From assembly GCA_903879705.1 (NCBI GenBank), contig CAIRMO010000004.1, forward strand, positions 1 to 58,974: DNA of 58,974 nucleotides, read 5' to 3'. Shown one piece after another: positions 1 through 58,974 of the stretch. The translations under genes and the position numbers were made by a program. Numbering within the stretch: the first letter of the stretch is position 1; each line of letters begins with the position of its first letter. The notes beneath the pieces are model-generated. The model had not been told where the DNA came from. It made no database searches and saw only the letters and a list, made by a program, of their open reading frames with translations. Origin of the DNA: an uncultured Candidatus Competibacteraceae bacterium (GTDB lineage Bacteria; Pseudomonadota; Gammaproteobacteria; Competibacterales; Competibacteraceae).

Positions 1-188
1 GCCCTCGTCGTTCTCCAAGAGCGCCCCCGCCGCCGAACTTTGCAAACCGTACCGGAACGAATCCGCCAACTGATCATGGAATGCCAAGCTCAGGGACTCA
101 GCAATATCTAAGAGTTAGCGCTTAAGTTGGCGCGTATGGGGGATCACCCACCGGTCGGCCTGGCCACCATCCTGTTTGAGATTAAACG
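1..188 (+). other. 3' end of an unidentified ORF, with an in-frame stop, at the window edge
   Basis: Frame 1 is open from the window edge to a TAA at 109-111. It then stays open and coding-like through about position 186, just before dnaQ. The readable residues (ERIRQLIMECQAQGLSNI, then ELALKLARMGDHPPVG after the stop) have normal composition for this genome. This may be the tail of a gene carrying a nonsense mutation or simply a gene end. I do not recognise the protein. No promoter or Shine-Dalgarno site for dnaQ stands out here. Confidence 0.25.
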
Positions 189-929
189 ATGCACGAACGC
201 CAGATTGTCCTGGATACCGAAACCACTGGCCTTGACCCGGTTCAGGGCCATCGAATCATTGAAATCGGCTGTATTGAACTGGTGAATCGCCGCCAGACTG
301 AGCGGCAGTTCCATGTGTATCTACAGCCGGATCGCGCTATTGATGCGGAGGCTGTCAAGATTCACGGCATCACCAACGATTTTCTCGCTAACCAGCCGCG
401 TTTCGCCGACATTGCCGAGTCATTTCTGGAATTCGTCCGGGGCGCGGAACTGATTATCCACAACGCGCCGTTCGATCTGGGCTTTCTCAACCATGAATTG
501 CAGCGGTGTCAACGCGGCTCGGCGGCGCTGGAGACGTTTTGCACGATTGAAGATACCCTGCTCCTTGCCCGCCAGCGTCATCCCGGCCAGCGGAATAGTC
601 TGGACGCCTTGTGCAAGCGCTACAACATTGATAACTCGCAACGCACCTTGCACGGAGCCTTGCTGGATGCGGAAATTCTGGCGGATGTTTATTTGTCGAT
701 GACCCGTCAGCAAGGATCGATGTTTGGGCAGGATGCCATGAACCATTCAGCCGCGCAGCCGGGTGGGACGCGCCAGGTATTGTCCCGCAGCCGGTTGCCG
801 TTGCCGATTCTTCGCGCCAGCGCCGAGGAAAGCGCCGCTCATGTACAGTATTTGGCGATGCTGGATGAAAAGAGCGGCGGACCGTGCGTGTGGCGACGAT
901 TGGAAATCAGATCTGGCCCTGAAAAATAG
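189..929 (+). CDS. dnaQ: DNA polymerase III epsilon subunit (3'-5' proofreading exonuclease)
   Basis: This is the proofreading subunit of the replicative polymerase core, a DEDDh exonuclease that removes misinserted 3' nucleotides. The 246-residue product matches the usual length (about 243). All exonuclease motifs are visible: Exo I LDTETTGLDP near residue 8 (metal ligands D9 and E11), Exo II IIHNAPFDLGFLNHEL near residue 90, and Exo III LHGALLDAEILADVY near residue 153 with catalytic His and Asp. The tail after about residue 185 would hold the alpha-binding segment. The ATG start is chosen because motif I lies at the expected distance. It is convergent with the transglutaminase gene; the 83-bp gap shows no clear terminator. 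Confidence 0.95.
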   Translation: MHERQIVLDTETTGLDPVQGHRIIEIGCIELVNRRQTERQFHVYLQPDRAIDAEAVKIHGITNDFLANQPRFADIAESFLEFVRGAELIIHNAPFDLGFLNHELQRCQRGSAALETFCTIEDTLLLARQRHPGQRNSLDALCKRYNIDNSQRTLHGALLDAEILADVYLSMTRQQGSMFGQDAMNHSAAQPGGTRQVLSRSRLPLPILRASAEESAAHVQYLAMLDEKSGGPCVWRRLEIRSGPEK

Positions 930-1012
930 GACACTGGCTTATGTGATGTTTCTATTCTAATCCCGGTCCTTTGCAAGGTCACGATGGGAGAACATAGTGA
1001 CACTGACGCAGT

Positions 1013-3043
1013 TCAGGCCCGGAACCGTCGGACCAGTCGTTGCAAGCGCCGCACTGCCGCCGGCAGAACGGTCGGGCCATAGCGCAAGGCTGCATAGAGT
1101 TTGCTGATTTCGCCAACTCGTATCGCCAGTTCCGGTCGGTGAATCGCCACTCGTTCAGCGAAAGCCAGCGGTCCTTCGTGAGCGCCACACGCCAGCCCGC
1201 GCCGGGCCAACCGGGCGCAAAACCGCTGCCAGGCGCGAGCCACCGGATCGCGGACCCATCGACTGCGCCAACGCAATCCAGCGAACAGCAAGCCGAAGCC
1301 GGTCAACGCCAGGGTCATTGCTACCGTCATTTCACCCCAGTCCACCGGCCCGAAACCCAATCCCGATAAAAATTCCTTTTGCCGGTCGGGGCCGTAGGCC
1401 AGCACCCACTCATTCCAGACATTGTTCAGTGAATCCCAGCTCAATGCCAGTTGCCGCAACCACTCGGCATTACCGCCGCGCCGCGCCAGAAAGGGCAAGG
1501 TCTGCTCATCGGCTATGGCGGCGTAAAGCCCCTCCTGAATCCGGTTAGGGGCAACCGCCGCGGTAGGATCGATCCGCACCCAGCCGCGCCCCGCCAGCCA
1601 GACCTCGGCCCAGGCATGGGCGTCGGCCTGCCGGACGATCAAATAATCACCCAACGCATTGATTTCGCCGCCCTGATAGCCAGTCACCACCCGCGCGGGC
1701 ACTCCGGCAGAACGCATCAGGAACACAAATGCGCTGGCGTAATGTTCACAAAAACCTTCGCGGGTGCGGAACAGAAAATCATCCACGCTCTCGACACCCA
1801 ACAACGGCGGAGTCAGGGTGTAATAGAACGCCTGCTCCCGGAACAAGGTCAGCGCCGCCTTGACCAGTGCCTCGGATTGGGGATCGCGCACCCGCCATTC
1901 CGCCGCCAGTGCCCGGGCGCGAGTATTGCCCCGGGACGGCAGACGCAGGGCGCGACTCCGCTCCGCCGGCGTCAGTTCGCCGGTTCGATAGTTCGGATAG
2001 GAGCGGACTTCATAGCGATACACCTCGTTCACCGGCTGATCGCGCAGCAGTTGGAACGAAGCCGTCATCCCGGCCCGGGGCGGCAGACTGGCGGGCAGGT
2101 CGAGTGCCAGCAGCCAGCGCCGGTTGCTCGGCTCCATGATCACGACGTACTCGACGACTGAGCCTTCCGGGGTGAAAGTAACCGGGGCGTTAGCGGGCAA
2201 TTCGTCATGGCGGGTCCAGCGCCGACCGTCGAAATTCCACAGCACCGGCCCGCGCCAATACCGTTGATTCGGTGGCGGCAGCGGGCCAACGAACCGCACC
2301 CGGAACGCCACCGCATCGGATTTGCTCAGTTCACTGACCGAACCGGGGGTCATTTCTTCAGACAGGCCGGTGCGGCCCTGATAGGCGTCCTTGGGCAAAC
2401 CCCACAGCGGACCCGGAATCCGCGGAAACAGCATGAACAGAATCAGCATCACTGGAATGGCCTGTACCACCATCTTGCCGGCCAGCCGCAATGGCGCGAG
2501 TACGATTAACCCGGCGTGTTGCTGATGAATCATGGTCTGCGCCGCCAGCATCACCACGACGACCACAAACAAATACGCGACCATCAAAATATCCTGGCTA
2601 TACAGCAGATGACTCATCACCAGCAGATAGCCGAGAAAGATCAGCACCACACCATCGCGCAAGCCGCGAGTTTCCAGCAACTTGCAAGCGGTCATCGCGG
2701 TCAGCAGCGCTACCCCGGCGTCGCGGCCTAACAGAGTCCGGTACTCGATTAGCACTCCTGCTCCGGCCAGCAGCGCCAGCGGCAACAATAGCCAGCGCGG
2801 TGGCAACGGTTTGTTGCGAACGGCGATGAACCCGCGCCAGAGAGCAATGGCACAAAACAGCCCGGACAGCCCGATCGGTAACTCACTAACGTGTGGCGCG
2901 ACCGCCAGCGCCAGTGTCGCCAGCAGCCAGGTTACCGCCAGCGGAGTCAACGGTTCAACCGGCGCTTGGGCGTGTTTGAGCCAAGGGCTGCGACTCCACG
3001 GCATTCTCATGGCGAAAAACCTCCTCAATTTGGCTACCGACAT
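1013..3043 (-). CDS. tgpA: TgpA-like membrane transglutaminase (DUF3488, transglutaminase core, DUF4129)
   Basis: An inner-membrane protein of 676 residues. The first 210 residues hold six or so hydrophobic helices (DUF3488), followed by a periplasmic transglutaminase-like domain and then one more helix and a short C-terminal DUF4129-like tail. The catalytic triad is readable: Cys in GFCEHYASAF near residue 430, His in DAHAWAEVW near 476 and Asp in RIDPTAAV near 491. Family members occur widely in Proteobacteria beside MoxR ATPase and DUF58 genes and are linked to cell-envelope integrity; the physiological substrate is not settled. Here the usual moxR and DUF58 genes are absent from the upstream side, which instead holds gene remnants. 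Its ATG directly follows the TGA of a phytase-like fragment. Confidence 0.88.
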   Translation of the reverse strand: MSVAKLRRFFAMRMPWSRSPWLKHAQAPVEPLTPLAVTWLLATLALAVAPHVSELPIGLSGLFCAIALWRGFIAVRNKPLPPRWLLLPLALLAGAGVLIEYRTLLGRDAGVALLTAMTACKLLETRGLRDGVVLIFLGYLLVMSHLLYSQDILMVAYLFVVVVVMLAAQTMIHQQHAGLIVLAPLRLAGKMVVQAIPVMLILFMLFPRIPGPLWGLPKDAYQGRTGLSEEMTPGSVSELSKSDAVAFRVRFVGPLPPPNQRYWRGPVLWNFDGRRWTRHDELPANAPVTFTPEGSVVEYVVIMEPSNRRWLLALDLPASLPPRAGMTASFQLLRDQPVNEVYRYEVRSYPNYRTGELTPAERSRALRLPSRGNTRARALAAEWRVRDPQSEALVKAALTLFREQAFYYTLTPPLLGVESVDDFLFRTREGFCEHYASAFVFLMRSAGVPARVVTGYQGGEINALGDYLIVRQADAHAWAEVWLAGRGWVRIDPTAAVAPNRIQEGLYAAIADEQTLPFLARRGGNAEWLRQLALSWDSLNNVWNEWVLAYGPDRQKEFLSGLGFGPVDWGEMTVAMTLALTGFGLLFAGLRWRSRWVRDPVARAWQRFCARLARRGLACGAHEGPLAFAERVAIHRPELAIRVGEISKLYAALRYGPTVLPAAVRRLQRLVRRFRA

Positions 3044-3156
3044 TCAGCCACCCGGCAACAACTCAAACTGCATCAGCAGGGTTGCTTGCCAGGACTTGCA
3101 ATTGTCGTCGCTGATCATGAAAAACCGCTGCCCCCGGTAACGGGTCAGCCCCTCCA
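3044..3156 (-). pseudogene. C-terminal scrap of a phytase-like esterase domain protein
   Basis: Reading the minus strand into the tgpA start gives EGLTRYRGQRFFMISDDN followed by SWQATLLMQFEL and a TGA that abuts the tgpA ATG. The pattern 'EGL...R.L.ISDDN...QTLL' is typical of the last blade of the esterase-like activity of phytase family (PF13449, from memory). No N-terminal part is open in this frame, so this is either the tail of a decayed gene or a chance resemblance. The 170 bp further upstream (3157-3327) continue in the same frame as the coiled-coil gene beyond its stop codon and contain coding-like sequence (YVRVLYDDLSE, PFRPRLLLIPGLVAEPLW). Confidence 0.4.
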
Positions 3157-3327
3157 AAGTGGTTCAGCAACCAGCCCCGGAATCAGCAGCAGGCGGGGCC
3201 TGAATGGAACGCTCCAATAGGACTGCGGTAACGGCAAGGGCGGCTGTGGTTTACCGCACGATGCGCCGCTGGTTTCAGAAAGATCATCATACAAAACCCG
3301 GACGTAGTTTCTGAGACAACCCCGCGC

Positions 3328-4404
3328 TCAAAGCTCCCGCTGCCGTAACAATCCGCCCGTTCGCCGAACTTGCGCCCGACGGGCGTGTTGCACCGCATCC
3401 GGTCGCACGCATTGCACTGCCAATTCCCCCGGCGCATGGGCACGAAGCGGTTGACTGGCAATGCCGCGTTGCTCCAGTCGGTGCAACAATTCCCGGTGGG
3501 CGGCGCACCAGTGTTCTTCCATCTCCCTATCGCACCGGGCCTGTTCGTTCGAGGGCGCGGTCCGATCTTCACTGACCCGCACCACGTTTAGATTCAGATC
3601 GCCAGCATCGGGCTTGACCCGCAGCCGGACGTAGTAATCGCCCCAGTCCGGTTGCTGAATATGCGCTACGCCGCCTTCGACAAACAGGGTGGCAAAGCCG
3701 GTTTCCACGCCGTAGCCCAGTTCCGCCAAGGTTTCGCTGATCACTTGCTGCGTGTAGTGGCGAGCCGCAACCTGCTGTTCCTGTTCAAGCTGCTGCTGGA
3801 TCGCGGCGCGATACGTCTGATTGAGGCGCTGAATCTGTTGGCGCAGTTCAGCCGCGAGCGCCTCAGCTTGACGGGCACCGGTAGCGGACAGAAACGCATC
3901 GCGCAGTTCGACCAGCGCCGCCGGTAATGAAGCCTGATCGGTCTGGTTCAGCCGTTGCAGCAGCCGTTGCCATTCAGTCTGCCGGTTGTCGGCAGGGAGC
4001 AGATCGAGGCGGGTTTGCAGCACTTCGGCAGCCGTGCGCAGCGTCGCGGGTGTGTCCTGACTGAGTTCCGCGAGCAGGGTTTTCGCGGTGTAATTGGCGG
4101 CAGCGCGTTCGCTGAGGCGGTGCAAATCGGCGCGGGTCTGCGTGAGGTGCCGATTCAAGGCGTCCCGGTACTGCTGCACGGCGTCCAGCGTTTGATCGGC
4201 TGGCGGGGCAGGCGGGAGCAGGTCAAGGGTGAGCGTTTCAGCGGGATAACGCTGTTGGAGATCAGCCAGTACCCGCGGCAGGGTGGCCCATGCGACGCGA
4301 GTCTGAGCAATGGCCTGCTGGCACTGTTCGAGTTCCCGGCGGTGGCGTTCCGCTTCCAGCCAGGCCGGATCGACGGTGTAGCGGTAGCACTTGGGGCCGC
4401 TCAT
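3328..4404 (-). CDS. Coiled-coil protein starting MSGPKCYRY, partner of the ClpA-like ATPase
   Basis: A 358-residue protein, mostly helical and rich in Gln, Arg, Leu and Glu, with long coiled-coil stretches around residues 15-60 and 90-245. It ends in a smaller domain containing DWGDYYVRLRVKPDAGDLNLN near residue 285. The ATG at 4404 is preferred over an upstream in-frame ATG at 4584 because it gives the compact MSGPKCYRYTVDPAWL start and sits 2 bp after the stop of the ATPase gene (TGA-CG-ATG), so the two are probably translationally coupled. No enzyme motif is visible. I have the impression that short proteins with an MSGPK start recur beside such ATPases, but I cannot verify this. A role as adaptor or substrate of the ATPase is inference from coupling alone. 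Confidence 0.75.
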   Translation of the reverse strand: MSGPKCYRYTVDPAWLEAERHRRELEQCQQAIAQTRVAWATLPRVLADLQQRYPAETLTLDLLPPAPPADQTLDAVQQYRDALNRHLTQTRADLHRLSERAAANYTAKTLLAELSQDTPATLRTAAEVLQTRLDLLPADNRQTEWQRLLQRLNQTDQASLPAALVELRDAFLSATGARQAEALAAELRQQIQRLNQTYRAAIQQQLEQEQQVAARHYTQQVISETLAELGYGVETGFATLFVEGGVAHIQQPDWGDYYVRLRVKPDAGDLNLNVVRVSEDRTAPSNEQARCDREMEEHWCAAHRELLHRLEQRGIASQPLRAHAPGELAVQCVRPDAVQHARRAQVRRTGGLLRQREL

Positions 4405-4406
4405 CG

Positions 4407-6260
4407 TCAGGCCAGTTCCACGCTGTAGACGTGATCCGCCAGCCGCACCGCCGTCACCGTGATCTGCCGCCGCTGGCGATCTTCGGCCAGATGAAACAGG
4501 GCGCGGGCTAATGGGTTGACGAACGTGGTTTCCAGCCGGTTGCCGATGCCGCGTCCGCCGTCGCTCAACTCCTCGGTACACCAAGCCAGCAGTTGTTGGC
4601 GCACCGGTTCCGGGATCAGCAGCGTCAGATCGTGTTCGTCCGCCATCCGCCGGGCGACGTGATCCAGCATTCCGGCGAAAATCTGTTCCGCAATCGCCGG
4701 TTGGATGAAGTCGAACACGACGATGTTGTCGCCGATCCGGTTGAGAATTTCCGGGCGACCCAGGGTGAATTTGAAGTAGTCGGCGATGGCGGTCCGTACC
4801 TTGCGCTCGACCTGTTCGTAAGGTTCGCCGGGCTGGACGTTGAGCTGGCGCTGACCGTGATCGTCGCGGATCGAGATGCCCAGATTCGAGGTGAAAATCA
4901 GGATCGCTTCGGAAAAGTACACGGTTGCGCCCCGCCCATCGGTCAAGCGCCCGTCTTCGAGGATTTGCAGGAACTTGTCGAGAATGCGCGGGTGGGCTTT
5001 TTCGATCTCGTCGAACAAAATCACGCTGAACGGCCGGGCGCGAACCGCGTTGGTCAGTTCGCCGCCGGCGTCATAGCCGACATAACCGGGCGGCGCGCCG
5101 AGCAGCCGGGCGTCGGCGTGTTCGGCGGCAAACTCGCTCATATCGAAACGAATATAGGCGCGTTCATCGCCGAAAATCAGCGCAGTCAGGGCGCGGGCCA
5201 GTTCGGTTTTGCCGACCCCGGTCGGGCCGGCGAAGAACAGCACCCCACGCGGCCGGCTGGAGGTCGCGGCGGTGTGAGCGCCGGTCAGTCCCATCACCGA
5301 ACGCATCAGAATATCCACGGTTTTGATAATGGCCGGTTTCTGGCCCTTGACCCGCTGGCTGATGACTTCGGCGGCGCTCTGAATCCGCTCGCGCAAGTAG
5401 GCTTTTTTCCAGGGATTATCCAGCGCCCCGACCTTGAAGCAGCGCACCGCGTCGCCGACATCGGCCAGCGGCAAGGCTTGCGTTTCGGCCAGTTGGGTGA
5501 TGGCAAACAGGCTGTGCAGGCTCAAGCCTTCGGTGAGCTGGGCAAAGCTGTCGGCAAATTCGCGTTGCTGGTCGGCGGTGGCCTGGGCGTGATCGGCGAA
5601 GGAAGCCGCCAGCAGTTCCGCCGCATGGCGACGTTCTTCAAAGGCCGGCGGCGGGATGGTCAGGCGATGGACGGCTTCGTTGTCGAGGGTGAACCACGAG
5701 GGCAGATCGTTCTCGCGGTTGCACAGCCACAGGATCGGATTGAACAGCGGGACGCCGGCGGGCGCGGTCATGATCGGATGGGCAGTATGGGCCAGTTTTT
5801 CGCAGGCGGTGAAAAATTCGTGTTCAGCTTCAGTGAGTTGCTGGACGCTGACCGGCACCCGCGAGGCGTAATTCAGCACGGCGGCGGCGCGGACGTTGGC
5901 GGTAATCAGTGGGCGCAAGAGACCGGGCAGGCGATTGAGGCTGATCGGAATCGGGTCGCCCTTGTTGAAGTCGCTATTGAGAATGCGGCTCGCAAGTTGG
6001 CGGGCAGCGGGGGTATTGGGATGGATGCGCATTCCATCAATGCGGTCGTACACCAGCAGAAATTGATAGCCGTGCATTGCCAGCGCCTCCCACAGACCAT
6101 CCAGCGTCGGCAGTAAAACGTATTGGTTGTCGAGTGGGATCAGGAATAAATCACGAATTGGGCCGGAGAGAATGAATTGCGGGCGAATACCGAGCAGGCG
6201 GTGAAGATCGGCAATCCAGCGCGGCCAAACGGGATTAAAAAGGGGATTAGTCATGGTCAT
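4407..6260 (-). CDS. ClpA/ClpB-type AAA+ ATPase with a degenerate N-terminal half
   Basis: A 617-residue protein. Its C-terminal half (about residues 280-615) is a complete class-II Clp ATPase module: Walker A GPTGVGKT at 345-352, a pore-loop-like GAPPGYVGYDAGG at 388, Walker B VILFDEIEKAHP near 413, sensor-1 LIFTSNLG near 445, and a Clp D2-small domain with the arginine region GGRGIGNRLE near 565. The first 270 residues contain a Walker-B-like LLVYDRIDGM but no Walker A, so they may be a dead AAA fold or an adaptor domain. An unfoldase or remodelling role is expected from the family. No ClpP-binding loop is obvious. It is followed by the coiled-coil gene with a 2-bp gap, and its 5' end borders a DUF2442 gene with a 4-bp overlap of reading frames. 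Confidence 0.85.
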   Translation of the reverse strand: MTMTNPLFNPVWPRWIADLHRLLGIRPQFILSGPIRDLFLIPLDNQYVLLPTLDGLWEALAMHGYQFLLVYDRIDGMRIHPNTPAARQLASRILNSDFNKGDPIPISLNRLPGLLRPLITANVRAAAVLNYASRVPVSVQQLTEAEHEFFTACEKLAHTAHPIMTAPAGVPLFNPILWLCNRENDLPSWFTLDNEAVHRLTIPPPAFEERRHAAELLAASFADHAQATADQQREFADSFAQLTEGLSLHSLFAITQLAETQALPLADVGDAVRCFKVGALDNPWKKAYLRERIQSAAEVISQRVKGQKPAIIKTVDILMRSVMGLTGAHTAATSSRPRGVLFFAGPTGVGKTELARALTALIFGDERAYIRFDMSEFAAEHADARLLGAPPGYVGYDAGGELTNAVRARPFSVILFDEIEKAHPRILDKFLQILEDGRLTDGRGATVYFSEAILIFTSNLGISIRDDHGQRQLNVQPGEPYEQVERKVRTAIADYFKFTLGRPEILNRIGDNIVVFDFIQPAIAEQIFAGMLDHVARRMADEHDLTLLIPEPVRQQLLAWCTEELSDGGRGIGNRLETTFVNPLARALFHLAEDRQRRQITVTAVRLADHVYSVELA

Positions 6261-6622
6261 TCAGAGTCGGTATTAACCATTTCCCCTCCTTGGATAAGGA
6301 GGTGTGGCGCGAAGCGCCGGGGTGGTTCGATCTTTGGATGTGCTGCACAATTCCCGGCTGGTTCACCGGCAATCAGCGGAAACAGCTCTGGATGTTCAAT
6401 AGATTCGACAGTTAAATCAACGTCGAGATCAGGCCAGTAAAGATGATGTGATTGTAAGCGTTCGATATTAAAGATAGCCTCCAATGGCGCGCGTTTGAAC
6501 CAGGGGAATTCCACAAAGGGAAGAAATAACTCTTTGTTATCCAGTAATAACCAGAACCCATGCTGTGAAACATGAGTAACTTCAACTTCCGAAATGTTTT
6601 CGCCAAGCATTGCGGATTGCAT
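6257..6622 (-). CDS. DUF2442 protein, putative antitoxin, with a repeat-encoded C-terminus
   Basis: A small protein of up to 121 residues. HGFWLLLDNKELFLPFVEFPWF near residue 26 and the HLYWPDLDVDLTVESIEHPE segment identify the DUF2442 family, often found next to DUF4160 genes in TA-like pairs. The start could be the ATG at 6622 or the next at 6610; both overlap the end of the DUF4160 gene. The family-typical sequence ends near PLIAGEPA. The remaining 28 residues, including IEPPRRFAPHLLIQGGE, are translated from a dispersed palindromic repeat (6271-6352), so an insertion seems to have replaced the original stop and extended the protein. Confidence 0.8.
   Translation of the reverse strand: MQSAMLGENISEVEVTHVSQHGFWLLLDNKELFLPFVEFPWFKRAPLEAIFNIERLQSHHLYWPDLDVDLTVESIEHPELFPLIAGEPAGNCAAHPKIEPPRRFAPHLLIQGGEMVNTDSE
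6271..6352 (+). repeat. Dispersed palindromic repeat, copy 1 (inside the DUF2442 3' end)
   Basis: The unit reads CCCCTCCTTGGATAAGGAGG, then TGGCGCGAAGCGCCGGGGTG, then GTTCGATCTTTGGATGTGC. It has two internal inverted repeats (CCTCCTT with AAGGAGG, and GGCGC with GCGCC). Other copies are at 6884-6968, 7799-7893, 8259-8310 (inverted), 58819-58866 (inverted) and 58889-58939. Copies 1 and 2 also share the flank GTCGGTATTAAC, so they may be one duplication event. Confidence 0.85.
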
Positions 6623-6821
6623 CTGCGTTTGCCTCTACCAGTTGTCGGACAGTTTGGAGGTCTTTAGTGGTCAAGCCGTAGTTCTTTGCTAACTCAATTT
6701 CAGGCTCCATCCAGTATTTAGCTTCACCATGTCCACAATGAACATGGACATGCATTCTCGATTCTTCGCGGGAGAAGAAAAAGAAGCGGAATCCACTTTC
6801 ATTAAATACAGTCGGACTCAT
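6582..6821 (-). CDS. DUF4160 protein, putative toxin partner of DUF2442
   Basis: 79 residues. The signature SPTVFNESGFRFFFFSREES, then RMHVHVHCGHGEAKYWMEP, is the DUF4160 pattern (FFFFSNE, HVHV, GEAKFWLEP). Such genes usually sit immediately upstream of a DUF2442 gene and are annotated as TA-like pairs; the biochemical activity is not known to me. Here the 3' end overlaps the 5' end of DUF2442 by about 40 bp, which fits a coupled pair. Confidence 0.78.
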   Translation of the reverse strand: MSPTVFNESGFRFFFFSREESRMHVHVHCGHGEAKYWMEPEIELAKNYGLTTKDLQTVRQLVEANADAIRNAWRKHFGS

Positions 6822-6883
6822 CCAGCAAATCTCATCTTGGCGTGTTCACGAAATTCTGTCCTGATTAAAATTTTAGCCATCGG

Positions 6884-6968
6884 TCGGTATTAACAATTTC
6901 CCCTCCTTGGATAAGGAGGGGTGGCGCGAAGCGCCGGGGTGGTTCGATCTTTGGATGTGCCGCACAAT
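6884..6968 (+). repeat. Dispersed palindromic repeat, copy 2
   Basis: This copy lies in the 250-bp gap (6822-7071) between the DUF4160 gene and the PIN-associated gene. It is nearly identical to copy 1, including the flank GTCGGTATTAAC and the tail TTTGGATGTGC. The rest of the gap has no gene except 22 coding-like codons at 7000-7071, discussed with the next gene. Confidence 0.85.
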
Positions 6969-7071
6969 GCCGGAATGGATCAAGCAACAGGCAGAGGAGT
7001 TACGATGTTGGCTTGTTTCGCCTGGCCTTGATTTCCGAAATAATTTCATCTAATGACAATTGACCGAGCCA

Positions 7072-7269
7072 TTAATCACGTTCCTTGGTGTAATCGCCAT
7101 TGGCGTCATTTTTTAAGTCATTTTTACCCAGTTTTAACCGAACCAGCAGATGTCCACAGTGCTGCTGATGTTGCTTAAAGTCTTCACAAATAGCGTCAAG
7201 ATCATAATTAAATTTTTTGGCGTGTTCGTCACGGAAATAACGGATTTCTTCAACAATTGGGTCTTTCAT
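7072..7269 (-). CDS. Small partner of the PIN-domain toxin
   Basis: 65 residues starting MKDPIVEEIRYFRDEHAKKF, a pattern (DPIVEEV...R...KFNYDLDAIC) common in small proteins encoded directly after PIN-domain genes of this type. It is probably the antitoxin or accessory partner. The start ATG overlaps the toxin stop by 4 bp (ATGA), so the two are coupled. After the TAA stop the same frame continues with LGQLSLDEIISEIKARR and ends at 7000-7002. That segment looks like a typical antitoxin tail (LSLDEII.EI), so the stop may be a nonsense mutation or the tail of a second decayed gene. Confidence 0.65.
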   Translation of the reverse strand: MKDPIVEEIRYFRDEHAKKFNYDLDAICEDFKQHQQHCGHLLVRLKLGKNDLKNDANGDYTKERD

Positions 7270-7769
7270 TGCTTATCTCCCATCAGTTCATCGGGTGAAC
7301 ATATTTCTGGATAAACATACCCATTATTTTCTATTATTTCGCGTATCATGGTCTTAGTAAATGGGTTGTTGATATGTTTAAAATTCCAGGTGACAATAGC
7401 GTTAATACCATTAACAGCGGCGATAGCTATATGCAAAGCATCTTCGGGAGAATTTTCTGGAACCGCACTGTGTAAAATAAATTTTTGAGCCAGTTTTTTG
7501 GCTTCATCATCCATTTCCAGAACAGAAAATCCAGCTAAAGCCTGTAATCTTGCCTGTGCTTGGTTTTGATCTCCTTTTGATGCTTCTTGCAGAACCATAT
7601 CCGAAATATAGACTTCAAATTCAGTGAGCATATCCCAAAGTGTCTGAGTTGCCACTTGGTGTCCAGCAATGACAATATCTCGTGACGGGCGAGAAACAAA
7701 GTAGCTTACCACGCTGGTTTCAATATAAATTTTGTATTTTTTTGCATTTAACTCACTGTGGGTCAACAT
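7266..7769 (-). CDS. PIN-domain protein, putative VapC-like RNase toxin
   Basis: 167 residues. The PIN fold is supported by the first strand KIYIETSVVSYFVSRPSRD, the middle acidic motif EDALHIAIAAVNGINAIVTWN and the C-terminal ICSPDELMG. The usual first Asp of the PIN active site (YLDTSV) is Glu here (YIETSV), as I recall for this subfamily. PIN proteins are metal-dependent ribonucleases acting as type II toxins. The likely start is the ATG at 7769, although the conserved core begins near residue 13. It is coupled to the small gene downstream and is followed upstream by repeat copy 3. Confidence 0.8.
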   Translation of the reverse strand: MLTHSELNAKKYKIYIETSVVSYFVSRPSRDIVIAGHQVATQTLWDMLTEFEVYISDMVLQEASKGDQNQAQARLQALAGFSVLEMDDEAKKLAQKFILHSAVPENSPEDALHIAIAAVNGINAIVTWNFKHINNPFTKTMIREIIENNGYVYPEICSPDELMGDKQ

Positions 7770-7798
7770 GAGCTTTTCTCCCGCATATCGTTTTCATA

Positions 7799-7893
7799 AT
7801 TTCCCCTCCTTGGATAAGGAGGGGTGGCGCGTTAGCGCCGGGGTGGTTCGATCTTTAGACGTGCCGCACAGCGCCGGGGTGGTTCGATCTTTC
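7799..7893 (+). repeat. Dispersed palindromic repeat, copy 3 with a partial tandem duplication
   Basis: A full unit (ends CGATCTTTAGACGTGCCGCA) is followed at once by a second partial copy of GCGCCGGGGTGGTTCGATCT. The unit lies between the PIN gene start and the end of the DUF559 gene. Confidence 0.8.
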
Positions 7894-8248
7894 ACTCCCG
7901 CGCCCGCCGCTGAATCTCCGACAACACGCCCTCTAAATTCTCCATCACTTCACGATTTTCAAACCGCACCACTCTCAATCCCAGGCTGACCAGATACGCT
8001 GTTCGTTCGGTATCCTGTTGTTGAGCGGCTTCGCTATCGTGAACCGAACCATCGAGTTCAATCACCAAATGGGCTGCCGGGCAGTAAAAATCCGCGATAA
8101 ACGGGCCGATGCTGGATTGGCGTCTGAATTTCAGACCGTCGAGCTGGCTGTGTTTCAAGGCTTGCCACAGGCGGATTTCAGCGGGCGTCATGGCCGAGCG
8201 TAATTCTTTGCGGCGCGGCTTGAGTGCTTGGACGTTGTGTAGCTGCAT
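7892..8248 (-). CDS. DUF559 endonuclease-fold protein
   Basis: 118 residues of the DUF559 family, a small restriction-endonuclease-like (Vsr-related) fold. Recognisable segments are MTPAEIRLWQALK near residue 20, LKFRRQSSIGPFIADFYCP near 38, the metal/catalytic region LVIELDGSVHD near 62 and GLRVVRFENREVMENLEGVL near 90. The family is usually a stand-alone gene, often in accessory DNA; a biological role is unproven. It sits between two copies of the palindromic repeat (7799-7893 and 8259-8310), as if carried on a small cassette. Confidence 0.85.
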   Translation of the reverse strand: MQLHNVQALKPRRKELRSAMTPAEIRLWQALKHSQLDGLKFRRQSSIGPFIADFYCPAAHLVIELDGSVHDSEAAQQQDTERTAYLVSLGLRVVRFENREVMENLEGVLSEIQRRARE

Positions 8249-8258
8249 GATGTGTGAG

Positions 8259-8310
8259 TCGAACCACCCCGGCGCTTACGCGCCACCCCTCCTTATCCAA
8301 GGAGGGGAAA
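8259..8310 (-). repeat. Dispersed palindromic repeat, copy 4 (inverted)
   Basis: The inverse orientation of the same unit: GAACCACCCCGGCGCTTACG, then CGCCACCCCTCCTTATCCAA. Together with copy 3 it brackets the DUF559 gene with inverted copies. Confidence 0.82.
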
Positions 8311-8356
8311 AAGCGGTATTTTTTAATCTGTCCAATAATCCGCGTTTAGCATTTTT

Positions 8357-8713
8357 TCAAGGCTGAATCGTCCACGGATAGCCAAATGTAGCATCTCGCT
8401 CATTCCTGAAAGCTTCCAGGCGCTGCTGTTCATTTGAAGTTTGGATACCTCTAAATCGTTCCAATGCTTCAAAAAAGCCATTGCCTGGCATGTCCCTTTT
8501 TTTGGAAATTACTACTGCGCTACGAAAAGGACGATTACTCATAGCATCCTCTCGGTCTAAAAACTCAAAAATCCTCGACAGCGGATGACTAGCCCATAAA
8601 CCATCCATAGGAGGTAACCCAAAGTGAGCAACAATATCACTGTAATAAACAGTGCGTCTGTTTCTCGCTTTCTCTTCCAAAAATAGACCGACTTGATCGC
8701 TTAGCTCACTCAT
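8357..8713 (-). CDS. Conserved hypothetical protein, 118 residues
   Basis: I do not recognise a named family. The protein begins MSELSDQVGLFLEEKARN and carries GLPPMDGLWASHPLSRIFEF near residue 32, the region AVVISKKRDMPGNGFFEAL near 66 and an ERFRG stretch. The mix of small hydrophobic and aromatic residues suggests a compact alpha/beta domain. There is no signal peptide and no membrane segment. It lies directly downstream of the WD40-kinase gene on the same strand with a 125-bp gap that shows nothing else. It may be co-transcribed, but a functional link is not shown. Confidence 0.65.
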   Translation of the reverse strand: MSELSDQVGLFLEEKARNRRTVYYSDIVAHFGLPPMDGLWASHPLSRIFEFLDREDAMSNRPFRSAVVISKKRDMPGNGFFEALERFRGIQTSNEQQRLEAFRNERDATFGYPWTIQP

Positions 8714-8838
8714 AAAATTTCCTCTTAAAGCTGTTAGGAATCAACTTTGAACAACGAATATCTGAAATCATCAGGCTCTTACATAACACCATAACTCTGG
8801 TGTCATAACCCATTTTGGAAGAACAGCGGACAATAGCC

Positions 8839-11800
8839 TCACTCCATCAACTTAATCTCACTATATTGCCCGGCGTATTTCTTCTCCCAAGCAATCAGTT
8901 CACCGAGCGACATTTCCACTGTGGCAGTTTGGCGGGGACTCCATAAAAGAAGTTGTCTGCCATCAACATAATCACCACTTGCAAGCAGTCGCCCGTCCGA
9001 ACTGAAGGCAACAGCCCGTACCCAACCACCTTGCCCCTGCAAGGTGGCGACGCATTGCCGATCCTCAACTCGCCACAGTCGCACGGTCTTGTCAACACTG
9101 CCACTGGCCAACAGCCGTCCGTCCGGGCTGAACGCAACGGCATATACCCAACTGGTATGCCTCTGCAAGGTGGCGACGCATTGCCGAGCTTCCACCTGCC
9201 ATAGCTGCACGGTGTGGTCCTTACTGCCACTGGCCAGCAGCCGCCCATCCGGGCTGAACGCAACGGCATTTACCGAACTGGTCTGCCCCTGCAAGGTGGC
9301 GACGCATTGCCGATCCTCGACCCGCCACAGCCGCACGGTGTGGTCCTCACTGCCGCTGGCCAGCAGCCGCCCGTCCGGGCTGAACGCAACGGCGGTCACC
9401 TTATCAGTATGCCCCTGCAAAGTGGCGACGCATTGCCGATCCTCGACCCGCCACAGCCGCACGGTGTTGTCATTACTACCACTCGCCAGCAGCCGCCCGT
9501 CCGGGCTGAACGCAACAGCATTTACCGAACTGGTATGCCCCTGCAAGGTGGCGACGCATTGCCGATCCTCGACTCGCCATAGCCGCACGATCCTGTCATG
9601 ACTGCCGCTTGCCAGCAGCCGCCCATCCGGGCTGAACGCAACGGCATTTACCGAACTGGTATGCCCCTGCAAGGTGGCGACACATTGCCGATCCTCGACC
9701 CGCCACAGCCGCACGGTGTTGTCATCACTACCACTCGCCAGCAGCCGCCCGTCCGGGCTGAACGCCACAGATGAAGTTTTCCCATCATGCAATTTTACCT
9801 TCTCGCACTCCCAACTCACCGCCGCCGCTGGCTGTTCCCAACTTTCCGCCACGATTTGCCAGCGGTAAGGCCGCATCATCAGGTCTTCGCGTAATAGCAC
9901 CGTATCTTCATAGCGCGGCGTAGCAAGACGGGATTGCCACCGCTGCAATATCGGATAAACGGCGCTATTAGCTGGCGTCTGTTCCCATAGCGCATAGTAT
10001 TGTTTCAACACCTCGACTAAGGTGCTGGCTCTTTCTCGCAAGGCGCTAAATGCCTGTTCAACCGCTTGCGTATTGCCATAGCCACCTTCACGGATGTTGT
10101 TCTCAAAATCGTCCAAGTCTTTATTAAAATCTGGGCTGTGGTGCAACACGGTAAATTCTTTTAACAGAGCTTGCAGTTGGGGTGCAATAGAATTGCGGAT
10201 TTCCGTAGTGAGCGGCAACCATTGCATGACCAGCCGCAATATCAGTGCCGTACCGCCGTTAAAAGGCAACTCCAATAATCCGGCCAGCCACGCCGGACGA
10301 TGGATCAGGCGTTGTGCCAGTGTTTGAATTTCCGCCTGAAGTTCTTCTTGAAACTTCGACGACACCGCCGCCAACAACAATCCCGGCAATACTGCCGCTA
10401 AATCCGGTTGCAATTTCGCCGGTACGCCATACGCCAGCGCCGTTTGCCAAGTCTTCTCATAATCCGTAACCGTCGTCTGCCAGCCAGTGCGTATTTGCTG
10501 ACACCCCGCATTCCCCGCTTCCGCATAAATCCCCAACACATCCGGTTGACCCTGATACAACATCAGCAACAACCCTCGACACGCCTCATCCCCCTGATTT
10601 GCCTGATTCGCCGCCGCGATCAAATCATCCTTCGCCAGACTCCACTGTTTCCACACCGGCGGCAAGTCCGGGGCCATCTTCACCAACACCCGCAATAACC
10701 GCTCATCGGCGCTCATAGCTGAATCATCCAGCACATCCAGCGCCGCCCGCGCCAAATCCTGATCGTGCAATTCCGTCCGTAGCCAATCGCTAATAAACCC
10801 CCGGCCCAAATCCTTACTCGCCGCCTCCCAATGCCGGGCCATTTGCACCGCCAATTCCCGCGCCGTCCAGCATTCTTCCTGACCCAACCGATAAGGCCGT
10901 TGCGCCTGCGCTTCACTCACTGGCCGATCCTCAACCGGCAACCGCAAACTCTCATCCCCCGCCAACCACCGCTCAATCTCCGCCCGGCCCCAGCGCTGCT
11001 TCGGATCGCGCAGCAACAACCCCCGGCACAGCGTCCGCCACGGTTCCGCCACCCCGCTGCAATCCACCGGCTGCGTCACCAACTGATAGCTCAACACTGC
11101 CTCCGACAGCCCGGCGAACGGATGCCGCCCGCTCAACGCCTCCAGCGCCACCATCCCCAGCGACCAGTAATCCGCCGCCACCCCAATCACCCCGGTCGCC
11201 GCTTCGGGCGCGGCATAGCGCAAGGTCCGCGCCGTAGTCGTGAAGTGCTGCGTCGCCTCCGCCACCGAAGCAATCCCGAAATCGGTCAAGGCAATCCGCA
11301 ACGGCTCCCACTGCCGAATCAGCACATTCTCCGGCTTGATGTCCCGGTGCAGAACGTCGTGCTGATGCAGCACCGCCAGCGCCAGACTCAATTCCCGCAC
11401 CAACGCCCGCACCTGCCTATCGGCCAGCGGCCCCGCCGTCAACCGTGGCCGCAACGACCCCGCCGCCACATACTCCAGCACCTCATAACCATGCCCATCG
11501 GCCTGCCCGTACTCGACCAGATGAATCACCTGATCCGGGGCCGCCGCGCTAATCCGCGCCAGCACCTCCGGCTTGACCACGATCCCGTAGCGGTAAATCT
11601 TGACGACGTACTGCTGCTGCCGATCCGCCACCGCCTCGACCAGCAGCAAATCCGCCTCCCCGCCCGCCGTCAGCAACGGCTGCACGATCCGGTACCGCCC
11701 CGCCAGCGTCGGCGGCAGGTGCATCAAGGACTGCGAGGGCAGCGCGTTATCGCGGATCGTCGCATCAACCACATCGCGGCGGGTTGCCAACGGGTCATCG

Positions 11801-11841
11801 CGGACGGTCAAGACCGGGTGGGAATCAGGAGATTGCGACAC
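8839..11841 (-). CDS. Ser/Thr protein kinase fused to a seven-bladed WD40 propeller
   Basis: 1000 residues. A Hanks-type kinase occupies about residues 48-300: ATP-binding lysine K81 in VVKIYRYG, catalytic loop HRDIKPEN at 165-172, DFG at 187-189 and an APEAATG P+1 region near 211. The glycine-rich loop is weak (PLLTAGGEAD). A long helical middle of no recognised domain (about 310-690) follows. Seven WD40 blades from about 695 to 985 use the pattern VAFSPDGRLLASGS...VRLWRVEDRQCVATLQGH; the inner blades are almost identical. The kinase would phosphorylate partners while the propeller binds them; the FHA protein encoded upstream is the obvious phospho-reader. No transmembrane segment is visible, so it is probably cytoplasmic. 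Confidence 0.9.
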   Translation of the reverse strand: MSQSPDSHPVLTVRDDPLATRRDVVDATIRDNALPSQSLMHLPPTLAGRYRIVQPLLTAGGEADLLLVEAVADRQQQYVVKIYRYGIVVKPEVLARISAAAPDQVIHLVEYGQADGHGYEVLEYVAAGSLRPRLTAGPLADRQVRALVRELSLALAVLHQHDVLHRDIKPENVLIRQWEPLRIALTDFGIASVAEATQHFTTTARTLRYAAPEAATGVIGVAADYWSLGMVALEALSGRHPFAGLSEAVLSYQLVTQPVDCSGVAEPWRTLCRGLLLRDPKQRWGRAEIERWLAGDESLRLPVEDRPVSEAQAQRPYRLGQEECWTARELAVQMARHWEAASKDLGRGFISDWLRTELHDQDLARAALDVLDDSAMSADERLLRVLVKMAPDLPPVWKQWSLAKDDLIAAANQANQGDEACRGLLLMLYQGQPDVLGIYAEAGNAGCQQIRTGWQTTVTDYEKTWQTALAYGVPAKLQPDLAAVLPGLLLAAVSSKFQEELQAEIQTLAQRLIHRPAWLAGLLELPFNGGTALILRLVMQWLPLTTEIRNSIAPQLQALLKEFTVLHHSPDFNKDLDDFENNIREGGYGNTQAVEQAFSALRERASTLVEVLKQYYALWEQTPANSAVYPILQRWQSRLATPRYEDTVLLREDLMMRPYRWQIVAESWEQPAAAVSWECEKVKLHDGKTSSVAFSPDGRLLASGSDDNTVRLWRVEDRQCVATLQGHTSSVNAVAFSPDGRLLASGSHDRIVRLWRVEDRQCVATLQGHTSSVNAVAFSPDGRLLASGSNDNTVRLWRVEDRQCVATLQGHTDKVTAVAFSPDGRLLASGSEDHTVRLWRVEDRQCVATLQGQTSSVNAVAFSPDGRLLASGSKDHTVQLWQVEARQCVATLQRHTSWVYAVAFSPDGRLLASGSVDKTVRLWRVEDRQCVATLQGQGGWVRAVAFSSDGRLLASGDYVDGRQLLLWSPRQTATVEMSLGELIAWEKKYAGQYSEIKLME
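8990..9780 (-). repeat. Array of near-identical 126-bp WD40-coding repeats
   Basis: Six tandem 126-bp units (42 codons each) plus a diverged last blade encode the kinase propeller. Neighbouring units differ at only a few codons, mainly in the SGS[DHNEKV]D turn and the SSVNAV segment. Such low divergence points to recent expansion or gene conversion. The array is coding, not a CRISPR. Confidence 0.9.
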
Positions 11842-11898
11842 GGGAAAGCTCCATGAAAAGGTTGAGACAGTGCTGTTGAGTTTAGCTGAGTCGCGCTC

Positions 11899-12228
11899 TC
11901 AAATGAAAACTGCTGGCGACACGCCGAAGCGCACTGCCAACGCCTTGGCGTGCTGGCTATCCATCTCCCGATATCCATTCAGAATCGCGCTGACAACCGG
12001 TGGATCGCCTATTTCGGTAGACAAATCACTCAGGGTCAGACCGTGCTGTTCCATCAGAAAACGCAGTACTTCGCAGGGTCGGGCATCGGCAACCGGATGA
12101 TGCCGGCGTTCGTAATCGGCAATAAGTTGCCCCACCAGATCGAGAAAATCCACAAGTTCATGGGTTTCATCATCGCCAATTACATCAATCAAGCCATTCA
12201 ATAACTCGATCAAACTCTGTTGCTCCAT
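11899..12228 (-). CDS. XRE-family HTH protein, HigA-like antitoxin
   Basis: 109 residues. The N-terminal half is helical and acidic (DETHELVDFLDLVGQLIADYE). The C-terminal half is an XRE helix-turn-helix (RFLMEQHGLTLSDLSTEIGD, then AILNGYREMDSQHAKALAVRF) ending PAVFI, the layout of HigA-type antitoxins. It follows brnA with only a 2-bp gap, giving a BrnT-BrnA-XRE operon. It might autoregulate that operon or be a captured orphan antitoxin. No HigB-like toxin is adjacent. Confidence 0.8.
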   Translation of the reverse strand: MEQQSLIELLNGLIDVIGDDETHELVDFLDLVGQLIADYERRHHPVADARPCEVLRFLMEQHGLTLSDLSTEIGDPPVVSAILNGYREMDSQHAKALAVRFGVSPAVFI

Positions 12229-12230
12229 AC

Positions 12231-12434
12231 TCAGGACTGCACCATCTCAATCAGTGCAATATCCTTTCGTAACAGTTCATTGACCATATCATTAAGCGCT
12301 ACTCCCTTAGCGTTAGCCCGTGTTGCCAGATAGCCGGCGACCTCTGGATCAAGATAGATCGGCAAATTCAACTGGACATCAGGATGATAGAATTTACCGC
12401 GCTCTGCCTGTGAAAAATCGTACTCAGATTTCAT
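12231..12434 (-). CDS. brnA: BrnA/CopG-like antitoxin
   Basis: 67 residues from the ATG at 12434 (MKSEYDFSQAERGKFYHP). This start overlaps the BrnT stop region by 11 bp and is preferred to an upstream in-frame ATG that would run deep into brnT. The core LNLPIYLDPEVAGYLATRA, followed by LNDMVNELLRKD, is a ribbon-helix-helix domain, which binds the operator and neutralises BrnT. An RHH antitoxin immediately behind a BrnT toxin is the standard arrangement. Confidence 0.8.
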   Translation of the reverse strand: MKSEYDFSQAERGKFYHPDVQLNLPIYLDPEVAGYLATRANAKGVALNDMVNELLRKDIALIEMVQS

Positions 12435-12738
12435 GGTTAGCCTCGTATGATTTGATCTCTCGTTTTGTTGCCTGCCGTGCCGAAATAACCCGGACGGCAG
12501 CCGTTTCATTATCCTGTTGGTGAAAGTTATGAATCACGACTAAACAGAGATTGCCAAGTGACACTTTGCCTAAAGTGATCCAGCGTTCTTCAATTTCACT
12601 GTGATCCCGATCAAAAGCAGTCAGCGCATCTGGATCCAAAAATACTTCGGCAGCCTGCTCAAAACTGATCCCATGCTTTTTTAGATTAGACCTCGCCTTG
12701 CGAAAATCCCACTCGAAATTATACTGCATTAAAATCAT
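12424..12738 (-). CDS. brnT: BrnT-family toxin (DUF497)
   Basis: 104 residues; NFEWDFRKARSNLKKHGISF near the N-terminus is the BrnT signature (EWD..KA..N..KHGI.F). The core RWITLGKVSLGNLCLVVIHN and the end RVISARQATKREIKSYE match the RelE-like fold of this ribonuclease toxin family. The start is either the ATG at 12738 or the one at 12729; the second gives MQYNFEWD and is closer to the family start. It is the first gene of the three-gene TA operon and sits between the FHA gene and the WD40-kinase gene. Confidence 0.88.
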   Translation of the reverse strand: MILMQYNFEWDFRKARSNLKKHGISFEQAAEVFLDPDALTAFDRDHSEIEERWITLGKVSLGNLCLVVIHNFHQQDNETAAVRVISARQATKREIKSYEANHEI

Positions 12739-12741
12739 CTC

Positions 12742-13275
12742 CTAACCATCACGCCCAACCCGCACCCGCACCACAAAATCCTTCGCCAGCCGCACTTGCC
12801 CGCTCTCCGTCAGCAACAACGGCTGATGCGGTATCAACCGATTTTCATTGACGAAAACACCATTAGTAGAACCCAAATCCTCGATCCATACCCCATCAGC
12901 AGCAGGCCATAATCGGGCATGACGGCGCGACAAATTACCGTACTGCTGTAATTGCATTGCCAACGGTGAACACTCCGGATCGCGCCCGACGATTAACTCC
13001 CGGTCAATCGCTGCCTCACCCCACGGCCACTCCAGAATCAGCCGGGTTTCTATTCCTAACGACTCGCCGCAATACGGACACACCGCACTCTTTTTGGGAA
13101 TTAGGGCCTCACATTTAGCACAAGGAACTGGGATTTTTTCCGTACTCGCTGCCAATACCGACGGAGCGGCTTCGGTCAGTGAAATATGGGCGACCGAGAC
13201 TCCACATTGCGTACATCGAATCACGCTCAACGCATTTTCACCACCACAGGTCGGACAGACTCTCACCCGCGCCAT
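12742..13275 (-). CDS. Zinc-ribbon and FHA-domain protein
   Basis: 177 residues from the ATG at 13275, which overlaps the radical SAM gene by 13 bp. Two CxxC zinc-ribbon units come first: C7/C10 with C21/C24, and C52/C55 with C66/C69. A forkhead-associated domain occupies about residues 78-175, with the diagnostic GRDPECSPL, NLSRRHARL and IEDLGSTNGVFVNENRL motifs. FHA domains bind phosphothreonine peptides, so this is the likely phospho-reader for the WD40 kinase encoded downstream. The BrnT-BrnA-XRE cassette now separates the two genes. Confidence 0.9.
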   Translation of the reverse strand: MARVRVCPTCGGENALSVIRCTQCGVSVAHISLTEAAPSVLAASTEKIPVPCAKCEALIPKKSAVCPYCGESLGIETRLILEWPWGEAAIDRELIVGRDPECSPLAMQLQQYGNLSRRHARLWPAADGVWIEDLGSTNGVFVNENRLIPHQPLLLTESGQVRLAKDFVVRVRVGRDG

Positions 13276-13919
13276 GACACCCCTCCCAATTGAACGCCAC
13301 GTTCGGCGCATTGTTGTTCCAGACGCTCCATATCTCCCAGTCCCGGAATGCCAATTCCCCAGATTCGTTCATCATCCACCACCAGTTGAAATGACCGGCG
13401 TTCGACTTCGTGATGCAAATACGGCGCATAGCGTTCTTGGCCCAAGAGTGACAACGGAATCAGCGGTTGATTGGCCGAGCCGCGCCAAATCAGTCGTGTC
13501 GGTTGCTGCGCCTGAAACGGTTCGGGAATGAGAGCATCCAGTAAAGCCAGCAAAGGCGCGAAGTCACGTTGCAAGCGCCGCCATGAAAAGCCGCTGTAGC
13601 AGAGAATATCGAAGTTCAGCCCGGCTTTATCCCGCCAGTCATGTAGCGCCTGCAACAAGGCCAGCAACGCCTCCCGCTGCGCGAACGGTTCGCCGCCGGA
13701 GATCGTGATCCCATCCAGACCGTGCAGCGCGACTTCCTGACACCAGGTCAGCAATACCGGCAACGATAACGCCTGATCATCGGCGAAGGTCCAGGTATCT
13801 TGTGAAACACAACCGGGACAGGCCAAAACGCAGCCTTGCAGCCACAGCCCGATCCGTCGTCCCGGTCCCAGGGTCGTGACCGGGTAATGGGCTTTGTTAA
13901 AACAGAGCAGCGGCATCAT
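13263..13919 (-). CDS. Radical SAM activating-enzyme-like protein (4Fe-4S)
   Basis: 218 residues from the double ATG at 13919/13916. LWLQGCVLACPGCVSQ carries the radical SAM CxxxCxxC cluster motif (C30, C34, C37). ISGGEPFAQREALLALLQAL near residue 75 is the SAM-binding GGEP region. The length and the 'R.GLW.QGC...C.GC....TW' pattern resemble pyruvate formate-lyase or anaerobic ribonucleotide reductase activases (NrdG). No glycyl-radical enzyme gene lies nearby, so the target is unknown. Translational overlap with the FHA gene argues for a role in the kinase/FHA/ClpA cluster. Confidence 0.85.
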   Translation of the reverse strand: MMPLLCFNKAHYPVTTLGPGRRIGLWLQGCVLACPGCVSQDTWTFADDQALSLPVLLTWCQEVALHGLDGITISGGEPFAQREALLALLQALHDWRDKAGLNFDILCYSGFSWRRLQRDFAPLLALLDALIPEPFQAQQPTRLIWRGSANQPLIPLSLLGQERYAPYLHHEVERRSFQLVVDDERIWGIGIPGLGDMERLEQQCAERGVQLGGVSWRG

Positions 13920-13934
13920 AGAGTCAGTAGCAGG

Positions 13935-14162
13935 TGGGGCCTGCATTACGGCACGGAACGGGTGGGGATGCTGGTGATTCCGGCCAGTTCCGGCAACACC
14001 AGCCGGCAGATTCAATTGATGAGGAATTTCCGCACGACAATGGTTCACGCCACCCCCAGCTATCTGTTGCATCTCGATGCAGCGCTGGCGCTGGAGGGAG
14101 CCGGTCTCGACCAGTTGCGGCTGCAAAAAGCCTTCATCGGGGCCGAGCCGCATTCGGAGATG
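13935..14162 (+). pseudogene. Internal fragment of a phenylacetate-CoA ligase (paaK)
   Basis: About 76 codons read GLHYGTERVGMLVIPASSGN, then TSRQIQLMRNF, TTMVHATPSYLLHL and FIGAEPHSEM. This is the central AMP-binding region of PaaK-type ligases (LHYG.E..G..VIP.SGGNT.RQ..L...F.....TPSY). There is no start codon, no N-terminal third and no C-terminal domain, and the fragment is bounded by the radical SAM start and the beta-helix gene end. It is therefore a decayed scrap rather than a gene. Confidence 0.72.
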
Positions 14163-14176
14163 GTGTCAGCCGCGAC

Positions 14177-16240
14177 TTACTTGGTGAAGGTCGCGGTGAC
14201 GGTCTTGGCCTGGTCCATCGTAGCCTTGCAGACCTGTTTGAGACCAGGATAGACGGCTACCACCGGACAGTTGTTGGTCCAGCCGCTAAAGGTGGAGCCG
14301 GTGGCAGAAATGGCCATCAGGTAGACCTCTGTGTTGTAGGGATAGAGCTGCGTACATTGGGCACCACAGAGGATGCCGGTGGGCAGACTCACTACGGTGC
14401 CAGTGCCGCGACCGACTTTACGGACGGTGAGGAGCGCCGGCTTGGCGAAGGTGGCTTTGACCGTCTTGGCTGCGTGCATCGTGACGGTACAGAGCCAGGG
14501 CGTGTCTTGGTTCACCGTGCAACTGCCCGTCCAGCCGGCGAAGCTGGAGCCGAACGCCGGGGCGGCAGTCAGGGTGACGCTGGCGTTGCTGAAATAGTTT
14601 TGGGTGCAGTCGGTACCACAATTGATGCCGTCCCCGGTGACCGTGCCGGTGCCATTGCCGGCCTTGATCACGGTCAAAAGTTTGTCCGGGATGACGTTGG
14701 TGAACAGGGCTGTCACGCTCTTGGCCGCGTCCATGGTCAGGGCGCAGGTGGTTCCGGTGCAGTCTCCCGTCCAGCCGGTAAAACCATAACCGGTGGCCTC
14801 GGTGACCGTAAGTGTGACTTGTGCGCCTTCAGCAAAGTGGGCATCGCAGGTAGAACCGCAGGCGGTACCCGCCGGGATACTGGTCACGGTGCCGAGGCCG
14901 CCAGTCTTGTCCACGCTCAGGGCAAAGGTGGTTCCACCGCCGCCGCTGCCTTCCGTCGCGCCGATGTCCACCGTAGTGCCTAGAATGCGCAGAAAGCCGG
15001 GGCCGCGCTGGTCGGTGGTCACGCCCGTTGGAATCAATACATTGCCCCCTTTGTCGATGGCCGGGCTGCCGTCGACCAGCCGGCGGGTTTTGGTCGGGCC
15101 GCCGTTGTCAGCCAACAGGCCGATGATCTTGCTGAGAATCACGCCAGGCAACGGGGTGATGTCGGTCGTCAAGGGCGTGAAGCCGTTGATCCCCGTAGCC
15201 CCATCCACGCCAAACAGGTTGTAGCCTCGGGAAACGACGACAGCGGTGTTGTTGACGATTTCATTCGAGTAGCCCGTAGTCAGGCTCTTATTACCGGACA
15301 CCAGCGTATTGCCCAACGTGAGTTTGCTACTGGTGTACGGGTAGAGACCACCGCCATACTTGCCGGTGTTGCCAGACACAGTGCTGCTGAGGATCGTAAT
15401 CGTACTCAGCTCACCGTCGCTCGTCAGACCGCCGCCATACATCCTGGCCGTATTCCCCGACAGGGTACTGTTGGTGATGTTGACAATGCCGTTGTAGTTA
15501 TGAATGCCGCCGCCATCACTCCAGGCCGTATTGCCGGACAGGGTGCTGTTGGCCAGAATCAGGGTGCCTTTCAGAACTGCGCCGCTGGTATTGCGTGTGT
15601 TGTGAATCGCGCCGCCGTTGCCCCGGGCGGTGTTGTCGGATAAGGTGCTATAGACGACAGTCATGATGCCGTACTCGTTGAACAGGGCGCCCGCGTGTTG
15701 TGCGGTGTTGTTGGACAAGGTGCTGTTAGTGATCCGCACTGTGCCGCCCAAATTTTTTAGGGCACCGCCGTTCCCGATAGCCAGGCTATTAGACAGGGCG
15801 CAGTTGGTAATGGTCAGCGCGCCCTTGCCATTCCAGATCGCGCCGCCGTCCTGGGAGGTCACCCCGTCGATGATCGTCAAGCCCTCAATCCCAACCGTAG
15901 CCCCGTCAGCGATGTTGAAAATCCGCGAGGAGGACGTGCCGCTGATCGTCAGCACACGGGCACCTGGGCCATCAATAGTGACTGCGCCACTGACCGGCAA
16001 TTCTCCGCTGGTCAAGGCGATCGTCCCGGTCACGGCGGGACCAAAGACAATCGTGTCTGCATCCGGGTTGGCGTTGGCCGTGGTGAGCATCTGCCGCAGC
16101 GAACCGGTGCCGCTGTCGCTGCGGGTGGTGACGGTGAAAGTCGCCGCACTCGCAGGAAAGCTAAAAATAGACAATAAAATTAGTGAGATAGCTGAAATTT
16201 TGGGTAACTGCCGACGAAGCACGGGGATTTCTCCTGCCAC
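14177..16240 (-). CDS. Secreted beta-helix protein with choice-of-anchor-like region and three C-terminal repeats
   Basis: 687 residues. A signal peptide (ISLILLSIFSFPASA near residues 16-32) precedes FTVTTRSDSGTGSLRQMLTT, the start typical of CSLREA/POMP-type beta-helix proteins. Residues 130-330 are right-handed beta-helix coils repeating ITNSTLSNNTA with GGA or GGG turns. A choice-of-anchor-like region follows (PAIDKGGNV, TTDQRGP, VDIGATEG). Three copies of a roughly 75-residue module (AGTACGSTCDAHF, then GWTGDCTGTTCALTMD) fill the C-terminus, each with paired cysteines. It is probably surface-exposed or secreted and adhesive; the ligand is unknown. It is not obviously part of the signalling cluster upstream. 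Confidence 0.82.
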   Translation of the reverse strand: MAGEIPVLRRQLPKISAISLILLSIFSFPASAATFTVTTRSDSGTGSLRQMLTTANANPDADTIVFGPAVTGTIALTSGELPVSGAVTIDGPGARVLTISGTSSSRIFNIADGATVGIEGLTIIDGVTSQDGGAIWNGKGALTITNCALSNSLAIGNGGALKNLGGTVRITNSTLSNNTAQHAGALFNEYGIMTVVYSTLSDNTARGNGGAIHNTRNTSGAVLKGTLILANSTLSGNTAWSDGGGIHNYNGIVNITNSTLSGNTARMYGGGLTSDGELSTITILSSTVSGNTGKYGGGLYPYTSSKLTLGNTLVSGNKSLTTGYSNEIVNNTAVVVSRGYNLFGVDGATGINGFTPLTTDITPLPGVILSKIIGLLADNGGPTKTRRLVDGSPAIDKGGNVLIPTGVTTDQRGPGFLRILGTTVDIGATEGSGGGGTTFALSVDKTGGLGTVTSIPAGTACGSTCDAHFAEGAQVTLTVTEATGYGFTGWTGDCTGTTCALTMDAAKSVTALFTNVIPDKLLTVIKAGNGTGTVTGDGINCGTDCTQNYFSNASVTLTAAPAFGSSFAGWTGSCTVNQDTPWLCTVTMHAAKTVKATFAKPALLTVRKVGRGTGTVVSLPTGILCGAQCTQLYPYNTEVYLMAISATGSTFSGWTNNCPVVAVYPGLKQVCKATMDQAKTVTATFTK

Positions 16241-16295
16241 AAGGGCGTGAGTGAAAGGTCTGTCAATAGAATATGACGCAATGCAAGGCCACCAT

Positions 16296-17084
16296 TCAGC
16301 CCGCCTTCCGCCGATACGCCAGTATTAGCAAAATCACTCCCATTGCAATTAGCGGCAACGACAACAATTGCCCCATAGTCAGCCAGCCGAACGCCAGATA
16401 ACCCAGGTGAGCGTCTGGCTGGCGCACCAGTTCCACCAATAACCGGAATATGCCGTAGCCCAGTGCGAACACTCCGGATACCGCCATCATCGGGCGCGGT
16501 TTGGCCGAAAACAGCCAGACAATCAGGAATAGCGCCACCCCTTCCAGCGCCGCCTCATACAGTTGCGATGGATGGCGCGGCAGGAAATCGCCGGTCTGGC
16601 GAAACACCATCCCCCACGGCAAATCAGTGACCCGACCCCACAACTCGCCATTGATGAAGTTACCAATCCGTCCAAAAAACAGTCCCGGTGCAATCAGCGG
16701 TGCAATGAAATCGACAGTTCCCCAGAATGGTTTTTGGTATTTACCCGCAAACAGCGCCATTGCCAGCAACACGCCGATAAACCCGCCGTGGAAAGACATT
16801 CCGCCTTCCCAGATGCGAAACAACATCAGTGGATCGTGGAGAAAACTGCTAAAGCTATAAAACAGGACGTAGCCAAACCGGCCACCCAGAATGATGCCCA
16901 AGGCACTATAAAACACCAGATCGTCCATTTGTTCCGCAGTCCAGCCAGAACCCGGTTGCCGAGCGCGGTAACGGCCCAGCGCCCAGCCGATTAAAAATGC
17001 CAGCAGGTACATCAGCCCGTACCAGCGCACCTGTAATGGCCCCAGACTCAGCGCCACCGGGTTGAAATCGGAATGAATAAGCAT
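16296..17084 (-). CDS. lgt: Prolipoprotein diacylglyceryl transferase
   Basis: 262 residues, the normal Lgt length. This integral membrane enzyme transfers diacylglycerol from phosphatidylglycerol to the lipobox cysteine of prolipoproteins. Seven hydrophobic segments are seen. The family signature [17 protein letters not shown] lies near residue 140, with [16 protein letters not shown] near the N-terminus, including the conserved H103-like region [12 protein letters not shown]. The gene is monocistronic here; the 127 bp upstream show no repeat or ORF. Confidence 0.95.
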
Positions 17085-17211
17085 GGATAACTCCGTGAGA
17101 GAACCATCAGCCGATCGATGCCGGATGCTACTGGCGCTGGCTATGGTTACAGTTTACTGGCGCATGGGTCGCGACAAGGTTGAACTTTAGGTGCAGGATG
17201 AGTAAAATTGG

Positions 17212-17349
17212 CTACAGTAACAGACCTGTCCACAGCCAACACGTGCCCTTAACTTTGCGCTGCCGCAAAATCAACCTACCGCTATCAATGTCGGTCTGGG
17301 TGATCGGCGGACTATCTTCCACGATTTCGGGAATAGATTTTTTGCTCAT
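17212..17349 (-). pseudogene. Truncated BrnA-type antitoxin gene
   Basis: 45 codons from the ATG at 17349: MSKKSIPEIVEDSPPITQTD, then IDSGRLILRQR. This matches the N-terminus of antitoxins paired with BrnT toxins (PPIT..DIDSGKLVLR.R), but the family's ribbon-helix-helix domain should follow for another 45-60 residues. Instead the frame ends in the unrelated tail VKGTCWLWTGLLL. It is likely frameshifted or deleted. It overlaps the toxin end by 38 bp. Confidence 0.5.
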
Positions 17350-17596
17350 GTTGGGTTGCCTTTCGCATTGAGATGACATGGATTTCCTGATCAGTTTCGG
17401 TAGATATAACCACAACCACTTTTCCGCCCAGAAAATCCATCGTGATAAATCGCTGCTCCCCATAATCGAAACGTCGATCCTCGAAGATCACGTTGGTCTT
17501 CGACTCGATAATCCTGGGTGCATCATCGAAGTCTAATCCGTGTTTTCTGAGGTGTTCGGCTTTCTTGGCAGGGTCACAAAGGTAGCGTAGGGTCAT
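17312..17596 (-). CDS. brnT: BrnT-family toxin (DUF497), second copy
   Basis: 94 residues. AKKAEHLRKHGLDFDDAPRI and IFEDRRFDYGEQRFITMDFL, then VVVVISTETDQEIHVISMRKA, match BrnT: the KHG..F motif, R..ER..T..., and the terminal ISMRKAT. It is only distantly similar to the BrnT at 12424-12738. The adjacent antitoxin appears truncated, so either the toxin is inactive or another antitoxin covers it. It sits between uvrA and lgt. Confidence 0.82.
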   Translation of the reverse strand: MTLRYLCDPAKKAEHLRKHGLDFDDAPRIIESKTNVIFEDRRFDYGEQRFITMDFLGGKVVVVISTETDQEIHVISMRKATQHEQKIYSRNRGR

Positions 17597-17628
17597 AAAT
17601 TATACGCTAAAAGATACCTCTATTTTGT

Positions 17629-20472
<2,844 letters not shown>

Positions 20473-20601
20473 GCCTGCCGGGGTCGAAAATGGTTGAAGG
20501 TTGAAGCCGGAATGACAGGGTCCAATACTTGCCCCTTTACTCCTTTACCACTCCTGCCATCTCAGCCCCGAAAATCATCGGGTAACTCTGGTAGGAAATG
20601 T

Positions 20602-21129
20602 TCAAATATCGCATCCAAGTTTCCAATGGCAGGCGGTCGTCCACGCCTGTTTTACGATCCAGACCATCAGGACCATTGCCCCAATCCGCACCAGCACCGC
20701 CAGGGCCGTATCCTGATTCAATAATCCCCACCGATTCAGAATCTCGGTCCAGTCGTGGAAAGCCGCCGGATCCACGCCACCGACCAGCGGCAACTCGTGA
20801 GCGCGAGCGTCAGCCATGTAACGGGCGATGTTCAGCAGGTTTTCCGCGATCCACGCCAGGCAGACATAGAACCCATAACGCTGCTCCCGGCGATAGCACT
20901 CCCAGGCGCAGGCGGCGGGAATCAGCAATTGCATCAGGGTGCCGCCATACACGGCCAGCCGGGAAAACAGCACGCCGAAGATCGGATGTCCGGCTTCGTG
21001 AAACGCCAGGTTGGCGCTGTCGAGAATCGGAACCCAGCCCCACAAGGCGTGGCAAAGCAACAGCAGTCCGATGGCGGCGGTCAACAGCAGGGGCGACAAC
21101 AACGAGTAGCCGGACGGTGAAGGGATCAT
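20602..21129 (-). CDS. Membrane protein with an HEAGH metallopeptidase-like motif
   Basis: 175 residues with about four hydrophobic segments (near 8-30, 50-72, 85-102 and 148-166). FHEAGHPIFGVLF near residue 43 has the HExxH zinc motif as in site-2-protease-like M50 peptidases, but no clear second metal motif was found, so catalysis is uncertain. The start overlaps the stop of the 118-residue membrane gene by 4 bp (ATGA), and the PP2C gene lies just before that. The three genes form one operon reading away from the two kinase-FGE genes. I do not know a named family. Confidence 0.7.
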   Translation of the reverse strand: MIPSPSGYSLLSPLLLTAAIGLLLLCHALWGWVPILDSANLAFHEAGHPIFGVLFSRLAVYGGTLMQLLIPAACAWECYRREQRYGFYVCLAWIAENLLNIARYMADARAHELPLVGGVDPAAFHDWTEILNRWGLLNQDTALAVLVRIGAMVLMVWIVKQAWTTACHWKLGCDI

Positions 21130-21482
21130 GGCGCATCGTCGTTGTCCGGGGACGACGGGTGGGCAAGGTCGATTCGCCCGGCGACCGGAGGCTTGGCACG
21201 AATCCGCCGCGCCCGCTCAACCGGCATTTCTGGCAATGACCACTGGGAACGGGCGGTTGCTGTGAGTTCGGGTTCCGGTGCCGGGCTACTGGTTCGAACC
21301 CGGCGTAGCCAGCCCAGGATGTGGCGCTCTACTGCTTCCTGGCAGGTTAGCGGCAGGTCGCGGAAGATCAGCGCTCCAGCGCCCAGCACCAGAGTCAGCC
21401 CGCCAATGAAGGACACCAGCGGCGGCATGAAGGCAATCGTCAACAGGGCCAGCAGCGCGATCAGAAGGTGCCGGATTTTCAA
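21126..21482 (-). CDS. Small membrane protein, 118 residues
   Basis: Two adjacent N-terminal hydrophobic segments (LLIALLALLTIAFMPPLVSF and IGGLTLVLGAGALIF, residues 6-42) precede a cytoplasmic, Arg- and Pro-rich tail containing TCQEAVERHILGWLRR. No family was recognised. The gene begins 3 bp after the PP2C stop and overlaps the HEAGH gene, so it is an operon middle gene; it may anchor one of the two partners at the membrane. Confidence 0.65.
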   Translation of the reverse strand: MKIRHLLIALLALLTIAFMPPLVSFIGGLTLVLGAGALIFRDLPLTCQEAVERHILGWLRRVRTSSPAPEPELTATARSQWSLPEMPVERARRIRAKPPVAGRIDLAHPSSPDNDDAP

Positions 21483-21485
21483 GGC

Positions 21486-22490
21486 TTATCCCTCGCCTGG
21501 TGTGGAACTGGCCTCCGGAGCGGACCGGCGCACCAGAATGACCGTGCAGTTATCATCCGGCTGGCTGCGTTGTTGCTGAATAGTTTCGGCCAGTTCGGCG
21601 AACAGCCCGTCCAGCAACGCCTCCAAAGAACGCTCCGGTGGCGCCAGCAGCGCCGGCCAGCGCTGAATGAACGCTTGTGGACTGGCCAGGTGCCAGAGAC
21701 CATCGCTGGCGAACAGGTAAATCCAGCCCGGCTCCAGCGGCAACAGGCGGCGATCATTTAGACCCTGCAAGAACAAGGGCAGATTGCCGTCATGCAGTTC
21801 GTACAGTTCCGCATTGATGACCTCCGCATACCGCCCTGGCGCGCCGAGCGTGCTGCCCAGAATGAAGGCTTGGCTGATTTGGGAGTTGGTCTGGACGTGA
21901 ACCTGCTGCACCCATTCGGCGCCGTCCAGCAAGCCAATCATCGCCAGGTGGGTGGCGGGCACATGATCCACCGTCAGGCACTGCGCCTGCTCGGCACTGA
22001 TGGCGTAGGCCCGTGAATCACCGACATGGAACAGCAGGGCGGGACCCTCACGGGGAATTTCCAGCAGGATCAGGGTGCAACCGCTTTCCAGCCCCCGGTC
22101 GTGGAATTCCTGATAGAGCCGCCGATGCAAGGCGTCGAGGTGGATGGATAGCTGATCGAGATCAGTGATGGCGGGCAGGTTGAGCAAACCCTGGACGGTT
22201 TGCTCGGCGGCTTCCCGACCGTGGCTATGGCCACCCATGCCGTCGAGTACCGCGATCCGTTGGTGGCCCACTGGCCAGTGGGGCAACTGTCGCCGGGTCT
22301 CCTCTTCGCGCCAGAGAAAAGTCGCTTGGCCCTGTCCGTCCACCCTCAGGTAATTGTCCTGATTTTCGTGGCGCCCCCGTCCGGTTGGCGAGCGCAGCGA
22401 ACGCACGGCGATTTCGAGCGGAGAATTGGGAGGTGCTACGCTTTGTTCAACAGCGTTCACAGTGTTCATGGCGTTATGGCTAGGCATCAT
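21486..22490 (-). CDS. PP2C-family Ser/Thr protein phosphatase
   Basis: About 334 residues from the ATG pair at 22490/22487; the in-frame ATG at 22565 would add 25 Arg-rich residues and is less likely. PPM metal-binding motifs are readable: GRGRHENQDNYL (Asp), AVLDGMGGHSHGREAAE, HVGDSRAYAI, LFASDGLWHL and PDDNCTVILVRR. It removes phosphate from Ser/Thr, opposing Hanks kinases. It is divergently oriented to the pseudokinase-FGE gene 180 bp away, the classic kinase/phosphatase arrangement. Two membrane-protein genes follow it. Confidence 0.92.
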   Translation of the reverse strand: MMPSHNAMNTVNAVEQSVAPPNSPLEIAVRSLRSPTGRGRHENQDNYLRVDGQGQATFLWREEETRRQLPHWPVGHQRIAVLDGMGGHSHGREAAEQTVQGLLNLPAITDLDQLSIHLDALHRRLYQEFHDRGLESGCTLILLEIPREGPALLFHVGDSRAYAISAEQAQCLTVDHVPATHLAMIGLLDGAEWVQQVHVQTNSQISQAFILGSTLGAPGRYAEVINAELYELHDGNLPLFLQGLNDRRLLPLEPGWIYLFASDGLWHLASPQAFIQRWPALLAPPERSLEALLDGLFAELAETIQQQRSQPDDNCTVILVRRSAPEASSTPGEG

Positions 22491-22669
22491 GGGGTTCCGG
22501 GCATAGCGGCAACAGGCCGCAAGGCGGGCGTGGCGGAATCCACAGCGAGGGCGTCGCAGAATCACCGTGGATGAGCGAGGGAGCTTGCTCCTTCTGCTAG
22601 ACTAATAATGCAGTTTAGTACTGTCATTTCCAACCCATCATTATTAAAAACAATCCGGCAATCGGGCTT

Positions 22670-25333
22670 ATGGAACTCGAAAAACGTCTTGGGGAAGCTA
22701 CGAAGGCGGATGCCGCTGGCCTGTTGAACAAGGCCGGCTTGGCGCAACGCCAGCAAAAAGGGCTGCATTCGGCCACTACGGGAGAGGATCCATCGCTGCT
22801 GGCGGACGGGGACACTCCTGAATCGGGGTCCGGGGCGCTGGATGCCGGGATGGTGCTTGGGCCTCCCGAGCGGCGGGTCCGACTGTTGCACGATCTCAGC
22901 GGCAAGCAGCGGATCTGGCTGGTCCGGATCGCCTCATCCGGCACCCGGGATGATGACACGGCTGATGATTTCCGGGCGATCAAGATTTTCTTGCCGGTGG
23001 ACCATGTAACACGAGAGGCGGGGCGCGACGAGCGGGCCTTGCGGGCGGATTCGCTCGGTTTGCGCGCTTACCTGACCAAGGCCAGAGCGCGGGTGGCGGT
23101 CGCTACAAAGCTTGAGCATCCGTCCATTGCCCGGGTTTATGGCTGGCGCTATGGCGCTGATGGCTGGCCATTCGCCGAAATGGAGTACATCGACCACCCT
23201 ATGCACAGCCTGGCGCAGTTGCTGCGCCAGCAGCCATCGGGTTTATCCTGGGATACCGTGCTGAAATGGCTGCGGCCGGTTGCCGATGCGCTGGACTATG
23301 CCCGCCTGGAGCAGCGATTGGCGCACCAGCATCTCGACGTCGACACAGTGTTCATTACTGACCAAGGCGCGGTTAAGGTCTTGGGATTTGGCCTGGCCAC
23401 CGAAATCAGGGAGCCGCGCAGCATCCTGTTCAGCGCTAGCGGTTCAGCAGGAGGGACGGTTGCGGAAGGGTCAGGTGAATCCGGCTCCGCTGAAATGGTT
23501 TTTCGCCGCGATGTGTTTGCCTTGGCGCTCCTGATTTATCAGTTGCTGGCTGGGCGTAGCGCGTATGCCGCCCAAGGCCAGACTTTAGGCGCCATACCGC
23601 GTTCACCCGGACTCACCGATGACGCTTGGCGGGTGTTACGGCGCGGACTGGCCTATCCGAGCGAGCTGTGCCCGATCGACGCTGGCCGATTTCTCAATGA
23701 GCTGGAGGCAGCACAGCAACCGTCCCTGGGCGTCCGGCGCAGCCGCCGTTCGCTGCTGGAACGGCACGGGGCGCTGGCGGCGGGATTAAGCCTTGTGGTG
23801 ATGGTGGGTGGTTACTGGCTGGCGACGCGCACCAGCGAGTCGCCAGGGGCGAATCTACCAGCGCTGACTGAGGCGGATGGCACGGCGCAATCCAGCGCGG
23901 GGGAGCGCGATCCAAGGACAGTGGCGAATTCCCTGGCTTTGGCGCAACAGGCCGAGCATGAAGCGGACCTGCGCGCCTTTGAAGCCGCCAAGCGCGTGGA
24001 TGCGGTGGCGGCTTACCGGCTTTATGTGCAGCGCTGTCCGCGTTGCGACCACGGGCAGGAGGCGCACGCCGCGATCCGCCGGCTGGAGAACCAGGAGAAG
24101 GTCAGCTTGCTCCAGGCAGAATTCGCCACCCTGGCCCAGACCGTGGAACGGGAAGGCCGAGAAGATCGGGGCGATGCCGCGCTGGCCCGGCTGAAGGCAT
24201 TGGCGGAATTGACCCCCGACGATCCGTTCATCGCGACGGGTCGGCGGCGGATCGCTTTGGTTTGGGTGGCTCGGGGACAAACCGGCCTGAAACAGCCGAA
24301 CCTGGCGGAAGCCCGGAAGTGGCTGAAGAAGGCCCAGTCCGTGCAAGTCGATCTTCCTGAACTGGCGACTTTGGCCCAGGCGTTGGCCCAAGCCGAGGTC
24401 GCCGAGCGGAACCGGCAGACCGATGCCGATGGGTTCGCGGCCGCCCGGAACGCCAATACCCGCCGGGCCTACTGGGCCTACCTTGACCGGTGCGCGGCGA
24501 GCTGTGGCTACCGCGCCGAGGCGGAGGCTGCCCTGATTCGGTTGGCGCCCACCAATCCGGTTATGCGGGATCGCCTGAACGATAGTTCCCAGGGTCCGGA
24601 AATGGTCGCGATCCCGGCGGGCGCGTTTCTGATGGGGTCGCCGCCCCAGGAGAAAGGCCGCTACGCCGACAATGAATTCCTGCACCCGGTGCAGATCGAT
24701 AAAGCCTTTGCGATCGGCAAGTACGAAGTGATGTTTCATGAATACGACCGGTTTGCCACGGCGACGGGGCGGACCTTGCCCGACGACAAGCGGTGGGGGC
24801 GCAGCCGGTTGCCCGTGATTAATGTGAGCTGGCAGGATGCGATGGCCTATGCCGAATGGCTGTCCCAACAAACCGGTGCCCGCTATCGCCTGCCAACTGA
24901 GGCCGAGTGGGAATATGCGGCCCGGGCCAGAACCACGACCAGCCGCTACTGGGGTGATGATCCTGACCAAGGCTGCGCCTATGCCAACGCTGCCGATCTG
25001 GACGGCAAACAGTTGTTCGTGGGCTGGACGGAAATGAAATGTCATGACGGCCATATCTACACCGCCCCGACGGGCAGTTATCGGAGTAACGACTTCGGTT
25101 TGCATGACATGGCGGGCAACGTGCTGGAGTGGACGTGTTCGCTGTATGACAAGGATTCCCGGGTAGCGCCGGTTCAGAGTTGCGAGGCGATGACCGGGGA
25201 GCGCGAGTTTGTGGTGCGGGGCGGTTCCTGGAACGATGAGCCGCGTAACGTCCGTTCCGCGGATCGGCATCGCAGCCCACCCGATTTCCGCGACTATTAT
25301 CTTGGCTTCCGCCTGGTTCGAGAGCTGCCCTGA
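22670..25333 (+). CDS. Pseudokinase-transmembrane-FGE fusion protein
   Basis: 887 residues. A kinase fold spans about residues 70-370: VAIK-like lysine in RAIKIF (K105), EMEYIDHP hinge near 170. The catalytic HRD is replaced by HQH (219-221), the lysine and asparagine of the catalytic loop are missing, and DFG is GFG (239-241), so it should not phosphorylate. A transmembrane helix (LAAGLSLVVMVGGYWLATR, near 370-390), a helical repeat region with paired cysteines (VQRCPRCDH, LDRCAASCGY) and a C-terminal formylglycine-generating-enzyme-like domain from about 640 follow; the last includes MVAIPAGAFLMGS, RLPTEAEWEYAARA, GNVLEWTCSLYD, VVRGGSWNDEPRNVRSA and LGFRLVRE. The FGE part is probably periplasmic, the pseudokinase cytoplasmic. 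Confidence 0.85.
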   Translation: MELEKRLGEATKADAAGLLNKAGLAQRQQKGLHSATTGEDPSLLADGDTPESGSGALDAGMVLGPPERRVRLLHDLSGKQRIWLVRIASSGTRDDDTADDFRAIKIFLPVDHVTREAGRDERALRADSLGLRAYLTKARARVAVATKLEHPSIARVYGWRYGADGWPFAEMEYIDHPMHSLAQLLRQQPSGLSWDTVLKWLRPVADALDYARLEQRLAHQHLDVDTVFITDQGAVKVLGFGLATEIREPRSILFSASGSAGGTVAEGSGESGSAEMVFRRDVFALALLIYQLLAGRSAYAAQGQTLGAIPRSPGLTDDAWRVLRRGLAYPSELCPIDAGRFLNELEAAQQPSLGVRRSRRSLLERHGALAAGLSLVVMVGGYWLATRTSESPGANLPALTEADGTAQSSAGERDPRTVANSLALAQQAEHEADLRAFEAAKRVDAVAAYRLYVQRCPRCDHGQEAHAAIRRLENQEKVSLLQAEFATLAQTVEREGREDRGDAALARLKALAELTPDDPFIATGRRRIALVWVARGQTGLKQPNLAEARKWLKKAQSVQVDLPELATLAQALAQAEVAERNRQTDADGFAAARNANTRRAYWAYLDRCAASCGYRAEAEAALIRLAPTNPVMRDRLNDSSQGPEMVAIPAGAFLMGSPPQEKGRYADNEFLHPVQIDKAFAIGKYEVMFHEYDRFATATGRTLPDDKRWGRSRLPVINVSWQDAMAYAEWLSQQTGARYRLPTEAEWEYAARARTTTSRYWGDDPDQGCAYANAADLDGKQLFVGWTEMKCHDGHIYTAPTGSYRSNDFGLHDMAGNVLEWTCSLYDKDSRVAPVQSCEAMTGEREFVVRGGSWNDEPRNVRSADRHRSPPDFRDYYLGFRLVRELP

Positions 25334-25616
25334 ACCCACCAATCCAATGAAAGCAATCCAGTGGGCGGGGGTACCTACAGGCTCGAACCATCGCCCGGCA
25401 TACTGGCCAACGCCATCAGGCGCAACGCTACGACCAGGCGATCGAGCGTCTGGAGCGCGAATCCGGGGTGCGTTTTCCGCAAGGACAGGTAAAATCAGTC
25501 GAACAAGATAACCGCGCTGAATGAAGCACCGCTTTACTGAATTTCGCACTTGCGGAACCTGCGCCGCCCTGCCGGATGAATCCTGACGGCGCCCGCCGAT
25601 GCCACAATAGGATGCC

Positions 25617-27758
25617 ATGATCAAGAAAACCAACACACTGCCCGTCGGTTATCGCCTCCACCAGTACCGGATTGAATCGGTGCTGGGCGCAGGCGGCTTC
25701 GGGATTACCTACAAGGCAGTTCACGAGGCGTTGCAAACCCGGGCGGCCGTCAAGGAATACTTCCCGGTCGAATGGTCCTATCGGGATCGCGACGATGTGA
25801 ACGTGCTGGCCAACACCCAGGGGGGGTCGCCCACCTCCGAGGCCGGCGAGGACGCCTGTTACTCGTGGGGACTGGAGCGCTTTCTCAATGAAGCCCAGAT
25901 CCTGGGTAAAATCGATCATCCTGGCGTGGTGCGGGTGCGGGATTTTTTCGAAGCCAATGGCACCGCCTATATCGTGATGGACTATGTGGAGGGCGAGTCG
26001 CTCGGCCAGATGTTGCAGCGCGAGCGGAGCCTGTCAGAGGAACAGGTTCGCCGCCTGGTCGAGGACGTGTTGCCGGCGCTGGAGGCGGTTCATGCCCAAG
26101 GCTATCTGCATCGCGATCTGAAGCCGGCCAACCTTTACCGCCGTTCGGACGGACGGACCATCCTGATCGATTTCGGCGCGGCCCGCCAAGCGTTGGGCAA
26201 GCGCAGTAAGAGCGTCACCAGTGTGTTCTCGCCCGGCTACTCGCCTATCGAGCAATACCTGGTGGACGGCAAGGGTTATGGCCCGTGGACCGACATCTAT
26301 GCCTTGGGCGCGGTGCTGTATCACTGCGTCACCGGCGTGGCCCCGGTCGAGGCCCCGGCGCGGGTGCTGGATGATCCACTGCGGCCCGCCGAAGAGGCCG
26401 CATTTGGCCGTTACAGTCCAGCCATTCTGAGGTTAGTGGATCGATCCATGTCGGTCCGTCCCGGAAACCGGTTCCAGACCATTGCCCAGATGCGGGCGGC
26501 GCTTGAGGTTCAGCCGGAGCCGGCTCGCCCGGAACATGATGAAGACCGCACCATCAAGCTCGAATTGCCAATGCGTCCGGATTTGCACCGCAGTGGCGAG
26601 AAACCGCGTCCGGCGATCATTGCGCCGGCGTGCGAATCACCAGAACGTCCCCTCCTTCCGGCGAAGCCGAAACCTCGGTGGCGCGACTGGCGCTGGGGGG
26701 TGAGTGCGATGGCGGTGGTAGCGATGCTGGTCGGCGGGAGTACGTTTTTGATCATGAGAGCGCCAACGCCGCCAACGGTTACGCCCGCTCAGCCGGTTAT
26801 TCCATCTCAGCCGATCACGCCCGCTGAGCCGGTCACGCCCGCTGAGCCGGTTATTCCACATCAGCCGGTCATTCCACCTCCGCCGGTTACGCCCGCTCAG
26901 CCCGTCATTCCATCTCAGCCGGTCACGCCCGCTCAGCCCGTCATTCCACCTCAGCCACCGGTCGCCAGCGGACCACCGGCCAATCCCCGGCCCGGCCAGA
27001 TTTATACCGATCCCACTACAGACATGGCGCTGGTCTGGATTCCGCCCGGCTGTTTCACCATGGGCAGTCTGGAAACCGAGAAAGACCGCAGTGCTAACGA
27101 AGCTCCTCATCAGGTGTGTCCAAAGGGTTTCTGGCTGGGCAAAACTGAAGTGACCAATGCTCAGTACCGGCAATTCGAACCCGACCATGATAGCGGCAGT
27201 TATGAATCCCTAACTCTGAACGCCCCCGACCAGCCCGTGGTTCGAGTCAAATGGCAAGAAGCGGTAGCTTATGCCGACTGGCTGTCAAGCAAGACGGGCC
27301 TGCAGTTTCGGCTGCCAACCGAGGCGGAATGGGAATACGCCGCCCGCGCCGGACGAACCGATTCCCGGACGTGGGGCGATAACCCGAACCAGGCCTGTCG
27401 GCACGCCAATATCTATGACGAGACCGCCCGCAAGGTCAAACCCTTTAACTGGGCCAACTACCCCTGTCAGGATGGTTATGTCGTCGCCGCCCCGGTTGGC
27501 AAGTACGCCGCTAACGCCTTCGGTTTGCACGATATGCTGGGCAACGTCGGTGAATGGACCTGTTCCGAATACGACAGCACCTATGCCGGCGGTGAAACCC
27601 GCTGCGCTCCCCGGAATGCGGCGGCTGGCGGTCGGCGGGTGTTGCGCGGCGGTTCCTGGTCCGATTATCCGGGGCTGGTGCGCTTCGCTTACCGGTTTCC
27701 AACCGTACCCGACAACAAAAAATTCGATTACGGATTCCGTTTGGTGCTGGAGCCATGA
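25617..27758 (+). CDS. Ser/Thr protein kinase-transmembrane-FGE fusion protein
   Basis: 713 residues. The intact Hanks kinase has glycine loop GAGGFG (24-29), lysine K46 in AVKEYFP, HRDLKPAN (165-172), IDFGAAR (184-190) and a GYSPIEQY activation/P+1 region near 205. A transmembrane helix (SAMAVVAMLVGGSTFLIM, near 362) is followed by a Pro-rich linker of VTPAQPVIP-type repeats and a C-terminal FGE-sulfatase domain with MALVWIPPGCFTMGS, FRLPTEAEWEYAARAGRTD, GNVGEWTCSEYD, VLRGGSWSDYPGLVRFA and YGFRLVLE. The kinase would act in the cytoplasm and the FGE domain outside. FGE-like domains of this type often bind or modify peptides without proven oxidase activity. It follows the pseudokinase gene and probably pairs with it and with the PP2C. 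Confidence 0.9.
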   Translation: MIKKTNTLPVGYRLHQYRIESVLGAGGFGITYKAVHEALQTRAAVKEYFPVEWSYRDRDDVNVLANTQGGSPTSEAGEDACYSWGLERFLNEAQILGKIDHPGVVRVRDFFEANGTAYIVMDYVEGESLGQMLQRERSLSEEQVRRLVEDVLPALEAVHAQGYLHRDLKPANLYRRSDGRTILIDFGAARQALGKRSKSVTSVFSPGYSPIEQYLVDGKGYGPWTDIYALGAVLYHCVTGVAPVEAPARVLDDPLRPAEEAAFGRYSPAILRLVDRSMSVRPGNRFQTIAQMRAALEVQPEPARPEHDEDRTIKLELPMRPDLHRSGEKPRPAIIAPACESPERPLLPAKPKPRWRDWRWGVSAMAVVAMLVGGSTFLIMRAPTPPTVTPAQPVIPSQPITPAEPVTPAEPVIPHQPVIPPPPVTPAQPVIPSQPVTPAQPVIPPQPPVASGPPANPRPGQIYTDPTTDMALVWIPPGCFTMGSLETEKDRSANEAPHQVCPKGFWLGKTEVTNAQYRQFEPDHDSGSYESLTLNAPDQPVVRVKWQEAVAYADWLSSKTGLQFRLPTEAEWEYAARAGRTDSRTWGDNPNQACRHANIYDETARKVKPFNWANYPCQDGYVVAAPVGKYAANAFGLHDMLGNVGEWTCSEYDSTYAGGETRCAPRNAAAGGRRVLRGGSWSDYPGLVRFAYRFPTVPDNKKFDYGFRLVLEP
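26764..26960 (+). repeat. Degenerate tandem repeat encoding the Pro-rich linker
   Basis: Repeats of CCGGTTATTCC[AT]-type and ACGCCCGCTCAGCC-type segments encode roughly a dozen copies of V[TI]P[AS][QE]P. It is a low-complexity, length-variable extracellular spacer between the membrane helix and the FGE domain of the kinase. Confidence 0.85.
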
Positions 27759-27803
27759 GGCTTTGAAGGTTAAAGATTCAGGACTTTCGCTGACCCACGT
27801 TCT

Positions 27804-27880
27804 CCGTCATACCCGCGAATGCGAGTATCCATTCTTTTCAGAGCGTTACTGGATTTCCGCTGACGCGGGAATGACGAAAA
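27804..27880 (+). repeat. Dispersed inverted repeat of the CGTCATACCCGCG type, diverged copy
   Basis: Reads CGTCATACCCGCGAATGCGA, then a spacer, then TTCCGCTGACGCGGGAATGACGAAAA. The arms are inverted and imperfect. A second, better-conserved copy is at 41614-41688. It lies in the 151-bp gap between the kinase-FGE and PEGA genes and may act as an end-of-transcript hairpin. Confidence 0.8.
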
Positions 27881-27909
27881 GCGAAGGTCGAAGGTCCTGA
27901 GATTAAAGA

Positions 27910-30183
27910 TTGATGAGTGGCGTAGGAGACGGTATGGGCAAGGTTATAGTGAGAATGTTGCTGTTACTGGCGCTGATAGCCTGGCCGCTGGCGGGTTCAT
28001 GGGCGGCCAGCGGGCAGCCTGAGGAGCGGCTGACCGCGACCGTGGTCGAGTTCAGCGTCCGGGGCGATCTCGATGAGCAGGCCGGGGCCATCATCGCTGA
28101 AACGATGATGTCGGCCATCGCTAATACCAATCGTTTTATCCTGAAGGATCGCTTGCCGCTCTCGGCAGCGGCCAAAATCGCCAAGACCCAGGAGTTGGGT
28201 TCGACCGGATTACTCGATCCCAAGACGGTTGCCGAGCTGGGCAAAACCTACCAGGTCGATGCCGTAGTGACCGGCGGGGTTTACAAACTAGGCGATCTGA
28301 TTACCGTCACGGCGCGGCTGATCGATACTAAAACCGCCTCGCTGCTGCGTAGCGGCCAGATTCAAGGCAAGGACATCGATAGCATCCAAATCAAGATTAA
28401 TGAGCTGGCGGCGATGATTACCGCACCGCCGCCGCCGCAGACTTACACGCTCACGGTTCGGACTGAACCCGCTGACGCGGGCGTTCGGTTGCTGAACCAT
28501 GCGACGCCCTATCAGCCCGGAATGCGGCTCCCGCCGGGCGACTATGAAGTGGAGGCGACCCTGCCCGGCTATAACGCTCGCAAGGAAACCGTGCGGATCG
28601 GCGATCGCGATATGGCTATGACGGTTGTGCTGGAGAAGGCGCGCTATGGCCTGATCGTTCGCCCGGAGCCGGCGGATGCACACATCCGCTTACTCGGCGG
28701 TTCGCCGGCCTATCAACCGGGAGTCACACTGCCGCCCGGCGATTACGAGATCGAAGTTGCACGGGACGGCTATGTTTCCCGCACGTTTCCAGTACGGATC
28801 GTGGATAGCGAAGTCACGGTGCCGGTGACACTAACCCAGACCCCCCCGGTGCCGCCGCCCGTGCCAGCGCCCGTGCAGTATCGCCTGACCGTACAGCCTG
28901 AGCCGCCCAGCGCCGAAGTGCGGTTGTTGAATATGAAGACGGCCTACCAACCGGGAGTGCAGCTTGCGCCGGGCGGTTATACGGTCGAGATCGCCCAGTC
29001 CGGGTATGAAACTCAGCGGGTCAAAGTGCAAATCGTCAGCAGCGATGTCACCATGCCGGTCACGCTGACTCGTAAACCGGTTGTCGCCGCGCCATTACCG
29101 CCGACCGCGTACCGGCTGACCGTGCATCCTGATCCGCCCACCGCCCAGGTGCGACTGCGCGGAAGCAAGACCGCTTATCAACCCGGCGTAGCGCTTTCGC
29201 CGGGCAGTTATACCGTTGAGGTCTCCCAGTCTGGCTACCAATCCAAACAGGTGCCGGTGCGGATCGCCAACAACGATCTGACGATCCCGGTCGTACTGGC
29301 GAAGCTGCCGGAACTGACTCAATACCGGCTGTTGGTGCAGACTGATCCGCCAGGTGCCCAAGTGCGGTTGCGCGGCACCAAAACCGCTTATCGATCGGGT
29401 GGCGTCCTGTTGTCGCCCGGCAACTACGCCATTGAAGTTTCCCAACCCGGCTACGAATCGAAGCAGGCGACCGCACGGATTGCCGATGGCGATCTCACGT
29501 TGCCGGTGATCTTGAACAAGCGGATTGAACCGACCCAGCGGATTGAACCGACCCAGCGGATTGAACCGACCCAGCGGATTGAACCGACCCAGTACCGGCT
29601 GACCGTGAGTCCCGATCCACCAAATGCCAAGGTGCGGCTGATGAATGCTCCGGCGACCTACCGGCCCGGGGTCACACTGCCGCCCGGCGGCTATGTGGTC
29701 GAAGTCTCGGCCAGCGGCTATGAAAGCCAGCGGGTCACGGCCCGAATCGCTGATGAGGATGTGACGCTGCCGGTCGAACTCGAAAAAAGCGCCGCCCCGC
29801 CGCCGCCAGCCCGGCCCCCACCGTCCACCACGGCGTCCTTGCCGCCGCCAGAACCTGTTGCCCGCCCCCGGACCGGCGAATGGCAAATCCGCACCGTGCA
29901 GGCGGATGGTTCCATCAGCGGCGTGGATCGTGCGGAAGTCATGAAGGTGTTGAATGGCTACACCGGGCGGACTATCAACCGGCAAACCCTGCTCGATGCC
30001 GCCATGCGGGTTTACCAGTCGACCGGGATTACGCTGAGCTTCACGGTACGCTCCAACGCGGCTGGAACCGCCGATTTGTCGACGCGGGCGAGCCGGCAGG
30101 TGCGGCGCACCTATGAAAGCACCATTCCCATGATGACCCGCAGTCAACTGGAAAGCGCCGGCTTCGGGGTTTCGGTGGAGTGA
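27910..30183 (+). CDS. Secreted CsgG-like/PEGA-repeat protein
   Basis: 757 residues. A signal peptide (MLLLLALIAWPLAGSWAAS; the ATG at 27934 may be the true start) leads to a CsgG/FlgO-like domain at about 38-170 (ATVVEFSVRGDLDEQAG, ELGKTYQVDAVVTGGVYKLG). Six PEGA repeats follow (YRLTVQPEPPSAEVRLL, YQPGVQLAPGGYTVEIAQSG), then a Pro-rich spacer and a C-terminal domain with GYTGRTINRQTLLDAAMRVY. PEGA domains are extracytoplasmic beta modules common beside bacterial kinases and the cell wall. Four direct copies of the hexapeptide RIEPTQ sit between the last two PEGA units. It is directly downstream of the kinase-FGE gene and may be its extracytoplasmic partner. Confidence 0.85.
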   Translation: MMSGVGDGMGKVIVRMLLLLALIAWPLAGSWAASGQPEERLTATVVEFSVRGDLDEQAGAIIAETMMSAIANTNRFILKDRLPLSAAAKIAKTQELGSTGLLDPKTVAELGKTYQVDAVVTGGVYKLGDLITVTARLIDTKTASLLRSGQIQGKDIDSIQIKINELAAMITAPPPPQTYTLTVRTEPADAGVRLLNHATPYQPGMRLPPGDYEVEATLPGYNARKETVRIGDRDMAMTVVLEKARYGLIVRPEPADAHIRLLGGSPAYQPGVTLPPGDYEIEVARDGYVSRTFPVRIVDSEVTVPVTLTQTPPVPPPVPAPVQYRLTVQPEPPSAEVRLLNMKTAYQPGVQLAPGGYTVEIAQSGYETQRVKVQIVSSDVTMPVTLTRKPVVAAPLPPTAYRLTVHPDPPTAQVRLRGSKTAYQPGVALSPGSYTVEVSQSGYQSKQVPVRIANNDLTIPVVLAKLPELTQYRLLVQTDPPGAQVRLRGTKTAYRSGGVLLSPGNYAIEVSQPGYESKQATARIADGDLTLPVILNKRIEPTQRIEPTQRIEPTQRIEPTQYRLTVSPDPPNAKVRLMNAPATYRPGVTLPPGGYVVEVSASGYESQRVTARIADEDVTLPVELEKSAAPPPPARPPPSTTASLPPPEPVARPRTGEWQIRTVQADGSISGVDRAEVMKVLNGYTGRTINRQTLLDAAMRVYQSTGITLSFTVRSNAAGTADLSTRASRQVRRTYESTIPMMTRSQLESAGFGVSVE
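29521..29592 (+). repeat. Four perfect copies of an 18-bp repeat (RIEPTQ)
   Basis: CGGATTGAACCGACCCAG is repeated four times without a mismatch, in frame, between PEGA domains 5 and 6. Perfect identity suggests a recent expansion that can change length without breaking the frame. Confidence 0.97.
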
Positions 30184-30186
30184 GTT

Positions 30187-31959
30187 TTACTCGTCCTTGG
30201 GATAGCCGGGGTGGTCGATCATGGCGGTATGGTCGCCGCGCACGATAGGCAGGTAGCGCGGCTTCCAGAACCGTGAACGCAGATAGGCGTCCAGATCGCA
30301 GCCGGCCAGCCCGGCATTGCCCGCCACCCCTTCCTTGAGCGCCTGCTCAATCACCCGCACCCCGACCCGAATGCTGACTTCCCGCAGTTCCCGCACTGGC
30401 GGATACACCCGCCCGCTCTGCAAATGCGCGGCGGCGGTGTATTCGGCCAAGGCATAGGCTCCCGCCAACACCATGCCGTCGGTAATCTCCCGACATTCGG
30501 CCAGCATCACCCCCAACCCCAGTCCCGGAAAAATGAAGGCGTTGTTACCTTGACCGACATGGTGGGTCCGACCATCGTGAACCACATCGGGGAACGGGCT
30601 GCCGGTGGCCACCACCGCTCGCCCTTCGCTCCACTCGATAATATCTTCCGGCAACGCCTCGCAGGCCGAGGTCGGATTGGACAGCGGGAAAATCGCCGGA
30701 TGGGTGGTGTTGCGGGCCATCGCCTGCACCACTGGATGATTGAACGCGCCGGTCTGGCCGCTCAGACCCAGCAGGACGGTGGCTTTGGTGTGTTCAATAG
30801 TTTCCAGCAGGGTCGGTATTTCATTGGCGATCGGCCAGTTGGCGATCTTGGCCAGCGGCTGCACATAGTCCTGCTTGTAGGCTTCGACGTTGCGCCCTTC
30901 GACCAGCAGGCCCCGCGAGTCGAGTACACAAACCCGGTCACGGGCTTCTTCGCGGCTCAAACCTTCCCGCATCAAACCCTGGCTAATCGCCCAGGCCACG
31001 CCAATCCCGCCCGCGCCGGCGCCAAGAATGACGATCCGCTGATCGCGCAACGCCTCGCCTTTCAGCCGGCTGGTTGACAGCAATCCGGCCAGCGCCACCG
31101 CGCCGGTGCCCTGAATGTCATCGTTAAACGACGGCAATTGCTTGCGATACCGCTCCAGTACCGTGAAGGCGACTTCCTTGGCCAGGTCTTCCCACTGGAT
31201 CACCGCACGCGGCCAGCGGTTGCGGATCGCACTGACAAACTTATCCAGAAAAACCAGATAATGCTGGCCGCGCAACCGCCGTTGTCGAACGCCAAGATAA
31301 AACTCGTCGTTGAGCAGCTCCAGCCGATCAGTGCCAACATCGAGCTTGACCGGCATGGTGTGAAACGGGTCAATCCCGCCGCCGATGGTGTACAGCGCCA
31401 GCTTGCCAATCGCAATCGCCAGCCCGCCGTAACCTTGATCGCCAATACCGAGAATGGCCGAGGAGTCGGTCGCAACGATCATTCGCACATCATTCCACGG
31501 GAAGTTACGCACCACCTTGGTGGCGCGGTCGATGTTCAATGGCGAAAACGACAGCCCGCGTGGATTCTGATAGAGGTGGCTGAACTGTTGCACCGCCTGA
31601 CCGACGGTCGGGGTGTAGATGATCGGCATCATTTCTTCCAGATGCCGCTCCAGCAGGGCGTAAAACAGGGTTTCAGCCCGTTCCTGCAAGGCGCGTAAAT
31701 ACTGGTATTTGCCAATCGGGTCCGGTTCACGCAGGAAGCCGCGATAGACCCGCTCCACCTGCTGCTCCAGGGTATTGACCTGCGGCGGCAACAATCCATC
31801 CAGCCCCAGCGCGACCCGTTCGTCCTCGGTGAAGGCGGTACCCTTGTTGCTCAGCACCAGCCGTAGCAGGGCGATGCCTTCCAGATACACTTCCATGTAT
31901 TGATGACCGTCGGCATCGGTCTTGATATCGAAATAGGGGCTAATCGGCTCTCGTTTCAT
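30187..31959 (-). CDS. maeA: NAD-dependent malic enzyme
   Basis: 590 residues, slightly longer than E. coli MaeA (565). It oxidatively decarboxylates malate to pyruvate. IIYTPTVGQAVQQFSHLYQN near residue 113 and the nucleotide-binding region RIVILGAGAGGIGVAWAI near 305 identify the family, together with DSRGLLVEGR, GLSGQTGAF and PIFPLSNPTSACEA. VVATGSPF follows the catalytic region. It is convergent with the PEGA gene (3 bp apart) and divergent from enoyl-CoA hydratase; a 260-bp gap lies between. Together with the PHA/beta-oxidation-like genes next door it may feed acetyl-CoA metabolism (inference). Confidence 0.93.
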   Translation of the reverse strand: MKREPISPYFDIKTDADGHQYMEVYLEGIALLRLVLSNKGTAFTEDERVALGLDGLLPPQVNTLEQQVERVYRGFLREPDPIGKYQYLRALQERAETLFYALLERHLEEMMPIIYTPTVGQAVQQFSHLYQNPRGLSFSPLNIDRATKVVRNFPWNDVRMIVATDSSAILGIGDQGYGGLAIAIGKLALYTIGGGIDPFHTMPVKLDVGTDRLELLNDEFYLGVRQRRLRGQHYLVFLDKFVSAIRNRWPRAVIQWEDLAKEVAFTVLERYRKQLPSFNDDIQGTGAVALAGLLSTSRLKGEALRDQRIVILGAGAGGIGVAWAISQGLMREGLSREEARDRVCVLDSRGLLVEGRNVEAYKQDYVQPLAKIANWPIANEIPTLLETIEHTKATVLLGLSGQTGAFNHPVVQAMARNTTHPAIFPLSNPTSACEALPEDIIEWSEGRAVVATGSPFPDVVHDGRTHHVGQGNNAFIFPGLGLGVMLAECREITDGMVLAGAYALAEYTAAAHLQSGRVYPPVRELREVSIRVGVRVIEQALKEGVAGNAGLAGCDLDAYLRSRFWKPRYLPIVRGDHTAMIDHPGYPKDE

Positions 31960-32140
31960 GGGGCGGCTTCAGGCAGGTTTGAAAGGCGGGAAAACAGCAG
32001 TGGGCGATTTTCGGAACGATATAAGGCGCGGCAATATGGCATTGAAAACCGGCAGGGTCAAACCAGAGACTCCCGGTTAGATCGGCCATTGACGGGGCGA
32101 ATTAGCCGGTTCATTCATCTCACCGCAGCGGATTCTCGCT

Positions 32141-32146
32141 TATAAT
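32141..32146 (+). promoter_or_regulatory. Candidate -10 box upstream of the enoyl-CoA hydratase gene
   Basis: A perfect TATAAT lies 74 bp before the ATG in the 260-bp divergent region (31960-32219) between maeA and the hydratase gene. The nearest -35-like TTGACG (32089-32094) is 46 bp upstream, too far for sigma-70 spacing, so the -35 is uncertain. The rest of the gap shows nothing else. Confidence 0.35.
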
Positions 32147-32219
32147 GCCAATTTGAGGAGGGTTATTTTCGCCCCAGCCCGCCCTCGCCCAACCTCCCGT
32201 CGGGAAGGAGAACCACCGC

Positions 32220-32996
32220 ATGACCTATGAGAATATCCGGCTCGAGACCCGTGGCCCGGTCGCCCTGATTACCCTTAATCGCCCCAAAGCCTTCAACGCC
32301 CTGTCCAACGATCTGATGGACGAGTTGACCCATGCACTGGATGCGGTTGAGGCCGATGTCGACCTTCGCGCCATCGTCCTGACCGGTGGGGAAAAGGTGT
32401 TCGCCGCCGGCGCAGACATCAAGGGCATGAAAGATTATTCGTACATGGACGCCTACCACGCCAACTTCATCACCCGCAATTGGGAACGGGCCAGCCACTG
32501 CCGCAAACCGATCATCGCCGCCGTCGCCGGTTATGCGCTGGGCGGCGGTTGCGAACTGGCGATGATGTGCGACTTTATCCTCGCGGCCGACACCGCCAAA
32601 TTCGGCCAGCCGGAAATCAAGCTCGGCATTTTGCCCGGAGCCGGCGGCACCCAGCGGCTAACCCGGCTGATCGGCAAGTCCAAGGCGATGGAACTGTGCC
32701 TGACCGGGCGGATGATGGATGTTCAGGAAGCGGAACGGGCCGGACTGGTTAGCCGGATCGTGCCGGTCGCCGAGTTGATCGAGGAGGCGGTCAAGGTCGC
32801 CGAGACCATCGCCAGTTACTCGCTGGCGGCAGTAATGATGACCAAGGAATGCGTCAATCGTGCCTATGAAACGACGCTCGCTGAAGGGCTGTTGTTTGAG
32901 CGGCGCACTTTCCATGCAGTCTTCGCTACCCAGGACCAGAAAGAAGGGATGGACGCTTTTTCGAGCAAGCGATCGGCGGAGTTCAAGCATCGTTAG
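32220..32996 (+). CDS. Enoyl-CoA hydratase/isomerase family protein (crotonase)
   Basis: 258 residues, the full crotonase length. The oxyanion hole and catalytic residues are visible: [10 protein letters not shown] near residue 62, [15 protein letters not shown] near 105 (first catalytic Glu) and [18 protein letters not shown] near 130 (second Glu). It hydrates trans-2-enoyl-CoA to 3-hydroxyacyl-CoA. The next gene is the matching dehydrogenase, so the pair can run two beta-oxidation steps or the reverse, crotonyl-CoA to acetoacetyl-CoA. The start is chosen for the MTYENIRLE beginning, 9 bp after a GGGAAGGAG ribosome-binding site. Confidence 0.94.
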
Positions 32997-33077
32997 ACGG
33001 ATTACCCCGTTCCTGAATGCCGGCATGAATCCATGCTGGAAACCCTCGTGATCAACATCAACCAGAAAGGAAACATC

Positions 33078-33974
33078 ATGGAAATCAAGAAAATTGGCGT
33101 CATGGGCTGCGGCGCAATGGGGTTGGGTGTCGCGCAAGTCTGCGCTCAGGCCGGCTTTCCGACCGTCGCGGTCAAGGCGACGCCGGGGTCCACCGACAAG
33201 ATTCGGGCCGGGCTGGACAAGTCGTTAAGCAAAATGGTCGAGCGCGGCAAGCTGGCCGTGGAGAAGAAGGACGCCACTCTCGGCCTGCTACATTTCACCA
33301 CCAGTGAAGCCGAAGTGGCGGATTGTGATCTGATCATCGAATCGATCATCGAAGATCAGGAAATCAAGAAGGCGCTGTTCCAGCGGCTGGAAGGGATCGT
33401 GTCGCCGCAGGCGCTGCTGACCACCAACACCTCGACGCTGTCGGTGACGGCGTTGATGGCGGTTTGCAAACACCGTGAGCGGGTAGCCGGTCTGCATTTC
33501 TTCAACCCGGCTCCGATCATGAAGCTGGTCGAGATCATCCACGCTTTTGAGACCTCGGAAGACACCATTGCCACGCTGGATCAGCTTTGCAAGAAGCTGG
33601 GCAAGGATCCGGTGATCGTTCAGGACACCACCGGTTTCATTGTCAACCGGCTGCTGACTCCTTATATGTTGAGCGCCATTCGTCTGCTGGAAATGGGTAC
33701 CGGCACCATTGCCGACATTGATCATGCGATGAAGTCCGGCGCTGCGCATCCGATGGGACCGTTTGAACTGGCCGATTACATCGGGCTGGACGTGGTTGAG
33801 GCGATGACCATGAACATCTATCAGGATATGCACCAGCCGCATGTCGCCCCGCCCCACACCCTGACTCGCTTGGTGCAGCTCGGCTATCTGGGCCGCAAGA
33901 CCAATAAGGGTTTCTACGATTATTCGGTGAAGCCGCCGATTGCCAATCCGCAACTGCGGCATCCAGTGGCCTGA
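33078..33974 (+). CDS. hbd: 3-hydroxybutyryl-CoA / 3-hydroxyacyl-CoA dehydrogenase
   Basis: 298 residues from the ATG at 33078, which has AGAAAGGA 8 bp upstream and gives MEIKKIGVMGCGAMG; an earlier in-frame ATG at 33033 would add a poor leader. The Rossmann NAD-binding loop GVMGCGAMGLGVAQ is at the N-terminus. GLHFFNPAPIMKLVEII near residue 148 carries the catalytic His, and DTTGFIVNRLL and SGAAHPMGPFELADYIGLD carry the C-terminal domain motifs. It interconverts 3-hydroxyacyl- and 3-oxoacyl-CoA with NAD(H). It ends 37 bp before a strong terminator, so the two genes form a short operon. Confidence 0.94.
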   Translation: MEIKKIGVMGCGAMGLGVAQVCAQAGFPTVAVKATPGSTDKIRAGLDKSLSKMVERGKLAVEKKDATLGLLHFTTSEAEVADCDLIIESIIEDQEIKKALFQRLEGIVSPQALLTTNTSTLSVTALMAVCKHRERVAGLHFFNPAPIMKLVEIIHAFETSEDTIATLDQLCKKLGKDPVIVQDTTGFIVNRLLTPYMLSAIRLLEMGTGTIADIDHAMKSGAAHPMGPFELADYIGLDVVEAMTMNIYQDMHQPHVAPPHTLTRLVQLGYLGRKTNKGFYDYSVKPPIANPQLRHPVA

Positions 33975-34011
33975 GCGCGGTTTTTTCCTCCTGCCAGAAG
34001 GAATTGCAATA

Positions 34012-34051
34012 CGCCCTCTTCTATTAGAAGGGGGCGTGTTTTTTTTTGGGC
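34012..34051 (+). terminator. Rho-independent terminator of the hydratase-dehydrogenase operon
   Basis: An ACGCCC...GGGCGT stem with a short AT-rich loop is followed by a run of about ten T. It lies 37 bp after the hbd stop. The rest of the 385-bp gap to 34360 holds no ORF and becomes AT-rich; a stretch around 34100-34150 contains repeated TTTCA words but no recognised site. Confidence 0.9.
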
Positions 34052-34359
34052 CTGCTAAAAGGCTGACGGGGTTAAGGTGATTTCCTGAAATGAATTTCTG
34101 TTTCATCCCAAGCCCGTGTTTCACACTGAAACGCCGTGAAACAGGCTTGTTTCAAATTTCAAATTATGGTCGCATTTCAGCGATAGCCTTGTCGTGATAA
34201 CTCTTTGTTATTCAGTGAATTGTTTGTTTAGTGCAGCGATGGCACAGAACATGCTAATGCTGGACTCAGAATCTAAGCGTGGCGACCTGATAATTTAAGG
34301 ATTGCGCGGCTGACCTTGGCGCTGGCGACCAATCAGCGGTCGGTGGATAACTTCAACCA

Positions 34360-34830
34360 ATGATGGAGACTGTTGTGGAGCATCCAAACCCTTCGGAGTA
34401 TGCAACGAACCTTGAGCAATCGCTGATGGATACCGCCGTTGAAAGCTGGCGATTCGCTCGCCTGTTCGAGCGGTTGGTCAGCCGCTTGGAACCAGGGGAA
34501 AGTTCGCGTTATATCAACCAGATTCGCTACTTTTCAAAGCGGTTGGAGGAAAATCTGGAGCGGACTGGAATGCGAATCGTCAACCTCGAAGGTCAATCCT
34601 ACGATACTGGCGCGGCGGCTACCGCGATCAACGTCGCCGACTTTAGCCCCGATGATGTGCTGGTCGTGGATCAGATGATTGAACCGATTATCATGGGGAC
34701 CGATGGTTTGCTGCGGTCTGGAACCGTGACCTTGCGCAAGGTATTGATTTTTAATTTTAATCGTTGTCTGGTGTTACACAAGAAAACCAAAATCGCATGT
34801 AAGCGAAAATCTATCGGGAAACTTGAATGA
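34360..34830 (+). CDS. Hypothetical acidic protein with an apparently replaced C-terminus
   Basis: 156 residues. The N-terminal 128 residues look native to this genome: ESWRFARLFERLVSRLEPGE, RYINQIRYFSKRLEENLER, GMRIVNLEGQSYDTGAAATA, DDVLVVDQMIEPIIMG and RSGTVTLRKV. The layout (helical pair, then a small domain with a MIEPIIMG motif) recalls GrpE-like nucleotide-exchange factors, but I cannot confirm it. After LRKV (34744) base composition drops sharply and the tail FNFNRCLVLHKKTKIACKRK looks like read-through into foreign DNA. So this may be a truncated gene at the left edge of the AT-rich island. Confidence 0.55.
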   Translation: MMETVVEHPNPSEYATNLEQSLMDTAVESWRFARLFERLVSRLEPGESSRYINQIRYFSKRLEENLERTGMRIVNLEGQSYDTGAAATAINVADFSPDDVLVVDQMIEPIIMGTDGLLRSGTVTLRKVLIFNFNRCLVLHKKTKIACKRKSIGKLE

Positions 34831-34876
34831 AACATTGGATTAATTTTACTATAGGCATCCTAAACCGGTTGTAGAT

Positions 34877-34929
34877 GTAGTACGGGCATCCTGCCCGTGT
34901 TTAGCCCACGGGCAGGATGCCCGTGCTAC
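34877..34929 (+). repeat. Large palindromic repeat (hairpin)
   Basis: CGGGCATCCTGCCCGTG and its perfect 17-bp inverse are separated by TTTAGCC, with outer GTAG/CTAC arms (one mismatch). It forms a hairpin of about 22 bp in the 190-bp gap (34831-35020) in front of the island operon. It has no T-run, so it is a dispersed-repeat type element rather than a classic terminator. Confidence 0.9.
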
Positions 34930-34960
34930 GATAAATTCCACCACTTGAATCGGATTCCTA

Positions 34961-34966
34961 TATAAT
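34961..34966 (+). promoter_or_regulatory. Candidate -10 box for the island operon
   Basis: A perfect TATAAT lies 55 bp before the ATG of the exported-protein gene. A TTGAAT (34945-34950) is only 10 bp upstream, too close to be a standard -35; no good -35 was seen. Confidence 0.35.
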
Positions 34967-35020
34967 ACATCTTGAATCTCTGACTAAAAAACGATCTAAA
35001 AACTGAACCGGGGTTTAATA

Positions 35021-36850
35021 ATGTCTCATTTAAGTAAACAGTGTTCGCTTGTGGGGGGGGGTAATATATTTTTTGAGGCATTAGTTTTATTTTTGCTTCT
35101 GTTTACCCTCTTCACGCCATACGCCTACGCAACACCATCGAATTTCGCAACCCCCGCTTGGACTCAGGCGCTGCAAAACCAAGGATGGGATGAAACCACG
35201 GCAACGGAAGTCGTCAATCTGAACCAGGATTGGTTCACCAGCCTCGCTGAAAACTACCCGAAGGAACTGGACACGCAACTGACGCGACTGGGCCGCCTCG
35301 GTAAATACCCGCAATTCGCCTTCCTGCTGCAAAATCACCCTGAATTGGCCGGTCTGCTAGCCGGTTCCGAAGACCCGCGCCTGCTCGCTAAGACGCTGTC
35401 CAACGAGGACTGCTATCCCTATCTCACTCAGCAGTATTCCCTGCAAGCTGCGCCGGATGATGCGCTGGCTTTAGCCAAGGCACTGGAACGGCACGGTCAG
35501 ATGATTTGCGCTTTGGCAAAACGGGGGATTCCCGGCGCGTCAGCATTGTTTGTATTTCCGCATGAAACCACCGCTGGCCGCGAATATGCCCGCTGGCTGG
35601 ATGAAGTGGTGCGGAATGCATCAAGCCAGTCCGATGATCAATTAGCCGAACTGATTGGTTTTATTGCTACTGAGGGCGGGGATATTCGGCGACGCATGGA
35701 GCGCGATGCGACGTTCCGTGATCAATTTCGCCCGACCTTATGGCCGCGTTTGGTTCGGACGGTTCAGAATGAAAAATTCTCGGTAGCTGTGGCAGAACCG
35801 CTCATTTGGGATTTGCTGGCGTTACCACAGGGAGAAAATTTGCTCAAAGATTGGGGGCCAGAAGTTCCAGCCAATTTGCTGTTTGGCAATGCTGCTTACC
35901 CTAAAGAATTGCACGAAACCGTTATCGATCTAATGCGTAACAGCGACCAAGAAACCATGACGGTGTTAATGCGCTTTGCTGGGGAACCCGTGTTGAATAC
36001 CTTTTTACAGCGCCAAGATTTGGATTGGGAAATCAAAGCAACGGTACTCAAAAAGCGCTATGAGTCATGCCCAAAGGATTTTGATCAACCCTGCCCTACT
36101 TTCGTGGAAAAGGTAAAGCATGATAACCAGATGAGTGCATCTACTTTAGCGGAAGACTTAAAGCCAGAACCCAGCGGACCAAAAATGTGGATTCCTTTAA
36201 TATCTTCATACTACACCGCTAAAAAAATGGCGCAAGGGCGAGAAACCAGCACCTTCGACTTGTTTCTTCTTGGTATTGATATTGTAACCGTTGCGATGCC
36301 CGTTGGTAAGATCGCCGGAAATTTAATCAAGGGAACAGCAAAAACAGTTGTCAAGGGAACTACCAAAGAAATTGGCGAGAATATGGTCAATCAGCAACTC
36401 AAAGACTATAGCCGTGACGCACTTGCAAAAAAGATCAACACCCAAATGGTGAAAAATTTGACCGAAAAACAACTGATACCGCAAGCTATGAAAGAAGTCC
36501 TGAAAAAATATATGCCGGTTATTTCTAAAGCGCGGGCAATAACCACCGGCAATACGGCCTTTGAAGCCACCAAGCCGTTACAATTTCTGTTTGAAAAAAC
36601 AGGCGTTGGTCGAACCACGTTCAAGAAATGGACGGGGCTGGAAGCACGGATTTTTATGCGAAATGACGCCAAGGTTGTCATTTATCCAACCCAAGGTATT
36701 AGTGGAGCCTTGCTGCGTGAAACTGCGGAGAATGCCGTTGCAGAAGCAGTCGGTGAAGTTGCCAAAGTCGCACAAAGAGCATGGCAACAAAACGCATCTG
36801 GTTGGTGGCTGATGAATGCTACCAACATGGATGCAGCCATCGCTCGATAA
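35021..36850 (+). CDS. Exported or membrane-anchored protein with a G9 tract near its start
   Basis: 609 residues, no family recognised. A hydrophobic segment (FFEALVLFLLLFTLFTPYAY, residues 17-36) acts as signal peptide or anchor. The body is helical: WTQALQNQGWDETTATEVVN, then repeated short helices around 60-340, and a hydrophobic patch VTVAMPVGKIAGNLIKGTAKTV near 425. The C-terminus (VGRTTFKKWTGLEARIF, GGWWL-like end) shows no enzyme motif. It is the first gene of an AT-rich operon leading to a GTPase. The run of nine G at 35053-35061 lies at codons 11-14, inside the leader, so a slipped G would frameshift the protein before the signal sequence. Confidence 0.7.
   Translation: MSHLSKQCSLVGGGNIFFEALVLFLLLFTLFTPYAYATPSNFATPAWTQALQNQGWDETTATEVVNLNQDWFTSLAENYPKELDTQLTRLGRLGKYPQFAFLLQNHPELAGLLAGSEDPRLLAKTLSNEDCYPYLTQQYSLQAAPDDALALAKALERHGQMICALAKRGIPGASALFVFPHETTAGREYARWLDEVVRNASSQSDDQLAELIGFIATEGGDIRRRMERDATFRDQFRPTLWPRLVRTVQNEKFSVAVAEPLIWDLLALPQGENLLKDWGPEVPANLLFGNAAYPKELHETVIDLMRNSDQETMTVLMRFAGEPVLNTFLQRQDLDWEIKATVLKKRYESCPKDFDQPCPTFVEKVKHDNQMSASTLAEDLKPEPSGPKMWIPLISSYYTAKKMAQGRETSTFDLFLLGIDIVTVAMPVGKIAGNLIKGTAKTVVKGTTKEIGENMVNQQLKDYSRDALAKKINTQMVKNLTEKQLIPQAMKEVLKKYMPVISKARAITTGNTAFEATKPLQFLFEKTGVGRTTFKKWTGLEARIFMRNDAKVVIYPTQGISGALLRETAENAVAEAVGEVAKVAQRAWQQNASGWWLMNATNMDAAIAR
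35053..35061 (+). repeat. Nine-G homopolymer inside the coding leader
   Basis: Nine consecutive G begin 32 bp after the start ATG. Homopolymer G tracts of this length early in surface-protein genes are the classic substrate for slipped-strand phase variation in Neisseria and Campylobacter. The current length keeps the frame open. Confidence 0.85.
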
Positions 36851-36871
36851 CTTGACCAAGGATCACCCATC

Positions 36872-36958
36872 ATGGCGCAAAAAATCAAGCCTATTTTCCA
36901 AAAAATTACCGCGTTTTTGACGGTGATTTTATTACTAACTTTACTATTACTGGCGTAG
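36872..36958 (+). CDS. Short ORF with a membrane helix; probably the frameshifted 5' end of the next gene
   Basis: 28 codons from the ATG at 36872: MAQKIKPIFQKITAFLTVIL, then LLTLLLLA and TAG. The start follows GACCAAGGATCACCC with a fair Shine-Dalgarno (AAGGA). One base before the TAG, the +1-shifted frame reads VAASFSWKTFIQGTAKVADD and continues without a break into the 37015 ORF. A one-base indel at about 36955 therefore probably split one gene into this piece and the next, unless it is a true short membrane peptide. Confidence 0.5.
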   Translation: MAQKIKPIFQKITAFLTVILLLTLLLLA

Positions 36959-37014
36959 CTGCTTCATTTTCTTGGAAGACTTTCATTCAAGGAACGGCTA
37001 AAGTTGCTGACGAT

Positions 37015-37869
37015 GTGCCAGTGAATAAAGCGGATGATATTGCTGAAAGTTTGGCTCGATCCAAAAGCGTAACGCGCAAGCTGGATGCTGATTTATTGCA
37101 AGCCGGGAAATTAACCGACAAGATGGATGACGCAGCCCGCGCAACGGTTCGCAACGCGGCAATGCTCAAGGCGCTGGAAAAAGCGATTCCTGATAATCCG
37201 GCACTGCTCAGAGAAATCAAGGCGCTGGACAGCGCTTCACAGGAAGCGGCGGTGGTACTCGCCAAAGGTGGACAGAGCATGGCCCGCGCCATGCCCGATA
37301 TTACCGGACGGGGGCAGCTTTTAAAGCGGGGCGGAGCGGATGTGGTGGCGGCGGTAGGTTTACATGGCGATGATGCCGCCCGTGCCGCTATGCGCCTCGA
37401 TACCGCTATTCAGGGTGGCAGTTTGATCATTCCTGCCGGAAAACGGGCGGTCACTCTGGAAGATTTTGGGCGGGTAATGACTGAAACCGGCGAGTCTGGT
37501 TGGCAATTCTGGCAAAAATCGGTGCAACCCCATTGGAAATTGTGGCTGGGCAGTGGGGCGTTAGCGGTTTATCTTATCAATCCTGAACAATTTCAGGATA
37601 CCGCCGGTAATCTCAGCGAGGCTGGTTTTCGCCATTTGGGTTTGTTAATGGGAGAAGTTTCGGCGGGAGCCATTCGCGGCATTAGCCAAGGAACCGCTGA
37701 GGTAGTTGAGAAGGTCGTAGTCGAAACAACAACCGGCTTTTTCCAAAGTTGGCAAAGCTTTGTTTCCGGCCTGCTGATTTTGTTTGGAATCTCGCTGCTG
37801 TTCCGACGGGTGCGTTATTACGTCCTATGGCCGTTGCGCTGGCTGAATAAGACACCGGGCCAGACCTGA
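37015..37869 (+). CDS. Membrane protein of the island operon (5' part likely in another frame)
   Basis: 284 residues from a GTG at 37015; coding-like sequence continues in frame upstream of it to about 36955. The protein is Ala/Asp-rich and helical (ARSKSVTRKLDADLLQAG, LKALEKAIPDNPALLREIK). It has a possible helix near 180-200 (SGALAVYLINPEQF) and a clear C-terminal transmembrane segment (FVSGLLILFGISLLFRRV, near 244). If joined to the 36872 piece it would have an N-terminal membrane helix too. No family was recognised. It sits between the exported-protein gene and the GTPase gene, which begins 70 bp later. Confidence 0.6.
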   Translation: MPVNKADDIAESLARSKSVTRKLDADLLQAGKLTDKMDDAARATVRNAAMLKALEKAIPDNPALLREIKALDSASQEAAVVLAKGGQSMARAMPDITGRGQLLKRGGADVVAAVGLHGDDAARAAMRLDTAIQGGSLIIPAGKRAVTLEDFGRVMTETGESGWQFWQKSVQPHWKLWLGSGALAVYLINPEQFQDTAGNLSEAGFRHLGLLMGEVSAGAIRGISQGTAEVVEKVVVETTTGFFQSWQSFVSGLLILFGISLLFRRVRYYVLWPLRWLNKTPGQT

Positions 37870-37938
37870 ATCATTCATCATTAACAACCATTCCCCATCG
37901 TTCTCAAACGTGAGTAATCACACTGGAAAGGGTAATCC

Positions 37939-40332
37939 ATGAAACCGCAAATCAGAAAAAACAAGAAAGTTTATCGAATCGCTCTATATGGCGCCAGCGG
38001 ATCGGGTAAAACCTGCATTTTGGCGGCGCTGGCGATAGATCGTTTGCCACACCCGGAGGGTTTAAGTTGTACTTGGCTGCCTTCTGGTCAAGAAGCGGGA
38101 CGGAAATGGCTGAAAGAGGCGGTCAGCTCCTTTGAAGAAAACCGCTTGCCTAAACCGAGTGAGGTCACTACTCAACCTCCCACTTTTGATTTTAATTTTT
38201 CCGCTGATGGACGCACTTATGCAGTAGAAATGATTGACTATGCTGGTGAGTTAGTTAATCCCGTCTTGAGTGATAATGAAAACGCTAAGCTGTTATTTAA
38301 TCACTTAAAAAATATGGATGCCTTGTTGGTTTTGGCCCCAGTTCCAAAAACCGATGGTCATCATTCCATACTTTCCAGGGAATTATTAGCGGTTCGTCGC
38401 ACCTTTGAAAAATTGCGCGAGCAAATGAGTGAAAAAAAGGCACACTTGGATACCCCAGTGGCGCTAATCGTGAATGCATGGGATCGAGTGATGGATCACA
38501 GTCTGGCCGTCAGCGAAAACCAGACGTATGTGAGCGAACAACAAAAGCTGAATGAATTGCTGTTTAAATCCAATACGTTATTGCCACATCGTGGACTTTA
38601 CGATGCGCTTAAAAATAGTGTGCCGGAAAACGATTTTACAGTTTTCCCGGTGAGCGCCATTGGTTTATGCGAAAAAGTGCTGGTCGATGGGCATGAATTT
38701 GAGCGTCCGAAAAATATTAGTCCGCTGCATTCTTTTGGTCTGGAAAATCCGTTTGTTTGGGCGCTGCGACGGCGGGATGAAATTGATGTCGTCAACCTTG
38801 AACAGGCAGTAAGTCAATTGACTGTTGGCAAAGGAACCCGTTTTATTCCGTGGCCGCCACTGGAACTATTGCGTCAAGGCAAGGCAATTCTCAAGCGGTT
38901 TCCACGCGGTAGCGATCTTCAAAAGAAAACGCACGTTGTCGTTCATCAACTGCGCGAGGTGTTCTGGTCACGAGCCGGTATGACGGCGGTTTATTTCTTG
39001 TCTGCGGTGCTGATTACCGAAGCGACTATAGACGGAATGCGTTATCGTTCAGTCAATGCGGTTTTGCATGATCCAAAAGCCAGTGTGGAGCAATTGCAAA
39101 AAGCCGAAGATTGGCTGGATCAATATCAAAGTTCTTCTTTTGGACGTCATCTACTCTACACGCTCAGTGCTAAAACGGCGGGCATTGAACTTGAAAAATT
39201 CCGCTCCGGGCGGGAAGATCTGTTCGCTGAACCATTGAAATCAGGTACTTCTTCGGAGCAGAAAGCTAAAGCAGCTGAGGATTATTTGAAAGCGTTTCCA
39301 AATGGCAAGTATCGTGCTGAAGCAGTAAAAGCCATCCAAGGCTTTGAAACATTGCAATCAGAAATTACTTGGCGGGAAGTTCAATCGTCCAGCTCACTTG
39401 CCGATAAAGCTAAACGTGCTAATGATTACCTGAAAAAATTCCCGTATAGCGATCATGCGGCTGACGCCCGGCAAATACTTTCCGAGGCGGCTAATGCCAA
39501 GAGTTGGGATGACTTTGTAAAGCAGTACAACGGTATGATAAGCGATGGTCGATTGAGCGATGCTGCTGAATTACTGGTCGGACGTAGACCGGAAACGCCA
39601 GACTTAAAAGCCCTCAAGGCGGGTTTTCCATCACAAGCTCTGGAAAAACTGTCGAGACGGATTCAAGAAACAATTACAAACTCACAATGGGAACAAGGCA
39701 TTGAAGAACTGGACAATGCTAGTCGTTGGTCGCCTGATGTGGTCAATGATCAGGTTCAGTCCAAGATTAGGGAATTGCGGGAGCAACTTGACAAGACTTG
39801 GGATCTCAGTCTTTATCAAACGGTGTTGAGCAGCAGAACCACTGATAATCTGCAAACTTACCTTGCTCAAGCGCCGATCAAGTCCATGAAAACTCCAGTT
39901 CAGGATTATCTGGACTATTTAGCGAAGCAACAAGGACAGCTTGATTTAAAACTGACCTTAGTTAAAGTGCGATGGAATCCTGATATTACCGCAAAATCCG
40001 AGGTTAGGTATGAGGTTGCCATTAACGGTAATAACATCATTTATGCTACTGGTCAGGAAGGAACACGGGGGCATTCTGGTGATTTTGTTTCTGTTAATCA
40101 GATTGGCTCTTTTAAAGGTCGCCTTAGTGAAGAAGTGACATTGAATTTTGCAGCAGTAGGTGATGGAATGTTCGGCAAGGCTGATTTAGGCAGAGGCAAT
40201 AGAAAGTTGGCAGTCAGTTCCTTGAATGGTTATTCGCTCGATATACGCGATGATGATGGTAATGTAAGTACGGTTCAATTCTCTTTACAGGGTATGCCCA
40301 AAGCTCCCGAAATGCCGGCTTGGAGGAAATAA
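37939..40332 (+). CDS. Membrane-anchored P-loop GTPase with repeat and C-terminal beta domains
   Basis: 797 residues. The GTPase domain covers about residues 10-270: Walker A GASGSGKT (18-25), switch/DxxG-type MIDYAGELV near 97 and a divergent NKxD as LIVNAWDRV near 177. That combination fits the variant GTPases of bacterial signalling/conflict systems. A transmembrane segment (AGMTAVYFLSAVLITEATI) follows near 345. Two or three helical-hairpin repeats (AEDYLKAFPNGKYRAEAVKA, ANDYLKKFPYSDHAADARQ) lie near 445-520. The C-terminal 130 residues are a beta-rich domain (LTLVKVRWNPD, VNQIGSFKGRLSEEVTLNF, YSLDIRDDDGN). It probably couples nucleotide state to a membrane process. Neighbouring membrane proteins are its likely partners. 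Confidence 0.75.
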   Translation: MKPQIRKNKKVYRIALYGASGSGKTCILAALAIDRLPHPEGLSCTWLPSGQEAGRKWLKEAVSSFEENRLPKPSEVTTQPPTFDFNFSADGRTYAVEMIDYAGELVNPVLSDNENAKLLFNHLKNMDALLVLAPVPKTDGHHSILSRELLAVRRTFEKLREQMSEKKAHLDTPVALIVNAWDRVMDHSLAVSENQTYVSEQQKLNELLFKSNTLLPHRGLYDALKNSVPENDFTVFPVSAIGLCEKVLVDGHEFERPKNISPLHSFGLENPFVWALRRRDEIDVVNLEQAVSQLTVGKGTRFIPWPPLELLRQGKAILKRFPRGSDLQKKTHVVVHQLREVFWSRAGMTAVYFLSAVLITEATIDGMRYRSVNAVLHDPKASVEQLQKAEDWLDQYQSSSFGRHLLYTLSAKTAGIELEKFRSGREDLFAEPLKSGTSSEQKAKAAEDYLKAFPNGKYRAEAVKAIQGFETLQSEITWREVQSSSSLADKAKRANDYLKKFPYSDHAADARQILSEAANAKSWDDFVKQYNGMISDGRLSDAAELLVGRRPETPDLKALKAGFPSQALEKLSRRIQETITNSQWEQGIEELDNASRWSPDVVNDQVQSKIRELREQLDKTWDLSLYQTVLSSRTTDNLQTYLAQAPIKSMKTPVQDYLDYLAKQQGQLDLKLTLVKVRWNPDITAKSEVRYEVAINGNNIIYATGQEGTRGHSGDFVSVNQIGSFKGRLSEEVTLNFAAVGDGMFGKADLGRGNRKLAVSSLNGYSLDIRDDDGNVSTVQFSLQGMPKAPEMPAWRK

Positions 40333-40334
40333 TC

Positions 40335-41480
40335 ATGACTACGAATCACAACACGCCTTTTCTGTTGATCCAAACCCCACGCGCTGGCAAGTGGAATTAT
40401 CGGCATATTACTCCGCCCAATCTTTGGATCAATCAGCAGCAGGTGCTTGCTATCATAGAGGCTGCGCGGAAGAAAAAGGAGGGTAAAAACTTTCTTGCGG
40501 TTGGACATGATAACGTGGTCAAACAGCTTGATGGCAACCGTTCGGCACCAGAATTGTTGATTCTGGCCGGAATAAATACTAAGAGTTTGAGCGGCGAAGA
40601 AAAACAGGTATTACGGGATTCTTTGCAATCCTTATTGGGTCAAGTTGATAAGCTTGTTACGCAAGAAGTTGATTGGAATACGGAAGGAGAAAATGATCCG
40701 GTGGCAAAAAAAGAATTAGCAAACTGGTTTGATGATCATGAGTGTTTCGAGAGAACACAGCATTTGGTATGGAAGCCAAAACCAAAGTGGCTATTTCCGG
40801 TGGTGGTTGCTGTAATAGTTTCAATTACGCTTATTTTTACTGATGTATTGAATAAAGAAAAAGAACAAAAAGAAAAAGAAAAACAAGAAGCAACAGATAA
40901 GGTTAATAAAGAGAAACACAAGTTAGAAATTTTAACATCAATTTGTGGATCAATGAATAATGACCAAGAAAAAACAGCAAGCGAAGAACTAAAAAATGAA
41001 AAATTTTCCAAGTTATTCGAGAATCCTCAATCTGATATTAGCGTTAGTGAGGTATTCACCATGAAGGAAAAGCCAAAAGGATTATTTCCTGCTTTATTTA
41101 GTGAGAATCCAAATAAAGAGAATCTAAATAAAGACGAATTAAAAACCTTGATTGCTTGTAAGAGAACAATCAACACATTTACAGATAAAAATCAGTTTAC
41201 CTGTAACCCTTTAATAGGGGATACTGAAATTGATACACTGGAACAAAAAATTAAGACGTATCAAGATAAAAACAAGGACTTCTATGAAGGAGTAATCGAG
41301 GAAAATTCGAAAGCTAAATATTGTGGTGAAAAGATTAATAAAATCGAATTTTTAACTAAATGTTATGATTCTTGGGCTGAAAAAAAATTAAAGCTACCTA
41401 AAAAATCCGAAAATGAGCGGTTTGAATTCTGGAAAAAAGCAGGTCATTTGTTAGAAAGTTGCCGTAAAGTTGGATCATAA
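40335..41480 (+). CDS. Lys/Glu-rich one-pass membrane protein, last gene of the island operon
   Basis: 381 residues from the ATG at 40335, two bp after the GTPase stop and 7 bp after a GGAGG site inside the GTPase 3' end; an in-frame ATG at 40320 is less likely. A cytoplasmic N-terminal domain (LLIQTPRAGKWNYRHITPPN, ILAGINTKSLSGEEK) precedes one transmembrane helix (WLFPVVVAVIVSITLIF, near 152) and a Lys/Glu coiled coil (EKEQKEKEKQEATDKVNKEK). Its tail contains several Cys (LTSICGSMN, LIACKRT, FTCNPL, KYCGEKI, SCRKVGS). It is AT-rich and not recognised. The coupling suggests it works with the GTPase. Confidence 0.65.
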   Translation: MTTNHNTPFLLIQTPRAGKWNYRHITPPNLWINQQQVLAIIEAARKKKEGKNFLAVGHDNVVKQLDGNRSAPELLILAGINTKSLSGEEKQVLRDSLQSLLGQVDKLVTQEVDWNTEGENDPVAKKELANWFDDHECFERTQHLVWKPKPKWLFPVVVAVIVSITLIFTDVLNKEKEQKEKEKQEATDKVNKEKHKLEILTSICGSMNNDQEKTASEELKNEKFSKLFENPQSDISVSEVFTMKEKPKGLFPALFSENPNKENLNKDELKTLIACKRTINTFTDKNQFTCNPLIGDTEIDTLEQKIKTYQDKNKDFYEGVIEENSKAKYCGEKINKIEFLTKCYDSWAEKKLKLPKKSENERFEFWKKAGHLLESCRKVGS

Positions 41481-41505
41481 TAATATCCAATTCTATATCT
41501 ATTTA

Positions 41506-41525
41506 CCTCCCCAGTTTCGGGGAGG
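41506..41525 (+). other. Perfect hairpin after the island operon
   Basis: CCTCCCC-AGTTTC-GGGGAGG has a 7-bp perfect stem 26 bp after the last island gene, followed by A's rather than T's. It can protect the mRNA end but is not a standard terminator. Confidence 0.5.
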
Positions 41526-41613
41526 AAAAATAACGATTCAGTTCTAAGGTTTGCTCCGCCTTTTGCACCATCACCGCCCAAGCCTCCCCCATTCCTGTAC
41601 ATCCATCAACCCG

Positions 41614-41688
41614 TTCGTCATACCCGCGAAGGCGGGTATCCAGTTGTTCAGCGGCTGCCAGGATTCCCGCCTTCGCGGGTATGACGAA
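41614..41688 (+). repeat. Dispersed inverted repeat TTCGTCATACCCGCG, intact copy
   Basis: The 23-bp perfect arms TTCGTCATACCCGCGAAGGC... and ...GCGGGTATGACGAA enclose a 29-bp centre. A diverged copy is at 27804-27880. Repeats of this kind are widespread in bacterial intergenic DNA; nothing else was seen in the 255-bp gap 41481-41735. Confidence 0.9.
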
Positions 41689-41735
41689 AAACTATCGGGA
41701 ACTGTTACTACTTCTCCATTTATTATAAAAATACT

Positions 41736-42926
41736 ATGCACATTGAAGCAATTCGTCTAAAAAACCTCAAGGTATTCCGGGATGTGTCTATCCGAGAAAT
41801 CCCGAAACTCTCAGTGATGGTTGGTGCAAACGGTAGCGGAAAAACCACTTTTTTTGAAGTTTTCGGATTTTTACGGGATTGTCTATCGGGTAACGTCCGG
41901 CAAGCCTTGGATGGACGGGGACGCTTCCGGGAAGTGATCAGCCGGGGTTGTGAAACCGAAAATATCCTCATTGAAATTCAATACCGGATGCCGATTGCCA
42001 AAGCCAGTCGGCTGGTGACTTACTCCCTGGAAATTGGCCAGGAACAGGGACGACCCATCGTGCGGCGTGAACGACTCCGCTATAAAAGAAGCGCCTACGG
42101 AGCGCCCTTTCATTTTCTCGATTTCCAGAATGGCAGCGGCTACGCCATTACCAATGAGGAAGATTTTAATAAACCGGATGAAGAACTGCATCGGGAATCT
42201 CAGACTCTTGATTCCCCCGATATTCTCGCAATCAAGGGACTCGGCCAGTTTCAACGCTTCAAGGCTGCCAACGCCTTTCGGCAACTGATTGAGTCCTGGC
42301 ATGTATCCGATTTTCATATCGATGCCGCACGGGGTCGCAAGGAGGTGACGGGGTACGTTGAACATCTCTCCGTATCGGGCGATAACCTGCCCCGCGTTGC
42401 CCAATACCTGTACGAAAACCACCCGGACGCCTTTCAGCAGATTCTGGCGCGAATGCGCGAGCGAGTCCCCGGTATCAGTGAAGTCCTGCCGGAACTCACC
42501 CCCGACGGTTATTTGCTGCTGCGTTTTCAAGACGGATCCTTCAAAACCCCGTTTCTTGATCGCTATGTCTCCGATGGCACGATTAAAATGTTCGCCTATC
42601 TCGTGCTGCTCCATGACCCAAACCCCCATCCTCTGTTGTGTATCGAGGAACCGGAAAACCAACTCTATCCGCAATTGATGGCTGAACTGGCCGAGGAATT
42701 TCGTCTATACGCCCGGCGCGGCGGACAGGTGATGATCTCGACGCATTCGCCTGATTTTCTTAATGCGATAGAACTGGATGAAGTGTTCTGGCTGGTCAAA
42801 CGGAATGGCTATACCCAAGTGTGTCGTGCCAAGGATGATCCGCAGATCACTGCCTATATGGCTGATGGCGATAAAATGGGTTATCTGTGGAAACAAGGTT
42901 TTTTTGGAGGCGCTGATCCGCAATGA
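41736..42926 (+). CDS. AAA/ABC-type ATPase of an OLD/PARIS-like ATPase-TOPRIM pair
   Basis: 396 residues. SMC/RecF-like P-loop protein with Walker A GANGSGKTTFFEVFGFL (30-37 core), an insert helical region, Walker B LLCIEEPENQLYP near 300 and H-loop QVMISTHSPDFL near 330. That combination is the AAA_15/AAA_21 family. It overlaps the DUF4276 gene by 4 bp (ATGA). In OLD, PARIS and related defence systems such an ATPase senses phage products and its TOPRIM partner cuts nucleic acid. Whether this pair is one of the named systems cannot be settled here. The base composition is closer to the host than to the island before it. Confidence 0.85.
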   Translation: MHIEAIRLKNLKVFRDVSIREIPKLSVMVGANGSGKTTFFEVFGFLRDCLSGNVRQALDGRGRFREVISRGCETENILIEIQYRMPIAKASRLVTYSLEIGQEQGRPIVRRERLRYKRSAYGAPFHFLDFQNGSGYAITNEEDFNKPDEELHRESQTLDSPDILAIKGLGQFQRFKAANAFRQLIESWHVSDFHIDAARGRKEVTGYVEHLSVSGDNLPRVAQYLYENHPDAFQQILARMRERVPGISEVLPELTPDGYLLLRFQDGSFKTPFLDRYVSDGTIKMFAYLVLLHDPNPHPLLCIEEPENQLYPQLMAELAEEFRLYARRGGQVMISTHSPDFLNAIELDEVFWLVKRNGYTQVCRAKDDPQITAYMADGDKMGYLWKQGFFGGADPQ

Positions 42927-43417
42927 AAGAGTGGGTCTTTTTTCTGGAGGAACTTTCAGCGCGAGCCATGCTGGAAGGGTTGCTGCCCCGAATAGCGCCT
43001 CAATCGGCTGATGATATTCGCTATATCGTCTTTGAAGGGAAACAGGACATGGAGAAGCAGTTGGTGAGACGGATGCGAGGTTACCGGAATGCCGATGCCC
43101 ATTTTATCGTGATCCGGGATCAGGATTCCGGCGATTGCCAAGTGATCAAGGCGCGGCTCCAACAATTCTGCCTCGTTGCCGGTCGCCCCAATGCCGTCAT
43201 TCGCATCGCCTGTCGTGAACTGGAAAGTTTCTATCTGGCTGATCTGATAGCCGTCGAACAAGGGCTTGGCATCACCGGAATCGCAAAGCGCCAAATCCAC
43301 CATAAATTTCGGACGCCAGACCAACTGGGTTCACCGTCACAGGAATTGCAGAAATTGACCAGCGGGCGTTATCAGGCTTTTCCGCGAAACCCCGGCATTC
43401 ATGCCGGGGAGGGATAG
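42923..43417 (+). CDS. DUF4276 (TOPRIM-like) protein, 3' end replaced
   Basis: 164 residues. The family start is MKEWVFFLEELSARAMLEGL with the TOPRIM-like Glu (LEELSA); the acidic motif HFIVIRDQDSGDCQVIK near residue 62 and the Arg/Glu region IRIACRELESFYLADL near 93 follow. DUF4276 members are normally about 200-230 residues. Here the match stops near KLTSGRYQAF and the last residues (RNPGIHAGEG) come from the end of an IS200/IS605-like element whose hairpin starts at 43390. Loss of the C-terminal part may have inactivated the effector. It is translationally coupled to the ATPase. Confidence 0.78.
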   Translation: MKEWVFFLEELSARAMLEGLLPRIAPQSADDIRYIVFEGKQDMEKQLVRRMRGYRNADAHFIVIRDQDSGDCQVIKARLQQFCLVAGRPNAVIRIACRELESFYLADLIAVEQGLGITGIAKRQIHHKFRTPDQLGSPSQELQKLTSGRYQAFPRNPGIHAGEG

Positions 43418-43668
43418 CGGACGGCGCGGCAGTCCCCCTCGTGGGGACTGTTTAAGCGCCGCTCTTTTGGGTAACATCTCCCGCAACAGGTCGTGATAAC
43501 CAAGCGACCCATCGCAAACCATAAAAGCCGCCGGGCTAGCGGTGTTAGCCTGTGGAGAGACTGTAAATCCTGTTTCGGCGAAAGCGGACATAGGTTGGAC
43601 TCAGTGAAGCAGGAAAACCTGATAGTGATGTCAGGAATCCCCGTCCTTCAGGGCGGGGAGGATGTCAA
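43390..43668 (+). mobile_element. IS200/IS605-type element remnant (short, non-autonomous)
   Basis: The left hairpin CCCCGGCAT-TC-ATGCCGGGG (43390-43409) is perfect. A second structured region, GGCGC...CAGTCCCC-CTCGT-GGGGACTG...GCGCC (43424-43470), follows. A TnpB C-terminus-like ORF then runs to a right end reading TCCCCGTCCTTCAGGGCGGG then GAGGATGTCAA, which is typical of IS605/IS1341 right ends and the 3' end of their omega-RNAs. No tnpA and no TnpB catalytic domain are present in the roughly 280 bp. The flanking genes on both sides are broken at its edges. Confidence 0.55.
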
Positions 43669-43711
43669 GTCTATCGCTTCTTCTACTGGACACAACCCGG
43701 GAACCCGCTGA
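43493..43711 (+). pseudogene. TnpB C-terminal remnant inside the IS element
   Basis: A GTG-initiated frame of 72 codons. RASGVSLWRDCKSCFGESGH then DSVKQENLIVMSG resembles the last residues of TnpB/IS1341 proteins, which end in a [ST]xKQE motif just before the right-end hairpin. The RuvC and zinc-finger domains are absent, so no guide-directed nuclease is made. The ORF runs past the IS end into the flank only by chance. Confidence 0.45.
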
Positions 43712-44028
43712 CGATCAACCGGATGGCGATCCAGCTCTGCGATGCTTACGGCGATGATCTATTGCCGCAAATCCAGTCTGGAGGCGACGATGAGGATGAG
43801 GAAAATCAGGTCTACGCTCGCGAACAAGCCCATGAGTTGCAGCAAACAATGCGGACCATGCGGCGGTCAGCCTATACCCTGCGCAAGGCGCTACAACATT
43901 TCAGTCAGGAACCGGATACGTTCTGGCAGTTACCGGAGCGACCCGATCTGAAGCGTGACATTAAGGCGTATCCCCCGGAACTCGCTGCGATGATGCTGCG
44001 GAAACCGCACGAGCAGCGCGGTTCATAG
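43669..44028 (+). pseudogene. 5'-truncated gene downstream of the IS remnant
   Basis: From the IS right edge the frame reads VYRFFYWTQPGNPLTINRMA and continues IQLCDAYGDDLLPQIQ, then a helical acidic segment (DDEDEENQVYAREQAHELQQ) and the end MMLRKPHEQRGS. No start codon precedes the first readable residues; the first internal ATG (43723) would drop 18 coding-like codons. It is not recognised and is not the missing tail of DUF4276, so the element replaced or deleted DNA between two different genes. 44029-44154 hold nothing recognisable. Confidence 0.5.
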
Positions 44029-44154
44029 AGCGTGAGAGACTGCTTACTCCCTCACCGCCACACCGCTCCACTCGCTGATAACCGCGCGGCAGCGGCTTGT
44101 CCCACCGGCCCCGTTCACCGGCGTAACCGTCCAGATCCGCCTGGTGCAGCTCGG

Positions 44155-44691
44155 CTATCTGGGTTGTTTCGCCATCTGGCCGCACAGCACATCGCCCTCA
44201 TGAAGTGCAACCAGATCGCCGCCTGGTTTTAGATCCCTGCAATACCATTGAACCGTGATTTCATTGCGCAGCAGGCGTTTGATTCCAAACGTGGGTTGAA
44301 TCCGCGCATAAAGCGGCGCTTCTGGCTCTTCGTCCAGTGGTTGAATCGTTACCGGAATGCCGTCCCTGCCAAACCATCCAGTCGGCGTCAGTCGGGCCAT
44401 GACCGGCGCGCACTCGCACAACAGACTATTGGCGGTATTCAACCGTCGGGTTTGCCCGCGCTCCAGATACCAAATCAACCCGCCTAGCAGCGCCATGATC
44501 GGCAACAGGATTAAACCCATCAGCGCCAACCGCAACAGATCGGCGACTTGCCCACTGGCGAAGGCCGTCACGGTAAAAATCAGCGTGGTGCTGGCCGCCG
44601 TGAGAAACAGCAACAGGCTTAACCACCGCAACAAACGACGCTGGGCACTGGCCTGCTTTTGCAGGGCGGGATGGAGTGACTGGCTGGTCAT
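44155..44691 (-). CDS. Membrane protein with two transmembrane helices
   Basis: 178 residues from the ATG at 44691 (MTSQSLHPALQKQASAQRRL); an earlier ATG at 44721 is in the IS-like hairpin flank and less likely. Two hydrophobic segments (LLLFLTAASTTLIFTVTAFA near 24-43 and LALMGLILLPIMALLGGLIW near 53-72) are followed by a roughly 100-residue soluble domain (LNTANSLLCECAPVMARLTP, GRDGIPVTIQPLDEEPEAPL, RNEITVQWYCRDLKPGGDLV). No family was recognised. It lies alone between the IS remnant and lpd, and a TnpB-type right-end hairpin sits just upstream. Confidence 0.65.
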   Translation of the reverse strand: MTSQSLHPALQKQASAQRRLLRWLSLLLFLTAASTTLIFTVTAFASGQVADLLRLALMGLILLPIMALLGGLIWYLERGQTRRLNTANSLLCECAPVMARLTPTGWFGRDGIPVTIQPLDEEPEAPLYARIQPTFGIKRLLRNEITVQWYCRDLKPGGDLVALHEGDVLCGQMAKQPR

Positions 44692-44728
44692 GCTGGGGAT
44701 TCCTGCGTTAGAAGTTCGCACCGTCCGA

Positions 44729-44760
44729 CCTCCTCCCCGCCCTGAAGGACGGGGAGGAGG
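44729..44760 (-). repeat. Second IS605-type end hairpin, inverted relative to 43638-43668
   Basis: CCTCCTCCCCG...CGGGGAGGAGG has an 11-bp stem with a small apex. Its reverse complement shares TCCCCGTCCTTCAGGGCGGG with the element right end at 43638-43668, so the 1.1 kb between the two is bracketed by inverted copies. It lies between the membrane gene and the end of lpd and could also work as an end-of-transcript hairpin. Confidence 0.75.
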
Positions 44761-44790
44761 TCAACTTGGTTATACCCACTCTAATCCTGA

Positions 44791-46224
44791 TCAGGCATTG
44801 ATCTTGTGCAGGGCGCGACCGTGGACCGCCAGCGCCGCCTCGTGCATGGCCTCATACAAAGTCGGGTGGCCGTGGATGGTGCGGGCCACATCTTCGCTGC
44901 TGGCGTGGAACTCCATCGCCAGCACCGCTTCCTGCACCAGTTCCGACGCAAACGGGCCGATGATATGGCAGCCCAGCAACAAGTCGGTTTCGGCGTGGGC
45001 CAGCATCTTAACCATCCCGGAAGCTGCTTCCATCGCCTTGGCCCGGCCATTGGCGGCAAAGGGGAAGGTGCCGATTTTGTAAGGAATGCCCTCGGCCTTG
45101 AGCGCTTGCTCAGTCTTGCCGACCCAGGCGATTTCGGGGTTGGTGTAAATCACCCACGGAATGGCGTCGTAATTGAGATGTCCATGCTGGCCAGCGATAT
45201 TTTCGGCCACCATCACCCCTTCTTCAGACCCTTTGTGCGCCAGCATCGGCCCGCGCACTACGTCGCCAATCGCGTAGACCCCCGGCAGGTTGGTTTCGCA
45301 CTCGTCATTAACGTGGATATAGCCGCGCTCGTCGAACAGTAGCCCGGCTTCCGGCGCGGCGACGTTATCGGTATTGGGCCGGCGCCCGACCGACACCAGC
45401 AGCTTGTCCACCGTAATCTCGTGATCGCCGGTCCTGTCCTTGAACGACACCACAACGCTATTAGTCGTTTTACGAGTTGCCGTGACGCGGGTCTCCATAC
45501 GGATATCCAGCCCCTGCTTCTTGAACTGACGCAACGCATCGCGGGCGATTTGCTGATCGGCCAGCGCCAGAAAGTCTTCGACCGCCTCCAGCATGATGAC
45601 CTTTGCGCCGAGCCGGCTCCACACGCTGCCCAGTTCCAGCCCGATCACGCCTGCGCCAATCACGCCCAGCGTCGCCGGCACCTGGCGAAAATCCAGCGCC
45701 CCGGTCGAATCCACAATCAGCCCTTCGACGTTATCCACCGGCGCAGCGCCGATGTCGATGGGCTGGGAACCGGTAGCGATAATCACCTGATCGGCACTGA
45801 CTATTTCCACCGAACCGTCGCGGGCGGTCACTTCCACCTGTCGGTCGGCCAGCAGCGTGCCGTGGCCCTTGAGCCACTCCACGCCATTGGCCTTGAACAG
45901 GGCGCTGATGCCCCCGGTCAACTGCACGACGATCTCTTCCTTGCGGGCCATCATCTGGTCGAGATTCAGATTGACGCCCTCGACGTGGATGCCGTGGCGG
46001 TCGATGCCTTCCTTCAGGCGATGGTAATGCTCGGAGGATTCGAGCAAAGTTTTGGACGGAATGCAGCCCACGTTGAGGCAGGTGCCGCCAAGCGCCGGTT
46101 CATTCTTGAAGTTGATCCATTTTTCCACGCAGGCCGTTTCCAGCCCCAGTTGGGCGCAGCGGATCGCCGCCACATAACCGGCGGGGCCACCGCCGATCAC
46201 CACTACATCGTAAGTCTTGGCCAT
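44791..46224 (-). CDS. lpd: Dihydrolipoamide dehydrogenase (E3 of 2-oxoglutarate dehydrogenase)
   Basis: 477 residues from the ATG at 46224, which has GAAGG 8 bp upstream; the ORF could extend 3 codons to a GTG at 46233. This FAD flavoprotein reoxidises the E2 lipoyl group and reduces [22 protein letters not shown] is the FAD-binding start, [13 protein letters not shown] near residue 45 is the redox disulfide, a second Rossmann motif [16 protein letters not shown] sits near 180, and the catalytic His-Glu region is [15 protein letters not shown] near 450. It is the third gene of the sucA-sucB-lpd operon, 15 bp after sucB. E3 in this operon points to 2-oxoglutarate use rather than to pyruvate dehydrogenase. 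Confidence 0.96.
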
Positions 46225-46239
46225 GAGGGACACCTTCTA

Positions 46240-47523
46240 TCAGACGTTCAGCAGCAACCGGGCGGGGTCTTCGATGCCTTCCTTAATCGCGACCAGAAAG
46301 GTCACGGCTTCCTTGCCATCGATGATCCGGTGATCGTAGGAATGGGCGACGTACATCATGGGCCGGATCACCACCTGGCCGTGTTCCGCCACCGGCCGAT
46401 CCTTGGTGGCGTGCATGCCCAGAATGCCGCTTTGCGGGGGATTGAGAATCGGCGTGGACATCAGCGAGCCGAACACGCCGCCGTTGGTGATGGTGAAGGT
46501 GCCACCGGTCATTTCTTCAACGGTCAGCGTTCCGTCCTTGGCCTTCTTGCCCAATTCACCAATGGCTTTTTCAATGTCGGCAATGCCCATTTGATCCACG
46601 TCGCGCAGAATCGGCACGACCAGCCCACGCGGTGAAGACACCGCCACGCCAATGTCGTAATAGCCGTGATAAATGATGTCGTTGCCGTCAATCGCGCCAT
46701 TCACTGCCGGGAACCGTTTCAGCGCCTCAACCACCGCCTTGACGAAGAAGCCCATGAAACCGAGCCGAACGCCGTGCTTGTTCTCGAACGGGTCCTTGTA
46801 GCGATTCCGCAAGTCCATCACCGGTTTCATGTTGATTTCATTGAACGTAGTCAACATGGCGGTGGTGTTTTTCGCCATCAGCAGCCGTTCTGCGATCCGG
46901 GCGCGCAGCCGGGTCATCGGCACCCGCTGTTCCAGCCGGCCTTGGGTGTCAGGCGCGAGCGGTGGCGCTGTAAATCCTCCCTGCCCCCCGGCAAATCCCC
47001 CCTGCTCCCCTTTGTCAAAGGGGGGTGGCGAAGCCGGGGGGATTACGGCCACCGCCAGAGCGCCGGTCTTGCGCGCTTCGAGATAGGCCAGCACATCGCC
47101 CTTGGTGACCCGGCCACTGCGGCCAGACCCCGGAATTCGGGCCACATCCAAACCATGTTCAGCGGCCAGGTGCCGCACCGCCGGACTCAGCCCGTCCAAA
47201 TCGACCGGCCCGGTAGGAACAGCCACCGGGGTCGGGGCGAAAACGGGGGCTGGCGCGGAAACCAGGGCCGGAACTGCTGCAACCGCACCTTCTTCCAGCG
47301 TCGCGATCACTTCGCCAGTCGCCACGATGGCTCCTTCCTCACGCAAGATCGCGCTCAGCACCCCATCCGCCGGAGCGGGAATGTCCAGCACCACTTTATC
47401 GGTTTCCAGATCAACCAGGTTTTCACCGCGCTTAACCGGATCGCCCGGCTTCTTTTTCCAGTTGATCAGGGTGCCGTCGGCGACGGATTCGGGCAAAGTC
47501 GGGACTTTCACTTCTACGGTCAT
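46240..47523 (-). CDS. sucB: Dihydrolipoyllysine succinyltransferase (E2 of 2-oxoglutarate dehydrogenase)
   Basis: 427 residues. N-terminal lipoyl domain (1-77) with [17 protein letters not shown] around the lipoylated Lys (K43-44); peripheral subunit-binding domain near 115-150 ([32 protein letters not shown]); catalytic core from about 195 ([15 protein letters not shown]) ending with [14 protein letters not shown], the His-Asp catalytic motif. It carries the succinyl group from SucA to CoA. The linker between the second and third domains contains [20 protein letters not shown], which is not normal E2 sequence but the translation of a palindromic repeat inserted in frame (46972-47044). The core motifs are intact, so the protein is likely still functional. 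Confidence 0.96.
46972..47044 (-). repeat. Palindromic repeat inserted in frame in sucB
   Basis: Contains CCCCTTTGTCAAAGGGG (stem) followed by GGTGGCGAAGCCGGGGGGATT, with a second shorter AAATCCTCCCTGCCCCCC unit at its end. The plan (CCCCT...AAGGGG, GGTGGCG, CCGGGG) parallels the repeat at 6271-6352 and elsewhere but the sequence is a different subfamily. It adds about 24 codons without a stop or frameshift. Confidence 0.85.
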
Positions 47524-47579
47524 GGTATCGGTTTCCCTTGTATGGTTCCGGGGGGTCGTTTGGTCTGAGCCACCAGTGG

Positions 47580-50408
47580 TTACTGGCCCAGAGCCTCATT
47601 GACGAGTCGCTGCTGCTGTTCAACATGGACGCTGTGATACCCGACGGCGGGCGATGCCAGCGGCGGGCGGCCCGCGTAAACCAGCTTCTGGTGCGGCTTC
47701 AAACCCCGCTCCAGGTGATGCAGGCTCTGGTACCACGCGCCCTGATTCTTCGGTTCTTCCTGACTCCAGACAATGTCCGTCAGATTCGGATACTGATTCA
47801 GGGTCTGGTTGTAAAGCGCCTGTGGGAACGGGTAGAGCTGCTCGATGCGGATAATGGCGACGTTTTCCAGCTTCCGCTCGCGGCGGGTTTCCAGCAGGTC
47901 GTAATACACCTTGCCGCTGCACGCCACCACCCGGGTAATCCTGGCCGGATCGTGGGCATCGATCTCCTGGATGATCTCCTGGAAGCTACCTTCAGTCAGA
48001 TCTTCGAGCGTGTTGACCGCCAGCCGATGCCGCAACAAGCTCTTGGGCGTCATCACCACCAACGGTTTACGGAAGCTGCGTTTCATTTGCCGGCGCAGCA
48101 TGTGGAAACATTGCGCTGGGGTTGAAGGCACCACGACCTGGATGTTGTTCTCGGCGCACAGTTGCAGGTAGCGCTCCATCCGGGCCGAGGAATGTTCCGG
48201 CCCCTGCCCTTCAAAGCCGTGCGGCAGCAGCATCACCAGCCCGCACAGCCGGCCCCATTTGGTCTGGCCGGAGGTAATAAACTGGTCAATCACCACCTGA
48301 GCGCCATTGGCGAAGTCGCCGAACTGCCCTTCCCAGACCGTCAAACCATTCGGCTCGGCGGTAGCGTAGCCGTACTCAAAGCCCAGCACCGCTTCTTCGG
48401 ACAGAATCGAGTCGATGACCATGAACGTGGGCTGGCCGGGGTACAGATTCGCCAGCGGGACATAACTAGTGCCGTCTTTCTGATTGTGCAGCACCGAGTG
48501 ACGATGGAAAAAGGTGCCACGGCCACAGTCCTGACCGGAAATCCGCACCAGATAGCCTTCCTTGAGCAACGTCGCGTAAGCCAGATTCTCGGCAAAGCCC
48601 CAATCCAGCGGCAACGCACCCGCCGCCATCTTGCGCCGGTCATCCATGAGCTTGGCGACCCGTGGGTGCATTTCCAGGCCCCCCGGCGTTTTCAACAACC
48701 GTTCCGACAGATCATGAATCATCGTCAGCGGCACTGCGGTAGGCACCGGGAGGCCCCAGTCTTCATTGCTATACAGCGTCCAGTCGATGAATTTTGGCCC
48801 CTTGGTGATGGGCAGGGTGGGACGGGACACCTGCTGCCCGGCGTCCATCTTGGCGCGATATGTCGCCTGCATCGCCTCAAAATCGTGGTCGGTGATCACG
48901 CCCTCGGCGACCAGCTTCCCGGCGTACAACGTAGCGGTCGTCTTCCGCGCCCGGATTTTCCTGTACATCATTGGCTGGGTGGCGGCGGGTTCGTCCGCTT
49001 CGTTGTGACCTAGCCGCCGGTAGCAAACCATGTCGATGACCACATCCTTGTTAAAGGTCATCCGGTACTCCAGCGCCAGCCGGGTGACGAACAGCACCGC
49101 CTCGGGATCATCGCCGTTCACATGGAAGATCGGGGCCTGCACCATCTTGGCGACGTCGGTGCAATACAGCGCCGAGCGGGTGTCGAGCGGGTTGCTGGTG
49201 GTGAAGCCGATCTGGTTGTTGATGACGATATGCACCGTGCCGCCGGTGCGATAACCGCGCACCTGCGAGAGTTGCAGGCCCTCCATGTTCACGCCCTGAC
49301 CGGCGAATGCGGCGTCGCCATGAATCAGTATCGGCATCACCGTATTAAACGGGGGGGTTTCCGCGCCGGGTTCCCGCCGTCGCTCCATCCGGGCGCGAAC
49401 CGAACCTTCCACCACCGCATTGACGATTTCCAGGTGCGACGGATTAAACGCCAGCGCCAGATGCAGCGGCCCGCCGGGGGTTGCCACATCGGAGGAGAAA
49501 CCCATGTGATATTTCACATCGCCGGCACTGCCCACCCGACGCTTGCCTTCGAATTCCTCGAACAGTTCGGCGGGCGCTTTACCGATGATATTGACCAGCA
49601 CATTCAAACGGCCACGGTGGGCCATGCCGATCACGATTTCCTGCACCCCTTGGGCACCGGCCTGTTGCACCAGGTCGTCCATCATCGGGATCAGGCTCTC
49701 GCCGCCTTCCAGCGAAAAGCGTTTCTGCCCGACATAGCGGGTGTGCAGATAACGCTCCAGCCCCTCGGCGGCGACCAGCCAGTGCAGCAATTCTTTACGT
49801 TGCCCGGCATTGAGATCGAGCTTGGCGCGCCGCCCTTCCAGCCGTTGCTGAATCCAGCGCTTCTCGCTCGTCTCATTGATGTGCATATATTCAGAACCAA
49901 TCGTCCCGACGTACACCTCGCGGATCAGGGTGAGGATTTCTCGCAGCGGCCACTGCGCGGGCGCAACCAGCGAGCCGGTATTGAACGAGGCGTTCATGTC
50001 CGCATCGCTCAGACCGTGATAAGCCGGGTCGAGATCGGGAGCCGGGGGCCGTTCACGCAAGCGCAACGGATCCAGATCGGCGGCTTTGTGGCCCCGGTTG
50101 CGGTAGGCGTTAATGATCCGCAGCACCGAGGCCTGTTTTTCTGCCGCAGCAGGACTCAACACCTGGACGTTGCCGCTGGCCTTGACCGCAGACGTTGCCG
50201 CCAACCGGGTAAAGGCATCGCGGATCGGGCCGTGGGCGACATCGCTGGCGGCGGCGGTCTGGCCCGGCAATGCCCCGAAATACTGTTGCCAGTTAGCGCT
50301 GACCGATGCCGGATCGCTCAGAAAGCGTTCGTACAGGTCCTCGATGAAAGCCGCGTTGCCGCCGAACAGAGGCGAACTTTGGCGAAATTGCTCGATGAGT
50401 GTGTTCAT
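47580..50408 (-). CDS. sucA: 2-oxoglutarate dehydrogenase E1 component
   Basis: 942 residues, full length (E. coli 933). The thiamine-diphosphate-dependent decarboxylase that commits 2-oxoglutarate to succinyl-CoA in the TCA cycle. Signature segments are [60 protein letters not shown] (ThDP-binding GDA) and [17 protein letters not shown]. The C-terminal transketolase-like half has [20 protein letters not shown]. It is first of the sucABlpd operon; 56 bp separate it from sucB. In many proteobacteria a sdh operon precedes sucA; here dksA is divergent instead. Confidence 0.97.
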
Positions 50409-50515
50409 GTTTGTTTGCTTGTTTCAATCCTTGTGGTCCTGGATGAGCCATTGCGGCGGGCCGGGTGATTAGTGAAGTAATCACTGGAAATTATAGCGAT
50501 AGCGCGGGTACGGAT

Positions 50516-50553
50516 AAACCGGCGTTCGGGGTTTATTCCGAGCCGGTTTTTGC
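50516..50553 (+). terminator. Terminator-like hairpin in the sucA-dksA divergent region
   Basis: AACCGGC...GCCGGTT with an inner TCGG/CCGA pair and a run of five T. It lies on the plus strand, 135 bp before dksA and behind sucA (which reads away), so it cannot end a known plus-strand gene. It could be an attenuator in the dksA leader or the end of a short unseen RNA. The rest of the 278-bp gap (50409-50686) shows no ORF; promoters for both genes must lie here. Confidence 0.4.
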
Positions 50554-50686
50554 CATGCGCGGCGGGCTGCGGTACATTTTCCCCCAATGGCCTCGGCAAG
50601 TGCCGCAGTCAGCGTCGTGGCGGATGGAGCGATCGCCGGTTCCGCTGCTTCAAACCAGACCCGATTTAAGATAAGAGGGAATCGCG

Positions 50687-51112
50687 ATGGCCTCCACTCA
50701 TTCGCCTGTGCAAACCGCGCCCGCCGCCTACCCGCCCGCCGCAGGCGAACCCTATATGAGCGGCACACAACGGCTACATTTCCGCCAGGCGCTGCTGGAC
50801 TGGAAACAGGAGCTGATCGACGAGGTTAGCCGCACGGTTAACCACATGCAGGACGAATCCGCTGCCTTTCCTGATCCCAACGACCGCGCTACCCAGGAAG
50901 AAGAATTTAGCCTGGAATTACGCACCCGCGACCGGGAGCGCAAATTGATCAAGAAAATCAGTGAGTCGCTGGCGCAGATCGACAGCGGCGATTATGGCTA
51001 TTGCGAGGGATGCGGGGTGGAAATCGGCCTGCCAAGGATGCAGGCGCGCCCGACCGCGACCTTGTGCATCGATTGCAAGAGGCTGGAAGAAATCCGCGAA
51101 AAGCAGGGCTGA
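50687..51112 (+). CDS. dksA: RNA polymerase-binding transcription factor DksA
   Basis: 141 residues. It binds the RNA polymerase secondary channel and works with ppGpp at rRNA and amino-acid promoters. The coiled-coil tip FPDPNDRATQEEEFSLELRT has the DxxDxA motif and the four-cysteine zinc site is intact (CEGCGVEIG and CIDCKRLEEI). Its length is close to the 151 residues of E. coli DksA. The ATG is preceded by AAGAGGGA. An intact dksA should be followed by gluQRS; here only a truncated copy remains. Confidence 0.96.
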   Translation: MASTHSPVQTAPAAYPPAAGEPYMSGTQRLHFRQALLDWKQELIDEVSRTVNHMQDESAAFPDPNDRATQEEEFSLELRTRDRERKLIKKISESLAQIDSGDYGYCEGCGVEIGLPRMQARPTATLCIDCKRLEEIREKQG

Positions 51113-51124
51113 TCGTCGGCGCGT

Positions 51125-51271
51125 ATGGCGAAACCGACGCCTCCGCGTGGCCGGTTCGCGCCTTCCCCGACCGGGCCGCTGCATTTTGGTTCGCTGATTG
51201 CCGCGCTCGGCCTTATTCTGGAGGCCCGTTGCCTTCCGCTACGCCGATCTCCTTATGGCGCATTCCAGTAG
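51125..51271 (+). pseudogene. gluQ: 5' remnant of gluQRS (glutamyl-Q tRNA-Asp synthetase)
   Basis: 48 codons start at an ATG 12 bp after dks[21 protein letters not shown] followed by [28 protein letters not shown] is the class I HIGH-type N-terminus of GluQRS (HFGS), and gluQRS normally follows dksA in Gammaproteobacteria. The match ends there and the frame closes with a TAG inside the opposite comEC end, so a deletion joined gluQRS to comEC. The remaining 240 or so residues are missing. Confidence 0.85.
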
Positions 51272-53595
51272 CGGCGCTGATTTCGGCGATAGCGTTCCGG
51301 TTCCAGCGCCCGGCCCGGTTCCACCCGGAAGGTCAGCGCCCCTTCCTCCGCCGGATCGAGTACCGTCGCGCCGGTCGCCTGATAACGGGCCACGGTATCG
51401 GGACGCGGGTAGCCAAAGCGGTTGCGATAGCCGGTCGCCAACAGAATGTAGCGAGGCCGTACCGCATTGAGAAAAGCCGGCGTAGACCGATTGCGGTGGC
51501 CGTGGTGCGGCGCGACCAGAATCTCCGCCGCCAGCCCGGTTCCCTCACTTGCCGCCAGCGCCGTTTCTGCGCTGCTCTCAATATCGCCGGTCAGCAACAC
51601 CCGGCCTGCCGCACCTTCCACCCGCAGCACACACGAAGCATTGTCGGCACTGAAGCCACTGTTCGGCGGATGTAAAATCTGGAATCGCACCCCGTCCCAG
51701 TCCCAGGTCTGCCCCGCACGGCACGGTTCCGCACCGTCAATCGGCGTCTGTTCCGGGGCCGAGGTCAGAATCTGCGCGACCGGCATCAACTCCCGCAATG
51801 ACCGCACTCCGCCGGTATGTTGTCCGTCGGCATGACTCACCATCAGCAGATCCACCTGAGTCGCACCCTGCCGGCGCAGGAAGGGCACCACCACCGCCCG
51901 CCCGGCATCGAGCGTCGTGCCCAGTTTCACCCCGGTGTCATAGACCAGCACATGATGCTGGGTCTGCACCACCGCTGCCGGCCCTGATCCTGCGTCCAGA
52001 AAGGTGAACCAGAACCCGCCCGGTTCCGGCCCGACCGCTGGCGGCCATAGCAAGGGCAGGCAGAGCGGCACACCGAGCCAGCGTCCCGGCAAGCCACGCG
52101 GGGCGAGCAGCAACGCCATTCCCGACAGGGCGAAAACCAGCGTCCACAGCGGCGGGGCGGGCCGGTACAGCACCATCCCCGGCCACCGATCCAGCCAGAC
52201 CATGAGGTGCCACAACCCGTCCAGGGTCAGCGCCGCCAGCTCCAGCAACGCGGTTTGCACCGCATCGCCGAGCGGTCCAGCCAGCGCTGCCAGCAGGGTC
52301 AGCGGCAGCACGGTGCAATCGACCCACGGAATCGCGATCAGGTTGGCGAGGGGCGACCACAGCGGGAATTGCTGAAAAAACATCAGGGTCGGCGGCAACA
52401 TCGCCAAGGTGATATTGAGTTGCAAGCCGACGGTTTGACCGAACAACCGGCCCTCACGCCAGCGCCCGCTGACCGAATAGAGAATCACCGCCACCGCCCC
52501 GAATGACAGCCAAAAACCGGCCATGAGCGGCGCTTCCGGATCAGTGATTAGCACCGCCAGCAGCGCCAGCGCCAGAATCCGGCTGGGGACGACCGGACGT
52601 TGCAGCAACAGCGCGGTCATTGCGACCGCCGCCATCAGGAACGAGCGTTGCGCCGGAACCGACAGCCCGGACAGCAGGGTGTAGCCGCCCGCGCCCAGGA
52701 TCGTTGCCAGAGCGGCAGCGCGGGTCGCCGGCCAGCGTAGCGCCAGAGCCGGACTCCAGCTCCAGCCGAACCAGATCAGCCCAAACACGATTCCGGCTAC
52801 CAGACCGATATGCGATCCGGAAATTGACATCAGGTGGCCGATACCGACCCGGTTCAGCAGTTCCCATTGCCACGCGGTAATGCCGCTCTCATCGCCGACC
52901 GCCAGCGCCACCAGAATGCCGGTGTAGGGATTGCCGGGCAGCAGGCGATAGAAGGTATCGACGACCCGCTGGCGGTAGCGATCCAGCGGATAACGCTCAG
53001 CCTCGGCCAGCCGTTGTGGCGGGGGATGGGCGCGGATATTGCCGGTAGCGACGATGCCATTGGCGTACAGCCAGCGTTCGTAATCGAAGCCACCGGGGTT
53101 GAGCAGGCCGTGCGGACGCTTGAGGCGCACCATCAACCCCCAGCGGTCGCCGACCCGCAATTCGGGCCGCTGCTTCAAGGCATCCTTGCTGCGCTCGCTG
53201 CCATCCCACCACGACAGGCGCAAGCGGCCAGTAAACGGAACCGGTTGCTCGCCGCGTTGCGCCCGTGCGGCCTCAAATTCAAAGCGGATGCTGCGCGGTT
53301 CGCGGTCGGGAATGGCGGCGATCCAGCCTTCCACCCACAATTCCACCCCTTCCAGTTCCGCCGGCAACGCTATCGGTGGCGCAGCCAGCAGCACCGCCCA
53401 TAAAAATCCGGCCACGCCCCAGGCGGGCAGCCGCACGCGAGGAACGAAGACGAGCGCCAGGACCACTGCGGGCAGGGCCAGCGTCCAGCTCCGGGCGGGC
53501 AATTCGGGCAGGCGGTGCAGCAGCAGGATTCCGGCCAAAAAGGCGATGGCTCCAAGGCGCATCAGTCTGAAATTCCCCCAAAACCAGGGTGACAC
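51253..53595 (-). CDS. comEC: DNA internalization-related competence protein ComEC/Rec2
   Basis: 780 residues. The channel that carries single-stranded DNA across the inner membrane in natural transformation. It has an N-terminal hydrophobic and OB-like part, a competence domain with repeated membrane helices ([13 protein letters not shown]-type, [20 protein letters not shown] near residue 275, [19 protein letters not shown]) and a C-terminal metallo-beta-lactamase-like domain ([18 protein letters not shown] near 610, [23 protein letters not shown] near 700). Full length for Gammaproteobacteria. Its last codons overlap the gluQRS remnant. Confidence 0.93.
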
Positions 53596-53605
53596 CTGGC
53601 CGGAT

Positions 53606-55651
53606 TTATTCGCTCAGAGCTTTGAGCAGCGCGTCTTTGGCATCCGCGTAATACACGACGGTGATTTTAGTCGCCAAGTCATCGGGTAGATCAAACAATT
53701 GCTTGCGGGCCGAGACCGGGATGAGGATTTTCCGCGCCCCTTTATCGGCGGCCAGTTCAATGATGCTGACCGCGTTGTACAGCGGTTCGATGGAACCGCC
53801 GAGATTCAGTCCGCCGACGACCACCAGCCCGCCTTCCAGACTGCGCTCGACCAGCGCCGAACTCAGCGCCAGCAGAATGGGGATTCCGGTCGCTGCCGCA
53901 CTTTTGCAGGCATCAAAGGCGCGGAATTGCAGGGTGAACTCATGAGAACGCGGGTCACGATCCCCGACCAGTTCCCTGGCCCGGGCGTAAAGATTCTGTT
54001 CGGCACAACGCACACTTTCCTTGAGCGGTCCCGGTGGAGTTTGATTGAGAATCCGCAAACCACTGCCGGAGCCTTCGGTGACTTCAATGCGAAACAGGCC
54101 GGGATTTTCATCGGTGTCGCCGGGTGACAAGGCCCACACCTGACCGGCCGGGAGCGGATCGCTGCCGATACTGTTTTCGTGACGCAGTTCGGGAGTGGAA
54201 ACAAACTGTTCGATGCCATCCGGCAGCAGGGTAAAGCTGAAATGGGTGTTGCGAAACTCAGCCGCGCCGATGCGCTTTTGTTGTTCCTTCACCCGGCGGC
54301 GACATTCCAGCGCCAGCCTGGCGGCCCACTCCAGCGCGTCGTCAGGGACGAGCGTTTCGGGATCGGGGAACATCAGTTTGAGCAATCCGCTCATGGTTTT
54401 TTGGGTGGCGGTGGTGTCGCGGCCACTCAACGCACCGCCAAAATAGAGGCGACCCTGGAAGTGGTTAACCCGGCTTTGCGCCCGCAGGTGATTCCAGCAG
54501 GAGGAGAGGAAATCGCTGACCAGGCCAAAATGATCAGTCAACTGCTCGCGGTTGACTTTCGGCACATCCCAGCCGGGAAAGTAGGCATGGAGACGATCCA
54601 TAAAAGCGGTGTCATCGCGCATTTCCGGCGGGAGCGGGCCAAGCAGGTGGCCCATCCGCTGCTGGTGTTCGATATCGACTTCAAAGTTGCCGACCATGAC
54701 CAGGCCACCGAAACCGCGAATACTCTCCTTGCCCCGGCTGAATTCGCCGGACTCCATGTAGCCTTTCATAATATTCACGCCGTCTTTCTGATCAAAGGCG
54801 ATGCCAGCGACTTCATCGAAGCAAACCACGTCGTATTGGCAGACCAGGCCGCGTTGACCGTTCTGGTTGTTGACGAACATCTTGGCCACGGTGGCCTTGC
54901 CGCCCGAAACCAGATGCGCGTAAGGCGAAACCTGTTGGTAAAGGTGGCTTTTGCCGGTGCCGCGTGGCCCCAGTTCGACCGCGTTGTAGTTGTTTTCCAC
55001 GAACGGAATCATCCGCAGCAGCATGACATCGCATGTGCGCTCGCCGAGAACCGCCGGTTCCAGCCCGATGCTTCGCAGGAGTAAATCCCGCCATTCCTGG
55101 AAGGTGAACCGGCTGCGTCCCGCGCACAGGGTTTCCAGCACATTGCGTTTGGAAAGCTGGATTTCGCGCAGCGACTCGACGCCGAACGGCCGCCCGTTTT
55201 TTTCCTCGGCGATGTACGGATCGTAGGTTAGATCGACTTCCGCGTAAAAGCCGCCGGTGAGCATCCGGTCGTGGGTGTTCACCAGTTCGTCGGTGATGCG
55301 GACATCGTTGAGCCGCAAGCTGGGCAGTTCGGCCAGAAAGCAATTGTTTTTGGCATCCAGCCGGGCCTTGATCAGATCGATGATCTTGACCCGACCCTGT
55401 TCTTTGGCGCGGGCCTTGAACAGTTCTTCCTCGCCGGCCCGGACGGTTCGGCTGGATAATTGCCGTTGCACGATAGCCAATCCTTCCTGGATTTCGGTTT
55501 CGTCCACGCTGGCGCAGTAGCGTCCCAGCAGAAACTCCGCCACATAAGTGGGTACCGGGTATTGACCTTTGAATTGGCGCACCAGGTCTTTGCGAACCAG
55601 ATAGCCCTCAAAGGCTTGGGCGGCGATGTGGTCCAGGGCGTCGAGTTGCAT
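53606..55651 (-). CDS. brxL: BREX system Lon protease-like protein BrxL
   Basis: 681 residues. Acts in BREX phage defence as a DNA-binding AAA+ protein. Central ATPase with Walker A GPRGTGKSHLYQQ near residue 229 and a Walker-B-like VVCFDEVAGIAFDQKDG near 275; C-terminal Lon-like region with KSAAATGIPILLALSSALVE near 585 and VVVGGLNLGGSIEPLYNAVS near 610. The Lys of the Lon Ser-Lys dyad is not obvious (Asn-Ala where Lon has Glu-Lys), so protease activity is uncertain. The start is set by MQLDALDHIAAQAFEGYLVR. It follows pglZ on the same strand after a 131-bp gap filled by a large palindromic repeat. Confidence 0.93.
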   Translation of the reverse strand: MQLDALDHIAAQAFEGYLVRKDLVRQFKGQYPVPTYVAEFLLGRYCASVDETEIQEGLAIVQRQLSSRTVRAGEEELFKARAKEQGRVKIIDLIKARLDAKNNCFLAELPSLRLNDVRITDELVNTHDRMLTGGFYAEVDLTYDPYIAEEKNGRPFGVESLREIQLSKRNVLETLCAGRSRFTFQEWRDLLLRSIGLEPAVLGERTCDVMLLRMIPFVENNYNAVELGPRGTGKSHLYQQVSPYAHLVSGGKATVAKMFVNNQNGQRGLVCQYDVVCFDEVAGIAFDQKDGVNIMKGYMESGEFSRGKESIRGFGGLVMVGNFEVDIEHQQRMGHLLGPLPPEMRDDTAFMDRLHAYFPGWDVPKVNREQLTDHFGLVSDFLSSCWNHLRAQSRVNHFQGRLYFGGALSGRDTTATQKTMSGLLKLMFPDPETLVPDDALEWAARLALECRRRVKEQQKRIGAAEFRNTHFSFTLLPDGIEQFVSTPELRHENSIGSDPLPAGQVWALSPGDTDENPGLFRIEVTEGSGSGLRILNQTPPGPLKESVRCAEQNLYARARELVGDRDPRSHEFTLQFRAFDACKSAAATGIPILLALSSALVERSLEGGLVVVGGLNLGGSIEPLYNAVSIIELAADKGARKILIPVSARKQLFDLPDDLATKITVVYYADAKDALLKALSE

Positions 55652-55680
55652 GTTATTGAAATCCTGATTTATTGAGTAAG

Positions 55681-55782
55681 GGTAGGGCGGGTTAGCGTAG
55701 CGTAACCCGCCACTACTGCGACGCCACTACTGCGACTCCACCCACTGGCGGGTTACGGCTAACGCCTAACCCGCCCTACGCT
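55681..55782 (+). repeat. Large inverted repeat between pglZ and brxL
   Basis: GTAGGGCGGGTTAGCGTAGC...AACCCGCC is mirrored by GGCGGGTTACGGCTAACGCC...CCGCCCTAC. The arms are about 30 bp with a few mismatches around a centre carrying two copies of CCACTACTGCGAC. It fills almost the whole 131-bp gap and could stabilise or separate the two messages. Confidence 0.88.
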
Positions 55783-58092
55783 TTAGTGTTCTCCAATGAC
55801 AACCGGGTGCTTGAACAGCGGTTGGCCGGTGGCGTCAACGATCACGAGCCAAGCGTCTGTCCCCAGCGTCTCATCATCGGTCACCAGCAGGCTGGTTTTC
55901 TGACCGTTGGCTGCGCCGGTCATTGGACTGACAGCCAAGCTGGTGACCGCATCCGCGACTTGGCGGCGGAGATCCACGATCAAGCCTTGTGCGCCTTCCA
56001 GCACCACGTTCAGCCGCAATCCCGACCATTTCAGGTTTTTCAGGGTGACCGCTTTCGTGCCGCCCGTGAGCTGGGCGGTGACCGTTAAGGACGGAATCAA
56101 GGCTTCCTGCACCGTCAATCCGCCGTGGGCATATTCCATTCCGGCAACGAAACAGGAAACGCCAGGAGCCAGAACGACGGCTTCGGCAGCGTCCCAAAAC
56201 CAGGCGGTGAGCGGGTAGCCGTGCTGGGCATCGGGTTCAGGCAGGGCGCAGCGACTCCAGCGCGACGCGACCAGATGTTTGGGCAATTCGGCTTTGGGCA
56301 GTCCGTCGGGCAGCATCAACCAGCCGTGATCGGTGATGACCTTGACCTTGGCCCAGCCGGCGTGCAGGAGATCGGCGATGCGTTGCTGCAACCCGGCCAA
56401 CTCTTCCTCGACCCGCCACGCCAATTTCGCGCCTTGCTCATGGCCGTAGGTGTCTACCGCGCCGTATTCGGTCCAGGCACAGCCGGTGGGTGCGCCCAGT
56501 GCGTTGGCTTCGAGGAAGGTTAACCCCAGTTCGGGTAACAGGGCTTTGAAGCGGGCTTGAACCAGCGCCTTGCCGGTGTGGCGTTCCTTGACTTGAAAGC
56601 CGGTGCCTTCCAGCGGCCCGCCGAGTTTTGCCGCCAGCGGTTGCCAAGCGGGTTTCGCGGTAGCGGTCACGGTGGGCAGGGCGGACCAGTTCCAAGTCAG
56701 GGTGATGTCCTTGGCTAAACCGGCGGCGCGGAGCCGGGTTTCGAGACTGCGGGCGAGATCGAGGCGCAAGCCGTCAGCAAACAGATAAACCGTGCCGGTT
56801 TCAACCGGCAGCGTGCGGCAATGCTGCGGGCCGGTGGTGGGATAGGTCGAGGCCAGCGATTGGGCGAGGGAGGCGAATTTTTCCAGCCACGGCAGATAGA
56901 TCGCCCGGATCGCAGCGGTGACAGCTTGGGTGGCGGCGCGGGAACGGGCGGCGGCCAGGGCTTGCCACACACTGCGGTCGGCTTGCCAGCCCCGCGTGGC
57001 GTAGTCATGGGCCAGTGCGTCCCAAGTGGTCGGGGTACCAGACGTTTGGATGATTTCGGCGGCCTCGCGCAAATGGCCCATCGCCAACGCCAGCGGAGAT
57101 TCGCCCAAGGTGGCCCACACCCAGGTGGCGCGGTCTGCGTGTTCGGCGGCCAAGGTCATGATTTTAGACAGGGCCTCTTTGGATGAAACCGTCGCCAGTG
57201 CCAACAGATCGGTTTCCAGTTGTTTTTCCGCGTGTTGATTGGTGCGCGGCTGGTATTCACTCGGTTCCTCGAACAGGCTCAGCGGGGTCAGGGCTTCCAG
57301 TCGCTGTTGGATGCCGGGATACGCGCGAGGCGCTTCCTTGTAGCGTTCCCAAACCAGACTCCAGGCGGCTTTGCCGTGAGTCAGCTTTTCGGCAGCGGTG
57401 AGAACGCCGTCTTTCTCTGGATCGAAGCCATAGCTGTCCCGACAGACCGCCCGGAAGCTGGCCCATGCCGATCCCGCCTGTTCCAGTTCCCGCTGGAGGC
57501 GGGCGGGATCGCCCATCCAGCGCAATAGAGTTCGCACCGGGTCGGTGGTGACCAGGGCGCGGAAGTCCGCCGCTTCCAATTTGCGCCCGCGCAGGGTTGC
57601 CACTTCAATATCCAATAAGGCCCGCAGGCTTTCCTGAAGGGCTTTTTGGGTGTCCGGATCAGTCGCTACGTCCAGGCCAAGGCCGCCGCCGGCGCTCGCC
57701 AGGAAAGCGCAGGGCGTCCAGTCCTTGCCATTGTTCTGCGTCCAGAATTGTCCTTGGAATTGCAAGGCGAACAGGTGCTGTGCGGGTTTTGGGCATTGGG
57801 CGGCACTGCGAAAGGCCGGGCGACCGACGCCAGGCAGATAGATCACCGGTACGGCGGCGCTGGTGTGAGTTTCCAACTGGTAGCGCAACCAGACTGCCGG
57901 GCCGGTGGCGGTTTCGGGGGCGTAATCGCCCAGTGACCACAGCGCGGGATGGCTGACCCGCAAGGTTTCGATGCACGGCGTCCATTCTTGCGCCTCATCA
58001 GGCCACAGAATGACTCGGGGCGCGGCCAGCTCGTGCGAGTTGTAAGCGGCGGCGTGGTGCAGGGCGTGGAGAAGTGCGGTGAGGACGGTCAT
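55783..58092 (-). CDS. pglZ: BREX system phosphatase-like protein PglZ
   Basis: 769 residues. The alkaline-phosphatase-superfamily protein of BREX. Signature regions: VYLFADGLRLDLARSLETRL near residue 437 (metal Asp), KVKVITDHGWLMLPDGLPK near 585 (Asp-His), EYAHGGLTVQEALIPSLTVT near 655 (His). N-terminal ATP-binding-like region LWPDEAQEW near 30. PglZ is the core marker of BREX/Pgl systems. It lies downstream of mazF and upstream of brxL on the same strand, the pglZ-brxL order of type 1 BREX. Confidence 0.93.
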   Translation of the reverse strand: MTVLTALLHALHHAAAYNSHELAAPRVILWPDEAQEWTPCIETLRVSHPALWSLGDYAPETATGPAVWLRYQLETHTSAAVPVIYLPGVGRPAFRSAAQCPKPAQHLFALQFQGQFWTQNNGKDWTPCAFLASAGGGLGLDVATDPDTQKALQESLRALLDIEVATLRGRKLEAADFRALVTTDPVRTLLRWMGDPARLQRELEQAGSAWASFRAVCRDSYGFDPEKDGVLTAAEKLTHGKAAWSLVWERYKEAPRAYPGIQQRLEALTPLSLFEEPSEYQPRTNQHAEKQLETDLLALATVSSKEALSKIMTLAAEHADRATWVWATLGESPLALAMGHLREAAEIIQTSGTPTTWDALAHDYATRGWQADRSVWQALAAARSRAATQAVTAAIRAIYLPWLEKFASLAQSLASTYPTTGPQHCRTLPVETGTVYLFADGLRLDLARSLETRLRAAGLAKDITLTWNWSALPTVTATAKPAWQPLAAKLGGPLEGTGFQVKERHTGKALVQARFKALLPELGLTFLEANALGAPTGCAWTEYGAVDTYGHEQGAKLAWRVEEELAGLQQRIADLLHAGWAKVKVITDHGWLMLPDGLPKAELPKHLVASRWSRCALPEPDAQHGYPLTAWFWDAAEAVVLAPGVSCFVAGMEYAHGGLTVQEALIPSLTVTAQLTGGTKAVTLKNLKWSGLRLNVVLEGAQGLIVDLRRQVADAVTSLAVSPMTGAANGQKTSLLVTDDETLGTDAWLVIVDATGQPLFKHPVVIGEH

Positions 58093-58109
58093 CGTTTTGG
58101 GAATGGGCC

Positions 58110-58475
58110 TTAATTCGGTACGGTGTCGAAAAACCGCTCCGCGCCGATCAGCGGTAATAATCTCAACAGCACGGCGTCCATTACCCCCGGCTCAGCTTCG
58201 GCTTCTTTCCGCGCTTTCCGCTGAGTCCAATCCAGAGTCATGATCAGGTTGGCGGCTACGACTGAGGGCGTCTGGAGATTGTTGACGATGACTTCCGTAG
58301 CTGCCCCTCGGATGCTGGTGCTGATGGGGCAACAAATCAGTAGTCCGGTCGCCTGGTTATAGGCTTTCCCGGAAAGAACCAGCGCCGGGCGATACTTACC
58401 GATCTCCTTGCCTTTAGTCGGCTCGAAGTCCAGCCAGATAATTTCGTTTCGATCCGGCACATAGCGGTGGCCCAC
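58110..58475 (-). CDS. mazF: MazF/PemK-family toxin
   Basis: 121 residues from a GTG at 58475 with AGGAG upstream, 1 bp after the mazE stop; an ATG at 58517 would overlap mazE. YVPDRNEIIWLDFEPTKGKE, then RPALVLSGKAYNQATGLLIC and PISTSIRG, are the PemK/MazF hallmark; the later sequence NLIMTLDWTQRKARKEA contains the Asp of the fold. It is a sequence-specific mRNA endonuclease. It ends 18 bp before pglZ, so it may be co-transcribed with BREX. Confidence 0.9.
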   Translation of the reverse strand: MGHRYVPDRNEIIWLDFEPTKGKEIGKYRPALVLSGKAYNQATGLLICCPISTSIRGAATEVIVNNLQTPSVVAANLIMTLDWTQRKARKEAEAEPGVMDAVLLRLLPLIGAERFFDTVPN

Positions 58476-58476
58476 C

Positions 58477-58752
58477 TTAATCTCCTCGTTCCGATGCCAG
58501 GATCGCCGGTAATTCATCGGCGTGGGCTTTTACGGGGTCCAGTCCCTGCACCAGTTCGGCCTCGGAATAGGGGAAAGCGAAGAGTTTGCCAAGGCTTGGT
58601 TTTGGTGTGACCAGCAAGCCACCGTCAACCACGGCAACGGTGACGACCGTGCCGCGTTCGAGATGCGCCGCTTTGCTAATGGCCGGGGTGATACGTAGCC
58701 CCATGTTGTTACCCCACGGTTGAATCACGGCTTCAAAATGCAGGTTGTCCAT
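58477..58752 (-). CDS. mazE: MazE/AbrB-family antitoxin
   Basis: 91 residues from the ATG at 58752. AVIQPWGNNMGLRITPAISK, then GTVVTVAVVDGGLLVTPKP, is a SpoVT/AbrB swapped-hairpin domain (WGNS.GLRIP pattern); the tail VKAHADELPAILASERGD would contact the toxin. It overlaps or abuts mazF, so the pair is coupled. The start preferred over the 58842 ATG avoids a repeat-derived leader. Confidence 0.9.
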   Translation of the reverse strand: MDNLHFEAVIQPWGNNMGLRITPAISKAAHLERGTVVTVAVVDGGLLVTPKPSLGKLFAFPYSEAELVQGLDPVKAHADELPAILASERGD

Positions 58753-58818
58753 GTTGAATTCCTCGAAATATAGCCATCCGGTTGGAGTTGTGGAATTTCC
58801 CCTCGCTGAGGAGCGAAC

Positions 58819-58866
58819 CACCCCGGCCCCTGACGGGGCCACCCCTCCTTACTCAAGGAGGGGAAA
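58819..58866 (-). repeat. Dispersed palindromic repeat, copy 5 (inverted, diverged)
   Basis: GAACCACCCCGGCCCCTGAC, then GGGGCCACCCCTCCTTACTC and AAGGAGGGGAAAA. It is the inverse orientation of the 6.3-8.3 kb family with changed loop sequence (CCTGACGG instead of GCGAAGCG). It lies upstream of mazE. Confidence 0.8.
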
Positions 58867-58888
58867 AAGCGATGTACTGTGCTGGTTT

Positions 58889-58939
58889 TATCCCCTCCTT
58901 GGATAAGGAGGGGTGGCGCGAAGCGCCGGGGTGGTTCGA
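58889..58939 (+). repeat. Dispersed palindromic repeat, copy 6
   Basis: TCCCCTCCTTGGATAAGGAG, then GGGTGGCGCGAAGCGCCGGG GTGGTTCGA when read on. It is nearly identical to the copies at 6.3-7.9 kb, 50 kb away. Copies 5 and 6 are inverted to each other and may bracket a cassette boundary upstream of mazEF. The last 35 bp of the window show nothing further. Confidence 0.88.
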
Positions 58940-58974
58940 AGCGGCAATTCCACAACTCAGGTCGGATTCCTATA

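Follow-up and report, generated by a model that had tools for sequence, protein, structure and literature searches.

A stretch of 58,974 nucleotides from an uncultured Competibacteraceae bacterium (the window, by which we mean the whole of contig C4 of a 3.6 Mb draft assembly) carries a conserved operon of four plus-strand genes, A, B, C and D (35021-41480), the third of which encodes a GTPase of the DO-GTPase family. The conservation of the operon, the family of the GTPase and its sequence motifs are shown by computation. We give an even chance to the reading that the four products form one trans-envelope complex, driven or gated by GTP, which senses an intruder or damage and acts on the envelope. 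On the best reading of these sequences, such a complex would be a relative, rather than a demonstrated member, of the predicted GAP1-type DO-GTPase conflict systems.

Layout, composition and recurrence of the operon

The block and the two elements that bound it are as follows.

34877..34930, no strand assigned: REP-like palindrome just 5' of A, the left edge of the block
35021..36850, plus strand: gene A, 609 aa; predicted exported and all-helical; hydrophobic stretch near 411-432; conserved C-terminal motif GL.AR.FMR.D
about 36872..37869, plus strand: gene B, predicted exported protein with a C-terminal membrane anchor and a basic cytosolic tail; frame broken in the window
37939..40332, plus strand: gene C, 797 aa; DO-GTPase2 domain (~10-285), membrane helix (~346-364), helical repeats, beta-rich C-terminal domain (~671-784)
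40335..41480, plus strand: gene D, 381 aa; small N-terminal domain with a TPR.G motif, one membrane segment (153-171), Lys/Glu-rich C-terminal part
41616..41686, no strand assigned: second palindromic element, in the interval between D and the next gene, the right edge of the block

A reading made from the sequence alone had described four or five genes with small gaps forming an AT-rich island between GC-rich flanks. Both features were borne out: there are four genes, separated by 21 bases (A-B), 69 bases (B-C) and 2 bases (C-D), and the block has 45.7% G+C against 61.2% in the left flank and 61.4% in the right. By gene, the values are 48.8% for A, 53.7% for B, 45.5% for C and 35.7% for D. 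The half-site of the REP-like palindrome is matched 45 times in the genome, promoter and terminator scans gave nothing better than shuffled sequence, and neither Rfam families nor tRNA genes were found in the window.

A second related set, intact and without B, lies on contig C97 of the same genome in the order vWA-A-C-D. A G+C content below that of the flanks was found in all four sets compared, namely in the window, on C97 (44.7 versus 59-61%), in G020 (44.0 versus 59.7%) and in L064 (42.1 versus 52-53%). This composition suggests foreign or conflict-type DNA, but the tree of C dates no transfer.

Searches with models of the four genes covered 27 sources, the window and 26 further loci. Fourteen loci have a strong B, defined by E under 1e-14: the window, L007, L019, L059 to L066, L072 (on the same contig as L020), L098 and L099, the last two having been found after model building and being independent of the models. 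The order A-B-C is present in 11 of these 14 loci and B-C in 12; L065 has B-C with A undetected, while L061 and L066 hold interrupted or cut remnants of B without partners. The recurrence of A-B-C in 11 loci argues that the set is more than chance, and A-B-C-D is a conserved operon: D follows C in six of the seven loci that continue past C (the window, L007, L062, L064, L072 and L098), and in the seventh, L065, the place is taken by a gene of similar layout by eye without detectable similarity to D. A profile search for the GTPase and its neighbours, proposed with the earlier reading, has thus returned the same gene neighbours in other genomes.

Co-occurrence points the same way. Among 101 genomes of a planctomycete family, nine have a B match and seven a strong A (E under 1e-30); six have both, one strong A only, three B only and 91 neither (Fisher p 4.5e-7, with two draws of 101 taken as the same genomes and five weak A matches omitted). 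Six further loci, L100 to L105, contain weak B-like genes (E 4e-5 to 6e-11), and the sequence retrieved around them holds no A, C or D. For L100 and L102 this leaves the upstream side out of view, since the B-like gene starts at the contig end.

The GTPase and its predicted envelope partners

Gene C matches the Pfam family DO-GTPase2 (PF19993) with an E-value of 1e-6 and 29.1 bits, the cut-off being 27. Its relatives score 30.6 bits in L064, 19.1 in G020 and 16.8 in L020, and the paralogue on C97 matches DO-GTPase1 only, at 16.6 bits. The P-loop and the D-Y-x-G-E, W-D and P-x-S motifs are kept in ten aligned rows of C, and Walker B residues D100, Y101, G103 and E104, the conserved glutamate among them, are invariant in the 10-row alignment A11. 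In an AlphaFold model of C (pLDDT 68.7, built from four sequences), a Ras-like domain is followed by a long helix, 326-376, that contains the membrane segment; helices then extend to residue 663, and strands, modelled at low confidence, to residue 784. The membrane-anchored GTPase with a beta-rich C-terminus that had been claimed from the sequence is thereby recovered. Nor does the concern raised with that claim hold, that the protein might be a standard translation or motility GTPase with unrelated neighbours, since C is not recognised as a GTPase of either kind and the neighbours are the same in other genomes.

In structural comparison, VIA-align placed the N-terminal part of C on small GTPases with Z up to 9.8; the 50 rows listed were all small GTPases and covered residues up to 290. 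Foldseek ranked guanylate-binding proteins highest for the most part, at TM-scores of only 0.13 to 0.23, and a GTPase domain is therefore all that is claimed for C. TssM was not among the rows listed, in a comparison that effectively covered the GTPase domain. Sequence searches of the PDB (queries A6, A4 and A7) gave nothing convincing (best E 0.0035), and a PADLOC match of C to AbiLi (9.4e-4) was judged to be chance.

The membrane segment of C in the window is weakly hydrophobic, at 1.52 with a threshold of 1.6, and reaches 1.67 to 2.64 in its relatives. Net charge is greater before the segment than after it in all 11 rows, which fits the predicted topology of a cytosolic N-terminus and a periplasmic C-terminal part. 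The same orientation is predicted for D, where net charge fits an N-terminus inside in five of six rows, with one tie. D corresponds to the Lys/Glu membrane protein of the sequence-only reading, having a single membrane segment and a Lys/Glu-rich C-terminal part.

In the window, B is split between two frames, one with the N-terminus and its signal sequence (ATG at 36872) and the other with the body, which can be read from about 36952. The relative of B in G020 is a single frame of 332 aa, 80% identical to the window B over 325 columns, and those of L007, L019, L020 and L064 are likewise in one frame. The break in the window copy, missed in the earlier note, reflects either a frameshift or an error of assembly. 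The start of B appears signal-like by eye, and near its C-terminal end a membrane segment is followed by three to six Lys/Arg and zero Asp/Glu in ten of ten rows. B is accordingly predicted to be exported, with a C-terminal anchor and its C-terminus inside, a topology that the charges fit in all ten rows. B matches L022 and L023 were rejected by eye (an oxidoreductase; pyrH/frr genes), and no C relative was found in those two genomes.

Gene A answers to the exported helical protein of the sequence-only reading. The copies in the window, on C97 and in nER1 have a hydrophobic N-terminus, those of L060 and L062 have lipobox-like ends by eye, and that of L020 has a signal-like stretch partly in another frame; A is predicted to be exported, and lipoprotein-like in some members. 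The structure model is all-helical at low confidence (pLDDT 48.8), and Foldseek returned no match to it under E 0.001. Searches of A, B and D against Pfam, NCBIfam, PADLOC and PHROGs gave no family beyond a level judged to be chance. Among the matches so judged were a radical-SAM NCBIfam match of the L064 A (E 1.3e-6, 27.7 bits, cut-off 400) and a RexA PADLOC match of the L064 B (0.0029). No PADLOC model fits A, B or D, the cassette matches being judged chance.

Distribution and diverged forms

The set is rare and was found in two groups, the Pseudomonadota and genomes related to one of the Planctomycetaceae. Among 369 genomes in its class, the window's genome alone has A, and among 398 in the phylum B gave a single true match, with two more judged false by eye. 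Full-length C is present in the window's genome and in G020 among 40 genomes of the order, where two more have short repeat matches, and a scan of genome contigs confirmed 3 loci out of 89 candidate stretches. In the planctomycete order, 16 of 396 genomes have a B match, a count that includes weak matches. C matched 12 of 392 genomes in the phylum of G784, G784 alone at full length, with at most two candidates scored per genome.

Viral contigs held no relative of A, B or C, phages none of C, and plasmids none of A or B. The sole C relative on plasmids belongs to Haliovirga abyssi (Fusobacteriota), with 24% identity over residues 14-281, and is followed by a gene with an N-domain, a membrane segment and a beta domain. 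The beta domains of these two Haliovirga proteins are homologous (score 102 versus 43 +/- 7.5, reached in 0 of 1000 shuffles); no match was found between the beta domains of the window C and the Haliovirga C (554 of 1000 shuffles as good), nor between the Haliovirga gene and the D model. That gene is D-like by layout, not by sequence. The D profile also found no match in the D-like proteins of L065, L067 and L068, and neither A nor B was detected with the C relatives in L067, L068 and Haliovirga, the last compared over its two genes. In a tree of C, the four Pseudomonadota rows group together (95/97) on long branches, with no sign of recent exchange between phyla.

Diverged A-like genes stand beside GTPases in four loci. 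In L124 and L126, an A-like gene directly precedes a GTPase recognised by the C model (E 1.7e-27 and 1.2e-29). The A-like gene of L127/L131 comes after a protein of ~1,710 residues with a DO-GTPase2 domain (E 3e-7), and that of L130 after one of ~1,736 residues, similar in layout and with a P-loop, to which the C model has no match. The contig of L125 ends too soon. The pair of A and C, which we regard below as a possible old core, is therefore also seen in diverged loci, two of them with one-chain forms. An apparent A-B fusion in L124-L126, seen by eye, was set aside after the reversed control scored higher.

Both giant proteins (L131, L130) open with a signal-like stretch and an exported region; a membrane segment then leads into the GTPase or P-loop domain, and a second one into helices and a beta domain, these last two parts being read by eye. 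They have, in one chain, the topology predicted for B plus C. Homology of their N-terminal part to B is supported in one of the two proteins and by some models only: L131 scored 15.6 bits at best (shuffles up to 4.0) and L130 2.0 (reversed copy 6.3), and a different B model gave 2.6 bits for both, below shuffles.

Function and relation to known systems

In the mechanism that we propose, C would act as the switch, with a DO-GTPase domain in the cytosol that the membrane helix connects to a solenoid and a beta domain in the periplasm. D, usually encoded directly behind C, with a cytosolic N-terminus and one membrane segment, would probably pair with C, while B, with its signal sequence, exported helical domain and C-terminal anchor, would complete the periplasmic part together with A. 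The periplasmic parts would most likely sense or contact an intruder or envelope damage, upon which the GTP state of C would change and the complex would act on the envelope by containment or self-limiting damage, perhaps through the hydrophobic stretch of A. Formation of the complex and the direction of signalling are what we infer; that defence is the purpose of the set and A its effector is a guess. In favour of this reading stand the recurrent gene order, the shared occurrence of A and B, the DO-GTPase2 match, the charge patterns, the one-chain proteins, the paired beta domains of Haliovirga, the AT-richness and the defence genes nearby. Against it speak the broken B of the window, the six weak-B loci without A, C and D, the absence of GAP1-M from the window's genome, the negative searches of viral contigs (A, B and C), phages (C) and plasmids (A and B), the tree of C, the weak likeness of the one-chain N-termini to B, the Haliovirga gene and beta domain that fail to match D and the window C, and the C relatives found with neither A nor B.

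Defence is suggested by the DO-GTPase family, the patchy distribution, the AT-richness and the neighbouring genes, with HEC-01 starting 255 bases past D and PglZ and BrxL at 53612-58092, 12 kb off. It is opposed by the flanks of the sets in L062 and L064, in which no evident defence genes were seen by eye, and by the want of a fitting PADLOC model. We further entertain, tentatively and with more doubt than conviction, the wider proposal of an undescribed class of trans-envelope immune or conflict machine, with recognition or attack in the periplasm, whose cytosolic GTPase would be connected by a membrane helix of its own to helical proteins outside the cytosol; in it the A-C pair would be the old core and the GTPase with a D-like gene a wider pair reaching Fusobacteriota.

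The strongest alternative, which we still think unlikely, is a transport or envelope-maintenance machine in which the GTPase powers the movement of lipid, polysaccharide or protein across a periplasmic bridge that A and B would form with the outer portions of C and D. The C relatives of L068 adjoin a fused ABC-ATPase and MlaE permease (MlaE E 1.3e-14), with a similar gene in L067 by eye, and this fusion speaks for lipid or envelope work; periplasmic helical and beta domains would suit a bridge, and one of the L068 relatives has a beta end with a faint likeness to C2 (E 0.0015, 19.2 bits, cut-off 22). However, no permease, channel or outer-membrane barrel was recognised in the ABCD set, in keeping with the earlier statement that no known transport or secretion family was recognised, none being recognised in the Pfam scans. 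The rarity and patchiness of A and B are also unlike those of upkeep genes, and all four sets compared are AT-rich. With the evidence on defence mixed in this way, we commit ourselves to a trans-envelope GTPase complex and regard defence as a plausible, though putative, purpose and the likelier one.

Closer to known conflict systems, the set might be a diverged GAP1-type DO-GTPase system with D as a membrane-anchored GAP1 homologue, which we consider improbable. It was in predicted conflict systems, with partner GAP1 and GASH or FNIII proteins, that the DO-GTPase family was defined (Kaur et al. 2020, PMC7159879), and D fits the rule given there that GAP1 lies directly behind the GTPase. A GR motif, recognised by eye in the D-like N-domains of Haliovirga, L067 and L068, resembles that of the GAP1-N proteins of L073 to L078. 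Against this, hhalign comparison of the D N-domain with GAP1-N was not significant, reversed controls being equally high, although a positive control between the two GAP1-N types failed too and the comparison is thus of low power, and Pfam finds no GAP1 domain in A, B, D or the scanned D-like proteins. GAP1-M is missing from G000, G020 and G783 (0 of 3 genomes) and, where present in planctomycete genomes (3 of 5), lies on contigs other than the set's. The set thus shares the DO-GTPase switch and comes out negative for the GAP1 partner. The likeness to conflict and signalling GTPases asserted by the sequence-only reading stands as to family (PMC7159879) but not as to partners and known systems, GAP1-M not having been found in the window's genome and A, B and D fitting no PADLOC model.

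It is very unlikely that the block is decaying foreign DNA without function in this strain: the frame break in B and the B remnants in L061 and L066 would agree with decay, but A, C and D are intact and long, the vWA-A-C-D set is intact in the same genome, and false frameshifts can occur in draft assemblies. IcmF/TssM of type VI secretion has a cytosolic GTPase-like domain, a membrane anchor and periplasmic helical and beta parts, a layout akin to that of C, yet a secretion core of this kind is hardly credible here, as no IcmF, TssL or TssJ family was found in the cassette proteins at E up to 1 and no secretion or partner genes were recognised beside the set, whether in L064 by eye or among nine window proteins that were scanned, bar a sub-cut-off YscD-type match inside an FHA protein.

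For the trans-envelope GTPase complex that we favour, the closest known systems are those of other DO-GTPases, which have been predicted to operate in bacterial conflict at or close to the membrane (PMC7159879). A TerF-like vWA protein (PF10138) precedes the A-C-D set on C97, and such proteins were not noticed by eye in the ABCD sets. A psp-linked DO-GTPase (PMC11237479) is alike in family and in its predicted role in membrane stress, and unlike in its neighbours, no Psp genes being recognised here. With the DO-GTPase/GAP1 systems (PMC7159879), the set has in common the DO-GTPase2 family, the Walker B glutamate, a foreign-looking operon, a partner gene directly downstream and a link to the membrane. 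It differs in that no GAP1, GASH or FNIII protein was recognised, no GASH or FNIII names appearing among the Pfam matches of the cassette proteins, and in having a single GTPase whose membrane helix leads into helical repeats and a beta domain, with exported partners A and B. The openly licensed papers searched contain no description of the ABCD set, and none shows a DO-GTPase continuous with a periplasmic half or travelling with exported partners. If our reading is true, the set would encode a device that runs on GTP and crosses the inner membrane, one open to direct study in a laboratory strain by way of the intact four-gene sets.

Surroundings of the four-gene block

The left edge of the AT-rich block of genes A to D is marked, just upstream of A, by a REP-like palindrome whose 21-base half-site has 45 matches genome-wide (at most one mismatch), the same pattern read backwards giving no match in the genome. 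Immediately downstream of D lies a HEC-01 candidate defence pair, in which the AAA_21 ATPase matches its profile at E 9.3e-219 and the DUF4276-type partner covers only profile positions 1-152 of 190. The window also carries two genes of a BREX-like system, kinases and an FHA protein.

34877-34930, REP-like palindrome
41736-43417, HEC-01 candidate pair, AAA_21 ATPase and DUF4276-type partner
53612-58092, minus strand, PglZ and BrxL genes, BREX-like system
22670-27755 and 8842-11841, Ser/Thr kinase–FGE-sulfatase fusions (two in tandem) plus a WD40-repeat kinase
12745-13311, FHA zinc-ribbon protein

Related sets and distant B-like proteins

A second set in the same genome, likewise AT-rich, lacks B.

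L008 7411-14440, TerF-like vWA protein followed by A, C and D

Exported, membrane-anchored proteins distantly resembling B were found in relatives of a planctomycete (L100-L105), scoring 19.8-38.3 bits against at most 2.8 for reversed copies; within the stretches fetched, neither A, C nor D was found around their genes.

Neighbours of other DO-GTPases

At two loci, diverged DO-GTPases related to C are adjoined by proteins of D-like layout and by a fused ABC-ATPase and MlaE-type permease, detected by scanning in L068 and by eye in L067. These gene groups are possibly a GTPase-linked lipid transporter, for which they are candidates.

L068 3143-12988, two diverged DO-GTPases
L067 149-8245, diverged DO-GTPase locus
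L127 4010-6118, Hsp70-like gene (E 2.7e-10)

The Hsp70-like gene is convergent to an A-like gene that adjoins a giant DO-GTPase2 protein; Hsp70 is named, in one published account, for some GTPase-centric systems (PMC7159879).
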